Of a stretch of 64,000 bases of DNA, positions 1 to 64,000 are shown piece by piece (the stretch's first letter is position 1; every line of letters starts with the position of its first letter). The DNA is from an uncultured Lachnospiraceae bacterium (lineage in GTDB: Bacteria > Bacillota > Clostridia > Lachnospirales > Lachnospiraceae). The position numbers were made by a program, and so were the translations under genes. The notes under the pieces were generated by a model that worked only from the letters and a program-made list of their open reading frames with translations, searched no databases and was not told where the DNA came from. The stretch lies in NCBI GenBank assembly GCA_947627245.1, contig CANQVH010000004.1, positions 1 to 64,000 on the forward strand. Reading direction: 5' to 3'.

Positions 1-21
1 AATTATATCTGCAATTTTCAA

Positions 22-40
22 GGTTCTGCGGAGCCTTTTT
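22..40 (+). terminator. Possible rho-independent terminator of an upstream gene
   Basis: A five-pair stem (GGTTC with GAGCC, one G-U pair) and a TGCG loop are followed directly by five T. It would end transcription entering from the left. The rest of the stretch before the cellulase holds no gene I can support; a weak promoter candidate (TTCAGA, 17 bp, TATGAT) lies at 145-173. Confidence 0.4.
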
Positions 41-218
41 GCTAGCTCCAGATTTTCATAAACTACTTGACACTACCGCAGGAATGCTTAAAAACAAGTT
101 GATTAAATTATATCTGTTTATTCCCGGTGAGGCAAATACTTTTTTTCAGATGACGGGGCGGAAGAAATATGATAAAATCGGCATATACAAATATCAGAAA
201 AAAAGGAGTGCGTGATCT

Positions 219-1811
219 ATGAAAAGACAGTTGAAGTTTGTTGCTCTGGCCTTGCTTGTGTTCCTGTCAACGCAGGTACGAAATGTACGGGCTGACGGTC
301 CTGCCGTGCCTTCCGTGAACGGCGCGCTTCATGTGGAGGGGACGCAGTTGGTCGGCAGCGACGGGGAGCCGGTGCAGCTTCGAGGACTCAGCACGCACGG
401 GCTTGCGTGGTTTCCGCAGTATGTGAACGAGGAGTTTTTCCGGCAGCTTCACAGTGAGTGGAAGGTGAACGTGATCCGGCTGGCGATGTACACGGCGGAA
501 TCCGGCGGCTATTGTACGGACGGCAATAAGGAAGCGCTGCAGGTGCTCGTCAAACAAGGCGTGCAGTATGCGACGGCGTGCGATATGTATGTGATCGTCG
601 ACTGGCATATTCTTTCGGATCTCAATCCGAACGTATATCTGGACGAGGCGCTGGATTTCTTTGATACGATGTCAAATGAGTTCAAGGGGAACGATAACGT
701 GCTCTATGAGATCTGCAATGAGCCGAACGGCGGCACGACGTGGGAGGCGGTCAAGTCCTACGCGGAGCAGGTGATTCCGGTGATCCGGCAGAATGACGAC
801 GACGCGGTGGTTCTCGTGGGGACGCCGAACTGGTCCCAATACGTCGACGAGGCCGCGGCGGATCCGATCACGGACTATGACAATATCATGTATGCGCTGC
901 ACTTTTATGCGGCTACGCACAAGGATGACCTGCGCAGCCGGATGACGAACGCGCTCGACGAGGGGCTCCAGATCTTTGTCACGGAGTATGGCATCTGCGA
1001 CGCGAGCGGCAACGGTGCGCTCGATATCGATCAGGCGGATCAGTGGGTCGAGACAATGGATCAGTACGGCGTCAGCTATGTCGCATGGAATATTTCCAAC
1101 AAGGATGAAAGCTCGGCGATCTTCAAGAGCTCGTGCGGCAAGACGAGCGGATTCACGGCCGATGATCTGAGCGATTCGGGGAAATGGCTGTATGAGATGC
1201 TGAGCGGCAATGCGGCGGATCAGGCGGGTAATCCCGACGCGAACGGAGGGCAGGACAGCAACGTAGCGGGTGATAGCGCCGGTAAGGATGATGCTGACGA
1301 GAACAATGCTTCCGGTGAAAATGCAGGTACGGATGACGGCAGTGTTTCCGGCGAAAATGCAGGTACGGACGACGGCAATGCTTCCGGCGAAAATGCAGGC
1401 GCGGACGGCTCCGGGGTGATCAGGATCACAAGCGGCGATATCGAGGCATCCGCGGTAGTGCGCGGGAATTGGGAGGAAAACGGCGCGCCGACGTATCAAT
1501 ACGACCTGACGATTAAGAACAAAGGAGAGACGGATTGCAGTTCGTGGGAGATCGACATCCCGTTTGACGGGGACGTCAAGCTGTCTAACGGCTGGAACGG
1601 AAACTATACAGCGGAGGGAAGCACGCTGCACATCACCTCGGTGGATTACAACGGGACGATCCCGGCCGGTTCTTCGATCCGCGATGTTGGATTCATCGTG
1701 AGCGGCGCACAGATCGCGGCAGAGTCCGATGCGGGGCAGTCAACCGCCGGGCAGGACAAGAACACAGAGAATGCGGATGATGAGCAAGATAGGGACTCAA
1801 GCTGGCTCTGA
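219..1811 (+). CDS. Secreted GH5 endoglucanase with CBM2-like domain
   Basis: Predicted extracellular beta-1,4-glucanase. Residues 1-25 form a signal peptide ending near VRA. The GH5 domain spans about 35-330 and shows both catalytic glutamates: the acid/base in the NEP motif (E168) and the nucleophile in TEYG (E256). An acidic Gly/Asn/Asp linker (about 335-398) with 12-residue repeats leads to a CBM2-like cellulose-binding domain (about 399-500), then an acidic tail. No dockerin, sortase signal or membrane anchor is visible, so the enzyme is probably free. The start is supported by AAGGAG about 10 bases upstream. The family assignment is firm; substrate (cellulose versus mixed glucan) is inferred. 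Confidence 0.9.
   Translation: MKRQLKFVALALLVFLSTQVRNVRADGPAVPSVNGALHVEGTQLVGSDGEPVQLRGLSTHGLAWFPQYVNEEFFRQLHSEWKVNVIRLAMYTAESGGYCTDGNKEALQVLVKQGVQYATACDMYVIVDWHILSDLNPNVYLDEALDFFDTMSNEFKGNDNVLYEICNEPNGGTTWEAVKSYAEQVIPVIRQNDDDAVVLVGTPNWSQYVDEAAADPITDYDNIMYALHFYAATHKDDLRSRMTNALDEGLQIFVTEYGICDASGNGALDIDQADQWVETMDQYGVSYVAWNISNKDESSAIFKSSCGKTSGFTADDLSDSGKWLYEMLSGNAADQAGNPDANGGQDSNVAGDSAGKDDADENNASGENAGTDDGSVSGENAGTDDGNASGENAGADGSGVIRITSGDIEASAVVRGNWEENGAPTYQYDLTIKNKGETDCSSWEIDIPFDGDVKLSNGWNGNYTAEGSTLHITSVDYNGTIPAGSSIRDVGFIVSGAQIAAESDAGQSTAGQDKNTENADDEQDRDSSWL
1317..1408 (+). repeat. 36-bp tandem repeats in the cellulase linker
   Basis: Three copies of a 36-bp unit begin at 1317, 1353 and 1389. 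They encode repeats of the form ENAGTDDGxxSG; the third copy is diverged. The period is a multiple of three, so copy-number change would alter linker length without breaking the frame. Confidence 0.8.
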
Positions 1812-1871
1812 AATCGAATGCACAGAAGAGGACGAAGGCTTTTCATGCCGGTGGATTTTTTCGGTGAATCC

Positions 1872-1880
1872 TGCTATACT
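1872..1880 (+). promoter_or_regulatory. Extended -10 promoter for the flavodiiron gene
   Basis: TGCTATACT is an extended -10 element. The matching -35 position (TGGATT, 1852-1857) is weak, as is usual for extended -10 promoters. A strong AAAGGAGG ribosome site (about 1909-1916) follows ahead of the ATG at 1921. Confidence 0.55.
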
Positions 1881-1920
1881 GTTTTTCAGAAACAATCAGA
1901 ACGAATAAAGGAGGTTTCCT

Positions 1921-3873
1921 ATGTATTGCTACAGAAAAGTGACGGACGACCTGTATTGGGTCGGCAGCAATGACCGTCGGCTCGCGATGTTCGAGGGCGT
2001 GTATTCCGTTCCGGCGGGCGTATCCTACAATTCTTACCTGCTGACGGATGAGAAGACGGTGCTTTTTGATACGGTGGATAAGGCCGTGAAAGGGACGTTT
2101 TTCGAGAATGTGAAGAAGGCGCTCGACGGGCGGCCGCTTGATTATCTCGTAGTGCACCATATGGAGCCGGATCATTCCGAAGCGATTCAGGAGCTGGTCG
2201 CACGCTATCCGGAGGTCAAGATCATCTGTAATGAGAAGATCGTCGCGATGATGAAACAGTATTTCGATTTCGATATCGATGCGCGCGCCGTGGTCGTGAA
2301 GGAAGGCGACAGTTTCAGCACCGGTCGGCACAATCTTGTGTTCGTGATGGCGCCGATGGTGCATTGGCCGGAGGTCATGGTATCCTACGACACAACGGAC
2401 AAGATTCTTTTTTCGGCGGACGCTTTCGGCACATTCGGCGCGCTCAACGGAGCGCTGTTTGCGGACGAGGTAGACTTTGAGCGCGATTATCTTGACGAGG
2501 CGCGCAGATACTATACGAACATTGTCGGCAAGTACGGCGATCAGGTGCAGACGCTTCTGAAGAAAGCGGCGACGCTGGATATCGAGATGATCTGCCCGCT
2601 GCACGGCTTTGTCTGGAGAAGGAATATTGCTGATTTTATCGGAAAATACATGCACTGGAGTTCGTATGCGCCGGAGGAGCAGGGCGTGATGATCGCCTAC
2701 GCGTCGGTCTACGGACATACAGAAAATACGGCGGAAATTCTGGCCTGCCGGCTGCGAGAGCGCGGCGTGAAGACAGTCATGTTTGATGTGTCTGTGACGC
2801 CGGCGTCCGAGATCGTGGCGGCCGCGTTCAAGTGGAGCCATCTCGTGTTTGCCTCGACGACCTACAATGCAGGCGTTTTTGTGAACATGGAATCCCTGAT
2901 CTACGACCTTGTGGCGCACAACATTCAGAATCGCACGATCGCGCTGATCGAGAACGGTTCATGGGCGCCGACGAGCGGCGGATTGATGCGCGCGGAGTTT
3001 GAAAAGTGCAGGAATATGACGATCTTGGATAACAAGATCACGATTATCTCCGCTCTGAAGGAAGAACAGCTTTCCGAGGTGGATATGCTTGCGGATGCAT
3101 TGGCGGCGACGATTCCGGACGACGCGAAGCATGTGACGGCTCCGCTGATGGGTGCTTCCGCTGTGACGGGCGCGAAGAGCGGGGCTTCTGAAGCGGCGGG
3201 AACCGGGACTGCTTCCGCGACGCAGGGCGCGGCCGACGGAAAGACAGGGCCTGCGACGAAGGGTGAGATCGATCCGACCGCGATGTTCAAGCTGTCCTAT
3301 GGCCTGTTCGTGCTGACCGCGCGGGACGGAGACAAGGACAACGGCTGTATCACAAACACAGTCATGCAGGTGACCGATCAGGTGAAACGCATCGCGATTG
3401 CCGTCAACAAGGCGAATTACACGCACGATATGATTAAGAAGACCGGCGTGTTCAACGTGTCGATCCTGACGACCGAGGCGCCGTTCAAGCTGTTTCAGCA
3501 GTTCGGCTTCTGCAGCGGCAGAGATACGGACAAATTTGCGCAGGGACCGGTCGAGATGCGCACGGCCAACGGAGTGCGTTACATCCCGGATTATACGAAC
3601 GCGGTGCTTTCCGGCAGAGTGGTGGAAGAGCACGAGTACGACACGCACACGATGTTTGTCGCTGAGGTGACGGAGGCGATCGTGCTCTCGAATGTACCGA
3701 GCGTCACGTATCAGTATTACTTCGACCACATCAAGCCGAAGCCGCAGCCGACGACGGAAAAGAAGGGATATGTCTGCAAGATCTGCGGATATGTCTATGA
3801 AGGCGATACGCTTCCGGACGATTTTGTCTGCCCATTGTGCAAGCACGGGGCGGAGGATTTCGAAAAACTGTAA
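1921..3873 (+). CDS. fprA: Four-domain flavodiiron protein (MBL, flavodoxin, flavin reductase, rubredoxin)
   Basis: Cytoplasmic oxygen and/or nitric oxide reductase used by anaerobes for oxidative defence. Domains in order: metallo-beta-lactamase diiron domain (about 1-250; HHMEPDH at 79-85 supplies the HxExDH ligands), flavodoxin (about 255-395; YASVYGHTENTA matches the FMN loop), an Ala/Gly/Thr-rich linker, a flavin-reductase domain (about 455-600) and a C-terminal rubredoxin with two CxxC pairs (CKIC and CPLC). The fusion carries its own reductase and electron shuttle, so it could take electrons from NAD(P)H without a separate partner. At 650 residues it is much longer than minimal flavodiiron proteins. 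Physiological substrate (O2 or NO) cannot be told from sequence. Confidence 0.92.
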   Translation: MYCYRKVTDDLYWVGSNDRRLAMFEGVYSVPAGVSYNSYLLTDEKTVLFDTVDKAVKGTFFENVKKALDGRPLDYLVVHHMEPDHSEAIQELVARYPEVKIICNEKIVAMMKQYFDFDIDARAVVVKEGDSFSTGRHNLVFVMAPMVHWPEVMVSYDTTDKILFSADAFGTFGALNGALFADEVDFERDYLDEARRYYTNIVGKYGDQVQTLLKKAATLDIEMICPLHGFVWRRNIADFIGKYMHWSSYAPEEQGVMIAYASVYGHTENTAEILACRLRERGVKTVMFDVSVTPASEIVAAAFKWSHLVFASTTYNAGVFVNMESLIYDLVAHNIQNRTIALIENGSWAPTSGGLMRAEFEKCRNMTILDNKITIISALKEEQLSEVDMLADALAATIPDDAKHVTAPLMGASAVTGAKSGASEAAGTGTASATQGAADGKTGPATKGEIDPTAMFKLSYGLFVLTARDGDKDNGCITNTVMQVTDQVKRIAIAVNKANYTHDMIKKTGVFNVSILTTEAPFKLFQQFGFCSGRDTDKFAQGPVEMRTANGVRYIPDYTNAVLSGRVVEEHEYDTHTMFVAEVTEAIVLSNVPSVTYQYYFDHIKPKPQPTTEKKGYVCKICGYVYEGDTLPDDFVCPLCKHGAEDFEKL

Positions 3874-3902
3874 ATGTCCAAAAGCCCTCGGATAGCACTT
3901 CT

Positions 3903-3946
3903 CATACAGAGATAGTCGGCAAATGATTTGCCGACTATCCTGTATG
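3903..3946 (+). terminator. Long stem-loop after the flavodiiron gene
   Basis: An almost perfect inverted repeat: CATACAG pairs with CTGTATG outside, and a 14-bp arm (3911-3924 with 3926-3939) inside, with one bulged A. A short T run (3956-3960) follows after a gap. Likely terminator or mRNA-end structure for the upstream gene. Confidence 0.5.
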
Positions 3947-3964
3947 GTGACCGGGTTTTTGAAC

Positions 3965-4001
3965 GTAAAAAAGGCCGTTGCGCAAGCGCTGCAACGACCT
4001 T
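3965..4001 (-). terminator. Rho-independent terminator of the cold-shock gene
   Basis: On the minus strand an 11-bp stem (one G-U pair) formed by 3991-4001 and 3971-3981 is followed by a run of about seven U. It lies just past the stop codon of the cold-shock gene. Confidence 0.75.
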
Positions 4002-4022
4002 CTGGCCATCTCAAATTCTAAG

Positions 4023-4223
4023 TCAGAGTTTCACTACATTGGCTGCCTGCGTTCCGCGGTCGCCCTCTGTCAGATCATAAGAAACTGCCTGTCCCTCTTC
4101 CAGAGTCTTGAAGCCTTCACCCTGGATTGCAGAATAGTGCACGAATACGTCAGCGCCGTCTTCGCCGGTAATGAAACCGTAGCCCTTATCTGCATTGAAC
4201 CACTTCACTGTACCTTTACTCAT
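4023..4223 (-). CDS. cspA: Cold-shock protein (CspA family)
   Basis: A 66-residue single cold-shock domain that binds single-stranded RNA/DNA as an RNA chaperone. Both nucleic-acid-binding motifs are present: RNP1 (KGYGFI) and RNP2 (VFVHYSAI). Length and sequence are typical of bacterial CspA/CspB. The gene is monocistronic, with its own promoter, a structured leader of about 130 nt and a terminator. The long leader resembles known cold-shock mRNAs whose 5' UTR controls translation. Start ATG at 4223 has GGAGG-type complementarity just upstream on the minus strand. Confidence 0.95.
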
Positions 4224-4264
4224 CTGGGTACCTCCTAACTATTGTGCCTACCTGATTCGTTAAA

Positions 4265-4331
4265 AAATTTCACTAACTATTATAGACTACCAAGACTATT
4301 TTTTCATAATCTATAATAGTTAGTGAAATTT
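4265..4331 (-). promoter_or_regulatory. Perfect 21-bp inverted repeat in the cold-shock leader
   Basis: Arms 4265-4285 and 4311-4331 are exact reverse complements, with a 25-nt spacer. In the minus-strand transcript the stem is AT-rich and followed by a run of six U, so it could act as a temperature-sensitive structure or a transcription attenuator between promoter and start codon. The repeat is seen directly; the function is inferred. No target-site duplication marks it as an insertion. Confidence 0.6.
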
Positions 4332-4359
4332 ACAAACAAACCACTCTACCAGCAACCTT

Positions 4360-4387
4360 AGTATAGCATAATATTGTCAATTGTCAA
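4360..4387 (-). promoter_or_regulatory. SigA-type promoter of the cold-shock gene
   Basis: On the minus strand TTGACA (4387-4382), a 16-bp spacer and TATACT (4365-4360). The predicted start is about 130 nt upstream of the ATG. A second TTGACA copy overlaps at 4380-4375. Confidence 0.75.
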
Positions 4388-4451
4388 GTACTATTGAAGA
4401 AAATAAAGAAAAAAACATGTGAATTTATATTTTTGGGACAATTTCGCGCAA

Positions 4452-5675
4452 TCATTCCTCGGTTTCGAGCTCCGCTGCATAGATTTCGTCCGCGCCGATC
4501 GTCTCTTCTTCCGTCTCTATCTCAAAAATATCGTTTGCATACAGATCATCTGCGGAGCCCTGTACCGGAGTGATGTCTGCTTTGTCATACAGATATTCGC
4601 CGACCTTGTCCTGATACATAGTCCATACAAGCGACTCGCGCGAATTGACATCCTCGTATTCGACAGGGCTGACATAACCGTATGTCTCGGCGTCCTCGGT
4701 CACTTGGGAGACGTATTCGTCCTCCGTGACCACCAGATTCTCCTTTTCGCAGATCGCGCAGATGACGAGACGCAGATTGACGGAATCAAGAACCTCGGAT
4801 TCCAGATCTTCCGCCGTAATGCCGAGAGAATCCATGATCTCATCCTTGTCAGTCGTCCCGAGGAACTGCCCGTAGTAGGAGATAATCTCGTTTTCGCAAT
4901 CAGCATAAAGCTCTTCCGGATAGCCGTCGAACTCAGACTGGTCGATCACCGACTGGAACAGATCCTCTACCGTGGAGTCATAGCTCTCCTGCGAATACTC
5001 GCTCTCCATCATTTCGCGCAGAGATTCCTCGTATTCTTCCTTGGAATCATACTCCGTATTCTCTGCAATAAAGTCGTCGTCATACTCAGGAACGATCGTC
5101 TGATAGACGCCGGTCACCTTGACGGTGAAATCCACGGTCTTTCCGGACCACTCCTCATACCATGTATCATCGTCATAGCTGACGGAAAAGCTCATCTCGT
5201 CGCCTGCCGATTTTCCGAGCAACTGAGCGTCAAACTCCGCGCCGTAATCTTCGTCGCCGATGATGAAATAGGTGCTTTCGTCGGATTCGGAATCGTCGGA
5301 GCCCTGAACGGAATAGCTCACATCCGCATAGACCGTATCGCCCTCTTCAGCCTTGTCCTTATCTACTTCCTCGCTGTACATATAGCGCTCTTCCTCAACG
5401 CGGTCCTGTACCATCTCATCGGTGACCTCGTAGACGCTCTGCTCAGCGGCCAGACTGTCAAGAGAGGCGAGCGTGACATATTTCGACGCGTCTTTTACAA
5501 GGTAATCGGAAGGAGTGATCGCTGCCAGCTCTTCCGCGGGCTCGGATACCTCCTCGGTCTGCGACGCTTCCTTTGACGGGGTGGGCTGTTCGGTCTCGGC
5601 GTCTTTTTTGCCGCAGCCGGACAATGTCACCGCTGAGGTCAGTGCGATCAGAAGAAAAAGTTTTTTATTGAACAT
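4452..5675 (-). CDS. Lipoprotein with trigger-factor-like PPIase and chaperone regions
   Basis: A 407-residue surface lipoprotein: MFNKKLFLLIALTSAV hydrophobic leader and lipobox LSGC with acylated C21. An acidic linker is followed by a region resembling the FKBP-type peptidyl-prolyl isomerase domain of trigger factor (about 120-215) and a helical region resembling its C-terminal chaperone domain. The likely role is folding of exported proteins outside the membrane; this is inferred. The start at 5675 is chosen because AGGAG lies just upstream and the signal peptide begins there; the frame is open further upstream but lacks a ribosome site. It is strongly acidic throughout, with an acidic C-terminus. 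It is divergent from the ArsR-type gene, with overlapping promoter regions. Confidence 0.8.
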   Translation of the reverse strand: MFNKKLFLLIALTSAVTLSGCGKKDAETEQPTPSKEASQTEEVSEPAEELAAITPSDYLVKDASKYVTLASLDSLAAEQSVYEVTDEMVQDRVEEERYMYSEEVDKDKAEEGDTVYADVSYSVQGSDDSESDESTYFIIGDEDYGAEFDAQLLGKSAGDEMSFSVSYDDDTWYEEWSGKTVDFTVKVTGVYQTIVPEYDDDFIAENTEYDSKEEYEESLREMMESEYSQESYDSTVEDLFQSVIDQSEFDGYPEELYADCENEIISYYGQFLGTTDKDEIMDSLGITAEDLESEVLDSVNLRLVICAICEKENLVVTEDEYVSQVTEDAETYGYVSPVEYEDVNSRESLVWTMYQDKVGEYLYDKADITPVQGSADDLYANDIFEIETEEETIGADEIYAAELETEE

Positions 5676-5733
5676 GGAAATTGATCTCCTTTCGTTTCGC
5701 TTATTATTCCAAATTTGCTGTAACAATATTGGT

Positions 5734-5762
5734 ACTATAACATTTCTGTATAAAAATTGCAA
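5734..5762 (-). promoter_or_regulatory. Promoter of the trigger-factor-like lipoprotein gene
   Basis: On the minus strand TTGCAA (5762-5757), a 17-bp spacer and TATAGT (5739-5734). It lies back to back with the ArsR-gene promoter, only a few bases away, so one bound protein could affect both. Confidence 0.65.
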
Positions 5763-5766
5763 ACAC

Positions 5767-5795
5767 TTTACTGAAATAAATTCTTATGCTATAAT
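5767..5795 (+). promoter_or_regulatory. Promoter of the ArsR-type regulator and citrate synthase
   Basis: TTTACT (5767-5772), a 17-bp spacer and TATAAT (5790-5795), preceded by TGC as an extended -10. It drives the gene starting at 5836. Confidence 0.65.
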
Positions 5796-5835
5796 CTTTG
5801 CGAATGCCCGAAACGGTTCGGAAGGTGGAAATCCT

Positions 5836-6327
5836 ATGGGTAAGAAGAAAAAGCAAGAGAAAGCAAAAAAGCAAAAGGAAAAACTGAAAAAGATTGAAAA
5901 AGAGGCGCAGAAGACCGGCGGGATCAAGAAAGAGAAGACCGGGAAAAAGGCGGCCGGGGAGCAGAAAAAACATGCGGTCCCTGCAAAGACGATGGTCTCT
6001 GCATCTTCCGCATCGGAGAAGCGCCGCATAAAGACAGAAAAGAGCGGGACGAAAACCACGATGCAGGACGCGGCGGAGCGCTTCCGGGCGCTCGGGGACG
6101 AGAACCGGCTGCGGATCCTTGCGTTGCTTGAGGGTAGGGAGCTCTGCGCGGGCGATATTTTGAAATCGCTGAGCATCGTGCAGTCCACCTTGTCGCACCA
6201 CATGAGGATTCTGGTGGATTCCGGCCTCGTGAAATGCCGGAGGCAGGGAAAATGGTCTTACTATTCGGTGGATGACAAGGTGCAGGAGGAGCTTGACAGC
6301 CTGATGAGCCGCTGGACAAAGAAATAG
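5836..6327 (+). CDS. ArsR-family winged-helix regulator with lysine-rich N-terminus
   Basis: A 163-residue protein. The C-terminal half (about 80-163) is an ArsR winged helix: RFRALGDENRLRIL, then the recognition helix (QSTLSHHMRIL) and the wing. The first 75 residues are very rich in Lys and Glu and probably disordered, unusual for this family. The metal-binding ELCVCDL motif of arsenic sensors is degraded (ELCAGDIL), so metal sensing through that site is doubtful. The start at 5836 has GGAAGGTGG upstream; the longer open frame runs back through the promoter. It ends 11 bases before citrate synthase, so the two are probably co-transcribed. Confidence 0.8.
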   Translation: MGKKKKQEKAKKQKEKLKKIEKEAQKTGGIKKEKTGKKAAGEQKKHAVPAKTMVSASSASEKRRIKTEKSGTKTTMQDAAERFRALGDENRLRILALLEGRELCAGDILKSLSIVQSTLSHHMRILVDSGLVKCRRQGKWSYYSVDDKVQEELDSLMSRWTKK

Positions 6328-6338
6328 AGGAGAATATT

Positions 6339-7706
6339 ATGATGAAGAGTGATGAGGACAGAAGGATCAGAGACATCAGGCTGGCGGAGCTTGTGAAGTG
6401 GTGTATGATCTCGGGGGCGCTGGATCTGAATCTTTATGAGGAGTACGATGTGAAGCGCGGCCTGCGTGAATCCGACGGCAAGGGCGTCCTGACCGGCCTG
6501 ACCGAGATCTCGGACGTGGTCGCGTTCCGGACGGAGGGCGGCAGGAAGATCCCGTCCGAAGGACAGCTTTATTTCCAAGGCTACAACCTCATGGATCTGA
6601 AGAAAGGTTTCGAGGAGAGGAGATTCAACTTCGAGGAGATCACGTACCTGCTTCTGTTCGGGGCTTTGCCGAACCGGCAGCAGCTTGAGTCCTTCATCGA
6701 GATTCTGAGTCAGTATCGGGAGCTGCCGAACAAGTTTGTGCGGGACGTGATCATGAAGGCGCCCAGTATGGACATCATGAACGCGCTGCAGCGCAGTGTG
6801 CTGACGTTGTATTCCTACGATGAGAATCCGGACGATATTTCGATCCAGAATGTGCTGAAGCAGTGTTTGTCCCTGATCGCGACTTTCCCGTTGATCTCTG
6901 TTTACGCGTACCATGCGTACCAGCATTACCACAATGACAAGAGTCTTTTGATCCGCTATCCGGATCCGGAGCTCTCCACGGCGGAAAATATTCTGCGCAT
7001 TCTGCGCGACGACGGGCAGTATACGGAGCTGGAGGCGCGTGTGCTCGATATCGCTTTGGTGATCCACGCGGAGCATGGCGGCGGCAACAACTCCACGTTT
7101 ACCACGCATGTCGTTTCGTCAACCGGCACCGATACATATTCCGCGGTCTCGGCGTCGCTCGGGTCGCTGAAGGGTCCGAAGCACGGCGGCGCGAACCTGA
7201 AGGTTGAGAATATGTTCGCGGATATTCGGGAGCATGTACCGAACTGGGACAGCGACGATGCGGTCCGCGATTATCTGGTAAAGATTATGAATAAGGAAGC
7301 GTTCGACGGCAGCGGCCTGATCTACGGCATGGGCCATGCGGTCTATACGCTCTCCGATCCGCGCGCGGTCATTCTGAAGGAGTATGCGCGATCCTTGTCG
7401 GAGGAGAAGGGACTGACGGATGAGTTTGAGCTGCACGAGAGGGTGGAGCGCATCGCCTCGGAGCTTCTGACGAACCGCAAGAAGCTGCACAAGCCGATCT
7501 GCTGCAACGTCGATTTTTACAGCGGATTCGTTTATTCGATGCTCGGCATCCCCAAGCAACTGTACACGCCGGTATTTGCGATTTCGAGGATCGCGGGCTG
7601 GAGCGCGCATCGGATCGAGGAGCTGGTGAATGAAGGCAAGATCATCCGCCCTGCCTACAAGTATGTCGGACACCACAGGGACTACGTCGATCTGAACGAG
7701 CGATGA
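6339..7706 (+). CDS. gltA: Citrate synthase
   Basis: Condenses oxaloacetate and acetyl-CoA to citrate, feeding the oxidative branch toward 2-oxoglutarate and glutamate in anaerobes. The 455-residue protein carries the conserved regions HAEHGGGNNST, GPKHGGAN and VDFYSGF that hold the catalytic His, His and Asp. An extra N-terminal segment of about 60 residues precedes the core. Ribosome site GAGGAG lies upstream; ATG at 6339 or the adjacent one at 6342 could be used. It is probably in an operon with the preceding ArsR-type regulator, an uncommon pairing. Confidence 0.93.
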   Translation: MMKSDEDRRIRDIRLAELVKWCMISGALDLNLYEEYDVKRGLRESDGKGVLTGLTEISDVVAFRTEGGRKIPSEGQLYFQGYNLMDLKKGFEERRFNFEEITYLLLFGALPNRQQLESFIEILSQYRELPNKFVRDVIMKAPSMDIMNALQRSVLTLYSYDENPDDISIQNVLKQCLSLIATFPLISVYAYHAYQHYHNDKSLLIRYPDPELSTAENILRILRDDGQYTELEARVLDIALVIHAEHGGGNNSTFTTHVVSSTGTDTYSAVSASLGSLKGPKHGGANLKVENMFADIREHVPNWDSDDAVRDYLVKIMNKEAFDGSGLIYGMGHAVYTLSDPRAVILKEYARSLSEEKGLTDEFELHERVERIASELLTNRKKLHKPICCNVDFYSGFVYSMLGIPKQLYTPVFAISRIAGWSAHRIEELVNEGKIIRPAYKYVGHHRDYVDLNER

Positions 7707-7731
7707 AGATCATTAAATTTTTATAAAGTGA

Positions 7732-7760
7732 TTGCGGCGGGAGTTCTGTGCATGTAAAAT
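7732..7760 (+). promoter_or_regulatory. Promoter candidate for the ABC exporter
   Basis: TTGCGG (7732-7737), a 17-bp spacer and TAAAAT (7755-7760), upstream of the TTG start at 7856. Confidence 0.5.
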
Positions 7761-7855
7761 AAGGACGGAAAAACACCAGACCGTCCTGCATGATATCGCG
7801 AAGCGGCGCTTTCGGACGCGGAGCGGGCGGCACACAAGATTCGGAGGGACAGCAG

Positions 7856-8563
7856 TTGTCGGAAGCGTTCGTAAAGCTTGAGAATGTGACAAAGGTCTAC
7901 CATATGGGCGAGGTGGATATCCATGCGGTGGACGGGATCAATTTTGAGATAAAAAAGGGTGAGTTCGTCGTGATCGTGGGCCCGTCCGGGGCGGGCAAGA
8001 CGACGGTGCTCAACATCTTGGGCGGCATGGACACGGCGAGCAGCGGCAGCGTGGTCGTGGACGGCTACGATATCGCGCGCTACAGCCAGAAGAAGCTGAC
8101 TTCCTATCGGCGAAATGACATCGGCTTTGTTTTTCAGTTTTACAATCTTGTGCCGAATCTGACGGCGCTCGAAAATGTGGAGCTGGCGCTTCAGATCTCG
8201 AAGAATCCGCTTGACGCGAGGCAGGTGCTGGACGAGGTCGGTCTGGAGAATCGCATGGGAAACTTCCCGACACAGCTTTCCGGAGGCGAGCAGCAGCGTG
8301 TGTCGATCGCGCGGGCGCTCGCGAAGAATCCGAAGCTTCTGCTGTGCGATGAGCCGACGGGCGCGCTTGATTATCAGACCGGCAAGGCGATCCTCAAGCT
8401 GCTGCAGGACATGTGCCGGGAGCGCGGGATGACTGTCATCGTTATCACGCACAACACGGCGATCACGCCGATGGCGGATCGTGTGATCCGGATCAAAAAC
8501 GGCCGTGTGTCGGAGATGAAGCTGAACGAACATCCGATACCGGTGGAGACGATCGAGTGGTAG
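7856..8563 (+). CDS. ABC transporter ATP-binding protein (MacB/LolD-like)
   Basis: ATPase subunit of about 235 residues, paired with the FtsX-type permease that follows. Walker [11 protein letters not shown]-loop region ([12 protein letters not shown]), signature LSGGEQQR and Walker [13 protein letters not shown] are all present. I choose the TTG start at 7856 because GGAGGGA (7843-7849) precedes it at good spacing; an upstream in-frame ATG at 7790 has no ribosome site. Subunits of this family drive mechanotransmission exporters or envelope-modifying complexes rather than importers. Confidence 0.9.
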
Positions 8564-8638
8564 ATGCGTGAGACGAAGCCGCATCGGGCGTCTCGGCGCG
8601 AAAACAGGATGTAATTGACGATATGAAATAGCTGGAAT

Positions 8639-11600
8639 GTGAGGCTTATGAGGAAAAAAGCATTACATAAGGATTTCCGCGTTGAAATAAAAAAGAGCAA
8701 AAACCGCTTCCTGTCCATTTTTTTCATTGTGGCGCTGGGAGTGGCTTTTTTCTCTGGGATCCAGTCTTCCGCGCCGGATATGCGGCTGACCGGGGATTCA
8801 TATTTTGACGACAGCAATCTCATGGATTTGCGTGTCATCAGCACGCTTGGTCTGACGGAGGATGATTTGGACGCGCTCGGCGGCATCGAGGGCGTCTCTT
8901 TTGCCGTGGGCAGCTATATGGAGGACGTCTACTGCGGCGAGGGCGACGCGCGCGAGGTGCTTCATGTCGAGGCGCTTCAGAAGGAGATCAACGAGCTGAC
9001 GCCGGCAAAAGGAAGGCTCCCCGAACGCGCGGACGAGTGCTTTCTGGACGCCGCCTATGCGCTCAAGACCGGATACGAGCCGGGGGACGAGCTGGAGATC
9101 GAGGTGTCCTCCGAGGACGACAGCAGCCTGAGGCACAGAAGATTTACGGTCAGCGGCTACGGCTACAGCCCCTGCTATCTGTCGTTCAATCGCGGCAGCA
9201 CGTCGCTCGGCACAGGTTCGCTGGCCGGGTTTGCCTATGTGCTTCCGGAGGAATTTGACGCGGAGGTCTACAGCGTCATCTATCTGCGGGCGAACGGCGC
9301 GGCGGAAAAGACGGCGTTTACCGATGGCTATGACGATCTCGTGGACGCGGTCAGTGAACGCATCGAAGGAATTGCGGACGCGCGGTGCGAGATTCGCTAC
9401 AATGATGTCATGGAGACGGCGGAGTCCGAGCTCGCGGAGGCGAAGCAGGAGGTCGCGGACGGGAAGCAGGAGCTCGCCGATGCGAAACAGGAGCTTGCCG
9501 ACGGAAAGGCGGAGGCGGAGTCCGAGCTCGCGGAGGCGGAATCCGAGCTCGTGGAAGGGGAGCAGGAGCTCTCTGACGGGAAGAGGGATCTCTGGGATGC
9601 CAGCGAAGAGGTTGCGGACGGCGAGCGGGAGCTGAAGGACGGCGAGAAGGAGATTGAGGAGAATGAATCCAAGCTTGCGGAAGGCAGGAGCCAGATGGAG
9701 GAAGCGCAGGGAACTTTGGATTCCGGAGAAAAAGAATACAATTCCGGCTTGAAGGAATACAACAAGGAATCCGTCAAGGGCGAGAAGGAGCTGAGAGCCG
9801 CGCAGAAGCAGATCGACGCGGGAAGGGAGCAGCTCAAAGAAGGCAGGAAGACGTATCGGGCAAACCTTGCGGCATACAATGCGGGGCAGAAGCAGCTCGC
9901 GGCGGCGGAGGAGCAGCTCACACAGCAGCAGGCGGCTTATGATGCGGGCGCGCAGCAGCTTGCGGCCGGAAAAGCTCAGTATGAGGCGGGGCTTGAGCAG
10001 TATAATACAGGTCTGGCAGCGTACAATGCCGCGAACACGAAGCTGGCGGCGCAGCAGCAGGAATACGACAGTACGATAGCGACGGTGCAGACGGCGGCGG
10101 CCGCAGCGCTCAAGGCGCAGCAGGAGTGCGATGCGAGGGTCGCGCAGAATCGCGCGGAGGCGGAAGCAAAGAACGGGCAGCTTGCGGAGGCGAAAAGCAC
10201 AGTTGATTCGCTGACGGGAGAGCTTACCGCCGCTCAGAATGAATTAGAAACTCTGAAAAAAGATCTCGAACAGCAAACCGCACTGCTTGACACCCAAAAG
10301 GCAGCATTAAAGAACTTGCAGGATAATCCGCAGTTTAAGGAGGGGTCAGACCGGACTGTTCCGGATGATTACACCCCGGAATATGTGCAGCAACTGGCTG
10401 ACGCGCAAGCGGCCGTTGACACGCAGAGCGGCGTGGTAAATGATGCGGATGCGAAGGTAAAAGCGCAGGATGCGGTCGTCACTCAAAAAAACGCTGAGCT
10501 TACCGCGCAGCAGGGGACCGTCTCTTCCTTGGAGACGGAAATCGCGGCGCTCGATACGGAATACAACGATCGGTTGAGTCCGGAGCAGCAGCAGAAGCAG
10601 CAGGCGGCGGCAGAGGCAGCGGCCACGCGCGACGCTGCCGTGGCGGGTCTTGAGGAAGCGAAGGGCCAGATGGATGAAGCCGCCAAGACGCTGGCCGGGC
10701 AGAAACAGACGCTGGACGCGACGGCGGCTACTCTGGCGCAGTCGAAGCAAGAGCTGGATGCAAAGGAACAGGAGCTGAATACGGCCGGCCAGCAGCTCGC
10801 TGCGGCATGGCAGGAGCTGAACACACAGAAAACACAGGCAGCGACGGCCAAGACACAGCTTGCGGCGGCCAAAAAGACACTGGATACGAACGAGAAAAAA
10901 CTGAAAAAAGGTCAGAAGGAGATCGACGACGGATATAAGGAGCTGCGGGAGGCGAAAGCGCAGTTGACTTCAGCGCGCAGGCAGCTCGATTCCGGCTGGG
11001 CGCAGCTTGCGGCTTCACGGTCGCAGGTGACGGACGGAGAACGGCAGCTCTCGGAGGGACGACAAAAGCTGAGTGATGCGCGGACCGATCTGGCGGATGC
11101 GAGACGGCAGATAGCGGACGGGCAGAAAGAGATCGTGGAGAACAAGCATAAGCTGGAAGACGGCTGGGAGGACTACGAGGAAGGGAAAAAAGAGGCTGAG
11201 GATGAGATCGCGGAGGGCGAGCAGAAGATAAGGGACGCGGAGGCGGATCTGGCGGACGCCGAGGAGCAGATCGCGGATGCCGAGGAGCAGCTTGCCGAGC
11301 TGCGTTATCCGGATTGGTATGTGGACAACCGCAGCGCGCTTCCGGAGCACGCCGGATTCGGGGAGAACGCGGAGCGTCTCTCGAACATCGCCAAGGTTGT
11401 GCCGATCCTGTTCTTCTTGGTCGCCGCTCTGATCTCTCTGACGACAATGACGCGCATGGTCGAGGAGGAGCGCACGCAGATCGGGACGCTGAAAGCGCTC
11501 GGATACGGAAAATGGTCGATTGCCTCCAAATATCTGAAGTACGCGTTCCTTGCGACGCTTGGCGGCGGCGCGGCAGGTATTTTGATCGGTGAAAAGATTT

Positions 11601-12994
11601 TCCCGTGGGTGATTATCAACGCATACGGGATCATGTACCAGCACATTCCGGAGATTCTGCTCCCGTACAACTGGAGCTACGGCCTGATTGCGATGGGAGC
11701 GGCCCTGCTCTGCACGATCGGAGCAACGGTCTCCGCCTGCTACAAAGAGCTTATGGCCGTTCCGGCGCAGCTCATGCGTCCGCCTGCTCCGAAGGAGGGC
11801 AAGCGTGTCTGGCTGGAACGGATCACGTTCCTGTGGAAACGGCTCAGCTTCACATGGAAATCCACGGTGCGCAATCTGTTCCGTTACAAAAAGCGTTTTC
11901 TAATGACGATTATCGGCATCGGCGGTTGTATGGGTCTTCTGCTTGTGGGGTATGGGCTGCTTGACTCGATTACGGACATCGGGACATTGCAGTTTGACGA
12001 GCTGCAGCTCTATGACGCGGTCGTCGTGCTGGACACGGATGCGGATGCGTCGGAGATCGGAGAGGTAGAGGACGCCCTGCACGCGGACGAGAGGGTGACG
12101 CACGCCAAGCGCTTCTATATGCAGTTGACGGATGTGCAGACGGAAGGAATCACGGACAAAGAATGGTCGGTCTATCTGTATGTGCCGGAGGACAAGAAAG
12201 AACTGGAAGGATTTTTCCGCTTCCGCGACCGTGAGACGAAGGAGCCCTATGAGCTGACCGACGAGGGCGCGATCATCACGGAAAAGATCGCGAAGGAGCT
12301 GGGTATCAAGGCGGGCGGTACGATCACGCTCGAGCAGGAAGAGGGGGACGACGTCGAGGTGCCTGTCGCCGCCGTATGCGAGAATTATCTGTCGCACTAC
12401 CTGTATATGACGCCCGCGCTCTACGAGAAGATATACGGGGAGGCGCCGGAGTTTAACAGTATCTTTTTCGAGAGCGGCGAGCCGCAGGAGGGGATCGAGG
12501 AGATAGGCGAGAAGATGCTGAGCTACGATGCCGTGCTCAATGTGACCTACACCGGGACGCTTGCGGAGCAGATCGAAAATATGCTCGGGGCGATGGACGT
12601 CGTCATGCTGGTGCTGATCGTCTCGGCCGGCGCGCTTGCAATCGTGGTGCTCTACAACCTCAACAACATCAACATCAACGAACGGCGCAGAGAGCTCGCC
12701 ACGCTGAAGGTGCTCGGCTTCTACAACGGCGAGGTGGCGGCCTACGTCTACCGAGAGAATATCCTGCTCACGCTGATCGGCGCCGCGCTCGGGATTGTGC
12801 TCGGGAAGCTTCTGCACGCCTACATCATCACGACGATTGAGGTGGACGCCTGCATGTTCGGCCGCAACATCAATCTGCCGAGCTTTGTGTACGGAACGCT
12901 TTTCACGATCGGATTTTCCATGATCGTCAACGGCTTCATGTACTTTAAGCTGAAGAAGATTGATATGGTCGAGTCGCTCAAGAGCGTGGAATAA
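8639..12994 (+). CDS. FtsX-type ABC permease with giant coiled-coil insertion
   Basis: A 1451-residue membrane protein. One N-terminal TM helix (about 22-40) and an external domain lead into a long charged coiled-coil region (about 265-890), with heptad-like repeats such as ELADGKQ and later Ala/Gln-rich stretches. Two FtsX permease blocks follow, with family signatures (EEERTQIGTLKALGYG; ERRRELATLKVLGF) and several TM helices each. The coil repeats resemble those of YhgE/Pip-type proteins. It forms a complex with the preceding ATPase. The coil probably projects into the cell wall; cargo is unknown. The start is GTG 8639 or ATG 8648; neither has a strong ribosome site. Confidence 0.85.
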   Translation: MRLMRKKALHKDFRVEIKKSKNRFLSIFFIVALGVAFFSGIQSSAPDMRLTGDSYFDDSNLMDLRVISTLGLTEDDLDALGGIEGVSFAVGSYMEDVYCGEGDAREVLHVEALQKEINELTPAKGRLPERADECFLDAAYALKTGYEPGDELEIEVSSEDDSSLRHRRFTVSGYGYSPCYLSFNRGSTSLGTGSLAGFAYVLPEEFDAEVYSVIYLRANGAAEKTAFTDGYDDLVDAVSERIEGIADARCEIRYNDVMETAESELAEAKQEVADGKQELADAKQELADGKAEAESELAEAESELVEGEQELSDGKRDLWDASEEVADGERELKDGEKEIEENESKLAEGRSQMEEAQGTLDSGEKEYNSGLKEYNKESVKGEKELRAAQKQIDAGREQLKEGRKTYRANLAAYNAGQKQLAAAEEQLTQQQAAYDAGAQQLAAGKAQYEAGLEQYNTGLAAYNAANTKLAAQQQEYDSTIATVQTAAAAALKAQQECDARVAQNRAEAEAKNGQLAEAKSTVDSLTGELTAAQNELETLKKDLEQQTALLDTQKAALKNLQDNPQFKEGSDRTVPDDYTPEYVQQLADAQAAVDTQSGVVNDADAKVKAQDAVVTQKNAELTAQQGTVSSLETEIAALDTEYNDRLSPEQQQKQQAAAEAAATRDAAVAGLEEAKGQMDEAAKTLAGQKQTLDATAATLAQSKQELDAKEQELNTAGQQLAAAWQELNTQKTQAATAKTQLAAAKKTLDTNEKKLKKGQKEIDDGYKELREAKAQLTSARRQLDSGWAQLAASRSQVTDGERQLSEGRQKLSDARTDLADARRQIADGQKEIVENKHKLEDGWEDYEEGKKEAEDEIAEGEQKIRDAEADLADAEEQIADAEEQLAELRYPDWYVDNRSALPEHAGFGENAERLSNIAKVVPILFFLVAALISLTTMTRMVEEERTQIGTLKALGYGKWSIASKYLKYAFLATLGGGAAGILIGEKIFPWVIINAYGIMYQHIPEILLPYNWSYGLIAMGAALLCTIGATVSACYKELMAVPAQLMRPPAPKEGKRVWLERITFLWKRLSFTWKSTVRNLFRYKKRFLMTIIGIGGCMGLLLVGYGLLDSITDIGTLQFDELQLYDAVVVLDTDADASEIGEVEDALHADERVTHAKRFYMQLTDVQTEGITDKEWSVYLYVPEDKKELEGFFRFRDRETKEPYELTDEGAIITEKIAKELGIKAGGTITLEQEEGDDVEVPVAAVCENYLSHYLYMTPALYEKIYGEAPEFNSIFFESGEPQEGIEEIGEKMLSYDAVLNVTYTGTLAEQIENMLGAMDVVMLVLIVSAGALAIVVLYNLNNININERRRELATLKVLGFYNGEVAAYVYRENILLTLIGAALGIVLGKLLHAYIITTIEVDACMFGRNINLPSFVYGTLFTIGFSMIVNGFMYFKLKKIDMVESLKSVE
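9421..11300 (+). repeat. Coiled-coil-encoding repeat region in the permease gene
   Basis: Degenerate in-frame repeats of short units (often seven codons) such as ELADGKQ, ELAEAES and QIADAEE. They are coding, with no fixed spacer, so they are not a CRISPR array. They could recombine to lengthen or shorten the coil. Confidence 0.75.
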
Positions 12995-13005
12995 TATTAT
13001 TTTAC

Positions 13006-13034
13006 TGGACGAATGTGGGAAATCAGTGTATTAT
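13006..13034 (+). promoter_or_regulatory. Promoter of the transketolase operon
   Basis: TGGACG (13006-13011), a 17-bp spacer and TATTAT (13029-13034), followed by the ribosome site AAAGGAAAGG before the ATG at 13074. Confidence 0.6.
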
Positions 13035-13073
13035 CTAATTAGTTAATTATGATAGAAAGGAAAGGTAACCATT

Positions 13074-13913
13074 ATGACGACACTTGAGTTACAGAAAATG
13101 GCGAACGAGGTTCGCAAGGGTATCGTGACGGCGGTGCACAGCGCGAAAGCTGGACACCCGGGCGGATCACTCTCGGCGGCAGACCTGTTCACCTACCTCT
13201 ATTTCGAGGAGATGAACATCGACCCGAAGGATCCGAAGAATCCGGACAGGGACCGTTTCGTGCTCTCGAAAGGGCACACGGCTCCGGGCTACTATTCCGC
13301 GATGGCGCACAGGGGCTATTTCCCGGTGGAGGATCTGACGACGCTGCGCAAGGTCGGCTCGCATCTGCAGGGGCATCCGTGCATGCAGCACATCGCCGGC
13401 ATCGATATGTCCTCGGGCTCTCTGGGACAGGGTATCTCGGCGGCGGTCGGTATGGCGCTCGCGGGGAAGATGGACGGCAAGTCCTACCGCGTCTACACAC
13501 TGCTCGGCGACGGCGAGATTCAGGAAGGTCAGGTCTGGGAGGCGGCGATGTTCGCGGGTCACAGGAAGCTGGACAACCTTGTCGTGATCGTGGACAACAA
13601 CGGCCTTCAGATCGACGGCAACATCGCGGACGTCTGCTCGCCGTACCCGATCGATAAGAAGTTTGAAGCGTTCAATTTCCATGTGATCAACGTGGCAGAC
13701 GGCAACGACATGGATCAACTGCGCGCGGCGTTCGCGGAAGCGAAGACCACGAAGGGCATGCCGACGGCGATCATCATGAAGACCGTCAAAGGAAAGGGCG
13801 TTTCCTTTATGGAGAATCAGGCGTCTTGGCACGGCACGGCTCCGAACGATGAGCAGTACGCCGTCGCTATGGCAGACTTAGAGAAAGTGGGGGAAGCATT
13901 ATGTCAGAAGTAA
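13074..13913 (+). CDS. tkt: Transketolase, N-terminal (thiamine-diphosphate-binding) subunit
   Basis: The 279-residue first half of a split transketolase, transferring two-carbon units in the non-oxidative pentose phosphate pathway. It shows HPGGSLSAAD near the N-terminus, SKGHTAPGYY, and the ThDP/Mg motif beginning GDGEIQEGQ and ending near NN. The stop overlaps the next gene by 13 bp, which indicates translational coupling and equal expression of the two subunits. Split transketolases are common in clostridia and archaea. Confidence 0.94.
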   Translation: MTTLELQKMANEVRKGIVTAVHSAKAGHPGGSLSAADLFTYLYFEEMNIDPKDPKNPDRDRFVLSKGHTAPGYYSAMAHRGYFPVEDLTTLRKVGSHLQGHPCMQHIAGIDMSSGSLGQGISAAVGMALAGKMDGKSYRVYTLLGDGEIQEGQVWEAAMFAGHRKLDNLVVIVDNNGLQIDGNIADVCSPYPIDKKFEAFNFHVINVADGNDMDQLRAAFAEAKTTKGMPTAIIMKTVKGKGVSFMENQASWHGTAPNDEQYAVAMADLEKVGEALCQK

Positions 13914-14839
13914 AGAAGATCGCTACCAGAGAAAGTTACGGAAACGCGCTGGCGGAGCTCGGCGCCGAGCATGAGGATCTCGTCGTTCTGGATGCTGACC
14001 TTGCAGGCGCGACGAAGACAGGCGTATTCAAGAAAGCGTTCCCGGATCGCCACATCGACTGCGGGATCGCGGAGTGCAACATGATGGGTATTGCGGCAGG
14101 TCTTTCCACGACGGGGAAGGTGCCGTTCGCGAGCACGTTCGCGATGTTCGCTTCGGGGCGCGCGTATGAGCAGGTAAGGAATTCGATCGGCTATCCGCAT
14201 ATGAACGTGAAGATTGGCGCGACGCACGCCGGCATCTCGGTCGGTGAGGACGGCGCGTCCCACCAGTGCAATGAGGATCTGGCCCTGATGCGTGAGATTC
14301 CGGGCATGGTCGTGATCAACCCGGCGGACGACGTCGAGGCAAGAGCCGCGGTGAAGGCTGCCTATGAGTATGTCGGACCGGTCTATCTGCGCTTTGGCCG
14401 TCTGGCTGTTCCGGTAATCAATACGAATCCGGATTACAAATTTGAGATCGGCAAGGGCATCACGCTCCGCGAAGGCACGGACGTCACGGTATTCGCGACC
14501 GGCCTGTGCGTAAACAGCGCGCTCGAAGCGGCGGAAATGCTCGCGGCGGACGGCATTTCCGCGAAGATCATCAACATCCACACGATCAAGCCGCTCGACG
14601 AAGAGCTTGTGGTATCGGCCGCGAAAGCGACCGGCAAGGTTGTGACCGTCGAGGAGCATTCCGTGATCGGCGGCTTGGGAAGCGCGGTCTGCGAGACGCT
14701 GTGCGCGAAGGCTCCGACTCCGGTGCTGCGCATCGGCGTGCAGGATGTGTTTGGCGAGTCCGGCTCAGCCGTGGCGCTGCTCGAGAAGTACAAGCTTGAC
14801 GGCAAGGGCGTCTACGAGCAGATTAAGGCGTGGGTATAA
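13901..14839 (+). CDS. tkt: Transketolase, C-terminal subunit
   Basis: A 312-residue subunit carrying the pyrimidine-binding domain (about 1-170; DADLAGATKTG, GIAECNMMGIAAGLS, GASHQ) and the C-terminal domain. It joins the upstream subunit to form the active enzyme. It starts inside the last codons of the first subunit gene, preceded by the GGGGGAAG-like ribosome site. A terminator follows. Confidence 0.94.
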   Translation: MSEVKKIATRESYGNALAELGAEHEDLVVLDADLAGATKTGVFKKAFPDRHIDCGIAECNMMGIAAGLSTTGKVPFASTFAMFASGRAYEQVRNSIGYPHMNVKIGATHAGISVGEDGASHQCNEDLALMREIPGMVVINPADDVEARAAVKAAYEYVGPVYLRFGRLAVPVINTNPDYKFEIGKGITLREGTDVTVFATGLCVNSALEAAEMLAADGISAKIINIHTIKPLDEELVVSAAKATGKVVTVEEHSVIGGLGSAVCETLCAKAPTPVLRIGVQDVFGESGSAVALLEKYKLDGKGVYEQIKAWV

Positions 14840-14888
14840 GGACGACTGATCACTCAGACTGAATGCGAGAATTCAATATAAGTAAGGA

Positions 14889-14926
14889 AAGAGGACAGGT
14901 ACGAAAACGTATCTTGTCCTCTTTTT
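14889..14926 (+). terminator. Terminator of the transketolase operon
   Basis: Stem of AGAGGACAGGTACG with its near-complement around an AAAA loop, followed by five T. It also abuts the end of the convergent antitoxin-like gene. Confidence 0.85.
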
Positions 14927-15233
14927 AAAATTTCTTCTGATGAATATCGTATCGAAAAAGACATTTCTTCGAGTTCCTTCTATTTTGAAAATGATTGCGG
15001 AGCTCATCTTCAGAAACCCAGCCCTCTTTTTCGGCAGAGCGGATACCTGCATTCAGCTCACACATCAAGCGTATCATAGTTTCCGCCTTTTGAAAATTCT
15101 CTTCATCTTCCATATTTCGGATGCTGTACACACCATGACCGTTTCGTGTCAGATAAACAGGCGATCCGGCAGATACTTTTTCCGGGATAGTACCATAATT
15201 TCTCAGATCAGAGACGGGCGCAATCGTAGGCAT
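14925..15233 (-). CDS. Phd/YefM-like antitoxin without a visible toxin
   Basis: A 102-residue protein. Residues 1-55 fit the Phd/YefM fold: VSDLRNYGTIPEKV, then a strand-turn (PVYLTRNGHGVYSIRNMEDEE). The C-terminal half is helical and charged, as expected of a toxin-binding tail. The start at 15233 is set by AAGGAAGT upstream. No RelE/ParE or Doc toxin follows; the gene ends against the transketolase terminator. It may be orphaned, act on a toxin elsewhere, or be a simple autorepressor. Confidence 0.7.
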   Translation of the reverse strand: MPTIAPVSDLRNYGTIPEKVSAGSPVYLTRNGHGVYSIRNMEDEENFQKAETMIRLMCELNAGIRSAEKEGWVSEDELRNHFQNRRNSKKCLFRYDIHQKKF

Positions 15234-15455
15234 ATGCGCACTTCCTTTCGATAGATTTGCAGAAACATTATATAGCATGTCTTGTGCAGGTGGTCAAGGA
15301 TACATCCGGAAAAGAAATCATAGAAAAAGGTTGGACGGTTACAAATTTTCTGTAATTTTCCAAAAGAAAGATAGAATAAAATATCCGGACAGGCTATTAC
15401 TATATTTCTATACATGAGGATGAAAACCGAAATTTTCTGAAAGGAGAAATCACAA

Positions 15456-16427
15456 ATGAGTACAGTGATATTAAATGAGGAAATACTAGCCGCATACGGT
15501 AGACACCTGCGCACCAATGAAAAAAGCCCGCATACGATTGATAAATACCTCCGTGACGCGGAGGCATTCCGCGGCTTCGCATCCGGCCGGCCGCTTACGA
15601 AAGAGCTCACGGTCGATTATAAAAGATATTTGATCGAGTCCGGGAAGTACGCGGACAGCAGCATCAATTCCATGATTGCGTCCCTGCGGGGACTTTTCAA
15701 ATATCTGGGAAGAGACGACTGCAACGTCACGAGGCTTCGCACGCAGGAAATGCCGTATTGCCCCGAAAACAAAAGCCTCACGATGGAGGAATATCAGAGG
15801 CTTCTGAAGGCTGCGGAGGGAAACCAGCGTTTGCAGATGATGCTGAAGGTGCTTGCCGGGACCGGAATACGGATTTCAGAGCTGAAATATTTCACCGTAG
15901 AGGCAATCCGCAAGAAGGAACGTCAGACGAGTATTCGCGTCTCATGCAAAAAGAAAAGCCGCGAGATCATCATTCCGGACGGACTGCGGGAAGAGCTTAC
16001 CAGTTATACGGAAGAGAATGGGATCAGGGAGGGCGTGATTTTTCGGACGAGAAGCGGCAAACCGGTGGACCGGAGCAATTTCTGGAAGCAGATGAAACGT
16101 TTGTGCAAGAAAACAGGGATCGACGAGGCAAAGGTATTTCCCCATAATATCCGCAAGCTGTTCGCGCGAACGTTTTATGAACGATCCCACGATATCGCGC
16201 AGCTTGCCTGTCTGCTTGGGCACAGCAGCATCAACACGACGATGATCTATATCAAAAGGACGGAACGGGAGGTCAGGGCGAAGGTAGACTGGATTATGAA
16301 GGAAATTCTGCACAAGATTGGGAGGCAGGAAGAACACGGTTCGCGGGGAAAGAAGTATGGAAGCCGAAAACCGGGGAGAGAGAAAGGGAAATATAAATAT
16401 AAAAATTGCACAACATTATCTATATAA
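15456..16427 (+). CDS. Tyrosine recombinase, probable invertase of the adjacent switch
   Basis: A 323-residue XerC/D-type site-specific recombinase with a SAM-like core-binding domain (about 1-100) and a catalytic domain. Catalytic residues are visible: R139 (GTGIRIS), a lysine in the beta-hairpin (about 165-168), H230 and R233 (HNIR), H256 (LLGHSS) and nucleophile Y265 (MIYIK). A basic tail (about 285-323) is added. The stop codon TAA (16425-16427) lies inside the left inverted repeat, so inversion leaves the reading frame intact. RBS AAAGGAG precedes ATG 15456. Position next to a pair of 28-bp inverted repeats makes it the likely invertase; integration of a mobile element is less likely because no other mobility genes are present. 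Confidence 0.9.
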   Translation: MSTVILNEEILAAYGRHLRTNEKSPHTIDKYLRDAEAFRGFASGRPLTKELTVDYKRYLIESGKYADSSINSMIASLRGLFKYLGRDDCNVTRLRTQEMPYCPENKSLTMEEYQRLLKAAEGNQRLQMMLKVLAGTGIRISELKYFTVEAIRKKERQTSIRVSCKKKSREIIIPDGLREELTSYTEENGIREGVIFRTRSGKPVDRSNFWKQMKRLCKKTGIDEAKVFPHNIRKLFARTFYERSHDIAQLACLLGHSSINTTMIYIKRTEREVRAKVDWIMKEILHKIGRQEEHGSRGKKYGSRKPGREKGKYKYKNCTTLSI

Positions 16428-16437
16428 TGTGGTGCAA
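16406..16437 (+). repeat. Left recombination site of the putative invertible switch
   Basis: The 28 bp at 16410-16437 are an exact reverse complement of 16866-16893. The site is itself two-armed: TTGCACAACATTAT, a CTAT spacer, and ATAATGTGGTGCAA, with 13 of 14 arm positions matching in inverted orientation. This is the expected form of a tyrosine-recombinase core site. Confidence 0.85.
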
Positions 16438-16865
16438 TATGTAAGCAGGTATTATTACCAAAATCTAAGTCGAAACTTATGATAGCACTTTCAGAGTGAA
16501 ATGGCAAGAGATATATAAATGGTAATTTTGGAAATTTGACAAAAATCTTATGAGATGTTTTCAAACTTATCTGAAAATTAAAAGGGAATTATCTAAAACA
16601 AATCGATGTACAAGGATAAAAAGCTGTCTGCTCAGAATATGCGGAATTCGGACATATTTTTGACATGCTTAAAAAGCTTTTGTAAAAATCATTCCAAAAG
16701 CTGGCAGACAGATTTTTTATTTATATGCCTTGATACGCGCAGATCGTCGGGTCCACACTGCCGGAAGGGGATGGGGCTCTTTTCATTTACATCTTTTCTG
16801 AAAAAACAATCATTATGTATTTTTTAAAACCGCTTTATTATTTCTAAACCGTGCCCCATTCTTCC
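16438..16865. promoter_or_regulatory. Putative invertible control segment (428 bp, non-coding)
   Basis: AT-rich, with no convincing gene. On the plus strand TTGACA (16660-16665), 17 bp and TAAAAA (16683-16688) could read toward the helicases. On the minus strand TTGTCA and TTTATA, 17 bp apart (between about 16513 and 16541), could read toward the recombinase and would face the helicases after inversion. A stem of CTGTCTGC (16624-16631) with GCAGACAG (16704-16711), followed by TTTTTT, could stop transcripts coming through from the recombinase. Which orientation is ON cannot be decided from sequence. Confidence 0.65.
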
Positions 16866-16893
16866 TTGCACCACATTATATAGATAATGTTGT
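16866..16893 (-). repeat. Right recombination site of the putative invertible switch
   Basis: Exact 28-bp inverted copy of 16410-16437. Its outer arm (ATAATGTTGTAAAT) is more diverged at the far end than the inner arm. The 137 bp from here to the helicase start are leader sequence. Confidence 0.85.
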
Positions 16894-17030
16894 AAATATT
16901 CGAGACGGTCCGGCAGGAGGAAGACACTAGCGGAAAGCCACATTTCGAGAAGCAGTGGCAGCCGTTTCCGGAAGTAAGCCGGTGGCAGATTAATGGCGTA
17001 TTCAAAAGCAGGAAATGAAGGTGAACAGCT

Positions 17031-19856
17031 ATGAGTGTCCGGCTTTATGCACACAATCAAACTGCATACGAATCAGCGCTCGCTATGCTCGCTGAGACCG
17101 GCAGGGCGGCTGTGATCCATCCGACCGGCACGGGGAAGTCCTTCATCGGCTTCAAGCTGTGCGAGGATTTTTTGGATAAAACGGTTTGCTGGATGTCTCC
17201 GTCCGAATATATCTTCCGGACACAGTTGGAAAACTGGCGGGCAGCGGATGAGTCGGCCGGTCAGACAGAGAGTCAGGCGTCAGATGAGACAAAAGGTCAT
17301 GCGGCAGATGAGTCGGCCAATCAGGCGTCAGGGCAGACGGCCGGTCAGACAACAGGTCAGACGGAAGATCAGGCGTCAGGAAAAGGAGCGGACCTCTTCG
17401 ATATATTTCCGAATATTCGTTTTCTTACCTATGCAAAGCTCATACAGATGGATACGAAAGAGATGGCGGCAATCAGGCCGGACGTGATCGTGCTGGATGA
17501 GTTTCATCGCTGTGGCGCGGCTGTCTGGGGCGCTGCACTGAAGAAATTCTTGGGAATTTACACGGATGTGCCGGTGTTGGGGCTGTCTGCAACGAATATT
17601 CGTTATCTTGACAACCAGAGGAATATGGCGGACGAGCTGTTTGACGGGAACATTGCGTCGGAAATGACCTTGGGTGAGGCGATTGTCCGCGGGATACTTG
17701 CCGCGCCGAAATATGTCATGGCGGCGTTTGTCTATCAAAAGGAGCTTGAAAAGCTCGAAAGAAGGATCAGACGGACAACAAACAGGGCGGTAAGGAACAC
17801 TGCGGAAAAATATTATGAGGCGCTGCGGCGCGCATTGGAGAAAGCGGATGGTCTTGACGAGATCTTCCGGAAACATATGGATAATCCGAAGGGTAAGTAC
17901 CTTGTGTTTACCGCGAACATTGAGGCGATGCGGGAGTGTATGGAGCATGTTCCCGAATGGTTTGGCAGTCTTGACAGGCAGCCGCATGTGTATTCCCTGT
18001 ATACGCTTGATCCTTCGACCATACATTCTTTTGAAAAATTCAAAGCAGACGATGACAAAGGACATCTGCGGCTTCTGTTCTGCATAGACGCGCTCAATGA
18101 GGGCATTCACGTAGACGATGTGGACGGCGTGATCCTGTTTCGCCCGACCGCGTCCCCGACGGTATACAAGCAGCAGATCGGAAGGGCATTGTCGGTTGGG
18201 AAAGCGGGCGTCCCGGTTATTTTCGATATCGTGAACAACTTCGACGCGCTATACAGCATCGGTTCCCTTGAGGAAGAAATGAGGGCAGCCGTAACTTATT
18301 ATAATTACGCCGGCGAGAGTGACAGGATCGTGGCTGACCGTTTCCGTGTGGTCGATGAAGTGCGTGACTGCAGGAGGCTTTTTGACGAACTCGAAGAAGC
18401 GCTCACTGCCTCGTGGGATGCAATGTACGCCTGTGCCAAGGCCTATCGCAAAGAGCACGGGGACCTCGAGGTGCCGGTCAGGTATCGGACGCCGGACGGC
18501 TGTTCCCTCGGAAGATGGGTACAGATCCAGCGTCAGGTGAAGGCCGGGAAAATGGCGGGCAATCTGGATGAGGAGCGTATCGCGAAGCTGGACACGCTCG
18601 GTATGCGCTGGCAGAGCGCAGATGAGCTTTCATGGGAACGGCATTACGCCGCGTGCAGGAATTATTATGAGGAACACGGCGACCTGAACGTGCCGGGAGA
18701 TTATATAACGGAAAGCGGCATGAGGCTTGGCGGCTGGCTGAAAGCGATTCGTGCCTATCGCAGATACGGGATCCGCTCTTCCTATTTCACGAAAGAGCGG
18801 GAAAAAATGCTTGATGATCTCGGAATGGTCTGGAACCAGCCGGACTATCTCTGGGAGCGGAATTATGCGGCGGCAAAGTCCTATTATGAGAAGCATGGCA
18901 ATCTGGCGGTGCCGGCAGGACATGTCGAGAACGGCGTGAAGCTGTACAACTGGCTGGCAGATCTGCGCAGGATGTATCGGAACAGGTCTTTTATGGACGG
19001 TCGGACTACGAAAGAAGCTTTAACTGTGTGGAGCCGATCCGGGGTTCCCGCAGATAATCAGAATATGCGGAGAGAAGACGGAGCTCCTGCAGGCAATCAG
19101 AATGCGAAGAGAGAAGACGGAGCTTTGATGAGGAATTCGATATCGAACGGTCGCCGCGGAACTCTCACAGACACACAGATCGCGCAGATGGACGCCCTCG
19201 GCATGCGTTGGCAGTCGAAAGCCGATCTGGCGTGGGAGCGCGGATACGCCGAGGCGAAACGCTACTATGAGGCGCACGGAGCGGCGGACGCGTCGCTCGA
19301 TTATGTCACGCCGGATGGGTATAAGCTCGGTGTGTGGCTCTCGAAATGCCGCGAGAAATATGCGAAAGGCACACTTTCCGACGAACATGCCGCCCGGCTT
19401 GAAGAAATCGGTATGGTGTGGGACAAATCCCGGAAAAATGACTGGGATGCATGCTTCGAGAAAGTGAAGGAATACTATCTCGTACATGGCAATCTTTCCA
19501 TACCGGGCGACTATACCGCGGACGGCGTGTGGCTGAATAAATGGCTGAATGAGCAGAAGCAGATTCTGCTTGGCAACCGTCAAGGCAGAACTCTGACGGA
19601 GGAGCAGAAGCAGAAGCTTGCAACGCTTCCGTTTGCCGTCGAAGGCGCAGGCGAAGAGCGCTGGCAGCGTCGTTACGGTGAATTGCTTCGGTATTACAGC
19701 GCGCACGGGAACAGCCGGCTGCCGGTCGGTTACCGGGATTCACAGGGACAGAACCTGTATGTCTGGCTCGTGAACCAAAGAGGATACGCGAGATCCGGCA
19801 GGATGAGCGACAAGAGAAAAAAGCTGCTGATGGAAGTCGGGGCGCTGAACGCATAA
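17031..19856 (+). CDS. DEAD/DEAH helicase with six helicase-associated repeats
   Basis: A 941-residue SF2 helicase-like ATPase. Walker A is at 30-37 (HPTGTGKS), motif II DEFH at 156-159, motif III SAT at 186-188, and motif VI QQIGRALS in the second RecA domain. From about residue 455 there are six repeats of about 70 residues of the helicase-associated (HA) type, each beginning W-x-x-x-(F/Y), with Y-x-x-(H)G-(N/D)L-x-(V/I)P and a closing (I/L)GMxW. Two low-complexity inserts occur: 73-119 (Gln/Thr/Ala/Ser) and one between HA repeats 3 and 4. A paralogue follows. First gene after the invertible segment; role unknown, probably control of or defence around the locus. Confidence 0.85.
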   Translation: MSVRLYAHNQTAYESALAMLAETGRAAVIHPTGTGKSFIGFKLCEDFLDKTVCWMSPSEYIFRTQLENWRAADESAGQTESQASDETKGHAADESANQASGQTAGQTTGQTEDQASGKGADLFDIFPNIRFLTYAKLIQMDTKEMAAIRPDVIVLDEFHRCGAAVWGAALKKFLGIYTDVPVLGLSATNIRYLDNQRNMADELFDGNIASEMTLGEAIVRGILAAPKYVMAAFVYQKELEKLERRIRRTTNRAVRNTAEKYYEALRRALEKADGLDEIFRKHMDNPKGKYLVFTANIEAMRECMEHVPEWFGSLDRQPHVYSLYTLDPSTIHSFEKFKADDDKGHLRLLFCIDALNEGIHVDDVDGVILFRPTASPTVYKQQIGRALSVGKAGVPVIFDIVNNFDALYSIGSLEEEMRAAVTYYNYAGESDRIVADRFRVVDEVRDCRRLFDELEEALTASWDAMYACAKAYRKEHGDLEVPVRYRTPDGCSLGRWVQIQRQVKAGKMAGNLDEERIAKLDTLGMRWQSADELSWERHYAACRNYYEEHGDLNVPGDYITESGMRLGGWLKAIRAYRRYGIRSSYFTKEREKMLDDLGMVWNQPDYLWERNYAAAKSYYEKHGNLAVPAGHVENGVKLYNWLADLRRMYRNRSFMDGRTTKEALTVWSRSGVPADNQNMRREDGAPAGNQNAKREDGALMRNSISNGRRGTLTDTQIAQMDALGMRWQSKADLAWERGYAEAKRYYEAHGAADASLDYVTPDGYKLGVWLSKCREKYAKGTLSDEHAARLEEIGMVWDKSRKNDWDACFEKVKEYYLVHGNLSIPGDYTADGVWLNKWLNEQKQILLGNRQGRTLTEEQKQKLATLPFAVEGAGEERWQRRYGELLRYYSAHGNSRLPVGYRDSQGQNLYVWLVNQRGYARSGRMSDKRKKLLMEVGALNA
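17247..17387 (+). repeat. Degenerate repeats encoding a Gln/Thr-rich insert in helicase 1
   Basis: Repeated units containing GGTCAGAC and GATGAGTCGGCC encode residues 73-119, rich in QTxGQ, QAS and ADES. In the paralogous helicase the same position holds ordinary non-repetitive sequence, so this is an expansion specific to copy 1. Confidence 0.7.
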
Positions 19857-19984
19857 AAAGACTGAAAAAAGAAACCGAAAAAAGGCTGAAAAAGAGAAGA
19901 GCCGGGAGTCAAAGACAAATTCTATCAAGTAGGGAGAATTCGGTCTGGGCTTATGCATGAAAAAGGAGAAAGGAGAAGGGCAGG

Positions 19985-22276
19985 ATGGCAGAACTGTATG
20001 AACACAATCGAATTGCATATGAAGCTGTCGTCTCCATGCTTGCGCGTACCGGAAGGGCGGCTGTGATCCACCCGACCGGCACGGGGAAATCTTTTATTGG
20101 ATTCAAGCTGTGCGAGGATAATCCGGACAAGGTTGTCCTCTGGCTTTCTCCTTCCGAATACATTTTCCGAACGCAGTTGGAAAACTGGCGGGCGGCTGAT
20201 TTTAAGGTGCTGCAGGGAGCACATTTCGATTCAATATCGGAAATGCAGAGTGACTTAATCAGAAACAAGAAAAATATAGAGGAATGCAGAGCTTCAGGAG
20301 AACTTTCAAATATCCGGTTTTATACTTATGCGCGGCTCATGTTGATGCAGCAAAAGGAACTTGTGGAATTACGGCCGGATCTGGCCATATTGGATGAGTT
20401 TCATCGCGCCGGCGCGCAGCGTTGGGGCGATGGGTTGCAGAAACTTCTGAAAATATATCCGAATATTCCGATGCTCGGTCTTTCCGCGACGAACATCCGC
20501 TATCTGGACGGCCAGCGTGATATGGCAGACGAACTGTTTGACGGGAACATTGCCTCGGAGATGACGCTTGGCGACGCGATTGTGCGCGGAATATTAAATC
20601 CGCCGAAGTACATACTCTCGGCTTACTCCTGTCAGAAGGAGCTGGAACGTTACCGCGATCGGATTCGGAACGCGAAAAGCGCGGCAGTGCGCACAGAAGC
20701 CGAGAAATATCTGGATGCACTGCGGCGGGCACTTGAGAAAGCAGACGGACTGGACGAGGTCTTCCGGAAATATATGACGGCGGAATCGGATAGCGGCATA
20801 CAAGAGAAAGCGGGACAGACCGATAAGGCAGAAAAACCATATGAAAAGGGGCAGTCCGATACAGCAGGGAAATCAAATACAAAGGAGCAGTCCGGACGAT
20901 TTGGAAAATATTTAGTGTTCTGCGCGAACTATGAGCACATGCAGGAAATGATCGCGAAGGTCCCGGAATGGTTCGCGAAAGTGGATCCCGAGCCGCATGT
21001 CTACTCTGTCTATTCTGAGGACGCGCAGGCCGAGGCGGAATTTGCAAGGTTTAAGGCGGATGAAAGCAGACATCTGAAGCTCCTGTTTTGCATCGACATG
21101 CTGAATGAAGGAATTCATGTCGACGATGTGAGCGGAGTCATACTTCTGCGCCCGACCATTTCACCGATCATTTACAGACAGCAGATCGGACGGGCGCTAT
21201 CCGCCGGGAAGAAGCAGGGCGAGAACGCCGTGATCTTCGACGTGGTGATGAACATAGAGAATCTCTGCAGCATCGGGACGGTTGAAGACGAGATGCAGGC
21301 TGCGGTGCGGTATTACCGGAATCGCGGAGAGAGCGGCCTCATCGTGAATGAGCACTTCCACATTACGGACGAGGTGCAGGATTGCATGCGGCTGTTCCGA
21401 AAGCTGAATGAGACCTTGGGCGCTTCGTGGGAGCTGATGTATCAGGCTGCGGAGGAATATTTCAAAAAGCATGGAAATCTGGAAGTGACAAAGCGCTACA
21501 CGACGGAGGACGGACTGTCGCTCGGGCAGTGGCTGGATACGCAGCGAAAGGTGCGCGCAGGCAAAGTAAAAGGCGTCCTCACAGAAGACCGGATCGCAGG
21601 ATTAGATAGACTGGGCATGCGCTGGGAGTCAAAGAGCGACCGGAACTGGGAGCGGAACTTTGCCGCGGCGCAGGCATATTACCGGGAGCATGGGAACCTT
21701 CTGGTGAACGTGCGGAGCGGGAAATACGGAGGCGTGGAGCTTGGGAAATGGCTCGCGCAGCAGCGGACATACAAGAAAAACGGCATCCGTGGAAATTATC
21801 TGACCCATGAGCGTATCAAAGCTCTGGAGGCGATCGGGATGGTCTGGGACGTGCCGGACTATCTGTGGGAGCAAAACTACCATGCGGCAGTGCAGTATCA
21901 CCGGGAGCATGGAAATCTGGATGTCCCCTATTATTATGTAAGCCCCGATGGTGTGAAGCTTGGCGTCTGGATTGCAAATATAAGATTTGCAAGAAGGAAC
22001 GAGGGAAGCGGACGGGCGGAGCTGACAAAGGAGCAGGCAGCTCGTCTCGATGAGCTGGGGATGATCTGGGAGAATAAAAACCGTGCAGTGTGGGAGCGCT
22101 CCTACGCGGCGGCCTGCCGTTACCGGAAGAAATACGGTAACCTGAACATACCGGTTGCGTATGTGACCGAGGACGGCTGCCATCTGGGACGGTGGATCCG
22201 GAAGCAGAAGGAGACATACCGAAGTGGAATGAGCGAGGAGCGGAAAAAGAAGCTGGCTGCGCTTGGTGTGGGTTGA
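19985..22276 (+). CDS. Second DEAD/DEAH helicase with helicase-associated repeats
   Basis: A 763-residue paralogue of the preceding gene. Walker A is at 29-36, DEFH at 137-140, then LSATNIRYLDGQR and QQIGRALS. Four HA repeats follow the ATPase core, against six in copy 1. Between the RecA domains it has its own low-complexity Lys/Gln/Ser insert (about 265-305), absent from copy 1. Two AAGGAGA-type ribosome sites sit upstream of ATG 19985. The pair differ mainly in inserts and HA copy number, which points to tandem duplication followed by specialisation in what they bind. Confidence 0.85.
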   Translation: MAELYEHNRIAYEAVVSMLARTGRAAVIHPTGTGKSFIGFKLCEDNPDKVVLWLSPSEYIFRTQLENWRAADFKVLQGAHFDSISEMQSDLIRNKKNIEECRASGELSNIRFYTYARLMLMQQKELVELRPDLAILDEFHRAGAQRWGDGLQKLLKIYPNIPMLGLSATNIRYLDGQRDMADELFDGNIASEMTLGDAIVRGILNPPKYILSAYSCQKELERYRDRIRNAKSAAVRTEAEKYLDALRRALEKADGLDEVFRKYMTAESDSGIQEKAGQTDKAEKPYEKGQSDTAGKSNTKEQSGRFGKYLVFCANYEHMQEMIAKVPEWFAKVDPEPHVYSVYSEDAQAEAEFARFKADESRHLKLLFCIDMLNEGIHVDDVSGVILLRPTISPIIYRQQIGRALSAGKKQGENAVIFDVVMNIENLCSIGTVEDEMQAAVRYYRNRGESGLIVNEHFHITDEVQDCMRLFRKLNETLGASWELMYQAAEEYFKKHGNLEVTKRYTTEDGLSLGQWLDTQRKVRAGKVKGVLTEDRIAGLDRLGMRWESKSDRNWERNFAAAQAYYREHGNLLVNVRSGKYGGVELGKWLAQQRTYKKNGIRGNYLTHERIKALEAIGMVWDVPDYLWEQNYHAAVQYHREHGNLDVPYYYVSPDGVKLGVWIANIRFARRNEGSGRAELTKEQAARLDELGMIWENKNRAVWERSYAAACRYRKKYGNLNIPVAYVTEDGCHLGRWIRKQKETYRSGMSEERKKKLAALGVG

Positions 22277-22595
22277 AAATATGTATTACGAAAAACCTGG
22301 AAGAGAATTGTGGGCCTTGAGGCAACGATTTCACGGAAAGGGGTCATAAAAGCCACGGAATGTGTGGGTCAATAGAATCGGTCTGGGCCGAAAAAAGACG
22401 ACGCACATGCAGACGGTGGCGTTGTCCGGGCAATCTGGAAGAGATGGCCGGTATGGCGGAGCCATGCTTTGGAAGCGGATACAGATGGAAAATGACAGGA
22501 AACTTTAGGGTCTATATAAACAGATATCTATGCAGACAGCTATGGGGTATCCTGCTATATGAGACATGCTGTTGCAGAAAGGGGAACAGACAGAA
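22277..22595 (+). promoter_or_regulatory. Leader region between helicase 2 and loaP
   Basis: No supported gene. It contains a small hairpin ATGGC-GGA-GCCAT (22453-22465) and a copy of AGAATCGGTCTGGGC (22374-22388); a near-copy with one extra T lies before helicase 2 (19935-19950). It could hold a regulatory RNA element, but no specific antiterminator target is recognised. Confidence 0.35.
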
Positions 22596-23414
22596 ATGCC
22601 GTGGTTTGCGATACAGACATACACAGGGGACGAAGAGAAACTGGTGGAGATGATCCGTCGGATTGTTCCGGGGCAGTATTACGGTGAGTGCTTTGTGATA
22701 TACCACGAGCAGCTCCGCCGCAGACAGCAGGAGAACCAGATCCATGTGCTGCGATTGTTCCCGGGCTATATATTCATTTCTTCAAACGACATAGAACAGC
22801 TTTTCCGCTGCCTGAAAAGAGTCCCGGTCATGTCAAGGATCATGGCGTCGGACGATTTTGCTTTTACCCCACTTCATAGAGGGGAGGCGGAATTTCTTCT
22901 GGATATCATGGACAAAGACCACATCGTGCGGCTTTCTTACGTGGCGACAGACGGTCGGGATCATGTGACTTATCTGTCCGGACCATTGGAGAGATGCCGG
23001 GAGCAGATACTGTCCTACCGCTTCCGCAAGAGGTACGCAGCCGTTCGGCTGACACTGGATGGACAGGAGAAGGAAGTAAAGTTGGGGATCATCCTGAACA
23101 ACGATGTTCGCCGAGAGTTGGCGTACGGGAAGGTAGAGGCTGAGGTAGAACTGTCAGAGAAGTACAGTATTCCGCTGTCGGACGGCACATTATCGGGCAG
23201 TGCTATATCGGATGGAAAAACCGGTATAGCTGCGGGCAAAGAAAATAAAAACGAATTGCAGATAGGAGACAAGGTGCTTGTGATGGAAGGCGCGTTCGAA
23301 GGGAGCGTAGCATTGGTCAGCTATGTGAAAAAGGACACATTGAGGATTTCTGTACATATGTTTGGACAGGAGATACAGGCGGAAGTGTCGGCGGACAGCG
23401 TGAAAAAGATATAG
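22596..23414 (+). CDS. loaP: LoaP-type NusG-family transcription antiterminator
   Basis: A 272-residue NusG paralogue. The N-terminal NGN domain begins MPWFAIQTYTGDEEKL and contains LFPGYIFI; the C-terminal KOW domain is about 220-270 (GDKVLVMEGAFEGSVALV). LoaP proteins ride with RNA polymerase and suppress termination in long polysaccharide or polyketide operons of Firmicutes. Here it precedes more than 33 kb of same-strand glycan genes, which fits that role. The start at 22596 is chosen because AGGGGA lies upstream and the NGN domain starts there. The segment between the domains is longer than in NusG. Confidence 0.88.
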   Translation: MPWFAIQTYTGDEEKLVEMIRRIVPGQYYGECFVIYHEQLRRRQQENQIHVLRLFPGYIFISSNDIEQLFRCLKRVPVMSRIMASDDFAFTPLHRGEAEFLLDIMDKDHIVRLSYVATDGRDHVTYLSGPLERCREQILSYRFRKRYAAVRLTLDGQEKEVKLGIILNNDVRRELAYGKVEAEVELSEKYSIPLSDGTLSGSAISDGKTGIAAGKENKNELQIGDKVLVMEGAFEGSVALVSYVKKDTLRISVHMFGQEIQAEVSADSVKKI

Positions 23415-23470
23415 ATGAAATGCTGTAATGTGAATGAACAGGTACATAAAAAATGCGTTATGTCCCGGAC

Positions 23471-23504
23471 AACTGTACAGAAAATGTTGCGTCGAACTGT
23501 ACAG
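23471..23504 (+). repeat. Paired CTGTACAG repeats in the operon leader
   Basis: AACTGTACAG occurs at 23471-23480 and again at 23495-23504. CTGTACAG is self-complementary, so the two copies can form a hairpin with a 16-nt loop in RNA, or two dyad binding sites in DNA. It sits between loaP and the initiating transferase gene, where an antitermination target would be expected. Function is inferred. Confidence 0.5.
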
Positions 23505-23589
23505 GACAGACGATTTGAGAAGTTTGCAATCGGTCGAGCTGGAGCAGATGTTTTTGGGAAGATAGAGAGACAAAAATGGTGGGATAAGG

Positions 23590-25059
23590 ATGAAGAAACA
23601 TTCTGACAATCTGTCCGGAAACAGCCGGATGAAACTATTCGACGACATAAAGCATACCATGCGGAAGTTTGAAGGTTTGTTTGAGATGTTCGTGCTCGCT
23701 TACACCTATTATCTTATGTGGAGAACATACTATCGACCACTGGAAAGCTTCCATAAGTATTATGGTAGTGGTAAATACATACTCGCAGGCGTGTACGCGC
23801 TTTTGGTGTTCTTCCTTTTTCTCTACTGCGACAGCTTCAAGTACGGACACTTGAAGCTGACTGATGTGCTGCTGTCCCAGTGGATTTCGCTTGCAATCGT
23901 GAATTTTGTAACATATTTCCAGCTTTGTCTGATCGCAAACCACATGGTAAAGGTGTCGCCGATGCTGGCGCTTACCGTGATTGACCTGATGTTGGCTTTT
24001 GTGTTCACATACCTGTTCACGGTGCTCTACCATCGCTTCTACGTGCCGAGACGCATGGTAATGGTTTACGGCACGGATAACGCGCTTGCTCTGAAAGTAA
24101 AGATGGACACGCGCAGGGATAAATACCGGATTACGGCGTCCGTTCCGGAGACAGACGGGTATGAACGGATCAGCCGGAAGCTGAAAAAATACGACGCGGT
24201 AGTGCTGAACGATGTGTCGGCGCAGATGAGGAATGATCTCCTGAAATACTGCTATGAAAACGGATTGCGTCTGTATATCGTGCCGAAGATCTCCGACATC
24301 ATCATCAAGGGAGCGGAGGAGATTACCTTGTTTGATACGCCGCTCCTGCTGATCAAAGGCAAGGGGTTGACTCCGGCACAGAACCTCGCGAAGCGCACAA
24401 TGGACATCGTGCTGTGCAGCATCGCAATGATCCCAGGCATATTTGTTATGATCATCGTCGCATTAGCAATCAAGCTGGAGGATCATGGGCCAGTATTTTA
24501 CCGTCAGGAACGCGTGACAAAGGATGGGAGGATATTCGATATACTGAAGTTCCGTTCGATGATCGTCGACGCGGAGAAGGACGGATATTCAATTCCGGCT
24601 ACCGACCATGATCCGAGGATTACGAAAGTGGGGCGGGTGATTCGGGCTACCAGACTGGACGAGCTCCCGCAGATCCTGAATATCCTGAAGGGGGATATGA
24701 GCATTGTGGGACCGCGGCCGGAGCGTGTGGAGCATGTGGAGAAATATATGCGGGAGATTGCGGAATTCGGATACCGCCTGAAGGTGAAGGGCGGGCTGAC
24801 CGGTTACGCACAGGTTTACGGGAAGTACAACACAAGCGCATACGACAAGCTCCGGCTGGATCTGATGTACATAGAGAAGTATTCCCTGTTGCTGGATATC
24901 AAGTTGATTCTGATGACGGTGCAGACCATGTTCAAGAAGGAGAGTACGGAGGGGTTTGCAGAATCCATAGAAATAAAGAATGCCAGGGATGAGGCGGCTC
25001 TCGGGAAAGAGGATTCGGTGACCTCAGATGCATCAGGGTGGCGTCGTAATGAGGCCTGA
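23590..25059 (+). CDS. Initiating polyprenyl-phosphate sugar-phosphate transferase
   Basis: A 489-residue inner-membrane enzyme that loads the first sugar phosphate onto undecaprenyl phosphate. N-terminal TM helices (about 30-160) and a CoA-binding-like middle region precede the bacterial sugar transferase domain (about 270-460), with KFRSM, the acidic DxxR context (ATRLDELPQ) and VGPRPERVEH. It is the first structural gene of the glycan operon. Sugar specificity (glucose, galactose or HexNAc) is not determinable here. Confidence 0.9.
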   Translation: MKKHSDNLSGNSRMKLFDDIKHTMRKFEGLFEMFVLAYTYYLMWRTYYRPLESFHKYYGSGKYILAGVYALLVFFLFLYCDSFKYGHLKLTDVLLSQWISLAIVNFVTYFQLCLIANHMVKVSPMLALTVIDLMLAFVFTYLFTVLYHRFYVPRRMVMVYGTDNALALKVKMDTRRDKYRITASVPETDGYERISRKLKKYDAVVLNDVSAQMRNDLLKYCYENGLRLYIVPKISDIIIKGAEEITLFDTPLLLIKGKGLTPAQNLAKRTMDIVLCSIAMIPGIFVMIIVALAIKLEDHGPVFYRQERVTKDGRIFDILKFRSMIVDAEKDGYSIPATDHDPRITKVGRVIRATRLDELPQILNILKGDMSIVGPRPERVEHVEKYMREIAEFGYRLKVKGGLTGYAQVYGKYNTSAYDKLRLDLMYIEKYSLLLDIKLILMTVQTMFKKESTEGFAESIEIKNARDEAALGKEDSVTSDASGWRRNEA

Positions 25060-25103
25060 ATTGGGAAAAGAATATAGCTGGATGGTAACAGGGGAATCAG
25101 AGA

Positions 25104-26312
25104 ATGAGAATCGTAATACATATGGGAGACAAATACCCAAAAGAAAGTCCAAGCGCAAAAAGAGTCGGAGCATTCTACGATATGTTGAGAGCCAGAGGAC
25201 ATCATGTGTCTATTCTAGCGCCGTTTTATGAAAGCTGTCCAATAGGAGAAGTGGATGTATATTATTGTAGGACTTTTTCTCTTAAGAGTAAAAGTCCTGC
25301 GAATCGTCTGGCGAACCAGATTGGGTTTGGGTTTAGCTCATTCTTCAAGTCACTTTCGCTTGGTAAGGCTGATATTGTGATTACCACTTCTCCTCCTGCG
25401 CTTGCCAGTCCTTTTGGGTGGTTGATAGCCAAATGCAAACGTGCCAGACTTGTGTATGACGTAAGGGATATTTGGCCGGATGTTGCATGGGAAATGGGGA
25501 GTTTCAAGCCCCAAAGCCTATATAGCAGAGTATTTGGTGCTGTTAGAGATTTTATGCTGAGACATGCTGACCTTGTTACGGCAGTCAGTAATGGAAAAGT
25601 TGAAAAATTGCAGACATATGCACCTGATTCAGACATTATCATGATCACGAATGGTCTGGATGAAAAATTCCTGAAAAATGCAGAAAACAAGGGGCTGATA
25701 AAACACTATGGTATAGGAAAAAAATTCACTTGCGTTTATATAGGAAACCTTGGGCTTGCACAGGGACTGATGCAGCTTTTGCGTCTTGCAAAAAAGGTAA
25801 AAGAAGAAGGAATTGAATCACAATTTCTGCTTTTTGGGACAGGGGTGGAGGAAAGCCGTTTGAAACAGTATGCTGAAGAGGAACACCTTACCCATGTATT
25901 ATTTCCGGGTCGCCTGCCAAACGATGATATCTTTACGATCCTGAAATATGCGGATATGAGCTTTGTTTCTTTGGCGAACGATCGGTTAAAGGACAGTGTT
26001 CCCACCAAAATGTTTGAGGCACTTGGAGCAGGATGCCCTGTACTCTTGGCAGCGAAAGGTGAGGCGGTCGACATTTTGGAAGAATGTGGGCTTGGTGTGG
26101 CAGTCAGCCCGAATGATGATGAGGCATTATGGGAAGGTTTTCTCAAAATTCGTATGGACAAACAGGAGATTACTAAAAACAGAGCACGCGCATACAGGCT
26201 GATGAAGACTAAATATTCCCGACAGCAAGCTGCTCTTCAGTTGACGGAAGAACTGGAAAACCGATTCTCGTGTATAGAGAAACCACAGCATGGGAGCTAT
26301 ATGGACGCATGA
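25104..26312 (+). CDS. GT4-family glycosyltransferase (WbuB-like)
   Basis: A 402-residue cytoplasmic glycosyltransferase with the GT-B fold. The N-terminal half holds VYDVRDIWPD, typical of WbuB-like enzymes that use UDP-GlcNAc or UDP-FucNAc; the C-terminal half has the donor-site region (SVPTKMFEALGAGCPVL) in place of the usual EGxP pattern. It follows the initiating transferase by 44 bases and probably adds the second sugar. Exact donor is uncertain. Confidence 0.85.
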   Translation: MRIVIHMGDKYPKESPSAKRVGAFYDMLRARGHHVSILAPFYESCPIGEVDVYYCRTFSLKSKSPANRLANQIGFGFSSFFKSLSLGKADIVITTSPPALASPFGWLIAKCKRARLVYDVRDIWPDVAWEMGSFKPQSLYSRVFGAVRDFMLRHADLVTAVSNGKVEKLQTYAPDSDIIMITNGLDEKFLKNAENKGLIKHYGIGKKFTCVYIGNLGLAQGLMQLLRLAKKVKEEGIESQFLLFGTGVEESRLKQYAEEEHLTHVLFPGRLPNDDIFTILKYADMSFVSLANDRLKDSVPTKMFEALGAGCPVLLAAKGEAVDILEECGLGVAVSPNDDEALWEGFLKIRMDKQEITKNRARAYRLMKTKYSRQQAALQLTEELENRFSCIEKPQHGSYMDA

Positions 26313-26330
26313 AGATGAGGAGTCATAGTA

Positions 26331-27938
26331 TTGTATAGATTTTCATTATATTGGGACACAATACGTTACATGAAACCAGAACAGATCTTTTATCGGCTTC
26401 GGAAGATATTAAAACTTCCGTGTACTTTCGGTATTGTGCCAGAGAGCAAGCATGGAGAAATATCAGTTGTTCAGACAATTGAGGAACTCGATTTTGATCC
26501 GGTTTTTCTCGCTCGTTTTCCTGTAGAAGAGCTGATGGAGGATAAGATCACGCTTTTGCATGAAACAGAGATATTTCAATGGAATGCAGTCTGGTCTTTT
26601 CCAAACCATACCCCGTTGTGGAATTATAATCTGCATTATTTTGAATATTTATTTTCACTTATCAAGGCATACAAAGATGAAGGGGATAGAAAATATCTTG
26701 AAAAATGCAGGAGGATTATCCTCGCATGGATTAGATATAATCCGAGAGACAACGGTGGTGTCGGATGGGAGCCGTATCCGACAGCGTTGCGGCTGACGAA
26801 CTGGCTAGCAGTGTATACGTATCTGTATGCGGAGATAACTAAGGATGCCGATTTCAATGAAGTATTCGTGCATTCTGTCTGGGAGCAATATGATTGTCTG
26901 GCACGTCATCTTGAGAAGGACTTACTCGGCAATCATTTTTTTGAGGATCTGAAGGCGTTGATTCTTTGTGCACTTTTCTTTAATGATGATGCAATGCTTC
27001 GAAAAAGTCTTGTGGAGTTTCACAGGCAATGTTCAGAACAAATTCTGGCAGATGGGATGCATTTTGAACTGAGCCCTATGTATCACAAAATCATTTTTGA
27101 AGATGTGATGCGTGTAGCAGTTGCTTTGCGAGGAAGCGGGAATCAGGATGAAGAAATAGAATCATATCTGCAATCCATGCTTGATGCCGCGTATTCTTTT
27201 GAAGAAGGACTTGACCGTCTTCCGCTGTTTAATGATTGCGGAAACAATGTGGCGAAAAGTCTTGATGCTATTTGCAAAGCGGCAAAGGAACATTTTAATC
27301 TAATTCCAGTATATAAGGATCAATTTCCTGACAGCGGCTATTATATTTTCAAACAAGGGGAATGGAAGCTTATTGTCGACGCGGGGAAACCAGGGCCTGC
27401 GTACATACCGGGACATGCACATTGTGATGCGATGAGTTTTGAATTGTTCAAGTCAGGAAAGCCTGTGATTGTGAACTGTGGAACCTACGCATATCAGTGT
27501 GAGGAGCGTGTATTCTTCCGGAGTACTGAGGCACATAATACTGTTATGGCGGACAATGAGGAACAGTCACGATGCTGGGGCGCGTTTAGGATGGGGAAAC
27601 GTGCCAGTATAGAGAAGGTACTGCTTGGAGCAAATGATATCAAGATCTGTATGAAGAACCAATTTGGACATCAGATTAAGAGGAGAATCCAATTGGGAAA
27701 AGGCAGGCTATTGATTTCGGACGTAGCGTGTCATCGAAGACTGAAAACATATTTCCATTTTGTTCATATGGATGATGAGGTGACGATTGACGCGCGAGGA
27801 GAACATACCGAACATACCGAACCTTTTGAAAAGAGTTTTGAAGTGTTATATGCACCGGAGTTTGGAATAAAGGAATACATAACAGCAATGGAAATATCTG
27901 CTGATGAAAAGACAGTTGTTTCGATAAATTTTAACTGA
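26331..27938 (+). CDS. Heparinase II/III-family protein in a biosynthetic cluster
   Basis: A 535-residue protein with an (alpha/alpha) toroid N-terminal domain (about 60-330; NYNLHYFEYL, NHFFEDLKAL) and a heparinase II/III C-terminal domain (about 340-520; GHAHCDAMSFEL holds the conserved His). No signal peptide, so cytoplasmic. The TTG start is preceded by GAGGAGT at about 7 bases. Proteins like this recur beside two-domain dehydrogenases in uronate-containing polysaccharide clusters, where they may modify rather than degrade the glycan. Confidence 0.8.
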   Translation: MYRFSLYWDTIRYMKPEQIFYRLRKILKLPCTFGIVPESKHGEISVVQTIEELDFDPVFLARFPVEELMEDKITLLHETEIFQWNAVWSFPNHTPLWNYNLHYFEYLFSLIKAYKDEGDRKYLEKCRRIILAWIRYNPRDNGGVGWEPYPTALRLTNWLAVYTYLYAEITKDADFNEVFVHSVWEQYDCLARHLEKDLLGNHFFEDLKALILCALFFNDDAMLRKSLVEFHRQCSEQILADGMHFELSPMYHKIIFEDVMRVAVALRGSGNQDEEIESYLQSMLDAAYSFEEGLDRLPLFNDCGNNVAKSLDAICKAAKEHFNLIPVYKDQFPDSGYYIFKQGEWKLIVDAGKPGPAYIPGHAHCDAMSFELFKSGKPVIVNCGTYAYQCEERVFFRSTEAHNTVMADNEEQSRCWGAFRMGKRASIEKVLLGANDIKICMKNQFGHQIKRRIQLGKGRLLISDVACHRRLKTYFHFVHMDDEVTIDARGEHTEHTEPFEKSFEVLYAPEFGIKEYITAMEISADEKTVVSINFN

Positions 27939-27957
27939 AGAAAGGATTGGCTGACAT

Positions 27958-29175
27958 ATGGTAAACGTGATTGGACTTGGATATATCGGACTTCCAACAG
28001 CCCTGATGCTTGCTTCCCATGGGGTGGAAGTGATTGGCACAGACTATAACTTGGGGCTGGTGGAGACGCTTCGGGACGGCAGGACGACATTTAAAGAGAA
28101 TGGACTGGATGAGCTGTTCCGAAGTGCGATGGATGCGGGAATCACTTTTACCACTGAGTATCAAAAGACAGATACTTACATTATCTCGGTTCCGACGCCA
28201 TATGACAAGTTCAGCAAAAAGGTGGACGCCTGTTATGTGATCGCGGCGGTGAATGATGTACTGAAGGTCTGTCCGGAAGGAGCAGTGATCGTGATTGAGT
28301 CTACGATCTCCCCGGGCACGATTGACAGATATGTGCGGCCTGAGATTGAGAAGAAGGGTCTTAAGATTGGTGAAGATATCCATCTGGTACATGCTCCGGA
28401 GCGCATCATCCCGGGCAACATGGTATATGAACTTCTGCATAATAACCGAACAATCGGTGCGGATGAACGGGAAATTGGCGAGCAGATACGTTCTCTGTAT
28501 CAATCTTTCTGCCGGGGAGAGATTGTGGTGACGGACATCCGCACGGCGGAGATGACGAAGGTCGTGGAGAATACATACCGTGCCGTCAATATAGCATTCG
28601 CTAATGAACTGGCGAAGATCTGCCGCCACGACAATATGGATGTTTATGAGATCATCCGAATCTGCAATATGCATCCGCGCGTGAACATTCTTCAGCCCGG
28701 ACCGGGCGTTGGCGGACATTGCATCTCTGTAGATCCGTGGTTCTTGGTAGGGGATTATCCATCCCTTGCAAAAGTGATCGACGAGTCCATGAAGACCAAT
28801 GACGGGATGCCGGATTTTGTGCTGAACCGTGTTTATGAAATCATGAAGGAAAACGGTATGACAGATATAAGTCGGGTGGGATTATATGGTCTCACATATA
28901 AAGAGAATGTGGATGATATGAGGGAATCGCCGACTTTGCAGCTCTTGGAATCACAGGCAAAGCATCTTGGAAGTTCACTGAAGGTATATGACCCTCTAAT
29001 CGAAGAGGATCGGATCCCAAATCAATACCACAATTTGGATTGTTTTTTAGAGGATGTAGATATTGTCGTTATTATGGTTGGGCATGATGAAATCAGAAAA
29101 AATATGGATAAGCTTAGAGGGAAGATAATCTTGGATACAAGGCATATTTATAACGAGGAATGCTATCATTTATAA
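27958..29175 (+). CDS. wecC: UDP-N-acetyl-D-mannosamine dehydrogenase
   Basis: A 405-residue NAD-dependent enzyme of the UDP-glucose/GDP-mannose dehydrogenase family, oxidising UDP-ManNAc to UDP-ManNAcA. Rossmann motif GLGYIGLP at the N-terminus, catalytic cysteine in GPGVGGHCISVDP, and the NTYRAVNIAFANEL helix typical of WecC. With the downstream 2-epimerase it gives UDP-ManNAcA from UDP-GlcNAc. Related activities (UDP-GlcNAc dehydrogenase) cannot be fully excluded. Confidence 0.88.
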   Translation: MVNVIGLGYIGLPTALMLASHGVEVIGTDYNLGLVETLRDGRTTFKENGLDELFRSAMDAGITFTTEYQKTDTYIISVPTPYDKFSKKVDACYVIAAVNDVLKVCPEGAVIVIESTISPGTIDRYVRPEIEKKGLKIGEDIHLVHAPERIIPGNMVYELLHNNRTIGADEREIGEQIRSLYQSFCRGEIVVTDIRTAEMTKVVENTYRAVNIAFANELAKICRHDNMDVYEIIRICNMHPRVNILQPGPGVGGHCISVDPWFLVGDYPSLAKVIDESMKTNDGMPDFVLNRVYEIMKENGMTDISRVGLYGLTYKENVDDMRESPTLQLLESQAKHLGSSLKVYDPLIEEDRIPNQYHNLDCFLEDVDIVVIMVGHDEIRKNMDKLRGKIILDTRHIYNEECYHL

Positions 29176-29193
29176 AATATGGAGGAAATAAGA

Positions 29194-31308
29194 TTGAAGC
29201 AGTTATTTTTATCAGTTAGTGATGGCTCTATGCATATAGTAAATACTCCGGCACCAACAGTAAAAGATAATATGGTAATTATTGAAACACTTTATTCGGT
29301 GGTTTCAGCAGGAACAGAACGTTCCTTGGCTTCTTTTGGAGCGAAAAATTTGTTGCAGAAAGCTATAGAGAGACCAGATCAGTTGAAAAAAGTTACAGAG
29401 AAAATGAGTACAGATGGGATTTTTACTACTGTCGAAGCAGCTTTTGGACGTTTAAAGGATCCGATGCCAATGGGGTATACCGCAGTTGGAAAGGTGATTG
29501 CAGTAGGACGGGGTGTAACAGAAGTGTCCGTTGGAGACACTGTGGCGGCAGTCGGACAGGCTTATCACAGTGAAGTAAACCGGGTAGGCAAAAATTTAGT
29601 AGTACCAGTACCTAGAAACATAAAAGATACTAGGCAGGCGGCCTTTGGGGCTCTCGGAGGAATTGCTTTAGAGGGGATTCATCAGGCGGAAGTAAAGCCG
29701 GGAGAGACCGTTGCGGTCATCGGTATGGGACTGCTGGGCCATATCTGCGCGCGTATTCTGTATGCATATGGCTGCGATGTGATCGGCTATGATATTGCTG
29801 ACAAGTCGCTTCCTGAGACAAAATTGAAAGCTTTTGTCAATTCCACAGACGACAGAGCGGCAGATATCACAAAATCCCTTACGAAAGGGCGCGGAGTGGA
29901 TAAGGTCATTATCACCGCGGCGACGGACTCCAATGCTCCTATTGATTTGTCCGAGGAGATCACCCGTGACCGGGGAATCATCTGCATGATAGGCGTGACA
30001 CAGATGAACCTTGACCGAAGGCCTTTTTATCAGAAAGAGCTGAGCTTCAAAATCGCAAGGTCGTATGGACCGGGAAGGTATGACAGCAGCTATGAGGAAG
30101 ATGGGGTTGACTATCCGATTGGTTACGTGCGCTTTACGGAGGGACGTAATGTAGAAGAATTTTTGAGATTGATTAGTACAGGGAGATTAAATATTGCAGA
30201 TTTAATTACCCATGAAATAGATTTTTCTGATGCGGCAAAAGCGTATGAGCTGATAACGAACAATCCAGGAAATGAGAAGTATATCGGAGTTTTATTGAAA
30301 TATGCGAATAATTCAGCAAAATGGGAGACGGTTATCAGAACAGGGAGTAACGAAAAAATCAATAAGAGGAGTGTAAACAAGAATCGAATAAACATTGGAT
30401 TGATTGGGGCAGGGATGTTTGCACGAACAACAATGCTTCCTATAATGAGAGAAGTTAGTTTCTACCGATTCAAGGGTCTGGCAACCACAGGAGGGGTTAC
30501 ATCCGCGCAGGCAAATGAGACGTTTTCGTTCGATTATATGACAAATGATTATAAAAAATTGCTGGAAGATCCTGATATAAGTCTGATCGCAATTTCTACA
30601 CAGCACAATAGTCATGCAAAGTTTGTTGTCGAAGCATTGGAGTCTGGAAAAAATGTCTATGTAGAAAAACCGCTTTGCCTGACGTTAGAAGAGCTGAAAA
30701 GGATTGAAACGGCATATCAGAAAGCGGAAGGAGAGTTGTTTGTAGGGCTGAACCGTCGGCATGCTCCTCTGATTAAGGAAATTAAGAAAGAAATGAAAAC
30801 GGATAAGATTCCAGCCATGTACGAATATATTGCCAATGCAGGATATATTTCGCCGGAGCATTGGACTCAGGACGAGAGTAAGGGTGGAGGAAGGATTATT
30901 GGGGAATCGGTACATTTTATTGATACGATACAATACTTGGATGGAAGCAAAATAACAGAGTTGAAGATTCATTATGCTAACAATTCAGCATATCCGAAAA
31001 AAGATAATGCAGTTATACATGTAAGGTTTTCATCAGGAGCTGTAGGAATTATCTTTTATACATCTATGGGAAGTAAAAAGTATCCCAAGGAGCAACTCCG
31101 GGTATTTAGCAATGGGACAGTTTACGAGCTGGATAATTATGTGGGATTACGAAAGTATGGGAGTAGCAAGAAAAACGAAATAAAGCTAAAACAGGATAAA
31201 GGAATCGCGGACGAATACAGATATATGTATGAGGTACTGAAGGGTCAGAGGAAAAACGACAGTATAGAGCAGGCGTTCGAGGCTTTGGAATTTTTGCTAA
31301 AAAAGTAG
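29194..31308 (+). CDS. Two-domain oxidoreductase: MDR dehydrogenase fused to Gfo/Idh/MocA
   Basis: A 704-residue fusion. Residues 1-370 are a medium-chain dehydrogenase (GLLGHICARIL as the NAD-binding turn); 395-704 are a Gfo/Idh/MocA domain (IGLIGAGMFAR, VYVEKPLCLT). The TTG at 29194 is chosen because GGAGG lies seven to eight bases upstream, inside a longer open frame from 29179. Such fusions travel with heparinase II/III proteins in polysaccharide loci. The substrate is probably a nucleotide sugar or glycan sugar, but the reaction is unknown. Confidence 0.8.
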   Translation: MKQLFLSVSDGSMHIVNTPAPTVKDNMVIIETLYSVVSAGTERSLASFGAKNLLQKAIERPDQLKKVTEKMSTDGIFTTVEAAFGRLKDPMPMGYTAVGKVIAVGRGVTEVSVGDTVAAVGQAYHSEVNRVGKNLVVPVPRNIKDTRQAAFGALGGIALEGIHQAEVKPGETVAVIGMGLLGHICARILYAYGCDVIGYDIADKSLPETKLKAFVNSTDDRAADITKSLTKGRGVDKVIITAATDSNAPIDLSEEITRDRGIICMIGVTQMNLDRRPFYQKELSFKIARSYGPGRYDSSYEEDGVDYPIGYVRFTEGRNVEEFLRLISTGRLNIADLITHEIDFSDAAKAYELITNNPGNEKYIGVLLKYANNSAKWETVIRTGSNEKINKRSVNKNRINIGLIGAGMFARTTMLPIMREVSFYRFKGLATTGGVTSAQANETFSFDYMTNDYKKLLEDPDISLIAISTQHNSHAKFVVEALESGKNVYVEKPLCLTLEELKRIETAYQKAEGELFVGLNRRHAPLIKEIKKEMKTDKIPAMYEYIANAGYISPEHWTQDESKGGGRIIGESVHFIDTIQYLDGSKITELKIHYANNSAYPKKDNAVIHVRFSSGAVGIIFYTSMGSKKYPKEQLRVFSNGTVYELDNYVGLRKYGSSKKNEIKLKQDKGIADEYRYMYEVLKGQRKNDSIEQAFEALEFLLKK

Positions 31309-31374
31309 TAATGAGGAAGAACATATTGATATAACAGTCATTAAGTCATTATATGAAACGATGAGGGCGAAGGA

Positions 31375-32499
31375 ATGAAGGCGCTGAGGAAAGTCCTAAG
31401 ATACTATTTCCTGTATGGATTCTCGAGAACGGTGATTAAAGTTGCAGGGCGTACAAGGAATAGTAAATTGAAAGTTTTCTTCCCGGTAAAACGTGTAGAT
31501 AAGGGCATAACAGATATATCCTTGATTGGGTGCGGTCAGTTTGGGTTTTCTACAATATCATATTTTTTGTATAAGAAAAGAGGAAGTAGATTTTTGGAAT
31601 GCTACGATACTGATTCAGAAAAGAGCCGTTCAACGGCAAATTTCTGGAAGTATAATTTTTGTGACGATTATCATGTGTTGCTTTCCAATCCAGAGTGTAA
31701 ATATGTATATATTGCCTCGAACCATTTTTCCCATAGCGAATATGCGATAGAGGCGATAGAGGCGGGGAAAATAGTATACTGCGAGAAACCAGTTTCAGTT
31801 ACACTGAAACAATTGCAGAGATTGGAAGATACTGTCAAAAAGCATCATGCGGAAATTTATTTTGGTTATAATAGGCCTTTTTCAAAAGCGATAAATGACT
31901 TATTGCCTCATATTAAAAATTGCAAATCACCCATGACGTTGACCTGTTTTATTTCAGGGCATAAACTTTCGACTGACCACTGGTATAATGATCCAAAAGA
32001 AGGAACCAGAATATGTGGAAACCTTGGTCATTGGATTGATTTATCAATATATTTGTTTGAACAGAGGGGTATGATACCGAAAACATATGACATTAGTATT
32101 ACCTATGCTAATAAGGACGAGCCAGATGATAATATCGCTGTATCATACAGAACAGAATATGGTGATTTGGTTTCGCTGATTTTGACATCACGTACGGAAC
32201 CATTTGAAGGTATTAATGAAACAATAAACCTTCAGTGTGGAGAGGTAATCTCAAAAATTGATGATTTTCAGAGGCAGACTATTTGGATTAAAGAGAAAAA
32301 ATACAAGTATAGGTATATTCCTAAAGATGTTGGGCATCTGCAGGCAATTAATCAACCCTTTCTGAGCAAGAAACGGAATATAGAGACTGTATTTTTTTCT
32401 ACAAGGTTAATGTTAGCAATTAAAACATTGGCGATTGAAAGGAAAGAGAGAGGAACTCTACGGAAGTATTCCGATGATAAATATCAGATAGATACATAG
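31375..32499 (+). CDS. Gfo/Idh/MocA-family oxidoreductase
   Basis: A 374-residue protein with an N-terminal Rossmann domain (ISLIGCGQFGFSTI) and the EKP motif (VYCEKPVSVTLKQL) of sugar dehydrogenases in this family. It resembles the C-terminal half of the preceding gene and may be a diverged copy or partner. The gene is AT-rich compared with the backbone. It lies between the two-domain oxidoreductase and wecB, so a nucleotide-sugar redox role is likely. Confidence 0.8.
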   Translation: MKALRKVLRYYFLYGFSRTVIKVAGRTRNSKLKVFFPVKRVDKGITDISLIGCGQFGFSTISYFLYKKRGSRFLECYDTDSEKSRSTANFWKYNFCDDYHVLLSNPECKYVYIASNHFSHSEYAIEAIEAGKIVYCEKPVSVTLKQLQRLEDTVKKHHAEIYFGYNRPFSKAINDLLPHIKNCKSPMTLTCFISGHKLSTDHWYNDPKEGTRICGNLGHWIDLSIYLFEQRGMIPKTYDISITYANKDEPDDNIAVSYRTEYGDLVSLILTSRTEPFEGINETINLQCGEVISKIDDFQRQTIWIKEKKYKYRYIPKDVGHLQAINQPFLSKKRNIETVFFSTRLMLAIKTLAIERKERGTLRKYSDDKYQIDT

Positions 32500-32518
32500 A
32501 CGGGAATGAGGAATATTT

Positions 32519-33616
32519 ATGAAAACAGTAATGTTGGTTTTTGGAACAAGACCTGAAGCCATTAAGATGTGTCCACTGGTTAATGAGTTGAAAGAGAGGA
32601 AAAGAGTACGCCCAATAGTTTGTGTAACTGGACAACACCGGCAGATGCTGGATCAGGTGTTGAAAACTTTTGCTGTGACACCGGATTACGATTTGTCAGT
32701 AATGAAAGCGCAACAGACATTGTTTGATGTCACGATTAATGTACTGGAGCGGATTAAGGGCATTTTAGAGGAGATTAAGCCGGATGTCGTGCTGGTACAT
32801 GGGGACACAAGCACTACTTTTGCCACAGCATTGGCATGCTATTATTTGCAAATCCCGGTGGGGCACATCGAAGCCGGTTTACGAACATATGATGTTTATC
32901 GGCCTTATCCGGAAGAATTTAATCGACAGGCTGTGGGTATTATAAGTAAATATCATTTCGCACCGACGAAAACCGCACGGAATAATCTTATTAGAGAAGG
33001 AAAAAGGCCAGAAACGATTTATGTCACAGGGAATACGGTGATTGATGCGTTAAAGACAACTGTGCGGGAAGATTACACTTCTTCGGAGTTAAAGTGGGCA
33101 GAGGGAAGTCGTTTGATTTTTATCACGGCACATCGAAGAGAAAATTTGGGAGTTCCGATGCGTAACATGTTTCGCGCTATCCGATTGGTGTTGAAAGAGT
33201 ATCCAGATGTCAAGGCTCTGTATCCTATTCATTTGAATCCAGCAGTACGTAAGATTGCTACAGAAGAGTTTGCCGATTGTGACCAGATTCATATTGTGGA
33301 ACCGGTAGACGTGATTGATTGCCATAATATTATGGCTAGAAGTTATCTGATCTTAACAGATAGTGGAGGAATTCAGGAGGAAGCACCATCCCTTGGAAAG
33401 CCTGTGCTAGTTATGAGAGATACTACAGAGCGCCCTGAGGGGATTGCAGCGGGTACATTGAAACTTGTGGGAACAGATGAGGAGGTAATCTATAGAGAAT
33501 TTAAACGTCTATTATCAGATAAAGCAGAATATGAAGCTATGGCAAGAGCATCTAATCCATATGGGGATGGCCATGCCTGTGAGCGTATTGCGGATATATT
33601 AGAGCATGACGAGTAA
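32519..33616 (+). CDS. wecB: UDP-N-acetylglucosamine 2-epimerase (non-hydrolysing)
   Basis: A 365-residue cytoplasmic enzyme interconverting UDP-GlcNAc and UDP-ManNAc. It starts with MLVFGTRPEAIKMCPL and has GDTSTTFA, GHIEAGLRT, PEEFNR and TDSGGIQEEAPSLGKPVL, all hallmark regions of WecB/MnaA. With wecC it supplies UDP-ManNAcA for the repeat unit. Confidence 0.94.
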   Translation: MKTVMLVFGTRPEAIKMCPLVNELKERKRVRPIVCVTGQHRQMLDQVLKTFAVTPDYDLSVMKAQQTLFDVTINVLERIKGILEEIKPDVVLVHGDTSTTFATALACYYLQIPVGHIEAGLRTYDVYRPYPEEFNRQAVGIISKYHFAPTKTARNNLIREGKRPETIYVTGNTVIDALKTTVREDYTSSELKWAEGSRLIFITAHRRENLGVPMRNMFRAIRLVLKEYPDVKALYPIHLNPAVRKIATEEFADCDQIHIVEPVDVIDCHNIMARSYLILTDSGGIQEEAPSLGKPVLVMRDTTERPEGIAAGTLKLVGTDEEVIYREFKRLLSDKAEYEAMARASNPYGDGHACERIADILEHDE

Positions 33617-33775
33617 TATTGGTGGATAGTTAACCATCAGAACATCCAGGAAAAGTTGTTATGAAGATGGGAAAAATTGATGAATTAAATGATTAATATT
33701 CGATAGGTGCTTTTTCTGGAGGATTGATATTAGATACGATACATATGTTATAAAAAGGCTGGAGAATATCTGAAA

Positions 33776-34894
33776 ATGAAACTACTCCTTATAAATGTTG
33801 TATGTGGGACAGGTAGCACAGGGCGGATTTGTACAGATATAGCAAAAGAATATGAAGCGCAAGGCCTTGAAGTAAAAATTGCTTATGGTCGCCAGACATA
33901 CGTACCAGAGCAGTACAGGAAATATGCCATCCGGATAGGGACAGATATGGATGTTAAACTTCACGCTGTCTACACAAGGATAACAGATCGGCATGGGTTT
34001 GGTTCGAAAAATGCAACAAAACATTTTTTGAAATGGGCGGAAGAATTTGATCCAGATATATTGTGGTTGCATAACATTCACGGTTACTATGTGAATATAG
34101 AATTACTATTTCAATGGATTAAAGAACGCCCCGGTATGTATGTGAAGTGGACGTTACATGATTGCTGGTCTTTCACCGGGCATTGCATCCATTTTGCAAC
34201 AGTGAATTGTATGCAGTGGAAAACTCATTGTGAGCACTGTATAGAAAAGAAACGGTATCCGGCAAGTTATGGAAAGGATAATTGTTTTCAGAACTTCGAA
34301 CGAAAAAAGGATGCTTTCACTGGTGTGAAAAATATGCAGCTAATTGTGCCATCAAAGTGGCTTGCTACGCTTGTTAAAGAAAGTTTTTTAAAAGAGTATC
34401 CGATCAAAGTCGTCTACAATACGATTGACCATAAAATATTTAAACCAACAGCAAGTAACTTTAGAGAACGATATGGAATGCAAAACAAAAAAATTATACT
34501 TGGTGTGTCAAATACATGGAATGAACGCAAAGGATTTTATGACTTTTTGAAATTGCGTACTATGTTAGATGAGAGTTATGTGGTTGTTATGGTGGGATTG
34601 AATGACCAACAGTTGAAGCATCTTCCTAAGGGAATAACAGCGATAAAAAAAACAAATGATCCGAGGGAACTTGCACAGATATATACTGCGGCAGATTTGT
34701 TTGTAAACCCTACTTATGAGGATAATTATCCGACTGTTAATTTAGAAGCACAAGCATGCGGAACTCCTGTTATTACGTACAATACCGGAGGTTGCATGGA
34801 AACATTGAGTAATGAAAAAAGTATGGCAATTGATGTCGGAAATATTGAAGAGTTATATGCCAGCATTGTTTCCCTTCAAGAAAAGAGATTTTAA
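33776..34894 (+). CDS. GT4-type glycosyltransferase
   Basis: A 372-residue GT-B glycosyltransferase. The acceptor domain starts MKLLLINVVCGTGSTGRI; a Cys-rich patch (CxxxxxHCxHC, about 135-160) is typical of a polysaccharide-cluster subgroup and may bind metal. The donor domain shows NPTYEDNYPTVNLEAQACG, the GT4 E-x7-E motif. The gene is preceded by about 160 bases without a gene. Linkage and donor are unknown. Confidence 0.85.
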   Translation: MKLLLINVVCGTGSTGRICTDIAKEYEAQGLEVKIAYGRQTYVPEQYRKYAIRIGTDMDVKLHAVYTRITDRHGFGSKNATKHFLKWAEEFDPDILWLHNIHGYYVNIELLFQWIKERPGMYVKWTLHDCWSFTGHCIHFATVNCMQWKTHCEHCIEKKRYPASYGKDNCFQNFERKKDAFTGVKNMQLIVPSKWLATLVKESFLKEYPIKVVYNTIDHKIFKPTASNFRERYGMQNKKIILGVSNTWNERKGFYDFLKLRTMLDESYVVVMVGLNDQQLKHLPKGITAIKKTNDPRELAQIYTAADLFVNPTYEDNYPTVNLEAQACGTPVITYNTGGCMETLSNEKSMAIDVGNIEELYASIVSLQEKRF

Positions 34895-34992
34895 TAAAGA
34901 AGTATTTTTCGGGGATGTTGCAATATTGGTGAGTTATACAGAATCATATCCTTTATGCGAGAAAAGATTTCTATACAAGTAGGAGAAATTTA

Positions 34993-36078
34993 ATGTTATA
35001 TATCTTATATATTGCTTTACTATTGATAAATACAATTTGTCTACTGTCTCATAAAAGCAGTAAAATGCTGAGTCTGTTTTCGATTGCCTTCATCATATTG
35101 TTGATGGCGGGCAATACATATAATTATGATTATATTGGCTATGAACAGGCATATAATGGAATGTATATTCCGCATTTCGCCAAGGAATATGGATTAAATT
35201 TTATTTTTCATATTGGGAATCTACTTGGCTTGTCTTATCAAGGAGCATTATTCGTTATTTATACCGGTTGTTTGTTGTTGAATTTAACGGTGGCAAAAAA
35301 AACCGGGGCCGATATACATCTGGTCTGTACGTTGTATCTTGCATTCGGTTTTATTGCGGACACGGTTGTGATGCGCAATTACATCGCAATTTCTTTCCTC
35401 ACAAATGCGTTATTTTATCTCACACGCAGAGAAAGGAAGAAAGGTCTTGTTTTTATGATACTGGGGTTTCTTTTCCACAAGACGATGCTATTTTATTTCC
35501 CTCTTTTATTGTTGGATTTTGACAGCCTAAATATTAGGCGTTTTGCCAAAACTGGCGCAGTCTTCGTTGTGGTATTATGCGCTATAACATTTGTTAATGG
35601 AGGACGTTTTGAACGTCTTGGAATATTTCTGACAGGTCTTCTTTATGGCGGCAAGGAAAGTATTTATCTGAACACTCGTTCAAGGTACGGTTTTTTACTT
35701 TATTTCGCTGTACATATAATGACAATCTTTACTGTATTTTATGCAAAAAGAATGTTGATCAAGAACACAAAATTGGACAATGATGCCAGTGCCAAACTAC
35801 TAAATGTCTGCTCTATTATTGACTTGTATGTGGTTATATGTTTCCCGTTGCTCATGATCTCTACAACGATGCATCGGTTATACAGAAATGTTATGTTTTT
35901 TAACTTTATATCTCTTGGGATAGTAAGTAGCTCATTTAGCAAAAATTTAGTTTCCAGAGATTACTTTAGGTTCTTTTTTGTTGTGGGTTTTTATGCAATT
36001 CTATGGCGTATTTTATATATATTTGATATTCCAGAAGCACTTGAACAAATTATGAACAATAATATTTTGTTTGGATGA
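34993..36078 (+). CDS. EpsG/Wzy-like polysaccharide polymerase
   Basis: A 361-residue integral membrane protein with about ten hydrophobic helices and few charged residues. It resembles EpsG-family proteins, which polymerise undecaprenyl-linked repeat units outside the membrane. RBS AGGAG precedes ATG 34993. It is the only polymerase candidate in a locus that also has a flippase, so the assignment as Wzy is contextual; sequence conservation in this class is low. Confidence 0.75.
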   Translation: MLYILYIALLLINTICLLSHKSSKMLSLFSIAFIILLMAGNTYNYDYIGYEQAYNGMYIPHFAKEYGLNFIFHIGNLLGLSYQGALFVIYTGCLLLNLTVAKKTGADIHLVCTLYLAFGFIADTVVMRNYIAISFLTNALFYLTRRERKKGLVFMILGFLFHKTMLFYFPLLLLDFDSLNIRRFAKTGAVFVVVLCAITFVNGGRFERLGIFLTGLLYGGKESIYLNTRSRYGFLLYFAVHIMTIFTVFYAKRMLIKNTKLDNDASAKLLNVCSIIDLYVVICFPLLMISTTMHRLYRNVMFFNFISLGIVSSSFSKNLVSRDYFRFFFVVGFYAILWRILYIFDIPEALEQIMNNNILFG

Positions 36079-36120
36079 TTTAGCTTGAAAAGTATATGAT
36101 TAGGATGTGGAGATAGATAT

Positions 36121-38082
36121 GTGTTGGGCGGGGTTGCTATGAAATGGATATTGACAGATTGCTTTGATACTTTGCTGCTTAGAAAATATGATTCGGAGAC
36201 TGTAAAGAGAAAATGGGCTAAGAACATATCTGCGTTGATGGATTATACATTGCCTTATCAGAAGATATATGAAATACGTAAGATTTCTGAGAGTGTCTTG
36301 CCATCTTATTATACGCTTTGGAATCTGTATGATGAAATAGTGCGGAGAATACAGAATATTTCATACTACTGTGGCTCTTGCAGCTATCGATTTCAAGCTG
36401 ACGATATAAAAAGAATGATGTATCAAACTGAATTCAAATGTGAGTTAAATGCGCTACAGGTAAATGAAGATCATCTTAATATTCTGAAGAAGAGTACAGC
36501 CAGAAAGGCAATTATATCAGATATGTATTGCGGGAGTGGATTTATTTGGGCTCTTCTTCGGGAATTTGGCATAGACAATTGTATTGAAAAAGTATTTGTA
36601 AGCTGCGACTATAGAGCGAGTAAACTCGGTATCAATGTCTCTTTGTATGATAAGGCGTTGGATGAATTGAAAATATCTCCGGAGGAAGTTGTGACATATG
36701 ATGATAATGAAGTGTGTCTCATACGTGCGAAGCAGCATAAAATAAGGGGAATTAAGGTCAGTAAACATTTGTATCATAAAGCGAAAAACGATCATAAGCA
36801 TACCGAGGCAAGAATCAGAAGGATTATGGATAGTAGGTATGGATCAATGAGCTCATTGCAAAATTATTCAGCTCTTTTTTATTTATTTACTGAAAGACTG
36901 TATAAGCAATGCATAAAAGATAAAATAGAAGAACTGTTTTTCTTATCTCGTGAGGGCGAATTCCTTAAAAAAATGTTTGATACATACTGTGCCATAAAAT
37001 CAGGAGAGATCATAACAAAGTATATGTTCGTTTCGAGAAGAGCAATTCTTAGCGCTTGCTTTTCTTCTGACCCATTTCAGCCAGGCGAGAATATTGTGAA
37101 AATATTTCGGGTTACAAGTGTAAGAAATATATTAGAAAATATAGGATTTACTGAAAACGAAATAGAAAATGCACGTCTTCTTACCAATTCCGATTTTGAT
37201 AAAAAAATAGAAAATTACTGGGAAAGTAATACATGGAAAATTCTGTGCAGTAATGTAACATTTTTTGAACGATTTGTGGAATGTGTAGAAAGAAAGAAAA
37301 ATGACTTGATGCGATACTTAGACCAGATAGGCTTCAGGACTGATAAAAGGATTGCAATAGTTGATGTTGGCTGGAAAGGAACTATGCAAGATGCGTTGAG
37401 AATATTTGTCGATGGGACGAATGGACTGAAAGGGTATTACTTGGGATTGACAGAGTATACAGATAATAGAATTGACAATGAAAAAAAAGGACTCATTTTT
37501 TCAGCAAGTGAGGGCTTTTCGGAAGATTATGAAATCTGGTCATTCTATCATACACAGTTAGAAAGTATTTTAACTGCTTCGCATGCGGGGGTAAAATCAT
37601 ATACAATTTCTAACAAAGGAAAAGTTTCGCCCGTTTTTCAAGATTGGGGCACTGAAAGGCTATCGTACCAAATGATGTCTCCGATCCAAGATATGATTAT
37701 GAAAAAATTCAATGATATTTATGACACGACAGAGCAGTTTGGCTACGATGGTGAAGATTTTTATTTGCTTTTTTTACGAACGTATATAAAAACTGTTCTG
37801 ACCATGGGACGAAAGAAAAGTAATTTTTTTAAAAAACTTCAATATAACCAGATTGATAATATCGGCAGTGGAAAATCTAATTCGGCAACGATGTTTGCTA
37901 CGTATAATCTGATGCATAATATGAAAAGAGTTTTTGCGAATTTAAATACAATAAAGTATCCTGTTAGGATGATTCGAATACTTCAAACGAATAATCTGCA
38001 TTTTTTGATTCCCTGTGCTGTTCACGGAATAAAAAAGCAGTTTTTAAAACAAATAAAATATAGAGACTTCAAGGTGGAATAA
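36121..38082 (+). CDS. Large HAD-superfamily protein of polysaccharide loci
   Basis: A 653-residue protein. Residues 1-220 form a HAD-like domain: motif I is DCFDTLL (second Asp in place), motif II SDMY and motif III TYDDNE. The long C-terminal part (about 240-653) resembles a second domain found in large HAD proteins of surface-glycan clusters, with FLSREGEFLKKMF and VDVGWKGTMQ. It could be a phosphatase or a phosphosugar transferase. GTG 36121 has GGAG upstream; ATG 36139 is an alternative. It abuts the flippase gene, suggesting coupling. Confidence 0.6.
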   Translation: MLGGVAMKWILTDCFDTLLLRKYDSETVKRKWAKNISALMDYTLPYQKIYEIRKISESVLPSYYTLWNLYDEIVRRIQNISYYCGSCSYRFQADDIKRMMYQTEFKCELNALQVNEDHLNILKKSTARKAIISDMYCGSGFIWALLREFGIDNCIEKVFVSCDYRASKLGINVSLYDKALDELKISPEEVVTYDDNEVCLIRAKQHKIRGIKVSKHLYHKAKNDHKHTEARIRRIMDSRYGSMSSLQNYSALFYLFTERLYKQCIKDKIEELFFLSREGEFLKKMFDTYCAIKSGEIITKYMFVSRRAILSACFSSDPFQPGENIVKIFRVTSVRNILENIGFTENEIENARLLTNSDFDKKIENYWESNTWKILCSNVTFFERFVECVERKKNDLMRYLDQIGFRTDKRIAIVDVGWKGTMQDALRIFVDGTNGLKGYYLGLTEYTDNRIDNEKKGLIFSASEGFSEDYEIWSFYHTQLESILTASHAGVKSYTISNKGKVSPVFQDWGTERLSYQMMSPIQDMIMKKFNDIYDTTEQFGYDGEDFYLLFLRTYIKTVLTMGRKKSNFFKKLQYNQIDNIGSGKSNSATMFATYNLMHNMKRVFANLNTIKYPVRMIRILQTNNLHFLIPCAVHGIKKQFLKQIKYRDFKVE

Positions 38083-39522
38083 ATGGGCTCAAGTTTGAAG
38101 AGAAATCTTTTATATTCAGTAAGTTATCAGATATTGATAATGATTTTACCATTCATAGTAACCCCATATGTTTCCAGAGTACTTACGCCAGATCAGTTGG
38201 GAGAATACAGTCATGCAAATTCGTTGGCATATTATTTCTTTTTGTTTTCCATGCTGGGGGTCAATAGCTATGGGACGAGAGAGATATCCAAGGTGAAATA
38301 TGATAAATCAAAACTGAAGTCAACATTCTGGCAAATATATTATATTCAGTTTTTCCTTGCAATCATAGCAATTATTCTATATTTGATCTTCCTTTATGTC
38401 CTTAAATTAGATGGCTTTTTATACTATATCCAAATAATATATCTGGGTTCGATTTTTTTTGATATTAATTGGTTGGCGTTCGGACTTGAAAGATTCCGGT
38501 TTATTACATTAAGAAATGTGTTGATAAAACTTTTATCAATCATATTAATTTTCTTGCTTGTAAAGAACCCCGGTGACATATGGATTTATGGGTTGATAAT
38601 GACAGTCAGTGTTGTAGTCAGCCTGTTTTTTATTTGGCCGATAGTATTTGTGGAGATTGGATTTCAACGACCTAAAATGAAGCTTATATTTCATCATATA
38701 AGGCCGGATGTATTGCTGATGATTCCTTTCTTGGCGAGCAGTGCATTTACATATTTAGATAATTTCATGCTGGGGTTCGCTGCAGACATAAAGAATGTAG
38801 CGTATTATACTTATGCCAATAGTCTTCCTAATATGCTGTTGGGCATAATGACTGGTGTTGTATCTGTATTGATGTCCCGAATGTCGTATTTGACCGTACA
38901 TTCACATGAGGAATCAGAAAAATTATTTTTTGCTTCCATGAGATTTACATCAATCCTAAACATAGGACTGACTTTTGGAGCTATAGGAGTGGCCAAAAGA
39001 TTCATTAATATATATTTGGGGCCCCAATATGACACAGCACTTCCCATGTTCTATGTTATGTTGTTAACTGTTCCGGTTAATGGGTTTTCGTCCTTGGTTC
39101 GCTCTGCATATATGATTCCTAATAAAATGGATAAGCAGGCTATGAAAGCATCCTTGTTTGGAGGTATTGTAAAGTTATTGTTAAATTTTATATTCATAAG
39201 CCTGATTGGTGTTATAGGAATATGCATATCATCGGTCGCGTCGCATGCATTTATGATTGTTATTCAATATATTTACACCAAAAAGGAAATATGCTATTTA
39301 AAGATCTTACGTGACATGCCGTATTATATTTTAGTTGCGATTACAATGATTGCTTTTATATGGATAATCGAGAGCCTTAAGATAAATGTATATTGGAAGA
39401 TTTTTTTGCAGATTGGAGGAGGCGGATCTATATATGTAACGGGTTCATTGATCAAATTACTGACGGTTAAAGATCCATTTGTTAATGCTATTATTGATAA
39501 ATTTAGAAACAGAAATCATTAA
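38083..39522 (+). CDS. wzx: Oligosaccharide flippase (Wzx)
   Basis: A 479-residue MATE/MOP-superfamily protein with about 12-14 TM helices. The N-terminus (LYSVSYQILIMILPFIVTPYVSRVLTP as TM1 region) is typical of Wzx. It moves the lipid-linked repeat unit across the membrane. It begins immediately after the preceding stop codon. Confidence 0.9.
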   Translation: MGSSLKRNLLYSVSYQILIMILPFIVTPYVSRVLTPDQLGEYSHANSLAYYFFLFSMLGVNSYGTREISKVKYDKSKLKSTFWQIYYIQFFLAIIAIILYLIFLYVLKLDGFLYYIQIIYLGSIFFDINWLAFGLERFRFITLRNVLIKLLSIILIFLLVKNPGDIWIYGLIMTVSVVVSLFFIWPIVFVEIGFQRPKMKLIFHHIRPDVLLMIPFLASSAFTYLDNFMLGFAADIKNVAYYTYANSLPNMLLGIMTGVVSVLMSRMSYLTVHSHEESEKLFFASMRFTSILNIGLTFGAIGVAKRFINIYLGPQYDTALPMFYVMLLTVPVNGFSSLVRSAYMIPNKMDKQAMKASLFGGIVKLLLNFIFISLIGVIGICISSVASHAFMIVIQYIYTKKEICYLKILRDMPYYILVAITMIAFIWIIESLKINVYWKIFLQIGGGGSIYVTGSLIKLLTVKDPFVNAIIDKFRNRNH

Positions 39523-39564
39523 CAAATTTGAAATTAGCAAAAACTATATTCAGGGAGTCTAGTG

Positions 39565-40368
39565 ATGGAAGCTTATAGATATATAGATATTTTGGTTAAT
39601 GCTATATTAGCAGTATTTAATTTATTGTCACGAATCCAGAGTTCTCTGCGGATTGGACTTAAAAAGGTTTTGAAAAGAAATGTTTCCTTAAAAAATCTTA
39701 GATCATATGATGAATGTTATATTATCGGCAATGGACCATCATTGAATGACGTTGATTTGTCAAAGCTAGAAGGTAAAGATACTTTTTGCGTAAATTTTTT
39801 TTATAAATGCCCCAAGAATCATTTCCAATCAAAATTTTTTCTTGTTGTTGATAATGGTTTCTCACACAACGAAGTTGGCAGGGATTATATCAGGAAAGTG
39901 TACAATGATTATCCGGAAATGATAATGCTTTTAAGGTATGATTTTATCTATGAAAAAAGAATAAAATGGAATCTGAACCGCACTTTCTTTTTGTACTCGA
40001 AGCAATTCCAATACGGTGATGTCGTCAAATGGGATTGCACAAAAAATATGACTGCCTGTATCAATGTAATCCTACAGTGTATACAAGTGGCAATGTATAT
40101 GGGGTATAAAAAAATATATCTTTTAGGCTGTGATTTCAATCAATATGCTCAACTGAAACCTGGTCATTTCTATGGAGATCAGGAGAATGACTGGAGAAGT
40201 ATAAATGGCATCAGCATGGGAAGTGATGCACGCTGGTCTTCGATGGTGCATTTCCATCATTATGCGTTGCAAAAAGAGGCAAGTAAGAGGGGAATCTCCA
40301 TTGTCAATCTTACAGAGAATAGTCTTATAGATGCATATCCTAAGGCGAGATTTGAGGATATACGGTAA
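39565..40368 (+). CDS. GT42/DUF115-like protein, candidate pseudaminyltransferase
   Basis: A 267-residue protein. The N-terminal region has YIIGNGPSLNDVDLSKL, the nucleotide-binding signature shared by CstII-type sialyltransferases (GT42) and the DUF115/MAF group. Further on, GYKKIYLLGCDF matches the corresponding GT42 strand, followed by a His-rich stretch (HFHHYALQKEA) where the catalytic His is expected. It lies directly before pseB, so transfer of CMP-pseudaminic acid is a reasonable inference. Databases often label such proteins MptE-like pyrophosphokinases. ATG 39565 is preferred over the GTG three bases upstream because of spacing to AGGGAG. Confidence 0.6.
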   Translation: MEAYRYIDILVNAILAVFNLLSRIQSSLRIGLKKVLKRNVSLKNLRSYDECYIIGNGPSLNDVDLSKLEGKDTFCVNFFYKCPKNHFQSKFFLVVDNGFSHNEVGRDYIRKVYNDYPEMIMLLRYDFIYEKRIKWNLNRTFFLYSKQFQYGDVVKWDCTKNMTACINVILQCIQVAMYMGYKKIYLLGCDFNQYAQLKPGHFYGDQENDWRSINGISMGSDARWSSMVHFHHYALQKEASKRGISIVNLTENSLIDAYPKARFEDIR

Positions 40369-40457
40369 GTATGATAGTATGCAATAGTGATTGTGATTAT
40401 TAATATTGTGAGTGATAAAATTATAGAATAGAGTTATTAAAGTTGGAGGAGAGGACT

Positions 40458-41453
40458 ATGCTTAACAACAAAACAATCTTAATCACTGGCGGAACGGGAT
40501 CTTTTGGACATCATTTTGTGGATTATGTTCTTGCACATTACAGTCCCAAAAAGATTATCATATACTCGCGAGACGAGTACAAACAATTTATTATGAATAA
40601 TGCATACAAAGAAAACGAAGATGCTCTTCGTTTTTTTATTGGGGATGTCCGTGATGACCAGCGTTTGAGAATGGCGATGAAAGGCGTCGATTATGTGATT
40701 CATGCAGCCGCTCTTAAGCAGGTACCAGCCTGCGAATACAATCCAAACGAAGCGATTAAAACGAACATAAACGGTGCGATGAATGTCATAAACGCGTCTC
40801 TTGAAGCTGGGGTCAGGAAGGTAGTGGCGTTATCTACTGATAAAGCCGTGAATCCGATTAATCTGTACGGAGGCACGAAACTTGTGTCTGACAAGCTGTT
40901 CTGTGCGGCTAACGCATATTCCGGATCATTTGGCACAAGATTCGCTGTTGTCCGCTACGGGAATGTAGCAGGAAGCCGGGGCTCAGTGATTCCGTTTTTT
41001 CAGAATATTATTGATAGAGGCGAAACAGAACTGCCAATTACAGACTATAGGATGACGCGGTTCTGGATTAGCCTTGAGCAGGGCGTGCAGCTTGTCATTA
41101 AGGCGTTGGAGGAATCCCATGGAGGTGAGACGTTTATTTCTAAGATCCCATCATTTAAAATCACCGATTTGGCTTTGGCAATGTTACCGGGGTGTACGAC
41201 ACGTGAAGTTGGAATTCGTGAGGGTGAAAAGCTGCATGAGGTTATGGTGACAAGGGAGGATTCGCTCCATACCTATGAGTACGAGAAGCACTATATTGTA
41301 TATCCGAATTACAGTTGGTGGGGAGAGAAAGACATTATTCCCGGAGGCAGATTGGTAGAGCAGGGATTTGAATACAGTTCCGGTTTAAATAAAGAATGGA
41401 TTGGGGTAGAGGAACTGAAGAAACGTCTAAAGACAGATCTGGATAAGCACTAG
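40458..41453 (+). CDS. pseB: UDP-GlcNAc 4,6-dehydratase/5-epimerase
   Basis: The first pseudaminic acid step: converts UDP-GlcNAc to UDP-2-acetamido-2,6-dideoxy-L-arabino-hexos-4-ulose. A 331-residue short-chain dehydrogenase/reductase with TGGTGSFG, the STDKAVNPINLYGGTK active site (Asp, Lys, Tyr, Lys) and YGNVAGSRGS. ATG 40458 has GGAGGAG upstream; the frame stays open to TTG 40443 but that overlaps the ribosome site. FnlA/CapE relatives share motifs, but pairing with pseC decides for PseB. Confidence 0.92.
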   Translation: MLNNKTILITGGTGSFGHHFVDYVLAHYSPKKIIIYSRDEYKQFIMNNAYKENEDALRFFIGDVRDDQRLRMAMKGVDYVIHAAALKQVPACEYNPNEAIKTNINGAMNVINASLEAGVRKVVALSTDKAVNPINLYGGTKLVSDKLFCAANAYSGSFGTRFAVVRYGNVAGSRGSVIPFFQNIIDRGETELPITDYRMTRFWISLEQGVQLVIKALEESHGGETFISKIPSFKITDLALAMLPGCTTREVGIREGEKLHEVMVTREDSLHTYEYEKHYIVYPNYSWWGEKDIIPGGRLVEQGFEYSSGLNKEWIGVEELKKRLKTDLDKH

Positions 41454-41492
41454 ATTTTTTTGTGTTGAATATTTTTGCGAGGTGATAATCTG

Positions 41493-42689
41493 ATGGAAAA
41501 GCTGGCGATTGACGGTGGTGCTCCGGTAAGGAATGAGAAGTTGTTTTACGGGAAGCAATGGCTTGACGATGATGATATAGCTGCAGTATGCGAGGTACTT
41601 AGAAGCGATTATATTACATGTGGTCCGAAAGTAAGTGAACTGGAACGGACGTTGGAGAAATATACCGGGGCAGAACATGCAGTTGCAGTATCCAGCGGTA
41701 CAGCCGCTCTTCACTGTGCATGCATGGCAGCGGGGATTGGATCGGGAGACGAGGTGATTACGACTCCACTGACATTTACCGCGAGCGCGAACTGTGCGCT
41801 GTATTGTGGAGCTAGGCCTGTGTTTGCGGATGTAGATATGGAGACTTATAATATTGATCCAACAAGTATAGAGGCGCATGTCACTGACAGGACGAAAGCG
41901 GTCGTGGCGGTGGATTTTACTGGACAGGCAGTAAGGATAAACGAGATTAGGAAAATCTGCGACAGCCATGGATTGATATTTATTGAGGATGCAGCACACT
42001 CGATTGGCACGAGATATGGAGATAAGATGGTTGGAAGCATGGCGGATTTTACCACGTTCAGTTTTCATCCGGTAAAGACAGTGACAGCTGGAGAGGGCGG
42101 AGCTGTCCTTACAAACGATGAGGGATTGTATAAAAAGGTGGTTCTCGCACATACACATGGCATTACGCATGATGAAGATCTGATGGAGGAATCTCCCCAT
42201 GAAGGTTCTTGGTATTATGAGCAGGTGGGGCTGGGATATAATTATAGGCTTACAGACTTTCAGTCCGCGTTGCTCCTTAGCCAGATGGGAAAGATTGAGA
42301 AGTTTAAGACTAGGAGAAAAGCAATCGTGAAGCGCTATGACGAGGTGTTTATGAAAATTCCAGAAATCATTGTTCAAAAGGAGATTCGGGAGTCAGATAC
42401 ATGCAGGCATCTTTATATTATTCGGTTAGATCTGGAAAAGCTGACGTGTACGAGGCGGCAGTTTTATGATGCGATGAGTGCTGAGAATGTCCAATGCCAA
42501 ATTCATTATGTTCCGGTATACTGGTTCCCATATTATAAACATTTAGGCTACGAGCGAGGACTGTGTCCGAATGCCGAGGAAATTTACAAGGGGATTCTTA
42601 GTATACCTCTGTATCCCAAAATGACAGATGCGGATGTGGAGGATGTCATTCGCGCGGTGAAGAAAGTGATTGAGAATTATAGGATATAA
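41493..42689 (+). CDS. pseC: UDP-4-amino-4,6-dideoxy-N-acetyl-L-altrosamine transaminase
   Basis: Second pseudaminic step; a PLP-dependent DegT/DnrJ/EryC1 aminotransferase of about 398 residues. It shows SSGTAALHCA, EDAAHSIG and the PLP lysine in SFHPVKTVTAGEGG. The start at 41493 follows AGGTGAT; the frame extends to TTG 41475 without a better site. The product carries the free 4-amino group that PseH normally acetylates. Confidence 0.92.
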   Translation: MEKLAIDGGAPVRNEKLFYGKQWLDDDDIAAVCEVLRSDYITCGPKVSELERTLEKYTGAEHAVAVSSGTAALHCACMAAGIGSGDEVITTPLTFTASANCALYCGARPVFADVDMETYNIDPTSIEAHVTDRTKAVVAVDFTGQAVRINEIRKICDSHGLIFIEDAAHSIGTRYGDKMVGSMADFTTFSFHPVKTVTAGEGGAVLTNDEGLYKKVVLAHTHGITHDEDLMEESPHEGSWYYEQVGLGYNYRLTDFQSALLLSQMGKIEKFKTRRKAIVKRYDEVFMKIPEIIVQKEIRESDTCRHLYIIRLDLEKLTCTRRQFYDAMSAENVQCQIHYVPVYWFPYYKHLGYERGLCPNAEEIYKGILSIPLYPKMTDADVEDVIRAVKKVIENYRI

Positions 42690-42729
42690 GCTATAGAAAA
42701 AATAAGAGCGGATCAGGAGGAAAGTACCG

Positions 42730-43422
42730 ATGAACATCCGGGGGGGGGCAGATGCTCCGCTTCAATTGTTGATTAAGCAGCTAGATCACATTTTTTTTAT
42801 TACAGCTGATGAGAAAATATCTATATATAAGGCATCAGAAGATGTATATAGGAAATTGGATTATAATTTCAGGCATATCGGTAACAAATATTATTCCTTG
42901 CCGACAGGGATAATTTTTGATATGTATCATTCCGGACAATACACAATGTTTTTATACGAGATGTCTAGGAGACTTGCAAAGGACTCGGCAAACAAGGTCT
43001 TGTGTGATAAAATATACAATTTATGTAAGATGTTATCTTCTGCGGATATTTATTACGAAATAGTATTTCCAGATATATATTTTTTTGACCATCCGCAAGG
43101 AAGTGTGATGGGAAGAGCGGAATATAGCAATTATTTTTTCTTTTCGCAAAACTGTACTGTAGGAAATAACAAAGGGAAATATCCTAGGCTGGGGACACAC
43201 GTATACATGATGTCAGGGGCGAAGATACTTGGAGAGTGCCGGATTGGTGACAGAGTTATCCTTTCAGCCAATACGTATATTAAGGATTGCGACATACCAT
43301 CGGATTCATTGGTATTCGGGAATTGGCCGAATATTATCGTCAAATCGTTAAGTCGAGCAAAATTTGAAGACATTACGAAAAACATTTTTTTGGAAACAGA
43401 AAGAAGGTATATGAATGCATAA
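42730..43422 (+). CDS. Left-handed beta-helix acyltransferase, phase-variable start
   Basis: A 230-residue protein. The first 110 residues are helical, like the N-terminus of serine acetyltransferases. Residues about 120-200 carry hexapeptide-type repeats (SQNCTVGNNKG, YMMSGAKILGECRIGDRVILSANTYI), so an acetyl- or acyl-CoA-dependent transferase is likely. A run of nine G spans codons 4-7. Nine G keeps the frame open; eight or ten G gives a stop within 14 codons. RBS AGGAGG precedes ATG 42730. It may acylate the PseC product or another sugar. Confidence 0.75.
   Translation: MNIRGGADAPLQLLIKQLDHIFFITADEKISIYKASEDVYRKLDYNFRHIGNKYYSLPTGIIFDMYHSGQYTMFLYEMSRRLAKDSANKVLCDKIYNLCKMLSSADIYYEIVFPDIYFFDHPQGSVMGRAEYSNYFFFSQNCTVGNNKGKYPRLGTHVYMMSGAKILGECRIGDRVILSANTYIKDCDIPSDSLVFGNWPNIIVKSLSRAKFEDITKNIFLETERRYMNA
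42740..42748 (+). repeat. Poly-G tract (9 G), gene currently in frame
   Basis: Nine consecutive G, followed by CAGAT, at codons 4-7 of the acyltransferase gene. Loss or gain of one G stops translation almost at once. Confidence 0.9.
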
Positions 43423-44257
43423 GACAGTTTATATTGGAACACTGTATAAAACAGCGGAATATATTTATCAAAGTAATAAGTTTGAATTACTTGGTATAAT
43501 TTGCGAGAAAAACCGTATGTCTGACGAATTATATACGTTTGCATTGGTTCGCGATGTCAGGTTGATCGAAATAAGCAGCAGACAGGAGTTATTAAATACA
43601 TTGCGGACGTTTGGCGAGGACTACATATATGTAATGCATTCATTTGGACTAAGGATTCCAATGGAGAAATTATGCGGATACAGAATATATAATATTCATC
43701 CGTCGGAACTGCCTAAGTATAAGGGAGCGCAGCCGACATATTGGGCGACGGTGAGCAACGAAAAAAGAATTGGGATTTCCATGTTTAGAATAACTGAAAA
43801 TTTTGACGATGGAGAAATAGTGGGGCAGGTGGTTGTCCCATATTATATTTGGGAAAATGAAAAATCATTAACGGAAAAATTAGACGATGCAATTCCAGAA
43901 TTCCTTGAAAAACTTGATGAAAATATTACAAAAGGAATAATTTCGGAGTATAAGAATTGTCCAGGAAATTATTATCCGAAGGTAACGCGTAAGGAAGTGT
44001 ATATTGATCTAGAGAAAGATTCACCTAATATTATTTATAATAAAGTCAGAGCCGAGGCTACATTTGGCGGAGCAAAGATTTGTTTGGATAATAAAACCTA
44101 TTGCCTGTATAAGATTGTATTTTCGAAAGATAGTTTAGATAAGGCATATAATATAGAAGATAATCAACTATTGATTCGGTATAAGGACGATATTTGTATT
44201 AGAGCGACAAGATATACAGTACTTACGGAGGAATTTAAATTTAGGGATGAAAAATGA
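43415..44257 (+). CDS. Formyltransferase-family enzyme (sugar N-formyltransferase)
   Basis: A 280-residue protein related to methionyl-tRNA and sugar formyltransferases that use N10-formyltetrahydrofolate. The active-site segment is YRIYNIHPSELPKYKGAQP, with Asn and His in place, followed by an Asp-containing ITENFDDGEIVGQ. The C-terminal domain differs from that of tRNA formyltransferase. It overlaps the preceding gene by 8 bp and the next by 11 bp. Lying between pseC and pseF, it is the best candidate for acylating the 4-amino group in place of PseH, giving 7-N-formyl pseudaminic acid. Confidence 0.82.
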   Translation: MHKTVYIGTLYKTAEYIYQSNKFELLGIICEKNRMSDELYTFALVRDVRLIEISSRQELLNTLRTFGEDYIYVMHSFGLRIPMEKLCGYRIYNIHPSELPKYKGAQPTYWATVSNEKRIGISMFRITENFDDGEIVGQVVVPYYIWENEKSLTEKLDDAIPEFLEKLDENITKGIISEYKNCPGNYYPKVTRKEVYIDLEKDSPNIIYNKVRAEATFGGAKICLDNKTYCLYKIVFSKDSLDKAYNIEDNQLLIRYKDDICIRATRYTVLTEEFKFRDEK

Positions 44258-44954
44258 AAATATATTGGCAATCATACCTGCGAGGGGAGGCAGTAAACGG
44301 ATCCCAGGGAAAAATATTCGTGAGTTTTTGGGAAAACCAATTATTGCATACTCGATTGAAGCGGCGTTAAAAGCAGACATTTTCGATGAAGTCATGGTGT
44401 CAACCGATAGCCGGGAGATTGCAGACATAGCTTTAGAATGTGGTGCAAAGGTTCCATTTATGAGAGATAAGGTTCTTTCTGATGATTTTGCAACGACAGA
44501 TGATGTAATTGTTGATACCATAAAAAGATACGAAAACCGTCAAAAAAACTATAAATGGGTGGCATGCATTTATCCGACAGCGCCATTTGTGACATCGGAA
44601 CAATTGAAGGACGCATACAAAAAAATAGTAAGTACGCCAGGAGCGGTGGCGACGATGACAATGACCGCATTCTCTTATCCGCCGCAGCGTTCACATATTA
44701 TTGGCGAGGATGGTTTTGCAGTTTTCAAAGAGCCAGAATACATTTCGGCAAGATCCCAGGACCTGGTAAAGATGTATCATGATGCTGGACAGTTCTATAT
44801 TTATGATGCTCAATATTTTGTCCGGGCTAATGGAATCATAACGGAGAAGATCATTCCTGTTATTGTAGACGAGATGAGGGTACAGGATATTGATAATGAG
44901 TCAGACTGGAAGCTTGCTGAGCTAAAGTATTCTATTTTAAATAACATCGTTTGA
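44247..44954 (+). CDS. pseF: CMP-pseudaminic acid cytidylyltransferase
   Basis: A 235-residue enzyme that activates pseudaminic acid with CTP. It has the cytidylyltransferase signature AIIPARGGSKRIPGKNI, then VSTDSREIADIA and the PTAPF segment typical of PseF rather than NeuA. It is translationally coupled to the formyltransferase gene by overlap. Confidence 0.92.
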   Translation: MKNENILAIIPARGGSKRIPGKNIREFLGKPIIAYSIEAALKADIFDEVMVSTDSREIADIALECGAKVPFMRDKVLSDDFATTDDVIVDTIKRYENRQKNYKWVACIYPTAPFVTSEQLKDAYKKIVSTPGAVATMTMTAFSYPPQRSHIIGEDGFAVFKEPEYISARSQDLVKMYHDAGQFYIYDAQYFVRANGIITEKIIPVIVDEMRVQDIDNESDWKLAELKYSILNNIV

Positions 44955-45044
44955 CAAAAATCTATTGTAATTGTTGTTCGGACAAAAATATAGAAGAGCG
45001 GCGCTGGTGAGAAAATGGTTTGCAACGTGGGAGAGGGGAAAATG

Positions 45045-46253
45045 ATGAAGAAGCTAATGATTCTGGGTGGATCAGTTTATATTGTGCCAGTGATAGAAAA
45101 GGCGCATGAAATGGGCATTTATGTCATAACGTGCGATTTTGAGCCAGACAATATAGCCCATAAATACTCAGATCAGTATTGCTATGCAAGTACGGTTGAT
45201 AAGGAAGCAGTTTTGGAATGCGCGATAAAGTGCAGCATTGATGGGATAATGTCTTTTGCCTGTGACAGTGGGGTTGTTACAGCGGCATATGTGGCTGAAA
45301 AGCTGGGACTTCCTTTTCAATGTTCATATGAGTCGGCTCGAATTTTGCAGGACAAGGGATTATTTAGAAAATTCTTGTCAGATAATAAATTTCAAACACC
45401 CAGATCCAAAAGATACACACGAAGAGAAGAGGCACTTGAAGATGCCATATATTTCAAATGGCCAGTTATTGTTAAGCCGGTAGATTCTGCTGGAAGTAAA
45501 GGAGTAACGAAAGTGGAGGATGCTGAAAAACTGGGCAATGCTATAGACACAGCCTTTAAGTATTCTCACACGGGGGCAATCATTATAGAAGATTTTTTAA
45601 CATTCAAAGGATACCGTTCAGATACAGATGTATTTACCATAGGAGGAAAGATAAGCTTTATTTCTTATTCAGACCAGCTGTTTGATGCGAGTGCAGACAA
45701 TCCATATAAGCCGGCATGGATCATTTGGCCTTCTACGATGGAGCAGGATGATCAGGAAGTTCTTACTGGTGAAATTCAAAGGTTATTTGACCTTTTAAAA
45801 ATGGAATCGGGTATATATAATATAGAAACGTGTGTTGGCAGTGATGGTAGGCAATATATTATGGAAGTATCTCCTAGGGGAGGGGGTAATCGTATTGCAG
45901 AAATTCAAAAACAAATCTTTGGGATTGATTTAATAGAGGCAGAAATAAAAAGTGCGTTGGGAATCTTTATAGATGAAATGAAGTATGGTCAACCGAATGA
46001 GTGCTGGTGTGAGCTTGTTATACATCCTTCGAACGGTAAATCAGGTGTTTTTTTGGGAATTACAATTACCGAGGATATTAAACAAAAATATGTAAGGAAA
46101 ATTAAACTGTCAGCTAAACCTGATATGCTAATTCAGTACAATCCAGAGGCAGGAAATGTGATGGGGGATATTTTTTTAAAATGTTCGAATAGAGAAGAAT
46201 TAAATGATTTGTTGGCAGATACAAAAAAATGGCTCAAATTACAATTCAGGTGA
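45045..46253 (+). CDS. ATP-grasp ligase in the pseudaminic acid cluster
   Basis: A 402-residue ATP-grasp protein. A pre-ATP-grasp domain (about 1-100; LMILGGSVYIVPVI) is followed by the ATP-binding fold: KWPVIVKPVDSAGSKGVTKV (P-loop-like) and the Mg-binding YIMEVSPRGGGNR. ATG 45045 is preferred because GAGAGGGG lies just upstream; in-frame ATGs exist at 45042 and 45015. Enzymes of this type join a carboxylate to an amine, so aminoacylation of an amino sugar is possible. It is not part of the standard Pse pathway. Confidence 0.75.
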   Translation: MKKLMILGGSVYIVPVIEKAHEMGIYVITCDFEPDNIAHKYSDQYCYASTVDKEAVLECAIKCSIDGIMSFACDSGVVTAAYVAEKLGLPFQCSYESARILQDKGLFRKFLSDNKFQTPRSKRYTRREEALEDAIYFKWPVIVKPVDSAGSKGVTKVEDAEKLGNAIDTAFKYSHTGAIIIEDFLTFKGYRSDTDVFTIGGKISFISYSDQLFDASADNPYKPAWIIWPSTMEQDDQEVLTGEIQRLFDLLKMESGIYNIETCVGSDGRQYIMEVSPRGGGNRIAEIQKQIFGIDLIEAEIKSALGIFIDEMKYGQPNECWCELVIHPSNGKSGVFLGITITEDIKQKYVRKIKLSAKPDMLIQYNPEAGNVMGDIFLKCSNREELNDLLADTKKWLKLQFR

Positions 46254-46266
46254 ATGAGGTGGGAAA

Positions 46267-48402
46267 TTGATTTTTATTCGTACAGATGCGAACGAAGAAA
46301 TTGCGGCAGGACATATGATGCGATGTAAAACTATTGCATATGAACTGCACGAGTTGGGCAGACAGGTTGTCTTTTTAGTGTCTGATGACAAATCTAGAAA
46401 GCTTTTGGAAGAGGAGTTCCAATGCAGGGTATTGGGTACCCGTTGGGATAAGCTGAATACAAAAGAAGAACTGGAAATTATGAAAGTAATTTTGGCGGAA
46501 TCCGAAAAAGAAGAGAAAGAGATTCCAGCGTTATTTGTAGACTCTTATTTTGCAGATAATAGTTATTTCCGCGAGCTAAAAAAGTATGCCAAAATTATAT
46601 TCCTGGATGATCTGGCGGAAGACACCTATGATGTGGATGTGCTTATAAACTATAATGTCACGTATGAAAAATATGATTACGAAAACAGGTACAGAAGTAA
46701 AAATACGAGACTTATCTTAGGACCTGATTTTGTGCCATTGAGAAGGCAGTTTGATGAAGAAAGGGTGATAGAAAGAAATTATAATTTTGTCGGCAAGCCT
46801 AACATTTTGATTATGTGTGGCGGTGGCGACACGGAAAATGCAATATATACTATACTGAATTTTTTGAGGCAGACGGAAAGCTTTGAAAAATATTATTATT
46901 ATGTTGTAGTTGGAGCGTATAATCCGAATTTTGAAGGAATCATGGAGTTAGCGGCGAAATGCCATAATGTCAACATATTATACAATGTTAGCGATATGGC
47001 AACAGTAATGCAAAAGTGTGACATGGCAATCGCCGCTGCAAGTACAGTACTATACGAGTGTTGTGCAGCAGGTTTACCTACTGCCTTTTTTGTAGTAGCG
47101 GATAATCAGGAGCCGGACGCAGAGGCTTTCAGCGAAAAATATAATCTAATCTATTTGGGAGACTTTAGAAAGGATAGGGAAGGAGTCCTCAAAAATATAA
47201 TATTAGCGATCGAAAATTTGTCTTCCAATATATTGCTTAGGAAAACTATGTCAAAGAAAATGCAGGAGATAGTAGACGGAAAAGGGGCACAAAGAATAGC
47301 AAACCTACTGACGAGAATTTTTGAAATAGGATCCTTTTTTGAGGAAGAAGAATATGTATCCGAGCAAAGGAGAGATAAAGTCGAAAATAATCCTGGGGGG
47401 GGGCAGATAAGGCTTTGGAATGATGGGAGAACAGCGATTTCGGCAGTGCTTGATGAACTGGAGACAGGAATTGAGAAGAAGATATGCTTTCTTCCAGAAT
47501 ATACTTGCGATACCGTTATCCTTCCATTTGTAAAGCATAGCTATGAAATCCATTTCTATCGAATTCGAAAAAATTTGAGCATTGATGTCGGCTGGTTTGA
47601 GGAAAACTTGTACCAATATCGCCCGAATGTTATTTTGCTACATACCTATTATGGTTGTGATCAGCTGAGTGGGGCTTATGAGATATTAAAGGAATATAAA
47701 AGAAACACATTGGCAGTTGTTATTGAGGATCTGACACAGTCACTGTTTTTGTATAACATGGCAGTTAGACGAGCGGATTTTGTAGTCTGCAGTTTAAGAA
47801 AATGGTTTGCGATACCAGATGGGGGATTTTCGCTGAAGGTAGACAGAAAGGCTTCAAAATCCAGAGAAGCGAGTAAGATTAATTATACAAATGCAGGCTA
47901 TATCAAAACTAAACAACTGGCACAGAAGCTGAAACTATCTTATCTTCGAGGAGAATTAATTGAAAAGAAGCTGTTCCTTGACCTTAACAGGAAGGCTGAA
48001 CAGATGCTTTATACCGGAAATGACTTATATGGGATGTCAGAATATGCAAAGGAATATTTGCAGAATGCAAATATTGCTGAAAAGAGGGAACAAAGAAAAA
48101 GAAATGCTGAGATTTTGTGGGAAGGCCTGGAAAACTTGAATATGGAAATGGCTGCTAATTTTTGTGACGGAACAGTTCCGTTATATGTGCCCATTTATGT
48201 AAACGACAGGGGGAAGATTCAAGAAGAATTAAGGGAAAAAGGTATTTATGCGCCGGTTTTATGGCCGGTGACGGAACAACTATCAGACAGTTTGAGCGAG
48301 GATGCGAGGTATATTTATGCCCATTTGCTTGCCTTGCCTTGTGACTACAGATATGATGAAAGGGATATGCGATATATTATCAGTGTGCTGAAAGATTTGT
48401 GA
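46267..48402 (+). CDS. pseG: PseG hydrolase fused through a poly-G tract to an aminotransferase-like domain
   Basis: A 711-residue fusion. Residues 1-345 are PseG, which removes UDP from the di-N-acylated altrose intermediate: RTDANEEIAAGHMMRC, MCGGGDTENAI and AAASTVLYECCAAGLP. Residues 380-711 resemble a fold-I PLP enzyme of the DegT/EryC1 type: VIEDLTQSLF with the PLP Asp, and Lys in SLRKWFAIPDGG. Codons 377-379 are GGG GGG GGG. With eight G a stop follows three codons later; with ten G, seven codons after the GCA. In those phases PseG would be made alone. PseG is normally a single-domain protein, so the second domain is a phase-variable add-on. TTG 46267 follows GAGGTGGG. Confidence 0.82.
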   Translation: MIFIRTDANEEIAAGHMMRCKTIAYELHELGRQVVFLVSDDKSRKLLEEEFQCRVLGTRWDKLNTKEELEIMKVILAESEKEEKEIPALFVDSYFADNSYFRELKKYAKIIFLDDLAEDTYDVDVLINYNVTYEKYDYENRYRSKNTRLILGPDFVPLRRQFDEERVIERNYNFVGKPNILIMCGGGDTENAIYTILNFLRQTESFEKYYYYVVVGAYNPNFEGIMELAAKCHNVNILYNVSDMATVMQKCDMAIAAASTVLYECCAAGLPTAFFVVADNQEPDAEAFSEKYNLIYLGDFRKDREGVLKNIILAIENLSSNILLRKTMSKKMQEIVDGKGAQRIANLLTRIFEIGSFFEEEEYVSEQRRDKVENNPGGGQIRLWNDGRTAISAVLDELETGIEKKICFLPEYTCDTVILPFVKHSYEIHFYRIRKNLSIDVGWFEENLYQYRPNVILLHTYYGCDQLSGAYEILKEYKRNTLAVVIEDLTQSLFLYNMAVRRADFVVCSLRKWFAIPDGGFSLKVDRKASKSREASKINYTNAGYIKTKQLAQKLKLSYLRGELIEKKLFLDLNRKAEQMLYTGNDLYGMSEYAKEYLQNANIAEKREQRKRNAEILWEGLENLNMEMAANFCDGTVPLYVPIYVNDRGKIQEELREKGIYAPVLWPVTEQLSDSLSEDARYIYAHLLALPCDYRYDERDMRYIISVLKDL
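47395..47403 (+). repeat. Poly-G tract (9 G) at the PseG/aminotransferase junction
   Basis: Nine G followed by CAGATAA. In the present length it joins the two domains in one frame. One G fewer puts TAA two codons past the tract. Confidence 0.9.
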
Positions 48403-48412
48403 GGGAAAAGGG

Positions 48413-49477
48413 ATGCAAAAAGAAAATGGAAATGTGACAATTTCGGGTAAAACAATAGGCAATGGGAATCCATGTTTTATTATTGCGGAGATGTCCGGCA
48501 ATCATAATATGGATTATTCGAGAGCGGAAGAGCTTGTGAAAGCTGCAGCATCTGCGGGTGTTGATGCTGTAAAACTGCAAACATATACTGCAGATACGAT
48601 AACACTAAACTCCAATAAAGATTGTTTTATGACGGAGGAAGGGGGTCTTTGGGAGGGACAGACACTGTATGACCTATACCGGCAAGCATATACCCCTTGG
48701 GAGTGGCAGCCGAAACTGAAAAGACTTGCGGATTCTCTTGGAATCATTCTATTTTCATCTCCGTTTGACTGTTCGGCGGTTGATTTTTTGGAGGATATGA
48801 AAGTTCCGGCGTATAAAATTGCGTCCTTTGAAATTATGGATACAGTTTTGCTACGTAAGGTTGCAAGAACAGGAAAACCGATATTGATATCAACCGGAAT
48901 AGCAACTATTGGAGAAATACAAGAGGCAATAGATGTGTGCAAGGCGGAGGGTAACGATAAACTCATTTTGCTGAAATGTACATCTGCTTATCCAGCTCCA
49001 TATGAAGAGATGAATTTAAGCATGATAAAGAACCTGCAGAATACGTTTGGCTGTCAGGTGGGGCTGTCCGACCACTCCATGGGAGATGAAATAGCGATTG
49101 CCGCTGTGGCGATGGGAGCTAATGTAATAGAGAAGCATTTTACCCTGAAAAGGAGTGACGGGGGAGTTGATTCTGCGTTTTCTATGGAAGCTGAAGAAAT
49201 GAGAGTGATGGTACAAAGAATACGAAATGTGGAGAAAGCAGTAGGAAAGATCGACTATTCTCTATCGATGGTACAAAAAAAGGAGCGGCAGTTTGGACGT
49301 TCCCTTTTTGTAAGTAAAGCAATAAAAAAGGGAGAAATTTTTACGCCGGATAATATTAGATCGGTGAGACCATCGAATGGCCTGGAAGTCAAATATTATG
49401 ATGAGATAATTGGGAAAAAGTCGACCCGAGATTTAGAATTTGCCAAACCGCTTGAATGGGCAGATATTTGTACATGA
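48413..49477 (+). CDS. pseI: Pseudaminic acid synthase
   Basis: A 354-residue enzyme condensing the 6-deoxy-diacylaminoaltrose with phosphoenolpyruvate to pseudaminic acid. An N-terminal NeuB-type TIM barrel (IAEMSGNHNMDYSRAEELV, DAVKLQTYTADTITL, GLSDHS, EKHFTLKR) is followed by a C-terminal SAF/antifreeze-like domain (about 290-350). The DAVKLQTYTADT segment favours PseI over NeuB or LegI. Confidence 0.93.
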   Translation: MQKENGNVTISGKTIGNGNPCFIIAEMSGNHNMDYSRAEELVKAAASAGVDAVKLQTYTADTITLNSNKDCFMTEEGGLWEGQTLYDLYRQAYTPWEWQPKLKRLADSLGIILFSSPFDCSAVDFLEDMKVPAYKIASFEIMDTVLLRKVARTGKPILISTGIATIGEIQEAIDVCKAEGNDKLILLKCTSAYPAPYEEMNLSMIKNLQNTFGCQVGLSDHSMGDEIAIAAVAMGANVIEKHFTLKRSDGGVDSAFSMEAEEMRVMVQRIRNVEKAVGKIDYSLSMVQKKERQFGRSLFVSKAIKKGEIFTPDNIRSVRPSNGLEVKYYDEIIGKKSTRDLEFAKPLEWADICT

Positions 49478-49527
49478 TATAAATTTATTGTTGCTTTTGC
49501 GAGAAAAAGGAAAGAAGGGAATTTGGC

Positions 49528-51096
49528 TTGGCGCTAACATCGTATGCATATATTATCTTTCTGGCAGTATTGATCCTGGTATATTACCATATGCCTAAAT
49601 ATCAGTGGAAATTACTGCTGCTAGCAAGTTATATCTTTTATGGAGCTTTATCACCGGCATATCTTTTATTGCTGCTGTTTGTGACATTTGTGACATATCA
49701 GAGCGCGGTATGGATTTCAGATCTACAGGTATCAGGATGCGTTACTTTTCTAGAGACTGGTCCGACTGATGACAGTATGGAAAAAGCAGGACTGGAGAAT
49801 AAGAAAAGGAAAATCCTTATTACAACGCTTGTAGTAATGCTGGCAGTTCTGATTGTATTCAAATATTTGTCTTTCATATTTCAGAACATATCTGCGCTTG
49901 CGAGCATGCTTGGTTTTCACGCAGGTATGCCTGTTTTGAATCTGATACTTCCGGTTGGATTATCCTTTTACTTGTTTCAGGGTATGGGATATGTTATTGA
50001 TGTGTATCGTGGGGAGTGTAAGGCAGAGCGCAATTTCTTTCGGCATGCACTGTTTATTTCCTTTTTTCCACAGCTTCTGCAAGGACCAATCGGTTCCTAT
50101 GGGGAGTTAGCACCCCAATTGTTTAAGGAGCATGAATTTGATTATTCGCGGGCTGCCAGTGGAGCTCTGCGGATCATGTGGGGCTTTCTGAAAAAGCTGG
50201 TGATTGCAAACCAGATTGAATCGGTAATTGGAGTTGTTTTTGCATATTATACGAATTATTCTGGAGTGGTTTGGATTTTAGCTTTATTTTTGTATGCGGT
50301 AGAATTATACGCCGATTTTTCCGGTTATATTGATATTGTGAACGGAAGCGCGGAGATGCTGGGGATTACAATGCGAGAAAACTTTGATGCTCCCTATTTT
50401 TCTTCGTCGATTGCTGAGTTTTGGAGAAGATGGCATATTTCTCTGGGAACCTGGTTTCGGAGCTATCTGTTTTATCCGGTTTTAAGATCGAATCGTATGA
50501 ATTCATTTCGCATGAAACTGAAGGAAAGTGGTTATGCAAAATTGGCATCTGTATTGCCAACTGTGTTTGCGCTTGCTTTAGTATGGCTTTGTACTGGTGT
50601 ATGGCATGGGGCAGCATGGGGATATATTTTATGGGGTGTCTATTATGGTGTATTCATATGCCTTGATGCCACAATGAAACAAGTATATTCAAAATGGAGA
50701 AAAAGGCACTGTCAATTATATAATAATCCGTATTTCAAATGCTTTCAAATCGTGCGTACATTTTTAATAGTAGTATTTGGGTATGGCATTTTCCGGCCGG
50801 CAGATTTGAAGGAAACAGGTTATATTTATAGTCACATTTTTGTATCGGGGGGGGGTATTCCGCAATTATATAATTTGCTTATAAGTAATAAAACAGCAAT
50901 ACTTGCTATTATTTTGGGTACAGTAGGCCTCTTTTTGACAGACTTATATCATTTGGATAAATCACGTGAACCGTTGAGGATGCAAATCATGAATGCAAGA
51001 CCAATAGTGAAATATACGGCTTGCTTTGTGGGACTTTTTATAATCGCTTTGTTTGGGGCATTTGGTGAGTCATCATTTATTTATTTTGGTTTCTAG
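49528..51096 (+). CDS. MBOAT O-acyltransferase, phase-variable
   Basis: A 522-residue polytopic membrane O-acyltransferase (DltB/AlgI-like): ILPVGLSFYLFQGMGYVIDVYRG, FFPQLLQGPI, FWRRWHISLGTWFRSYLFYP and the active-site His in WLCTGVWHGAAWGYILWG. It transfers acyl groups to glycans outside the membrane. The nine-G run at codons 440-443 is in frame; one base more or less stops translation within about 12 codons, removing the last 70 residues. TTG 49528 follows AAGAAGGGA. With the SGNH-like gene that overlaps its end it forms the usual two-part acylation system. Confidence 0.87.
   Translation: MALTSYAYIIFLAVLILVYYHMPKYQWKLLLLASYIFYGALSPAYLLLLLFVTFVTYQSAVWISDLQVSGCVTFLETGPTDDSMEKAGLENKKRKILITTLVVMLAVLIVFKYLSFIFQNISALASMLGFHAGMPVLNLILPVGLSFYLFQGMGYVIDVYRGECKAERNFFRHALFISFFPQLLQGPIGSYGELAPQLFKEHEFDYSRAASGALRIMWGFLKKLVIANQIESVIGVVFAYYTNYSGVVWILALFLYAVELYADFSGYIDIVNGSAEMLGITMRENFDAPYFSSSIAEFWRRWHISLGTWFRSYLFYPVLRSNRMNSFRMKLKESGYAKLASVLPTVFALALVWLCTGVWHGAAWGYILWGVYYGVFICLDATMKQVYSKWRKRHCQLYNNPYFKCFQIVRTFLIVVFGYGIFRPADLKETGYIYSHIFVSGGGIPQLYNLLISNKTAILAIILGTVGLFLTDLYHLDKSREPLRMQIMNARPIVKYTACFVGLFIIALFGAFGESSFIYFGF
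50847..50855 (+). repeat. Poly-G tract (9 G) in the MBOAT gene, in frame
   Basis: Nine G between TATC and TATTCC encode Gly-Gly-Gly just before the last membrane segments. Both alternative frames end quickly. Confidence 0.9.
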
Positions 51097-51115
51097 TCGA
51101 AAGAGGTGTGAGATC

Positions 51116-52195
51116 ATGAGAAAATTCATATGGGAATGCATTTGTATAACAATTGTTTTTTTTGCAGTAATTGCTTTAACTAACTATTTTGGTGATCCTG
51201 CAAATTTGTATCATGAAGGGACAATAAATGAGTTAGTGTCGCTTCTCGCAAAGGGGAATATAGTGTCTAAATCCGGGGACATGGATGAGCGGATGTTCCA
51301 GAAAGTCAGAATAGAATCGTTACAAAGTGTTCCGGAAACTGTTATCTTGGGCAGTAGCCATGTGGTGTACGTGCCTTGGGAATTTGAAGCCTACTATGTT
51401 GGTGGAGTGTCTGGGGCAGTGCTAAACGATTATATTGGCATACTAGGAATTTTGGACTATTATGGAAAACTTCCTTCCACCATAGTTATTGGTGTTGATC
51501 CATATATATTTTATGACAAATTTGATGAGAAAAGATACCAGAGTATTCAGAAATTTGTGGACTTAGGATACAGGATTCTTAGGGGAGAAGAGGGCAAAAA
51601 CGATGAAATGGATAAGGACTTTATTCAATATCAGTTACTGAAAGCGAAAGAGTTGATTTCCTTGTCGTATTTTCAAAATTCCCTAAAGTTAATGATAAAA
51701 AATTCTTTTCGACAGGAGAACCATGTGTTAAGTGTTGAAGATACCTCAATTGGGGAAGACTTGAAGGTACTTCCTAACGGTCGATATATACCAAGGCTAA
51801 GCACTTTTTGCTCGATAGAGGAGAATAGAAACATTACTCGAAAAAATATTGACAGCCAGAATATTTATAAGATGAATGGCTTTTCTGATGTGTCCGATGA
51901 AAAAAAAGAACTGTTTGAGCTAATGACAGAGTACTTGTTATCTGAAGAAATTAAAATTGAAATTTACCTTCCGGCATGGTATCCAGATTATTATGAGGAG
52001 TTCAAAAAGAATGATACATTGTTTGGAGTATTGAAGGCAGAGGAGTATATCCGCGAAATGGCTGCCGAAAGAAATATTCCTGTACATGGTTCTTATGATC
52101 CAGATAAGGTGGGTGTGACGGAGAAGGACTTTATGGATGATATGCACTTGACCCCAGAGGCAGCCATACAGGAATATAATGTCATTTTACAATAA
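51116..52195 (+). CDS. SGNH-like membrane-anchored partner of the MBOAT protein
   Basis: A 359-residue protein with one N-terminal TM helix (about 5-22) and an external domain. It shows the SGNH/DltD-AlgX-like block ILGSSHVVYVPWEF (catalytic Ser about 80) and a C-terminal DDMHLTPEA with the Asp-x-x-His pair. Such proteins act with MBOAT proteins in O-acylation of glycans. ATG 51116 is chosen because AGAGGTGTGAG lies upstream; the longer frame overlaps the MBOAT gene. Confidence 0.75.
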   Translation: MRKFIWECICITIVFFAVIALTNYFGDPANLYHEGTINELVSLLAKGNIVSKSGDMDERMFQKVRIESLQSVPETVILGSSHVVYVPWEFEAYYVGGVSGAVLNDYIGILGILDYYGKLPSTIVIGVDPYIFYDKFDEKRYQSIQKFVDLGYRILRGEEGKNDEMDKDFIQYQLLKAKELISLSYFQNSLKLMIKNSFRQENHVLSVEDTSIGEDLKVLPNGRYIPRLSTFCSIEENRNITRKNIDSQNIYKMNGFSDVSDEKKELFELMTEYLLSEEIKIEIYLPAWYPDYYEEFKKNDTLFGVLKAEEYIREMAAERNIPVHGSYDPDKVGVTEKDFMDDMHLTPEAAIQEYNVILQ

Positions 52196-52225
52196 TTATA
52201 GGAGAAAATATTAGAAAGAACAATT

Positions 52226-54028
52226 ATGAAAGAATTAGAATACCCTTTTGACCCGCAATATATACTCTCAAAAAAGAAAAAGATCAAGAGAATGCTATTG
52301 GAAGGTTCCGGCAGACTGAAGGGGCAGAACGGCTCCCTGACAGACAAGAGGATCGCCATCCTCGGAGGCTCCACGACGAGCGACATCAGGCTTGTCATGG
52401 AACTTTTTTTGTTGAATTATGGCATCCGCCCGTTCTTCTATGAGTCGGAGTACAACCAGTGGTACCAGGACGCGATGTTCGACAACCCGGAACTTGCGGA
52501 GTTTAAGCCGGACATCATCTACATCCACACGACGAACCGGAACATTACGGCATATCCGCAGATGGCGGACAGCGCGGAGGACGTGGACAGGCTGCTCGCC
52601 GGGGAGACGGAGAAATTCCGGGGCGTCTGGGAGCACCTTGCACAGACGTACCATTGCCCTATCATCCAGGACAATTTCGAGATGCCATTCTACCGCCTGC
52701 TGGGGAATAAGGACGCCAGCGATATACACGGAAAGGTGAACTTCCTGACCCGGTTGAACCTCAGGTTCTATGAGTACGCGCAGGCACATGAGAATTTTTA
52801 CATCTGTGACATCAATTATATCTCGGCGGACTACGGGCTGAAGGAATGGTCGGACCCGTTCTACTACCACATGTACAAGTATGCATTGAACGTGAACGCA
52901 ATCCCATACCTTACCTTCAACGTGGCGAACATCATCAAATCGCTGTTCGGGAAGAACAGGAAGGGGTTCGTACTCGACCTAGACAACACGCTCTGGGGAG
53001 GCGTGGTCGGGGACGACGGCGTGGACAACCTCGTGCTCGGGCCGGAGGAGTCCGAGGGGCAGGTGTACTCGGAGTTCCAGAGATACCTAAAGGAGCATAA
53101 GCAGCTCGGGGTGATTTTGAACGTGGATTCCAAGAATGACTATGAAAACGCCATTTCCGGGCTGAACCATCCGGATAGCGAGCTGGTGCCGGATGACTTC
53201 ATCGTGATCAAGGCGAACTGGGAGCCGAAGGACAGGAACTTTGCGGAGATCGCGTCGGAGCTGAATCTGCTGCCGGAGAGCTTGGTGTTCGTGGACGACA
53301 ACCCAGCGGAGCGTCACATCGTGGAGTCACAGTTGCCGGGCGTTTGTGCGCCGGAGATCGGGTCCGTGCACCAGTACATCCAGACGATCGACCGGAGCGG
53401 GTTCTTCGAGGTGACGACCCTGTCGAAGGACGACATGAAGCGCAACGAGATGTACCGGGAGAACGCGGAGCGGGCGCAGTTGCAGGCAAGCTTTTCAGAC
53501 TATGGGGAATACCTGAAGTCGCTGGGGATGAAGGCGGTGATCCGGGCGTTCGAGCCCATCTATATGGCGCGGATCGCGCAGCTGACGAACAAGAGTAACC
53601 AGTTCAACCTGACGACGAGGCGGTATACGCAGGCGAAGATTGAGGCAGCAGCGGCGGACGGGAACTATATCACGCTGTACGGAAAGCTGGAGGATCGCTT
53701 CGGGGACAACGGGGTGGTGTCCGTGGTGATCGGGCATGTGGTGGGGGATGTATGCCACATCGACCTGTGGATCATGAGCTGCCGGGTGCTGAAACGTGAC
53801 ATGGAATTTGCAATGATGGATGTGTTAGTGAAGAAGTGCCGGGAGCGCGGCGTGAAGGAACTCCGGGGCTATTATTACCCGACGGCAAAGAACGGGATGG
53901 TGAAGGGGTTCTATTCGTTGCAGGGATTTGAAAAGATCCGGGAGGATGATGGAGGAAATACTGAGTGGCGGTTCGTGATACCGGATACCTATGAGGACAA
54001 GACAGACATGATCACAGTAGAGTATTAA
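52226..54028 (+). CDS. fkbH: FkbH-like HAD-IIIC protein with GNAT-like C-terminus
   Basis: A 600-residue protein. An N-terminal SGNH-like region (LGGSTTSDI at about 48) is followed by the HAD-IIIC domain (about 245-390; VLDLDNTLWGGVVGDDG, then VDDNPAER) and a GNAT-like C-terminal domain. FkbH proteins make glyceryl-ACP from 1,3-bisphosphoglycerate in polyketide pathways. An ACP gene lies 462 bp downstream, so an ACP-bound glyceryl or similar acyl group for the MBOAT system is likely. This gene and the next few are clearly more GC-rich than the genes around them, suggesting separate acquisition. Confidence 0.85.
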   Translation: MKELEYPFDPQYILSKKKKIKRMLLEGSGRLKGQNGSLTDKRIAILGGSTTSDIRLVMELFLLNYGIRPFFYESEYNQWYQDAMFDNPELAEFKPDIIYIHTTNRNITAYPQMADSAEDVDRLLAGETEKFRGVWEHLAQTYHCPIIQDNFEMPFYRLLGNKDASDIHGKVNFLTRLNLRFYEYAQAHENFYICDINYISADYGLKEWSDPFYYHMYKYALNVNAIPYLTFNVANIIKSLFGKNRKGFVLDLDNTLWGGVVGDDGVDNLVLGPEESEGQVYSEFQRYLKEHKQLGVILNVDSKNDYENAISGLNHPDSELVPDDFIVIKANWEPKDRNFAEIASELNLLPESLVFVDDNPAERHIVESQLPGVCAPEIGSVHQYIQTIDRSGFFEVTTLSKDDMKRNEMYRENAERAQLQASFSDYGEYLKSLGMKAVIRAFEPIYMARIAQLTNKSNQFNLTTRRYTQAKIEAAAADGNYITLYGKLEDRFGDNGVVSVVIGHVVGDVCHIDLWIMSCRVLKRDMEFAMMDVLVKKCRERGVKELRGYYYPTAKNGMVKGFYSLQGFEKIREDDGGNTEWRFVIPDTYEDKTDMITVEY

Positions 54029-54043
54029 GGGTGGGAGAAGAAG

Positions 54044-54436
54044 ATGAAGATACACCATATCGGGTACATGGTAAAACAGATAGAGTATGCGGCAGAGCTT
54101 TTTGAAAGCTTGGGTTTCCGCATGGATGGTGCTGTGACCTGTGATGCAGGGAGGGATGCGGAGATCTGTGTCCTAGATTCGGAAGGTTACTGTGTTGAAC
54201 TGGTCGCACCAAGGGAAACAAGTCCCCTGTATGGCATGATGAAGAAATATAAGAACACAGCCTATCATATATGCTACCGGGTTCTTTCTTTAAAAGGAAG
54301 CGTTGAAAAACTTGAAAAGGATGGCTGGCACATGTTTAAGGAAGCGGAGGACGCGCCGACGATCGGGAGGGACGCAAAGGTTGTTTTCATGATGTCGGCA
54401 AATATAGGGATGATAGAATTATTTGAAATGGATTAA
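54044..54436 (+). CDS. VOC/glyoxalase-family protein
   Basis: A 130-residue single-domain vicinal oxygen chelate protein: MKIHHIGYMVKQIEYAAELFESLGF resembles methylmalonyl-CoA epimerase-type members, with a C-terminal MIELFE strand holding the last metal ligand. It lies between fkbH and the ACP gene and probably acts on the acyl-ACP or on its precursor; the reaction is unknown. Confidence 0.75.
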   Translation: MKIHHIGYMVKQIEYAAELFESLGFRMDGAVTCDAGRDAEICVLDSEGYCVELVAPRETSPLYGMMKKYKNTAYHICYRVLSLKGSVEKLEKDGWHMFKEAEDAPTIGRDAKVVFMMSANIGMIELFEMD

Positions 54437-54490
54437 AGCGAGCAAAAAAAGGACCACTAATTTAATACAAGAATAAAGGAGGACATGAAG

Positions 54491-54736
54491 ATGAGCAGGG
54501 AAGAGATTTACACGAAACTGAACGAGGTATTTCAGGATGTATTTGATGATGACACGATTACGGTGAACGATGCGACCACGGCGGATGACATCGAGGATTG
54601 GGATTCGCTTGAACACATCAACCTGGTCGTGGCGGTGGAGAATGCGTTTAACATGAAGTTCAACATGGGGGAGGTCAACGGTATGAAGAATGTTGGTGAG
54701 ATGGTGGATATTATTTTGACAAAAATAGGTGAATGA
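54491..54736 (+). CDS. Acyl carrier protein
   Basis: An 81-residue ACP with the phosphopantetheine serine in WDSLEHINL. It is probably loaded by the FkbH-like protein. ATG 54491 is chosen over ATG 54485 because GGAGG lies eight bases upstream. A second, frameshifted copy exists at 57134-57375. Confidence 0.9.
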   Translation: MSREEIYTKLNEVFQDVFDDDTITVNDATTADDIEDWDSLEHINLVVAVENAFNMKFNMGEVNGMKNVGEMVDIILTKIGE

Positions 54737-54771
54737 TTATCAATTTTATTATATAGCAAAAGGAGAAAAGC

Positions 54772-56101
54772 ATGTCGTCATTTGAGCAGAAATCTATGGT
54801 AATTGGGGAGGAAATGTACGATCTTACGAAGAAAATTTTTCCATACTGTCGAAGTATAACCGGGGGGGGGCGTTAGAGCTACTCTGAGAGAATTAGCAGA
54901 ATATATTAGGAAGAAATGCGGACTGGAGTTGAAAATATGTTCCGTGCCGTCTGGGACTTCGGTGTTTGACTGGACTGTGCCGAAGGAATGGGTGATCCGA
55001 GATGCCTATATTGAAGATGAGACCGGAAAAAAAATCATTGACATGAAGGAAAATAACCTGCATGTCATGGGTTATTCCGTGCCGGTAGATCAATGGGTGG
55101 AGTTGGACGAGTTGAAAAAGTATATTTATACACAGCCGGATCAGTCGCAAGTAATCCCCTATGTGACTTCATATTACAAAGAGCGTTTTGGTTTTTGCAT
55201 GAGCGAAGATCAGAAAGGGGCTCTGCAGCCGGGGAGATATCATATGTATATTGACAGTGAATTGGTAGATGGTTTCCTGAATTATGCAGAGATAGTTCTT
55301 CCTGGCGAAACAGAGAAAGAGGTATTCTTTTCTACTTACATATGCCATCCATCTATGGCGAATAACGAGTGTTCTGGGCCGGTGCTGGCAGCGGCACTGA
55401 TTCACTATGTTGCCGCGATGAAAAAGCGAAGGTATACATATCGCTTTGTGTTTATACCAGAAACGATTGGATCCATTACTTATATGAGTGTTGATAATCA
55501 CTTGGAGTGCATGAAACGACATATGATTGCTGGATTTAATCTTTCGTGCGTGGGAGATGACAGAGACTATTCGATTGTGGAATCCAGGTATACGGATACG
55601 CTGGCAGATAGGGTTTTAAAGAATGTGCTTGGCGGGCGGGGAAGGTATTCTACGTATTCATTTCTAGAAAGAGGTTCAGATGAACGTCAGTATAATGCTC
55701 CAGGAATTGAACTGCCGGTTGTTTGCTTTTGCCGATCGAAGTTTGGGGAATATCCGGAGTACCACACATCTGCAGACAATATGGAGCTCGTGAGTCCGTC
55801 TGGTTTCCAGGGCAGCTACGAAGTCATGACACAGGTAATATGTGTGCTAGAGAGCAATGCCAGATATCGGATAAAGGTTCTGGGAGAGCCACAGCTTGGA
55901 AAACGGGGACTTTACCCGACAGTCAGTCAAAAAGGCAGCTATGATGGGGTAAAGGCTATGACGGACTTTATTACTTATGCAGATGGAAAGAACGACCTGA
56001 TCGATATCAGTAATCGGATTGGAGTGCCAGTCTATAAACTACTATCTGTGATTGACAAATTGAAAAAAGCTGATCTGGTAGAGAAGAGGGATATCAAATG
56101 A
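54772..56101 (+). pseudogene. DUF4910 aminopeptidase-like gene switched off by a poly-G tract
   Basis: ATG 54772 (RBS AGGAGAAAAG) opens MSSFEQKSMVIGEEMYDLTKK and reads into nine G, then CGT TAG, giving a 34-residue peptide. With eight G the frame continues as TGGGVRATLRELAEY and joins a 410-codon downstream frame ending at 56101. Homologues of this family read RSITGDGVRETL at this point, so eight G is the functional length. The downstream part has VPSGTSVFDWTVPKEW, YICHPSMANNECSG (metal-binding His and Asp/Glu region of M28-like peptidases) and a C-terminal winged-helix segment. It is best read as a reversibly OFF gene, not a dead one. Role in the glycan locus is unknown. Confidence 0.85.
54862..54870 (+). 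repeat. Poly-G tract (9 G) that puts the DUF4910 gene out of frame
   Basis: Nine G at codons 31-33 of the DUF4910 gene. One G fewer restores the full-length frame. Confidence 0.9.
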
Positions 56102-56973
56102 AATGTATAGATATTTTTTGGGATCTAGATTTGCGGTTGCAGGAGGCAGGAATACAGAAAGGTGATATAGTTTATGTCGCATCGAATATGCGTAGCTTGC
56201 TTTATCTTTTGATAGGGGAACTTAAACTGCAAAGTGAACAAGAGCGTGATGATGTTCTGCATACTTTGACAAATCATCTACAAAGTGCAGTGGGAGAAGA
56301 GGGAACGCTTTTATTTCCGGTATTTACATGGGACTTTTGCAAAGGAAAAGAATTCGACTATTATAAAACACAGGGAAAAGTAGGAATTTATCCAAATTGG
56401 ATACTGAATAAAAGAAAAGACTTTAAGAGGACAAGGCACCCGATATATTCTTTTATGGTGTGGGGGAAAAATAAAGACTTTTTGTGTCGTATGGATAACC
56501 AAGAAGCATGGGGCGAAAACTCGCCTTTTTGGTATGTGCTAAAACATGGTGGGAAGCAGATGAATTTTAATGTGGAAGCATACAGATCGCTCACATTTGC
56601 ACATTGTTTTGAACAATGGAGTAAAGTCCCTTATCGACATCACAAGTTTTTCTTTGGGAAGTATACGGATGAATTGGGAAATGCAGAGATAAGATCCTAC
56701 TCGATGTATGTGCGTGATTTGGAGGTGAGTGAGCGCATAAAAGTAACAAATGAATATTTGCTTAGGAATAGTGTAGCAAAACAAGCAGTTTGGCAGGGTA
56801 ATATCTTGACACTGATTGACTTGCAGAAATGTCGTGTGTTGCTTGAAGAGGATATAATAAATAATGAAGGCAAGGAAACGCTACATTTTGACGATTACCA
56901 GTTTCGTTATGGTGAAGAGCAAACGATTCCCTATGAAATTGGGTGGATTCCTGATTTAGTAGATATGCTATGA
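56098..56973 (+). CDS. AAC(3)-family N-acetyltransferase-like protein
   Basis: A 291-residue member of the family named after aminoglycoside 3-N-acetyltransferases (FPVFTWDFCKGKEFDYYKT, RTRHPIYSFMVWG, WGENSPFWYVLKHGG). In surface-glycan clusters such proteins are usually sugar N-acetyltransferases, not resistance enzymes. It overlaps the DUF4910 gene by four bases (ATGA), so its translation is likely coupled to that gene and may fall when the poly-G switch is OFF. Confidence 0.78.
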   Translation: MKCIDIFWDLDLRLQEAGIQKGDIVYVASNMRSLLYLLIGELKLQSEQERDDVLHTLTNHLQSAVGEEGTLLFPVFTWDFCKGKEFDYYKTQGKVGIYPNWILNKRKDFKRTRHPIYSFMVWGKNKDFLCRMDNQEAWGENSPFWYVLKHGGKQMNFNVEAYRSLTFAHCFEQWSKVPYRHHKFFFGKYTDELGNAEIRSYSMYVRDLEVSERIKVTNEYLLRNSVAKQAVWQGNILTLIDLQKCRVLLEEDIINNEGKETLHFDDYQFRYGEEQTIPYEIGWIPDLVDML

Positions 56974-57133
56974 TTTATACAAATCCAAAGGTATATTGTA
57001 GGTCTTGAAAGTAATATGCATCAGATGTGCTACAGATTAAGTTAGATTTGAACGTGAAAGCTAGAAACAACTATGAAACCGTGTTTTGAGTCTTAAGTGA
57101 CTGGATAAAAAAATGGAATTGGAGGATTATGAA

Positions 57134-57375
57134 ATGAAAGGGGATGAGATTTATATAAAACTTAATGAAGTGCTTGAGATATATTTGACGACGAGATGAT
57201 TGTAGCAAACGACACAACCACGGCAGATGATATCGAGGATTGGGATTCGCTAGAACACATCAATCTGATCATGTCTGTGGAGAATGCCTTTGGCGTGAAA
57301 TTCAACATGGGGCAGGTCAATGGCATGAAGAATGTGGGTGAGATGGTGAATATCATTATGTCGAAAGTTGATTGA
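57134..57375 (+). pseudogene. Frameshifted second acyl carrier protein gene
   Basis: ATG 57134 follows GGAGG. The first 16 codons (KGDEIYIKLNEVLE) match the intact ACP at 54491, but one G is missing near 57178 (GAGATATA where GAGGATATA is expected). The remaining frame reads DIFDDEMIVAND and includes WDSLEHINL, closely matching the intact copy to the TGA at 57373. A single-base deletion has broken the gene; no homopolymer lies there, so reversal is unlikely. Confidence 0.85.
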
Positions 57376-57430
57376 TGATAAGAAATAGTCTTAATCCTTC
57401 GCTATGTTGGGGAGAATAGGGTAGTTGGAA

Positions 57431-57502
57431 ATGTTGAGGACATTGGTAATAGGGGGGGGGCAGAGCAGACCATCATTGCAAGAAAAGCAGTTTAGATATT
57501 GA
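57431..57502 (+). pseudogene. Decayed reading frame carrying a poly-G tract
   Basis: A 23-codon frame (MLRTLVIGGG and onwards) contains nine G at 57452-57460, followed by CAGAGC as in the other tracts. No alternative G length opens a long frame, so this looks like the remains of a further phase-variable gene at the edge of the locus. Confidence 0.4.
57452..57460 (+). repeat. Poly-G tract (9 G) in a decayed region
   Basis: Fifth nine-G run of the locus, followed by CAGA, as in the tracts at 42740 and 47395. Confidence 0.85.
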
Positions 57503-57528
57503 CAAAATCACCTGCCAAACCATATGAT
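57499..57528 (+). promoter_or_regulatory. Promoter of the HD-GYP gene
   Basis: TTGACA (57499-57504), an 18-bp spacer and TATGAT (57523-57528), about 60 bases before the ATG at 57590. It marks where chromosome backbone resumes. Confidence 0.75.
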
Positions 57529-57589
57529 ATTTTCAGCAGCCGACGGGCGTGCGTTTTTACTTCACAAAATTTCCGGAGGTTTTGGGAAT

Positions 57590-58831
57590 ATGAAATTGGA
57601 TTTGACGGACACACTCTACGCGCTTTCTTTCGCGTTGGATAAGATCGAGACTGAATTGATTGGAGTAGATACCGGTCACGGCAAGCGGGTGGCCTGTCTT
57701 GCATTGTTGATGGGGAAGGAAGCTGGTTTCAGTGAGGAGGAGCTTCGCGATTTCACGGGTTGCTGCATCCTTCACGACAATGCATTGATCGAATACATCA
57801 GCGAAGAGTTGGCGGGAAGCATATGGACACAGGATTCGTCCAGACATTTTGCTGATCTGAACCAGACGCAGAAAGCGGGGATGCTTCGTTCCCACTGTGT
57901 GAACGGAGAGGAGAAAATTCGTCTGATGCCCTTTCGTACCGATGTGAAAAATGTTATTCTTTACCATCACGAAAATGCGGACGGTTCGGGCGCGCTGGGG
58001 CGGACTGCCTCCGAAACGCCCCTGAAGGCGAGGATCCTGCATCTGGCTGATACCATAGATATTACGAGTCGGCTGGAGAGCATGACGTCCGAGGAATTTG
58101 GGGAGCTTTGCAGTTGGGTTCAGATGCAGTCCGGGAAACTGTTTTCTGAGGACGTAGCGGAATTGTTCCGGAAATCAATCAATTATGACATTCTGAATTT
58201 TCTGCAGAACGAAGGAACCCTTGCTTTTTTGCGCAGGGAGCTTTCGGAGGAAGTCTGCGAATATTCCGAGCAGGAGATTCGTAACATCGCGGAGTTTTTT
58301 ATTGATCTCGTAGATTACAAGTCCCCTTTTACGCAGACGCATTCCAGAGGTGTTGCCGAGAAGGCGGAAAAGATGGCGCGCTACTATAGCTTTGACGATG
58401 AAAAGACATTGCGCTATTTCTTTGCGGGAGCGATGCATGACATTGGCAAGCTGGTCGTTTCCAACGATATTTTGGAGAAGCCGGGAAAGCTCACCGAATA
58501 CGAATTTACGGAGATGAAGGACCATGCTGCCGCGACCTATCGAATTTTAAGCCAGATCAAAGGGATCTCCGATATCGTTGAGTGGGCGGCTAACCATCAT
58601 GAAAAACTAACCGGAAAAGGTTATCCGCGTGGCTTGTCGGAGAGGGATTTGAGCTTTGAAGATCAGTTGATGGCCTGTATTGACATTTATCAGGCGCTGA
58701 CGGAGAAGAGACCATATAAGGACGGATTGTCCCATGAGAAGACGATCTCGATTATGCGAAACATGGTCCAGAGGGGCGAGATCAACGGAAAGATTGTGGA
58801 GGACATGAGCGTCGCGATGATGCAAGCGTAA
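57590..58831 (+). CDS. HD-GYP domain protein with degenerate N-terminal HD domain
   Basis: A 413-residue cytoplasmic protein. The C-terminal domain (about 230-413) is HD-GYP: MHDIGKL, H in DHAAATYRIL, NHHEKLTGKGYP and MACIDIYQALTEKRPY. The N-terminal half (about 20-215) resembles a diverged HD domain (GHGKRVACLALLMG, ILHDNA, YHHENADGSG). HD-GYP enzymes hydrolyse cyclic di-GMP. No GGDEF domain is nearby. The start is set by GGAGG upstream and by the promoter at 57499-57528, which overlaps the earlier part of the open frame. Confidence 0.88.
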   Translation: MKLDLTDTLYALSFALDKIETELIGVDTGHGKRVACLALLMGKEAGFSEEELRDFTGCCILHDNALIEYISEELAGSIWTQDSSRHFADLNQTQKAGMLRSHCVNGEEKIRLMPFRTDVKNVILYHHENADGSGALGRTASETPLKARILHLADTIDITSRLESMTSEEFGELCSWVQMQSGKLFSEDVAELFRKSINYDILNFLQNEGTLAFLRRELSEEVCEYSEQEIRNIAEFFIDLVDYKSPFTQTHSRGVAEKAEKMARYYSFDDEKTLRYFFAGAMHDIGKLVVSNDILEKPGKLTEYEFTEMKDHAAATYRILSQIKGISDIVEWAANHHEKLTGKGYPRGLSERDLSFEDQLMACIDIYQALTEKRPYKDGLSHEKTISIMRNMVQRGEINGKIVEDMSVAMMQA

Positions 58832-58892
58832 GCATGATATACATGATATAAATAAGTCCACAGCGCAAATGAAACAGGAGTTGTCTGCAAAA

Positions 58893-58922
58893 GACCGGGA
58901 TTTCCCGGCCTTTATTTTTTTA
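58893..58922. terminator. Bidirectional terminator between HD-GYP and response regulator genes
   Basis: CCGGGATTTCCCGG stem followed on the plus strand by TTTATTTTTTT, and on the minus strand by TTTT. The two genes converge here. Confidence 0.8.
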
Positions 58923-59631
58923 CTTCAAATTTGTAGCCGATCCCCCATACGGTCGTGATCGCCCATTTCTCGTGGTCGTTGATCTTTTCGCGGATGCGTT
59001 TGATATGTACGTCCACGGTGCGGGTGTCGCCCATATATTCGTAGCCCCAGAGCTGGTCGAGCAGTTGCTCGCGCGTGAAGACCTGATTGGGCGAGGAGGC
59101 CAGAAAATACAGGAGTTCGAGCTCCTTGGGCGGCATTTCGATGCTTTCCCCGCGGTAGGTAACGGAATAGTTTGTCAGGCTGATCGCGAGATCCGGGTAT
59201 TCGACGTATTTGCCGGAGGTCGCGGCCGCGGCTGGGAGAGGCCGAAGCGCCATACCGAGCGGGCGATAGCGGCGAAGCACAGCCTTGATGCGCGCGCCCA
59301 GCTCGCGGTTGTCAAACGGCTTCACAAGATAGTCGTCGGCTCCGAGCTCAAGGCCGAGCATTTTGTCGAAAATGTCTGATTTCGCAGAGACGATGATGAT
59401 CGGGACGCCGGAGAAGCGGCGGATCTCCCGGCAGACTTGGAAACCGTCGATGCCGGGCAGGACAAGGTCGAGCAGGACAAGATCCGGCCCGAATTCCGAG
59501 AGCGCATCGAGCGCGGTCTCCCCGTCGTATGCGGTTTTTGTGTCATACAGTTCTCCGGACAGGTATTGGATGAGCTGTTCTGTGGCTGCCTTGTCGTCAT
59601 CCACGATCAGGATTTTCTGCTGTGCGGTCAT
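58912..59631 (-). CDS. OmpR/PhoB-family response regulator, no adjacent kinase
   Basis: A 239-residue DNA-binding regulator. The receiver domain (1-115) has DDD, phospho-acceptor Asp in LLDLVLPG and Lys in LVKPFD. The winged-helix effector (about 145-237) shows PPKELELLYFLASSPNQVFTR and RTVDVHIKRIREKI. No histidine kinase gene lies beside it in the window. AGGAG precedes the ATG. Confidence 0.93.
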   Translation of the reverse strand: MTAQQKILIVDDDKAATEQLIQYLSGELYDTKTAYDGETALDALSEFGPDLVLLDLVLPGIDGFQVCREIRRFSGVPIIIVSAKSDIFDKMLGLELGADDYLVKPFDNRELGARIKAVLRRYRPLGMALRPLPAAAATSGKYVEYPDLAISLTNYSVTYRGESIEMPPKELELLYFLASSPNQVFTREQLLDQLWGYEYMGDTRTVDVHIKRIREKINDHEKWAITTVWGIGYKFEVKK

Positions 59632-59812
59632 GATCTGTCTCCTTATTTTTATATATGTTCAACTATGCCAAGCCACAGACGTGTCTGCCAAGGCAGCTAC
59701 CGGCTTCTTCGAGGCTTATGTCTGTTTTCGCACATCCTCACAGAACGCAAATCCGCCCGCAACGTATAAATGCGTCTCGGCGCTCTGTGTTCTGTAGCAT
59801 GGCCGAACGTGC

Positions 59813-62188
59813 TTAAACGAATTCCACGATCGTCACGCCGGAGTCTCCCTCCCCGTATTCACCGAGACGGTAGGAGGCGACGTGCTTCTGGCGGCGCAGG
59901 TACTGGTGGACGGCTTTGCGCAGAATGCCGCTGCCCTTGCCGTGTACGACGCGTACCTGAGGAAGATGCGCAAGGTAGGCGTCGTCGAGATATTTGTCGA
60001 GCTCCGTGATCGCCTCGTCCACGGTCTTGCCAATCAGGTTAATCTCGGCGCTGACGGAGTAGGACTTGGACATTTTGAGCTTGCTGCTTCCGGTGCGCGT
60101 CTTTGCGGAGGAATAGCTGCCGGAAGAGTCGTCGGCGAGCTTTTCCAGATCGCGGATGTTGACCTGAGAGCGCAGAATGCCCATCTGAACGAAAAGGTTG
60201 CCCTTCGCGTCCGGTTTTGTGCTGACCGTGCCCTTCAGGTTCATGCTGAGTACCTTGACGCTGTCCCCGATGCGCAGATCGGACGCCGACAGCTCCTTCT
60301 TTGGTTTTTTCTCCGTCTTTGCGGAGATGTTTTTCTCAAGCTCGGACATATGTTCGCGCAGCTTTGTGCGTTCCTGTTCCATTTCGCGGGAGCTTCCGCC
60401 CATCTTGTTGAAGCGGCGGATCGATTCGTCCGCGTAGGTTTTGGCGTCGCGCAGGATCGCCTGCGCCTCCTCGCGCGCTTTCTGCAGGATTGCGTCGCGG
60501 CTGGATTCGAGCTTTTCTTCCTTGCGGGAGAGTCGATCCTTCAGCTCCTCGATCTCCCGGCGGTACCGGGCGACTTCTTCCTGCTCGTGTTCAAGCTTCT
60601 CGCGGTTCGACTCAAGATCCGCGATCACGTCTTCAAAATCCTCATCCTGTTGGTTGAGATGGCTTTTCGCCTCCTCGATCACATAATCCGGGAGCCCAAG
60701 CTTCTCGGAAATCGCGAACGCGTTGCTCTTTCCCGGGATACCGATCAGCAGGCGGTAGGTCGGGCGCAGTGTTTCCACGTTGAATTCGCAGCAGCCGTTC
60801 TCGACGCCCGGCGTCGACAGGGCGAACACCTTCAACTCACTGTAGTGTGTCGTCGCAATCGTGCGGATGCCGCGGCGGTGCAGGCTGGAGAGGATTGCGA
60901 TCGCGAGCGCGGCGCCCTCGGTCGGGTCTGTGCCGGCTCCGAGCTCGTCAAAGAGGACGAGGGAATGCGCATCCGCTTTTTCCCAGAAGGAAACGATGTT
61001 TGTCATGTGTGAGGAAAACGTACTCAGGCTCTGCTCGATGCTCTGTTCGTCGCCGATGTCCGCGTAGACCTCGTCAAATATCGCCAGCTCGGAATGGTCG
61101 AACGCCGGGATATGCAGTCCGGCCTGTCCCATCAGCGTGAAAAGCCCCACGGTCTTGAGCGAGACGGTCTTGCCCCCGGTGTTCGGGCCGGAGATCACGA
61201 GCAGCGTAAAATCGTCTCCGATGTGAATATCGACCGGCACGACTTTTTTCGGGTCGAGCAGCGGATGACGGCCCTTTTTGATCCGGACGCGACCCTCTTC
61301 ATTGAACTCCGGCTCGGTTCCGTTGTAGGAGCGGGAGAGGAGCGCGCGCGCGAAAATGAAGTCGAGCTCTGTGAGGAGCAGGACGTTATCATTCAGGGGG
61401 TCGCTCTGTGCGGCGACCTGAGCGCTCAGGTTTGCGAGGATGATCTCAATCTCCTTCTCCTCACGGATCTCGAGCTCGCGCAGGTCGTTATTTAGCTTAA
61501 CGACCGCCATCGGCTCAACGAACAGGGTCGAACCGCTGGAGGACTGGTCGTGGATCATGCCGGGCACCTGAGAGCGGTACTCCGCCTTGACCGGGAGGCA
61601 GAAGCGGCCGCCGCGCTGTGTGATGACGGCGTCCTGCAGGTAAGTCCGCGCGGAGCCGTTTACCATCGAGGCGAGCTGTGCGCGGATTTTTTCGTTTGTG
61701 AGCTTGATCTGGCGGCGCACTTGCCGCAGTCCGGGACTCGCATCGTCGCTGATTTCCTCTTCGGAAATGATGCAGTGACGGATCTCCGTGCAAAGCGGGG
61801 TGAGCGGCTGCAGGCCGGAGAACATTTCCTCGAGCGAATCCTGCGGCATGTCCTCGCGGTTTTCGCTGCGCGACCATGCCTTTACCCGTGAAGCAGTCTC
61901 CAAAAGCCGGCACACGCTCAGAAGCTCTTCAATATTCAGCGAACTTCCGACTTCCAGACGTCTCAGCGAGCCGCGGATATCGCTAAGCCCGGAGAACGAT
62001 ATGCTCCCCCGGCGGCACAGCCTGCTGACAGCATCGGTCGTCTCGCGCTGCATGCGCCGGATTTCCGCGAGGTCGGAGGAAGGCTCCAGACGGCGGCACA
62101 GCTCCCTGCCCGGCTGCGACCCGGCATGCTGTACCAGCTTTTCTATGATTTTCGGGTACTCAAGAACCCGCAATGCTTTTTCGTTCAT
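59813..62188 (-). CDS. mutS2: MutS2 (recombination/ribosome-rescue ATPase with Smr domain)
   Basis: A 791-residue MutS2 protein. Core and lever regions are followed by the ATPase with Walker A SGPNTGGKT, Walker B LVLFDELGAGTDP, a long coiled-coil/KOW-like segment (about 510-680) and a C-terminal Smr nuclease domain (NLIGKTVDEAI, VVHGKGSGILRKAV). MutS2 suppresses recombination and, in Bacillus subtilis, splits collided ribosomes; it is not the mismatch-repair MutS. Complete, with GGAG before the ATG. Confidence 0.95.
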   Translation of the reverse strand: MNEKALRVLEYPKIIEKLVQHAGSQPGRELCRRLEPSSDLAEIRRMQRETTDAVSRLCRRGSISFSGLSDIRGSLRRLEVGSSLNIEELLSVCRLLETASRVKAWSRSENREDMPQDSLEEMFSGLQPLTPLCTEIRHCIISEEEISDDASPGLRQVRRQIKLTNEKIRAQLASMVNGSARTYLQDAVITQRGGRFCLPVKAEYRSQVPGMIHDQSSSGSTLFVEPMAVVKLNNDLRELEIREEKEIEIILANLSAQVAAQSDPLNDNVLLLTELDFIFARALLSRSYNGTEPEFNEEGRVRIKKGRHPLLDPKKVVPVDIHIGDDFTLLVISGPNTGGKTVSLKTVGLFTLMGQAGLHIPAFDHSELAIFDEVYADIGDEQSIEQSLSTFSSHMTNIVSFWEKADAHSLVLFDELGAGTDPTEGAALAIAILSSLHRRGIRTIATTHYSELKVFALSTPGVENGCCEFNVETLRPTYRLLIGIPGKSNAFAISEKLGLPDYVIEEAKSHLNQQDEDFEDVIADLESNREKLEHEQEEVARYRREIEELKDRLSRKEEKLESSRDAILQKAREEAQAILRDAKTYADESIRRFNKMGGSSREMEQERTKLREHMSELEKNISAKTEKKPKKELSASDLRIGDSVKVLSMNLKGTVSTKPDAKGNLFVQMGILRSQVNIRDLEKLADDSSGSYSSAKTRTGSSKLKMSKSYSVSAEINLIGKTVDEAITELDKYLDDAYLAHLPQVRVVHGKGSGILRKAVHQYLRRQKHVASYRLGEYGEGDSGVTIVEFV

Positions 62189-62310
62189 AAGAATCTCCGC
62201 TTTCTCTGCGTTCTCCGGGCAGCTTCGGCGCCGGAGGGCGGCGTTTTCTCTATTTTACCCTATTCCAGATATGTTTGACAAGGATATATTCTTGTTTCGT
62301 TGCTTACGCG

Positions 62311-62355
62311 AAAAAAGAAAGACGCCGCAGAGGCTTTGGCAACCCCTGCGGCGTC
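62311..62355 (-). terminator. Terminator of the DUF6612-like gene
   Basis: On the minus strand a perfect 10-bp GC-rich stem (62355-62346 with 62330-62321; GACGCCGCAG), a 15-nt loop and the tail TTTCTTTTTT. Confidence 0.85.
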
Positions 62356-62379
62356 CTGATCGCTTGAAAACGTATCCGC

Positions 62380-63342
62380 TTACTCAGCTTCTGCAACCGC
62401 ATCGGTCAGAGAGGACACGTCGACATCCGCATTCGGAGCGGCGAGCACCTCATCCGGGATAACGATCTCGTCTACGCTGTTGTAGGAGATTGTCGCGTCG
62501 ACGGAGCAGTCGTTCAGCACAAGATCGACGGTAGTGGCGGCAGCGCCCTCGCTCACGGCGCCGGCCATTATCTGGTTGATGAACGCATTGATCGTGGTCA
62601 AATCGCTGCCGTTGAGATCCATGTGCATCTTGGCCGGAAGATAAGTGGATGCGTCCACATAGTACTCAATGTTCATCACGATGCCGTCAAACAGGGAAAG
62701 AACCATGCTGACATTCTCATCGGCCGTAAGATCTTCTCCTGTCGTCTCGGAGGTTTTCTGTATGATCGTGTTCAGCGCGGCGGAATCGATCGTGCCGCTG
62801 AGCAGGTAGCACTCGGTGCCGTTTACATCGGCAGCCTCGGGAGCGAGCTCAAAATTCAGACCCCACTCGGCCAACTCGCCGAACGACATGGACTGGCCGG
62901 TAGTGGAATCCATGAGCTCTTTCATATTGATACCGCTGTTATCGGACTGTGCCGCCCAAGCGCCGCTCGTCGGATCCTTTACGTACATTGTCATCGTGCC
63001 GTCCTCGCCTGTCGTCATGTAGGACTCGATCGGTATCGTCTGACCCTCGGACAGAGCGGCCACATCGAAGGAACCGTCCATCTTCATCGCGATCGGATCA
63101 AGCGTGTAGTCGATCTGCATGGAACCTGCAGCGGTGAACGGCATATTGCTGGTATTTGTGCCGTCGGACATATTGAGCGCAGCGTCCAGATTGACGTCCA
63201 TAGTCATGGACATGCTCTGCAGATCTACCTCTGCGGCCGCCATCTTCTCGCCGAGTGAATCAATGGTCTCGGCGCTGTCGAATCCGCAAAGCATGGAAGC
63301 AGCCGCGATAACCGCAAGACCCGTAAGAAACTGTTTCTTCAT
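62380..63342 (-). CDS. Secreted LppX/DUF6612-like protein
   Basis: A 320-residue protein with signal peptide MKKQFLTGLAVIAAASML, followed by CGFDS. The Cys suggests a lipoprotein, but the lipobox (SMLC) is not canonical. The mature part looks like the LolA/LppX/DUF6612 fold: repeated beta strands (MSMTMDVNLDA, GSMQIDYTLDPIAMKMDG, YYVDASTYLPAKMHMDL). Such proteins may carry a lipid or other ligand in the cell envelope. Function unknown. It has its own promoter and terminator. Confidence 0.75.
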   Translation of the reverse strand: MKKQFLTGLAVIAAASMLCGFDSAETIDSLGEKMAAAEVDLQSMSMTMDVNLDAALNMSDGTNTSNMPFTAAGSMQIDYTLDPIAMKMDGSFDVAALSEGQTIPIESYMTTGEDGTMTMYVKDPTSGAWAAQSDNSGINMKELMDSTTGQSMSFGELAEWGLNFELAPEAADVNGTECYLLSGTIDSAALNTIIQKTSETTGEDLTADENVSMVLSLFDGIVMNIEYYVDASTYLPAKMHMDLNGSDLTTINAFINQIMAGAVSEGAAATTVDLVLNDCSVDATISYNSVDEIVIPDEVLAAPNADVDVSSLTDAVAEAE

Positions 63343-63399
63343 AAGTATAAAACCTTCCTTTCCCTAAGTATGTAGAATAAGTGTCTGCAACATGGCGCT

Positions 63400-63428
63400 A
63401 TTATAGCATTTATTATTCTGCGTGTCCA
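63400..63428 (-). promoter_or_regulatory. Promoter of the DUF6612-like gene
   Basis: On the minus strand TGGACA (63428-63423), a 17-bp spacer and TATAAT (63405-63400), with TGC just before the -10. A near-consensus SigA promoter. Confidence 0.8.
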
Positions 63429-63500
63429 TAGAGCAAAGATTGGAAGTACGAAAAATTAAGAAAAAATATACATTTTAGCGAATTGTGCGAAAAAAATTTC

Positions 63501-63528
63501 TTGAATAAAGAGGCAGTTGTGGTATATT
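63501..63528 (+). promoter_or_regulatory. Promoter of folC
   Basis: TTGAAT (63501-63506), a 16-bp spacer and TATATT (63523-63528), divergent from the promoter above. The 63343-63659 stretch otherwise holds only these promoters and a short tandem repeat. Confidence 0.55.
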
Positions 63529-63612
63529 GGAAGCGTTGAAGGAAGCAGGACAAACCGGGCAGATAAGACGGTCGATACGGGTTACGGCAACATCAGGCGA
63601 CATGAATGCTGC

Positions 63613-63642
63613 GGACAACACGGATAAGGACAACACGGATAA
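63613..63642 (+). repeat. 15-bp tandem repeat in the folC leader
   Basis: GGACAACACGGATAA occurs twice head to tail (63613-63627, 63628-63642), shortly before the folC start. Confidence 0.8.
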
Positions 63643-63659
63643 AGCGGGGAATGACAGCC

Positions 63660-64000
63660 ATGAACTATACGGAAGCGGTTGAGTACATAGAAAGTACGCC
63701 GAAATTTACAAAAAAGAACAAACCGGAGAACACGGCGGAGCTGATCAGCAGACTCGGGAATCCGGAGCGCCGGATGAAGGTGATCCATGTGGCCGGGACG
63801 AACGGAAAGGGATCTGTCTGCGCGTTTCTCGCGTCAATTCTGACAAAAGCAGGGAAACGGACTGGGCTGTTCACCTCCCCGCATCTTGTCGAGATCACGG
63901 AGCGGTTTCAGATCGATCAGGTTCCCGTGTCGCACGAGACGTTTACGGACGCGTTTGTGCGCGTGAAGCGGGAGATCGACGCGATGATCGGGGACGGCTT
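63660..64000 (+). CDS. folC: Folylpolyglutamate synthase, 5' part
   Basis: The first 113 codons of FolC, which adds glutamates to folates and/or makes dihydrofolate; the gene runs past the window end. It has the Mur-ligase ATP-binding loop VAGTNGKGS and FTSPHLVEITERFQ, both diagnostic of FolC. ATG 63660 has GGGGA about 10 bases upstream; an in-frame ATG at 63651 is too close to that site. Folate supply would also support the formyltransferase in the glycan locus, but the genes are unlinked. Confidence 0.92.
   Translation, partial: MNYTEAVEYIESTPKFTKKNKPENTAELISRLGNPERRMKVIHVAGTNGKGSVCAFLASILTKAGKRTGLFTSPHLVEITERFQIDQVPVSHETFTDAFVRVKREIDAMIGDG

Follow-up and report, generated by a model that had tools for sequence, protein, structure and literature searches.

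A pseudaminic acid locus carrying five nine-G tracts

We analysed a window consisting of the first 64 kb of one contig (C4) from a 3.84-Mb assembly of 151 contigs (G000; completeness 97%, contamination 7%). Judged by their family matches, PseB, a DegT aminotransferase, PseF, PseG and PseI together form the pseudaminic acid pathway in this window, and the genes and tracts of the locus are listed in Table 1. An earlier note on this DNA had reported five runs of nine G, all in the pseudaminic acid and glycan decoration part of the locus, and no further G or C run of that length. All five runs were found on the plus strand with exactly nine G each, and no other G or C run in the 64-kb window was longer than five bases. 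Four of the five tracts lie within genes of this part of the locus, but the fifth (57452) lies in no recognisable gene. A CAGA directly 3' of the tract had also been described as shared by several; it follows tracts 1, 2 and 5 but not the remaining two, which are followed by TATT and CGTT, and with only three of the five tracts carrying it CAGA was dropped as a motif.

Table 1. Genes and G tracts of the pseudaminic acid locus in the window
Feature	Positions	Strand	Remarks
PseB and DegT/DnrJ/EryC1 aminotransferase (PseC position)	40443..42689	+	PseB: TIGR03589 over cut-off; tract-free
G9 tract 1	42740..42748	+	fourth codon of ORF 42730-43422; in frame at nine
ORF with tract 1, hexapeptide CysE/EpsC-like acyltransferase, 230 aa	42730..43422	+	AGGAGG upstream of ATG
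PseF, pseudaminic acid cytidylyltransferase	44247..44954	+	TIGR03584 over cut-off; tract-free
PseG with fused extra domain, 711-aa ORF	46267..48402	+	TIGR03590 186.3 bits, cut-off 153.55
G9 tract 2	47395..47403	+	directly 3' of PseG-type part; in frame at nine
PseI, pseudaminic acid synthase	48413..49477	+	TIGR03586 over cut-off; tract-free
MBOAT (DltB-like) O-acyltransferase ORF, 522 aa	49528..51096	+	DltB match below cut-off
G9 tract 3	50847..50855	+	79 codons from MBOAT ORF end; in frame at nine
DUF4910 gene, broken at tract 4	54772..56101	+	DUF2172 and HTH_47 matched too
G9 tract 4	54862..54870	+	within motif SITGxGVR of DUF4910 gene; out of frame at nine
G9 tract 5	57452..57460	+	outside any recognisable gene

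The number of tracts was compared with the expectation from window-fitted Markov chains (orders 1 to 4, 40 simulations each). The models gave a mean of 0.05-0.23 runs of at least nine G or C per 64 kb and never more than two, as against five observed; the tracts are repeats beyond chance length, as in contingency loci. Rfam returned nothing up to E 0.1 for an RNA element at the tracts within 40000-60000, and no near-identical DNA was matched in phages. A recombinase or an inverted repeat at the tracts was looked for and none was found. Apart from the tracts, the window contains a perfect 28-bp inverted repeat with an integrase gene at 15456-16893.

Predicted effect of tract length on the window genes

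The acyltransferase assignment of the tract 1 ORF comes from matches below threshold, with Hexapep scoring 24.2 bits against a cut-off of 27 and both NCBIfam matches also under their cut-offs. At tract 2 the PseG-type part (46267-47394, 376 aa) is covered by TIGR03590 over residues 2-287 and matches PDB 3hbm, a UDP-sugar hydrolase. With nine G its frame reads on into a 335-aa domain that matched nothing in Pfam (up to E 0.1) or in the PDB (up to E 1), and in the other two frames the PseG part terminates after a few codons. At tract 4 nine G places a stop directly 3' of the tract that breaks the DUF4910 frame. The motif at this position was intact in all 20 relatives inspected, out of 36 loci found, and G runs longer than five were absent from it in those 20. 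Sequence 57392-57443, which ends nine bases before tract 5, is 85% identical to the sequence preceding an IS200-like transposase gene (PF01797, E 3.6e-39) at another locus (L089) and is probably the scar of an IS200-like element; G runs of at least six bases were absent from the counterpart stretch at L089.

With nine G, three of the tract-bearing window genes are in frame and one is out of frame. A change of length alters the predicted product at four of the five tracts, as in contingency loci, and at 57452 it alters none. We propose that slippage during replication would alter the number of G in a tract and thereby how the tract-bearing gene is expressed. In the window this would toggle the acyltransferase, the MBOAT acyltransferase and the DUF4910 gene on and off, would fuse the extra domain to PseG or release it at tract 2, and would switch no gene at the fifth tract. 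The expected outcome is a population whose cells differ in the decoration of a pseudaminic-type glycan. Both the reversible slippage within one clone and the glycan phenotype are what we infer from the sequence. Independent switching of four genes, giving up to 16 glycan states, had been suggested earlier. Four is the right number, but the genes are not of one kind: three are in frame and one is not, and tract 2 toggles a fused domain rather than simply turning PseG off. Because PseG is not simply switched off and the fifth tract has no gene, 16 states is only a formal count.

Poly-G tracts across the genome and the genus

Counted on both strands of G000, G runs of length 6 to 12 numbered 52, 7, 13, 22, 7, 1 and 1, respectively, where the 52 six-G runs were derived from 241 six-mers and the counts for nine to 12 were read from overlapping matches; the 22 runs of nine and the sum of 31 for nine to 12 agreed with separate counts. 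The dip to 7 at length seven and the rise to 22 at nine indicate a second population of runs rather than the tail of the first. In total there are 44 runs of at least eight and 31 of at least nine, so that the earlier reading as slipped-strand switches was right in kind, given the excess, the placement and the genus-wide set, but undercounted the tracts. Some tracts on other G000 contigs may be foreign because of the 7% contamination. Runs of at least nine G were present in 41 of 47 genomes of the genus, with 31 each in G000 and G015, 19 in G051 and between 0 and 13 in the others.

By our own count, which excludes DUF4910 and includes signalling genes, 18 of the 31 G000 tracts of at least nine lie in or just before genes of glycan, cell-surface or signalling families (Pfam/NCBIfam); FrhB/FdhB and MptE-like genes are taken here to be glycan-type from the company they usually keep. 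With these 18 and the window genes, the genes concerned mainly act at the cell surface, as those of contingency loci do. N-terminal or mid-gene tracts of at least eight G were found in glycosyltransferase, FkbM, SDR, acyltransferase, Wzy_C, PGA_cap and ATP-grasp genes. Four further G000 tracts lie 9-13 bases upstream of a likely ATG, in front of two histidine-kinase-type genes, an HD/GGDEF protein and a choline-binding L,D-transpeptidase. Another two (L017, L023) separate TTGACA from a -10-like box, a promoter-spacer placement that also occurs in other genera (L284, L286, L287, L291, L320) and was recognised at none of the five window tracts. Taking the window and genome data together, the five window tracts are very probably members of a poly-G slipped-strand contingency set in an uncultured gut bacterium of Lachnospiraceae type, a placement taken from the named relatives of a single gene.

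Loss of mismatch repair was considered as a cause of the tracts and was rejected, as MutS domain I (PF01624) was matched in 45 of the 47 genus genomes, including a weak match within a giant frame in G043, and G000 has an open MutS frame of 888 aa. The two genomes with no match were G007 and G008. Campylobacter and Helicobacter, unlike G000, are not known to keep MutS. The presence of MutS may lower slippage, and switching may be slower here because G000 keeps its MutS frame.

Tract length differences between genomes

Tract lengths were compared by aligning the sequences on either side of 308 tracts (7-14 G) in the fetched loci, which gave 32 pairs. Within-genome pairs, shorter matches and poly-G contig ends were dropped, leaving ten cross-genome pairs with at least 150 aligned bases, some of which involve several copies from one genome. 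Tract lengths were equal in seven of the ten pairs and unequal in three (9/10, 11/12 and 12/9), a difference of one base twice and of three bases once; this comparison is between genomes only and includes no window tract. For the window tracts, the DNA matches found within the genus cover other parts of the locus only. Two named Lachnospiraceae loci (L038 and L045) are about 83% identical over 20 kb and carry three tracts at matching places, with lengths of 12/12/11 and 12/9/12, so that two of the three differ. Assemblies can misstate the length of a homopolymer, and contig ends of relatives carried artefactual poly-G of 30 and 52 bases.

These data bear on two other explanations. If the tracts were chance or plain glycine-coding GGG runs with no role in switching, three of the five window tracts being in frame and coding glycines would fit, as would the equal lengths in most aligned pairs. 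We consider this very unlikely in light of the excess over the Markov models and the length distribution with its dip at seven and peak at nine. In addition, nine G put the DUF4910 gene out of frame inside a conserved motif, and no glycine is coded by the tracts that precede an ATG or separate TTGACA from a -10-like box. It is still harder to credit that the tracts are assembly or sequencing artefacts, arising from two-colour poly-G or homopolymer miscalls. Several tracts are near contig ends and the overlong runs of the relatives are of this origin, but the window tracts lie inside the contig and respect the reading frame in three of four genes, and same-place tracts recur across independent assemblies (L038/L045; L183/L328).

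Comparison with known phase-variable systems

Poly-G frame switching is known from Campylobacter glycan genes, for example cgtB of C. jejuni 11168 (PMC6437147). The present tracts resemble those described there in that G tracts of about eight to ten lie in glycan genes and a one-base change shifts the frame and truncates the enzyme. Unlike Campylobacter, the host here is a Firmicute that keeps MutS and in which switching is predicted from DNA, and tracts are also placed 3' of genes, upstream of ATGs and within promoter spacers. The promoter-spacer tracts are like the Neisseria repeats whose length sets promoter spacing, such as at nadA (PMC2791445), but here they are G runs between TTGACA and a -10-like box, at L017, L023 and the loci of other genera. 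Invertible promoters of the PhaseFinder class (PMC11868660) likewise give stochastic variation in gut bacteria, and the G tracts differ from them in having neither recombinase nor inverted repeat found beside them. No report of poly-G or slipped-strand phase variation in Lachnospiraceae or Firmicutes was found in the open-licence literature. With 31 tracts in a gut Firmicute that keeps MutS, and tracts in 41 of 47 genus genomes, the question of slippage becomes testable outside pathogens.

A class of gene-end tracts that encode C-terminal tails

Six G000 tracts, none of them in the window, sit right at the 3' end of long ORFs. At each, one frame adds a tail of 19-31 aa ending in AA or VA and the remaining two reach a stop codon in nine codons or fewer. 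The idea of an -AA ending arose from these six tracts, and it is tested only by tracts from other genomes and by the later sets. We surveyed the surroundings of tracts in ten further genomes of the genus and at two named loci, 151 tracts in all, and defined a strict class blind to the last residues (ORF of at least 120 aa, longest tail of 15-45 aa, other frames of at most 9). This class contained 14 tracts, the six of G000 and eight from five other genomes, mostly in glycan-type genes. Their tails are 17-33 aa long and end in AA in 11 cases and VA in three, that is 14 of 14 overall and 8 of 8 outside G000, with two of the 14 being near-identical copies. Both frame states exist, as the assemblies show the tail frame at eight of the 14 tracts and a non-tail frame at the other six.

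Such endings were uncommon elsewhere. Tails of ordinary genes after a frame shift ended in AA or VA in 10 of 288 cases, and tract-free gene ends of matching architecture did so in 13 of 691, a background set built from five random cut points per gene end and hence not independent. The off-frame ends of mid-gene tracts were AA in 0 of 109 and AA or VA in 1 of 109. Altogether 23 tracts were at gene ends, and among the nine outside the strict class (L027, L109, L115, L135, two at L139, L142, L159 and L160) only L160 ended in the AA/VA type, with a 42-aa tail ending -AVA.

Further sets gave mixed results. Among 64 held-out tracts in 11 genomes of the genus, of which one genome (G048) had been partly used before, there was one strict case, and it did not end in AA (0/1). 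Family-wide, the 30 loci listed yielded one strict case besides G000, from another genus (L289), ending -AQ (0/1). Twenty stretches of our own choice, selected partly by eye, yielded three strict cases that all ended in AA or VA (3/3). Over all sets, 17 of 19 strict tails end in AA or VA. The 3' class is confined to some species. Order-wide, the tail pattern matched seven other genomes, two of which were examined.

A putative phase-variable degron and translational coupler

The tails resemble ssrA (tmRNA) tags and ClpXP degrons in their C-terminal -AA. The tmRNA tag of the genus was AEDNLALAA, AEDNLAYAA or AEDNLAIAA in all eight loci scanned, of 12 fetched. As these tags end in -LAA, -YAA or -IAA, -AA is the mark by which this group itself tags proteins for destruction; in other bacteria the -LVA variant of the ssrA tag also works. 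An ending in AA or a working variant of it was present in 14 of 14 tails of the first set and then in 0/1, 0/1 and 3/3 of the later ones. Unlike the ssrA tag, the tails are gene-encoded behind a slippery tract, are diverse in sequence and 17-33 aa long, and their role as degrons is putative.

The position of the tail stop suggested a second function. In all 14 cases the distance between this stop and the following gene's start was -1 to +5 nt, with ATGA overlaps in nine, and a stop was this near the next start by chance in 59 of 691 cases. The tail stop overlapped or abutted the next start in 14 of 14, the arrangement expected for translational coupling, and a Shine-Dalgarno-like string was present upstream of the next start in every one. 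We propose that poly-G at the 3' end of a gene is a phase-variable toggle of degron and coupling, a reading from sequence whose chances we hold to be even. In one of the three length classes the upstream enzyme would gain a tail that acts as a gene-encoded ssrA-like degron, and ribosomes translating the upstream gene would terminate right at its neighbour's start and thereby couple the two. In the other two length classes the enzyme would end at once, be stable and be uncoupled from its neighbour.

A possible, though somewhat doubtful, alternative is that the 3' class serves translational coupling only and that -AA is a by-product of the bases before the next start (GCNGCATGA). The placement of all 14 stops and the Shine-Dalgarno-like string at each are what coupling only would give. 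However, these loci contain 43 coupled junctions, and 0 of the 35 without a tract end in AA or VA. GCNGC before ATG was found at 12 of 346 starts with a Shine-Dalgarno-like string, and nine of these 12 are tract tails. The third base of the penultimate alanine codon varies (gcg, gca and gct, with gcc in the near-strict L326) while the residue is constant, and the two alanine codons of L009 do not touch the next ATG. These four observations argue against coupling only.

No report of slippage joined to a degron or to coupling was found in the open-licence literature. The repeat-switched tail as degron and coupler is strongly patterned and may be a new form of slipped-strand phase variation. Should the 3' class function in this way, slippage at simple repeats would be able to act via proteolysis and translational coupling.

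Paralogous genes on either side of the 3' tracts

The genes flanking the 3' tracts were compared by blastp (E <= 1e-5) and were paralogous in seven of the 14 strict pairs. The families of these pairs were MptE-like (twice), GT2, GT8, FrhB/FdhB, epimerase and cytidylyltransferase-like. When all 21 tract pairs were tested, eight were paralogous, and in loci of like kind paralogues were found in 10 of 239 tract-free neighbour pairs. As half of the strict pairs are tandem paralogues, a single slippage step could remove one glycan enzyme and favour its sister, swapping it for one of different specificity. If the 3' class works as proposed, slippage can exchange enzymes, beyond silencing them.

An invertible promoter candidate and acyl-carrier-protein-like copies in the window

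The earlier note had mentioned an invertible promoter in addition to the G-tract switches. A perfect inverted repeat adjoining a phage-integrase-family gene (together spanning 15456-16893) is a good candidate for such a promoter, and this may perhaps be the one that the note had in mind. Elsewhere in the window, two acyl-carrier-protein-like copies were recognized by eye, and the second of these is followed directly by a probable IS200-like scar and tract 5, the G9 run at 57452-57460.

Features in the window
Feature	Position (nt)	Remarks
Phage-integrase-family gene	15456-16427	adjoins the inverted repeat
Perfect 28-bp inverted repeat	16410-16437 / 16866-16893	spacing 428 nt
Helicase-type ORF, 941 aa	17031-19856	downstream of the inverted repeat
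Acyl-carrier-protein-like copy 1	54485-54736	by eye
Acyl-carrier-protein-like copy 2	about 57134-57375	by eye; appears frame-shifted

Placement of G tracts relative to genes

In the window's own genome (G000), G tracts at L017:2519 and L023:3004 (locus:position) were enclosed by TTGACA and -10-like boxes, placing them in promoter spacers, and the same placement was observed in other genera of the family (L284, L286, L287, L291 and L320). At L010:3031, L011:3051, L013:3006 and L016:3090 the likely ATG followed the tract (G10-G12 or G9) by 9-13 bases. Of the genes behind these four tracts, two are of the histidine-kinase type, one encodes an HD/GGDEF protein and one a choline-binding L,D-transpeptidase. 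A G9 tract also lies within a very small ORF at L026:3029 (G000 contig C68:15828). By eye, the two pieces of this ORF resemble the double-glycine leader peptide of a bacteriocin or RiPP precursor; a Pfam search of both pieces returned no matches. The small genome G555, which comes from a different genus, contains several G8-G10 tracts within long coding frames (L283, L311-L313), and these frames, judged by eye, did not resemble glycan genes.

G tracts and assembly in other genomes

Two contigs of G015, another genome of the same genus, carry an identical 67-base stretch running up to a G9 tract (L137 and L138). Both contigs break off about 77 bases ahead of this shared tract, as if the assembly had forked there. 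In two relatives (L231 and L233) contig ends carry G runs totalling about 52 bases, which are probably sequencing artefacts.
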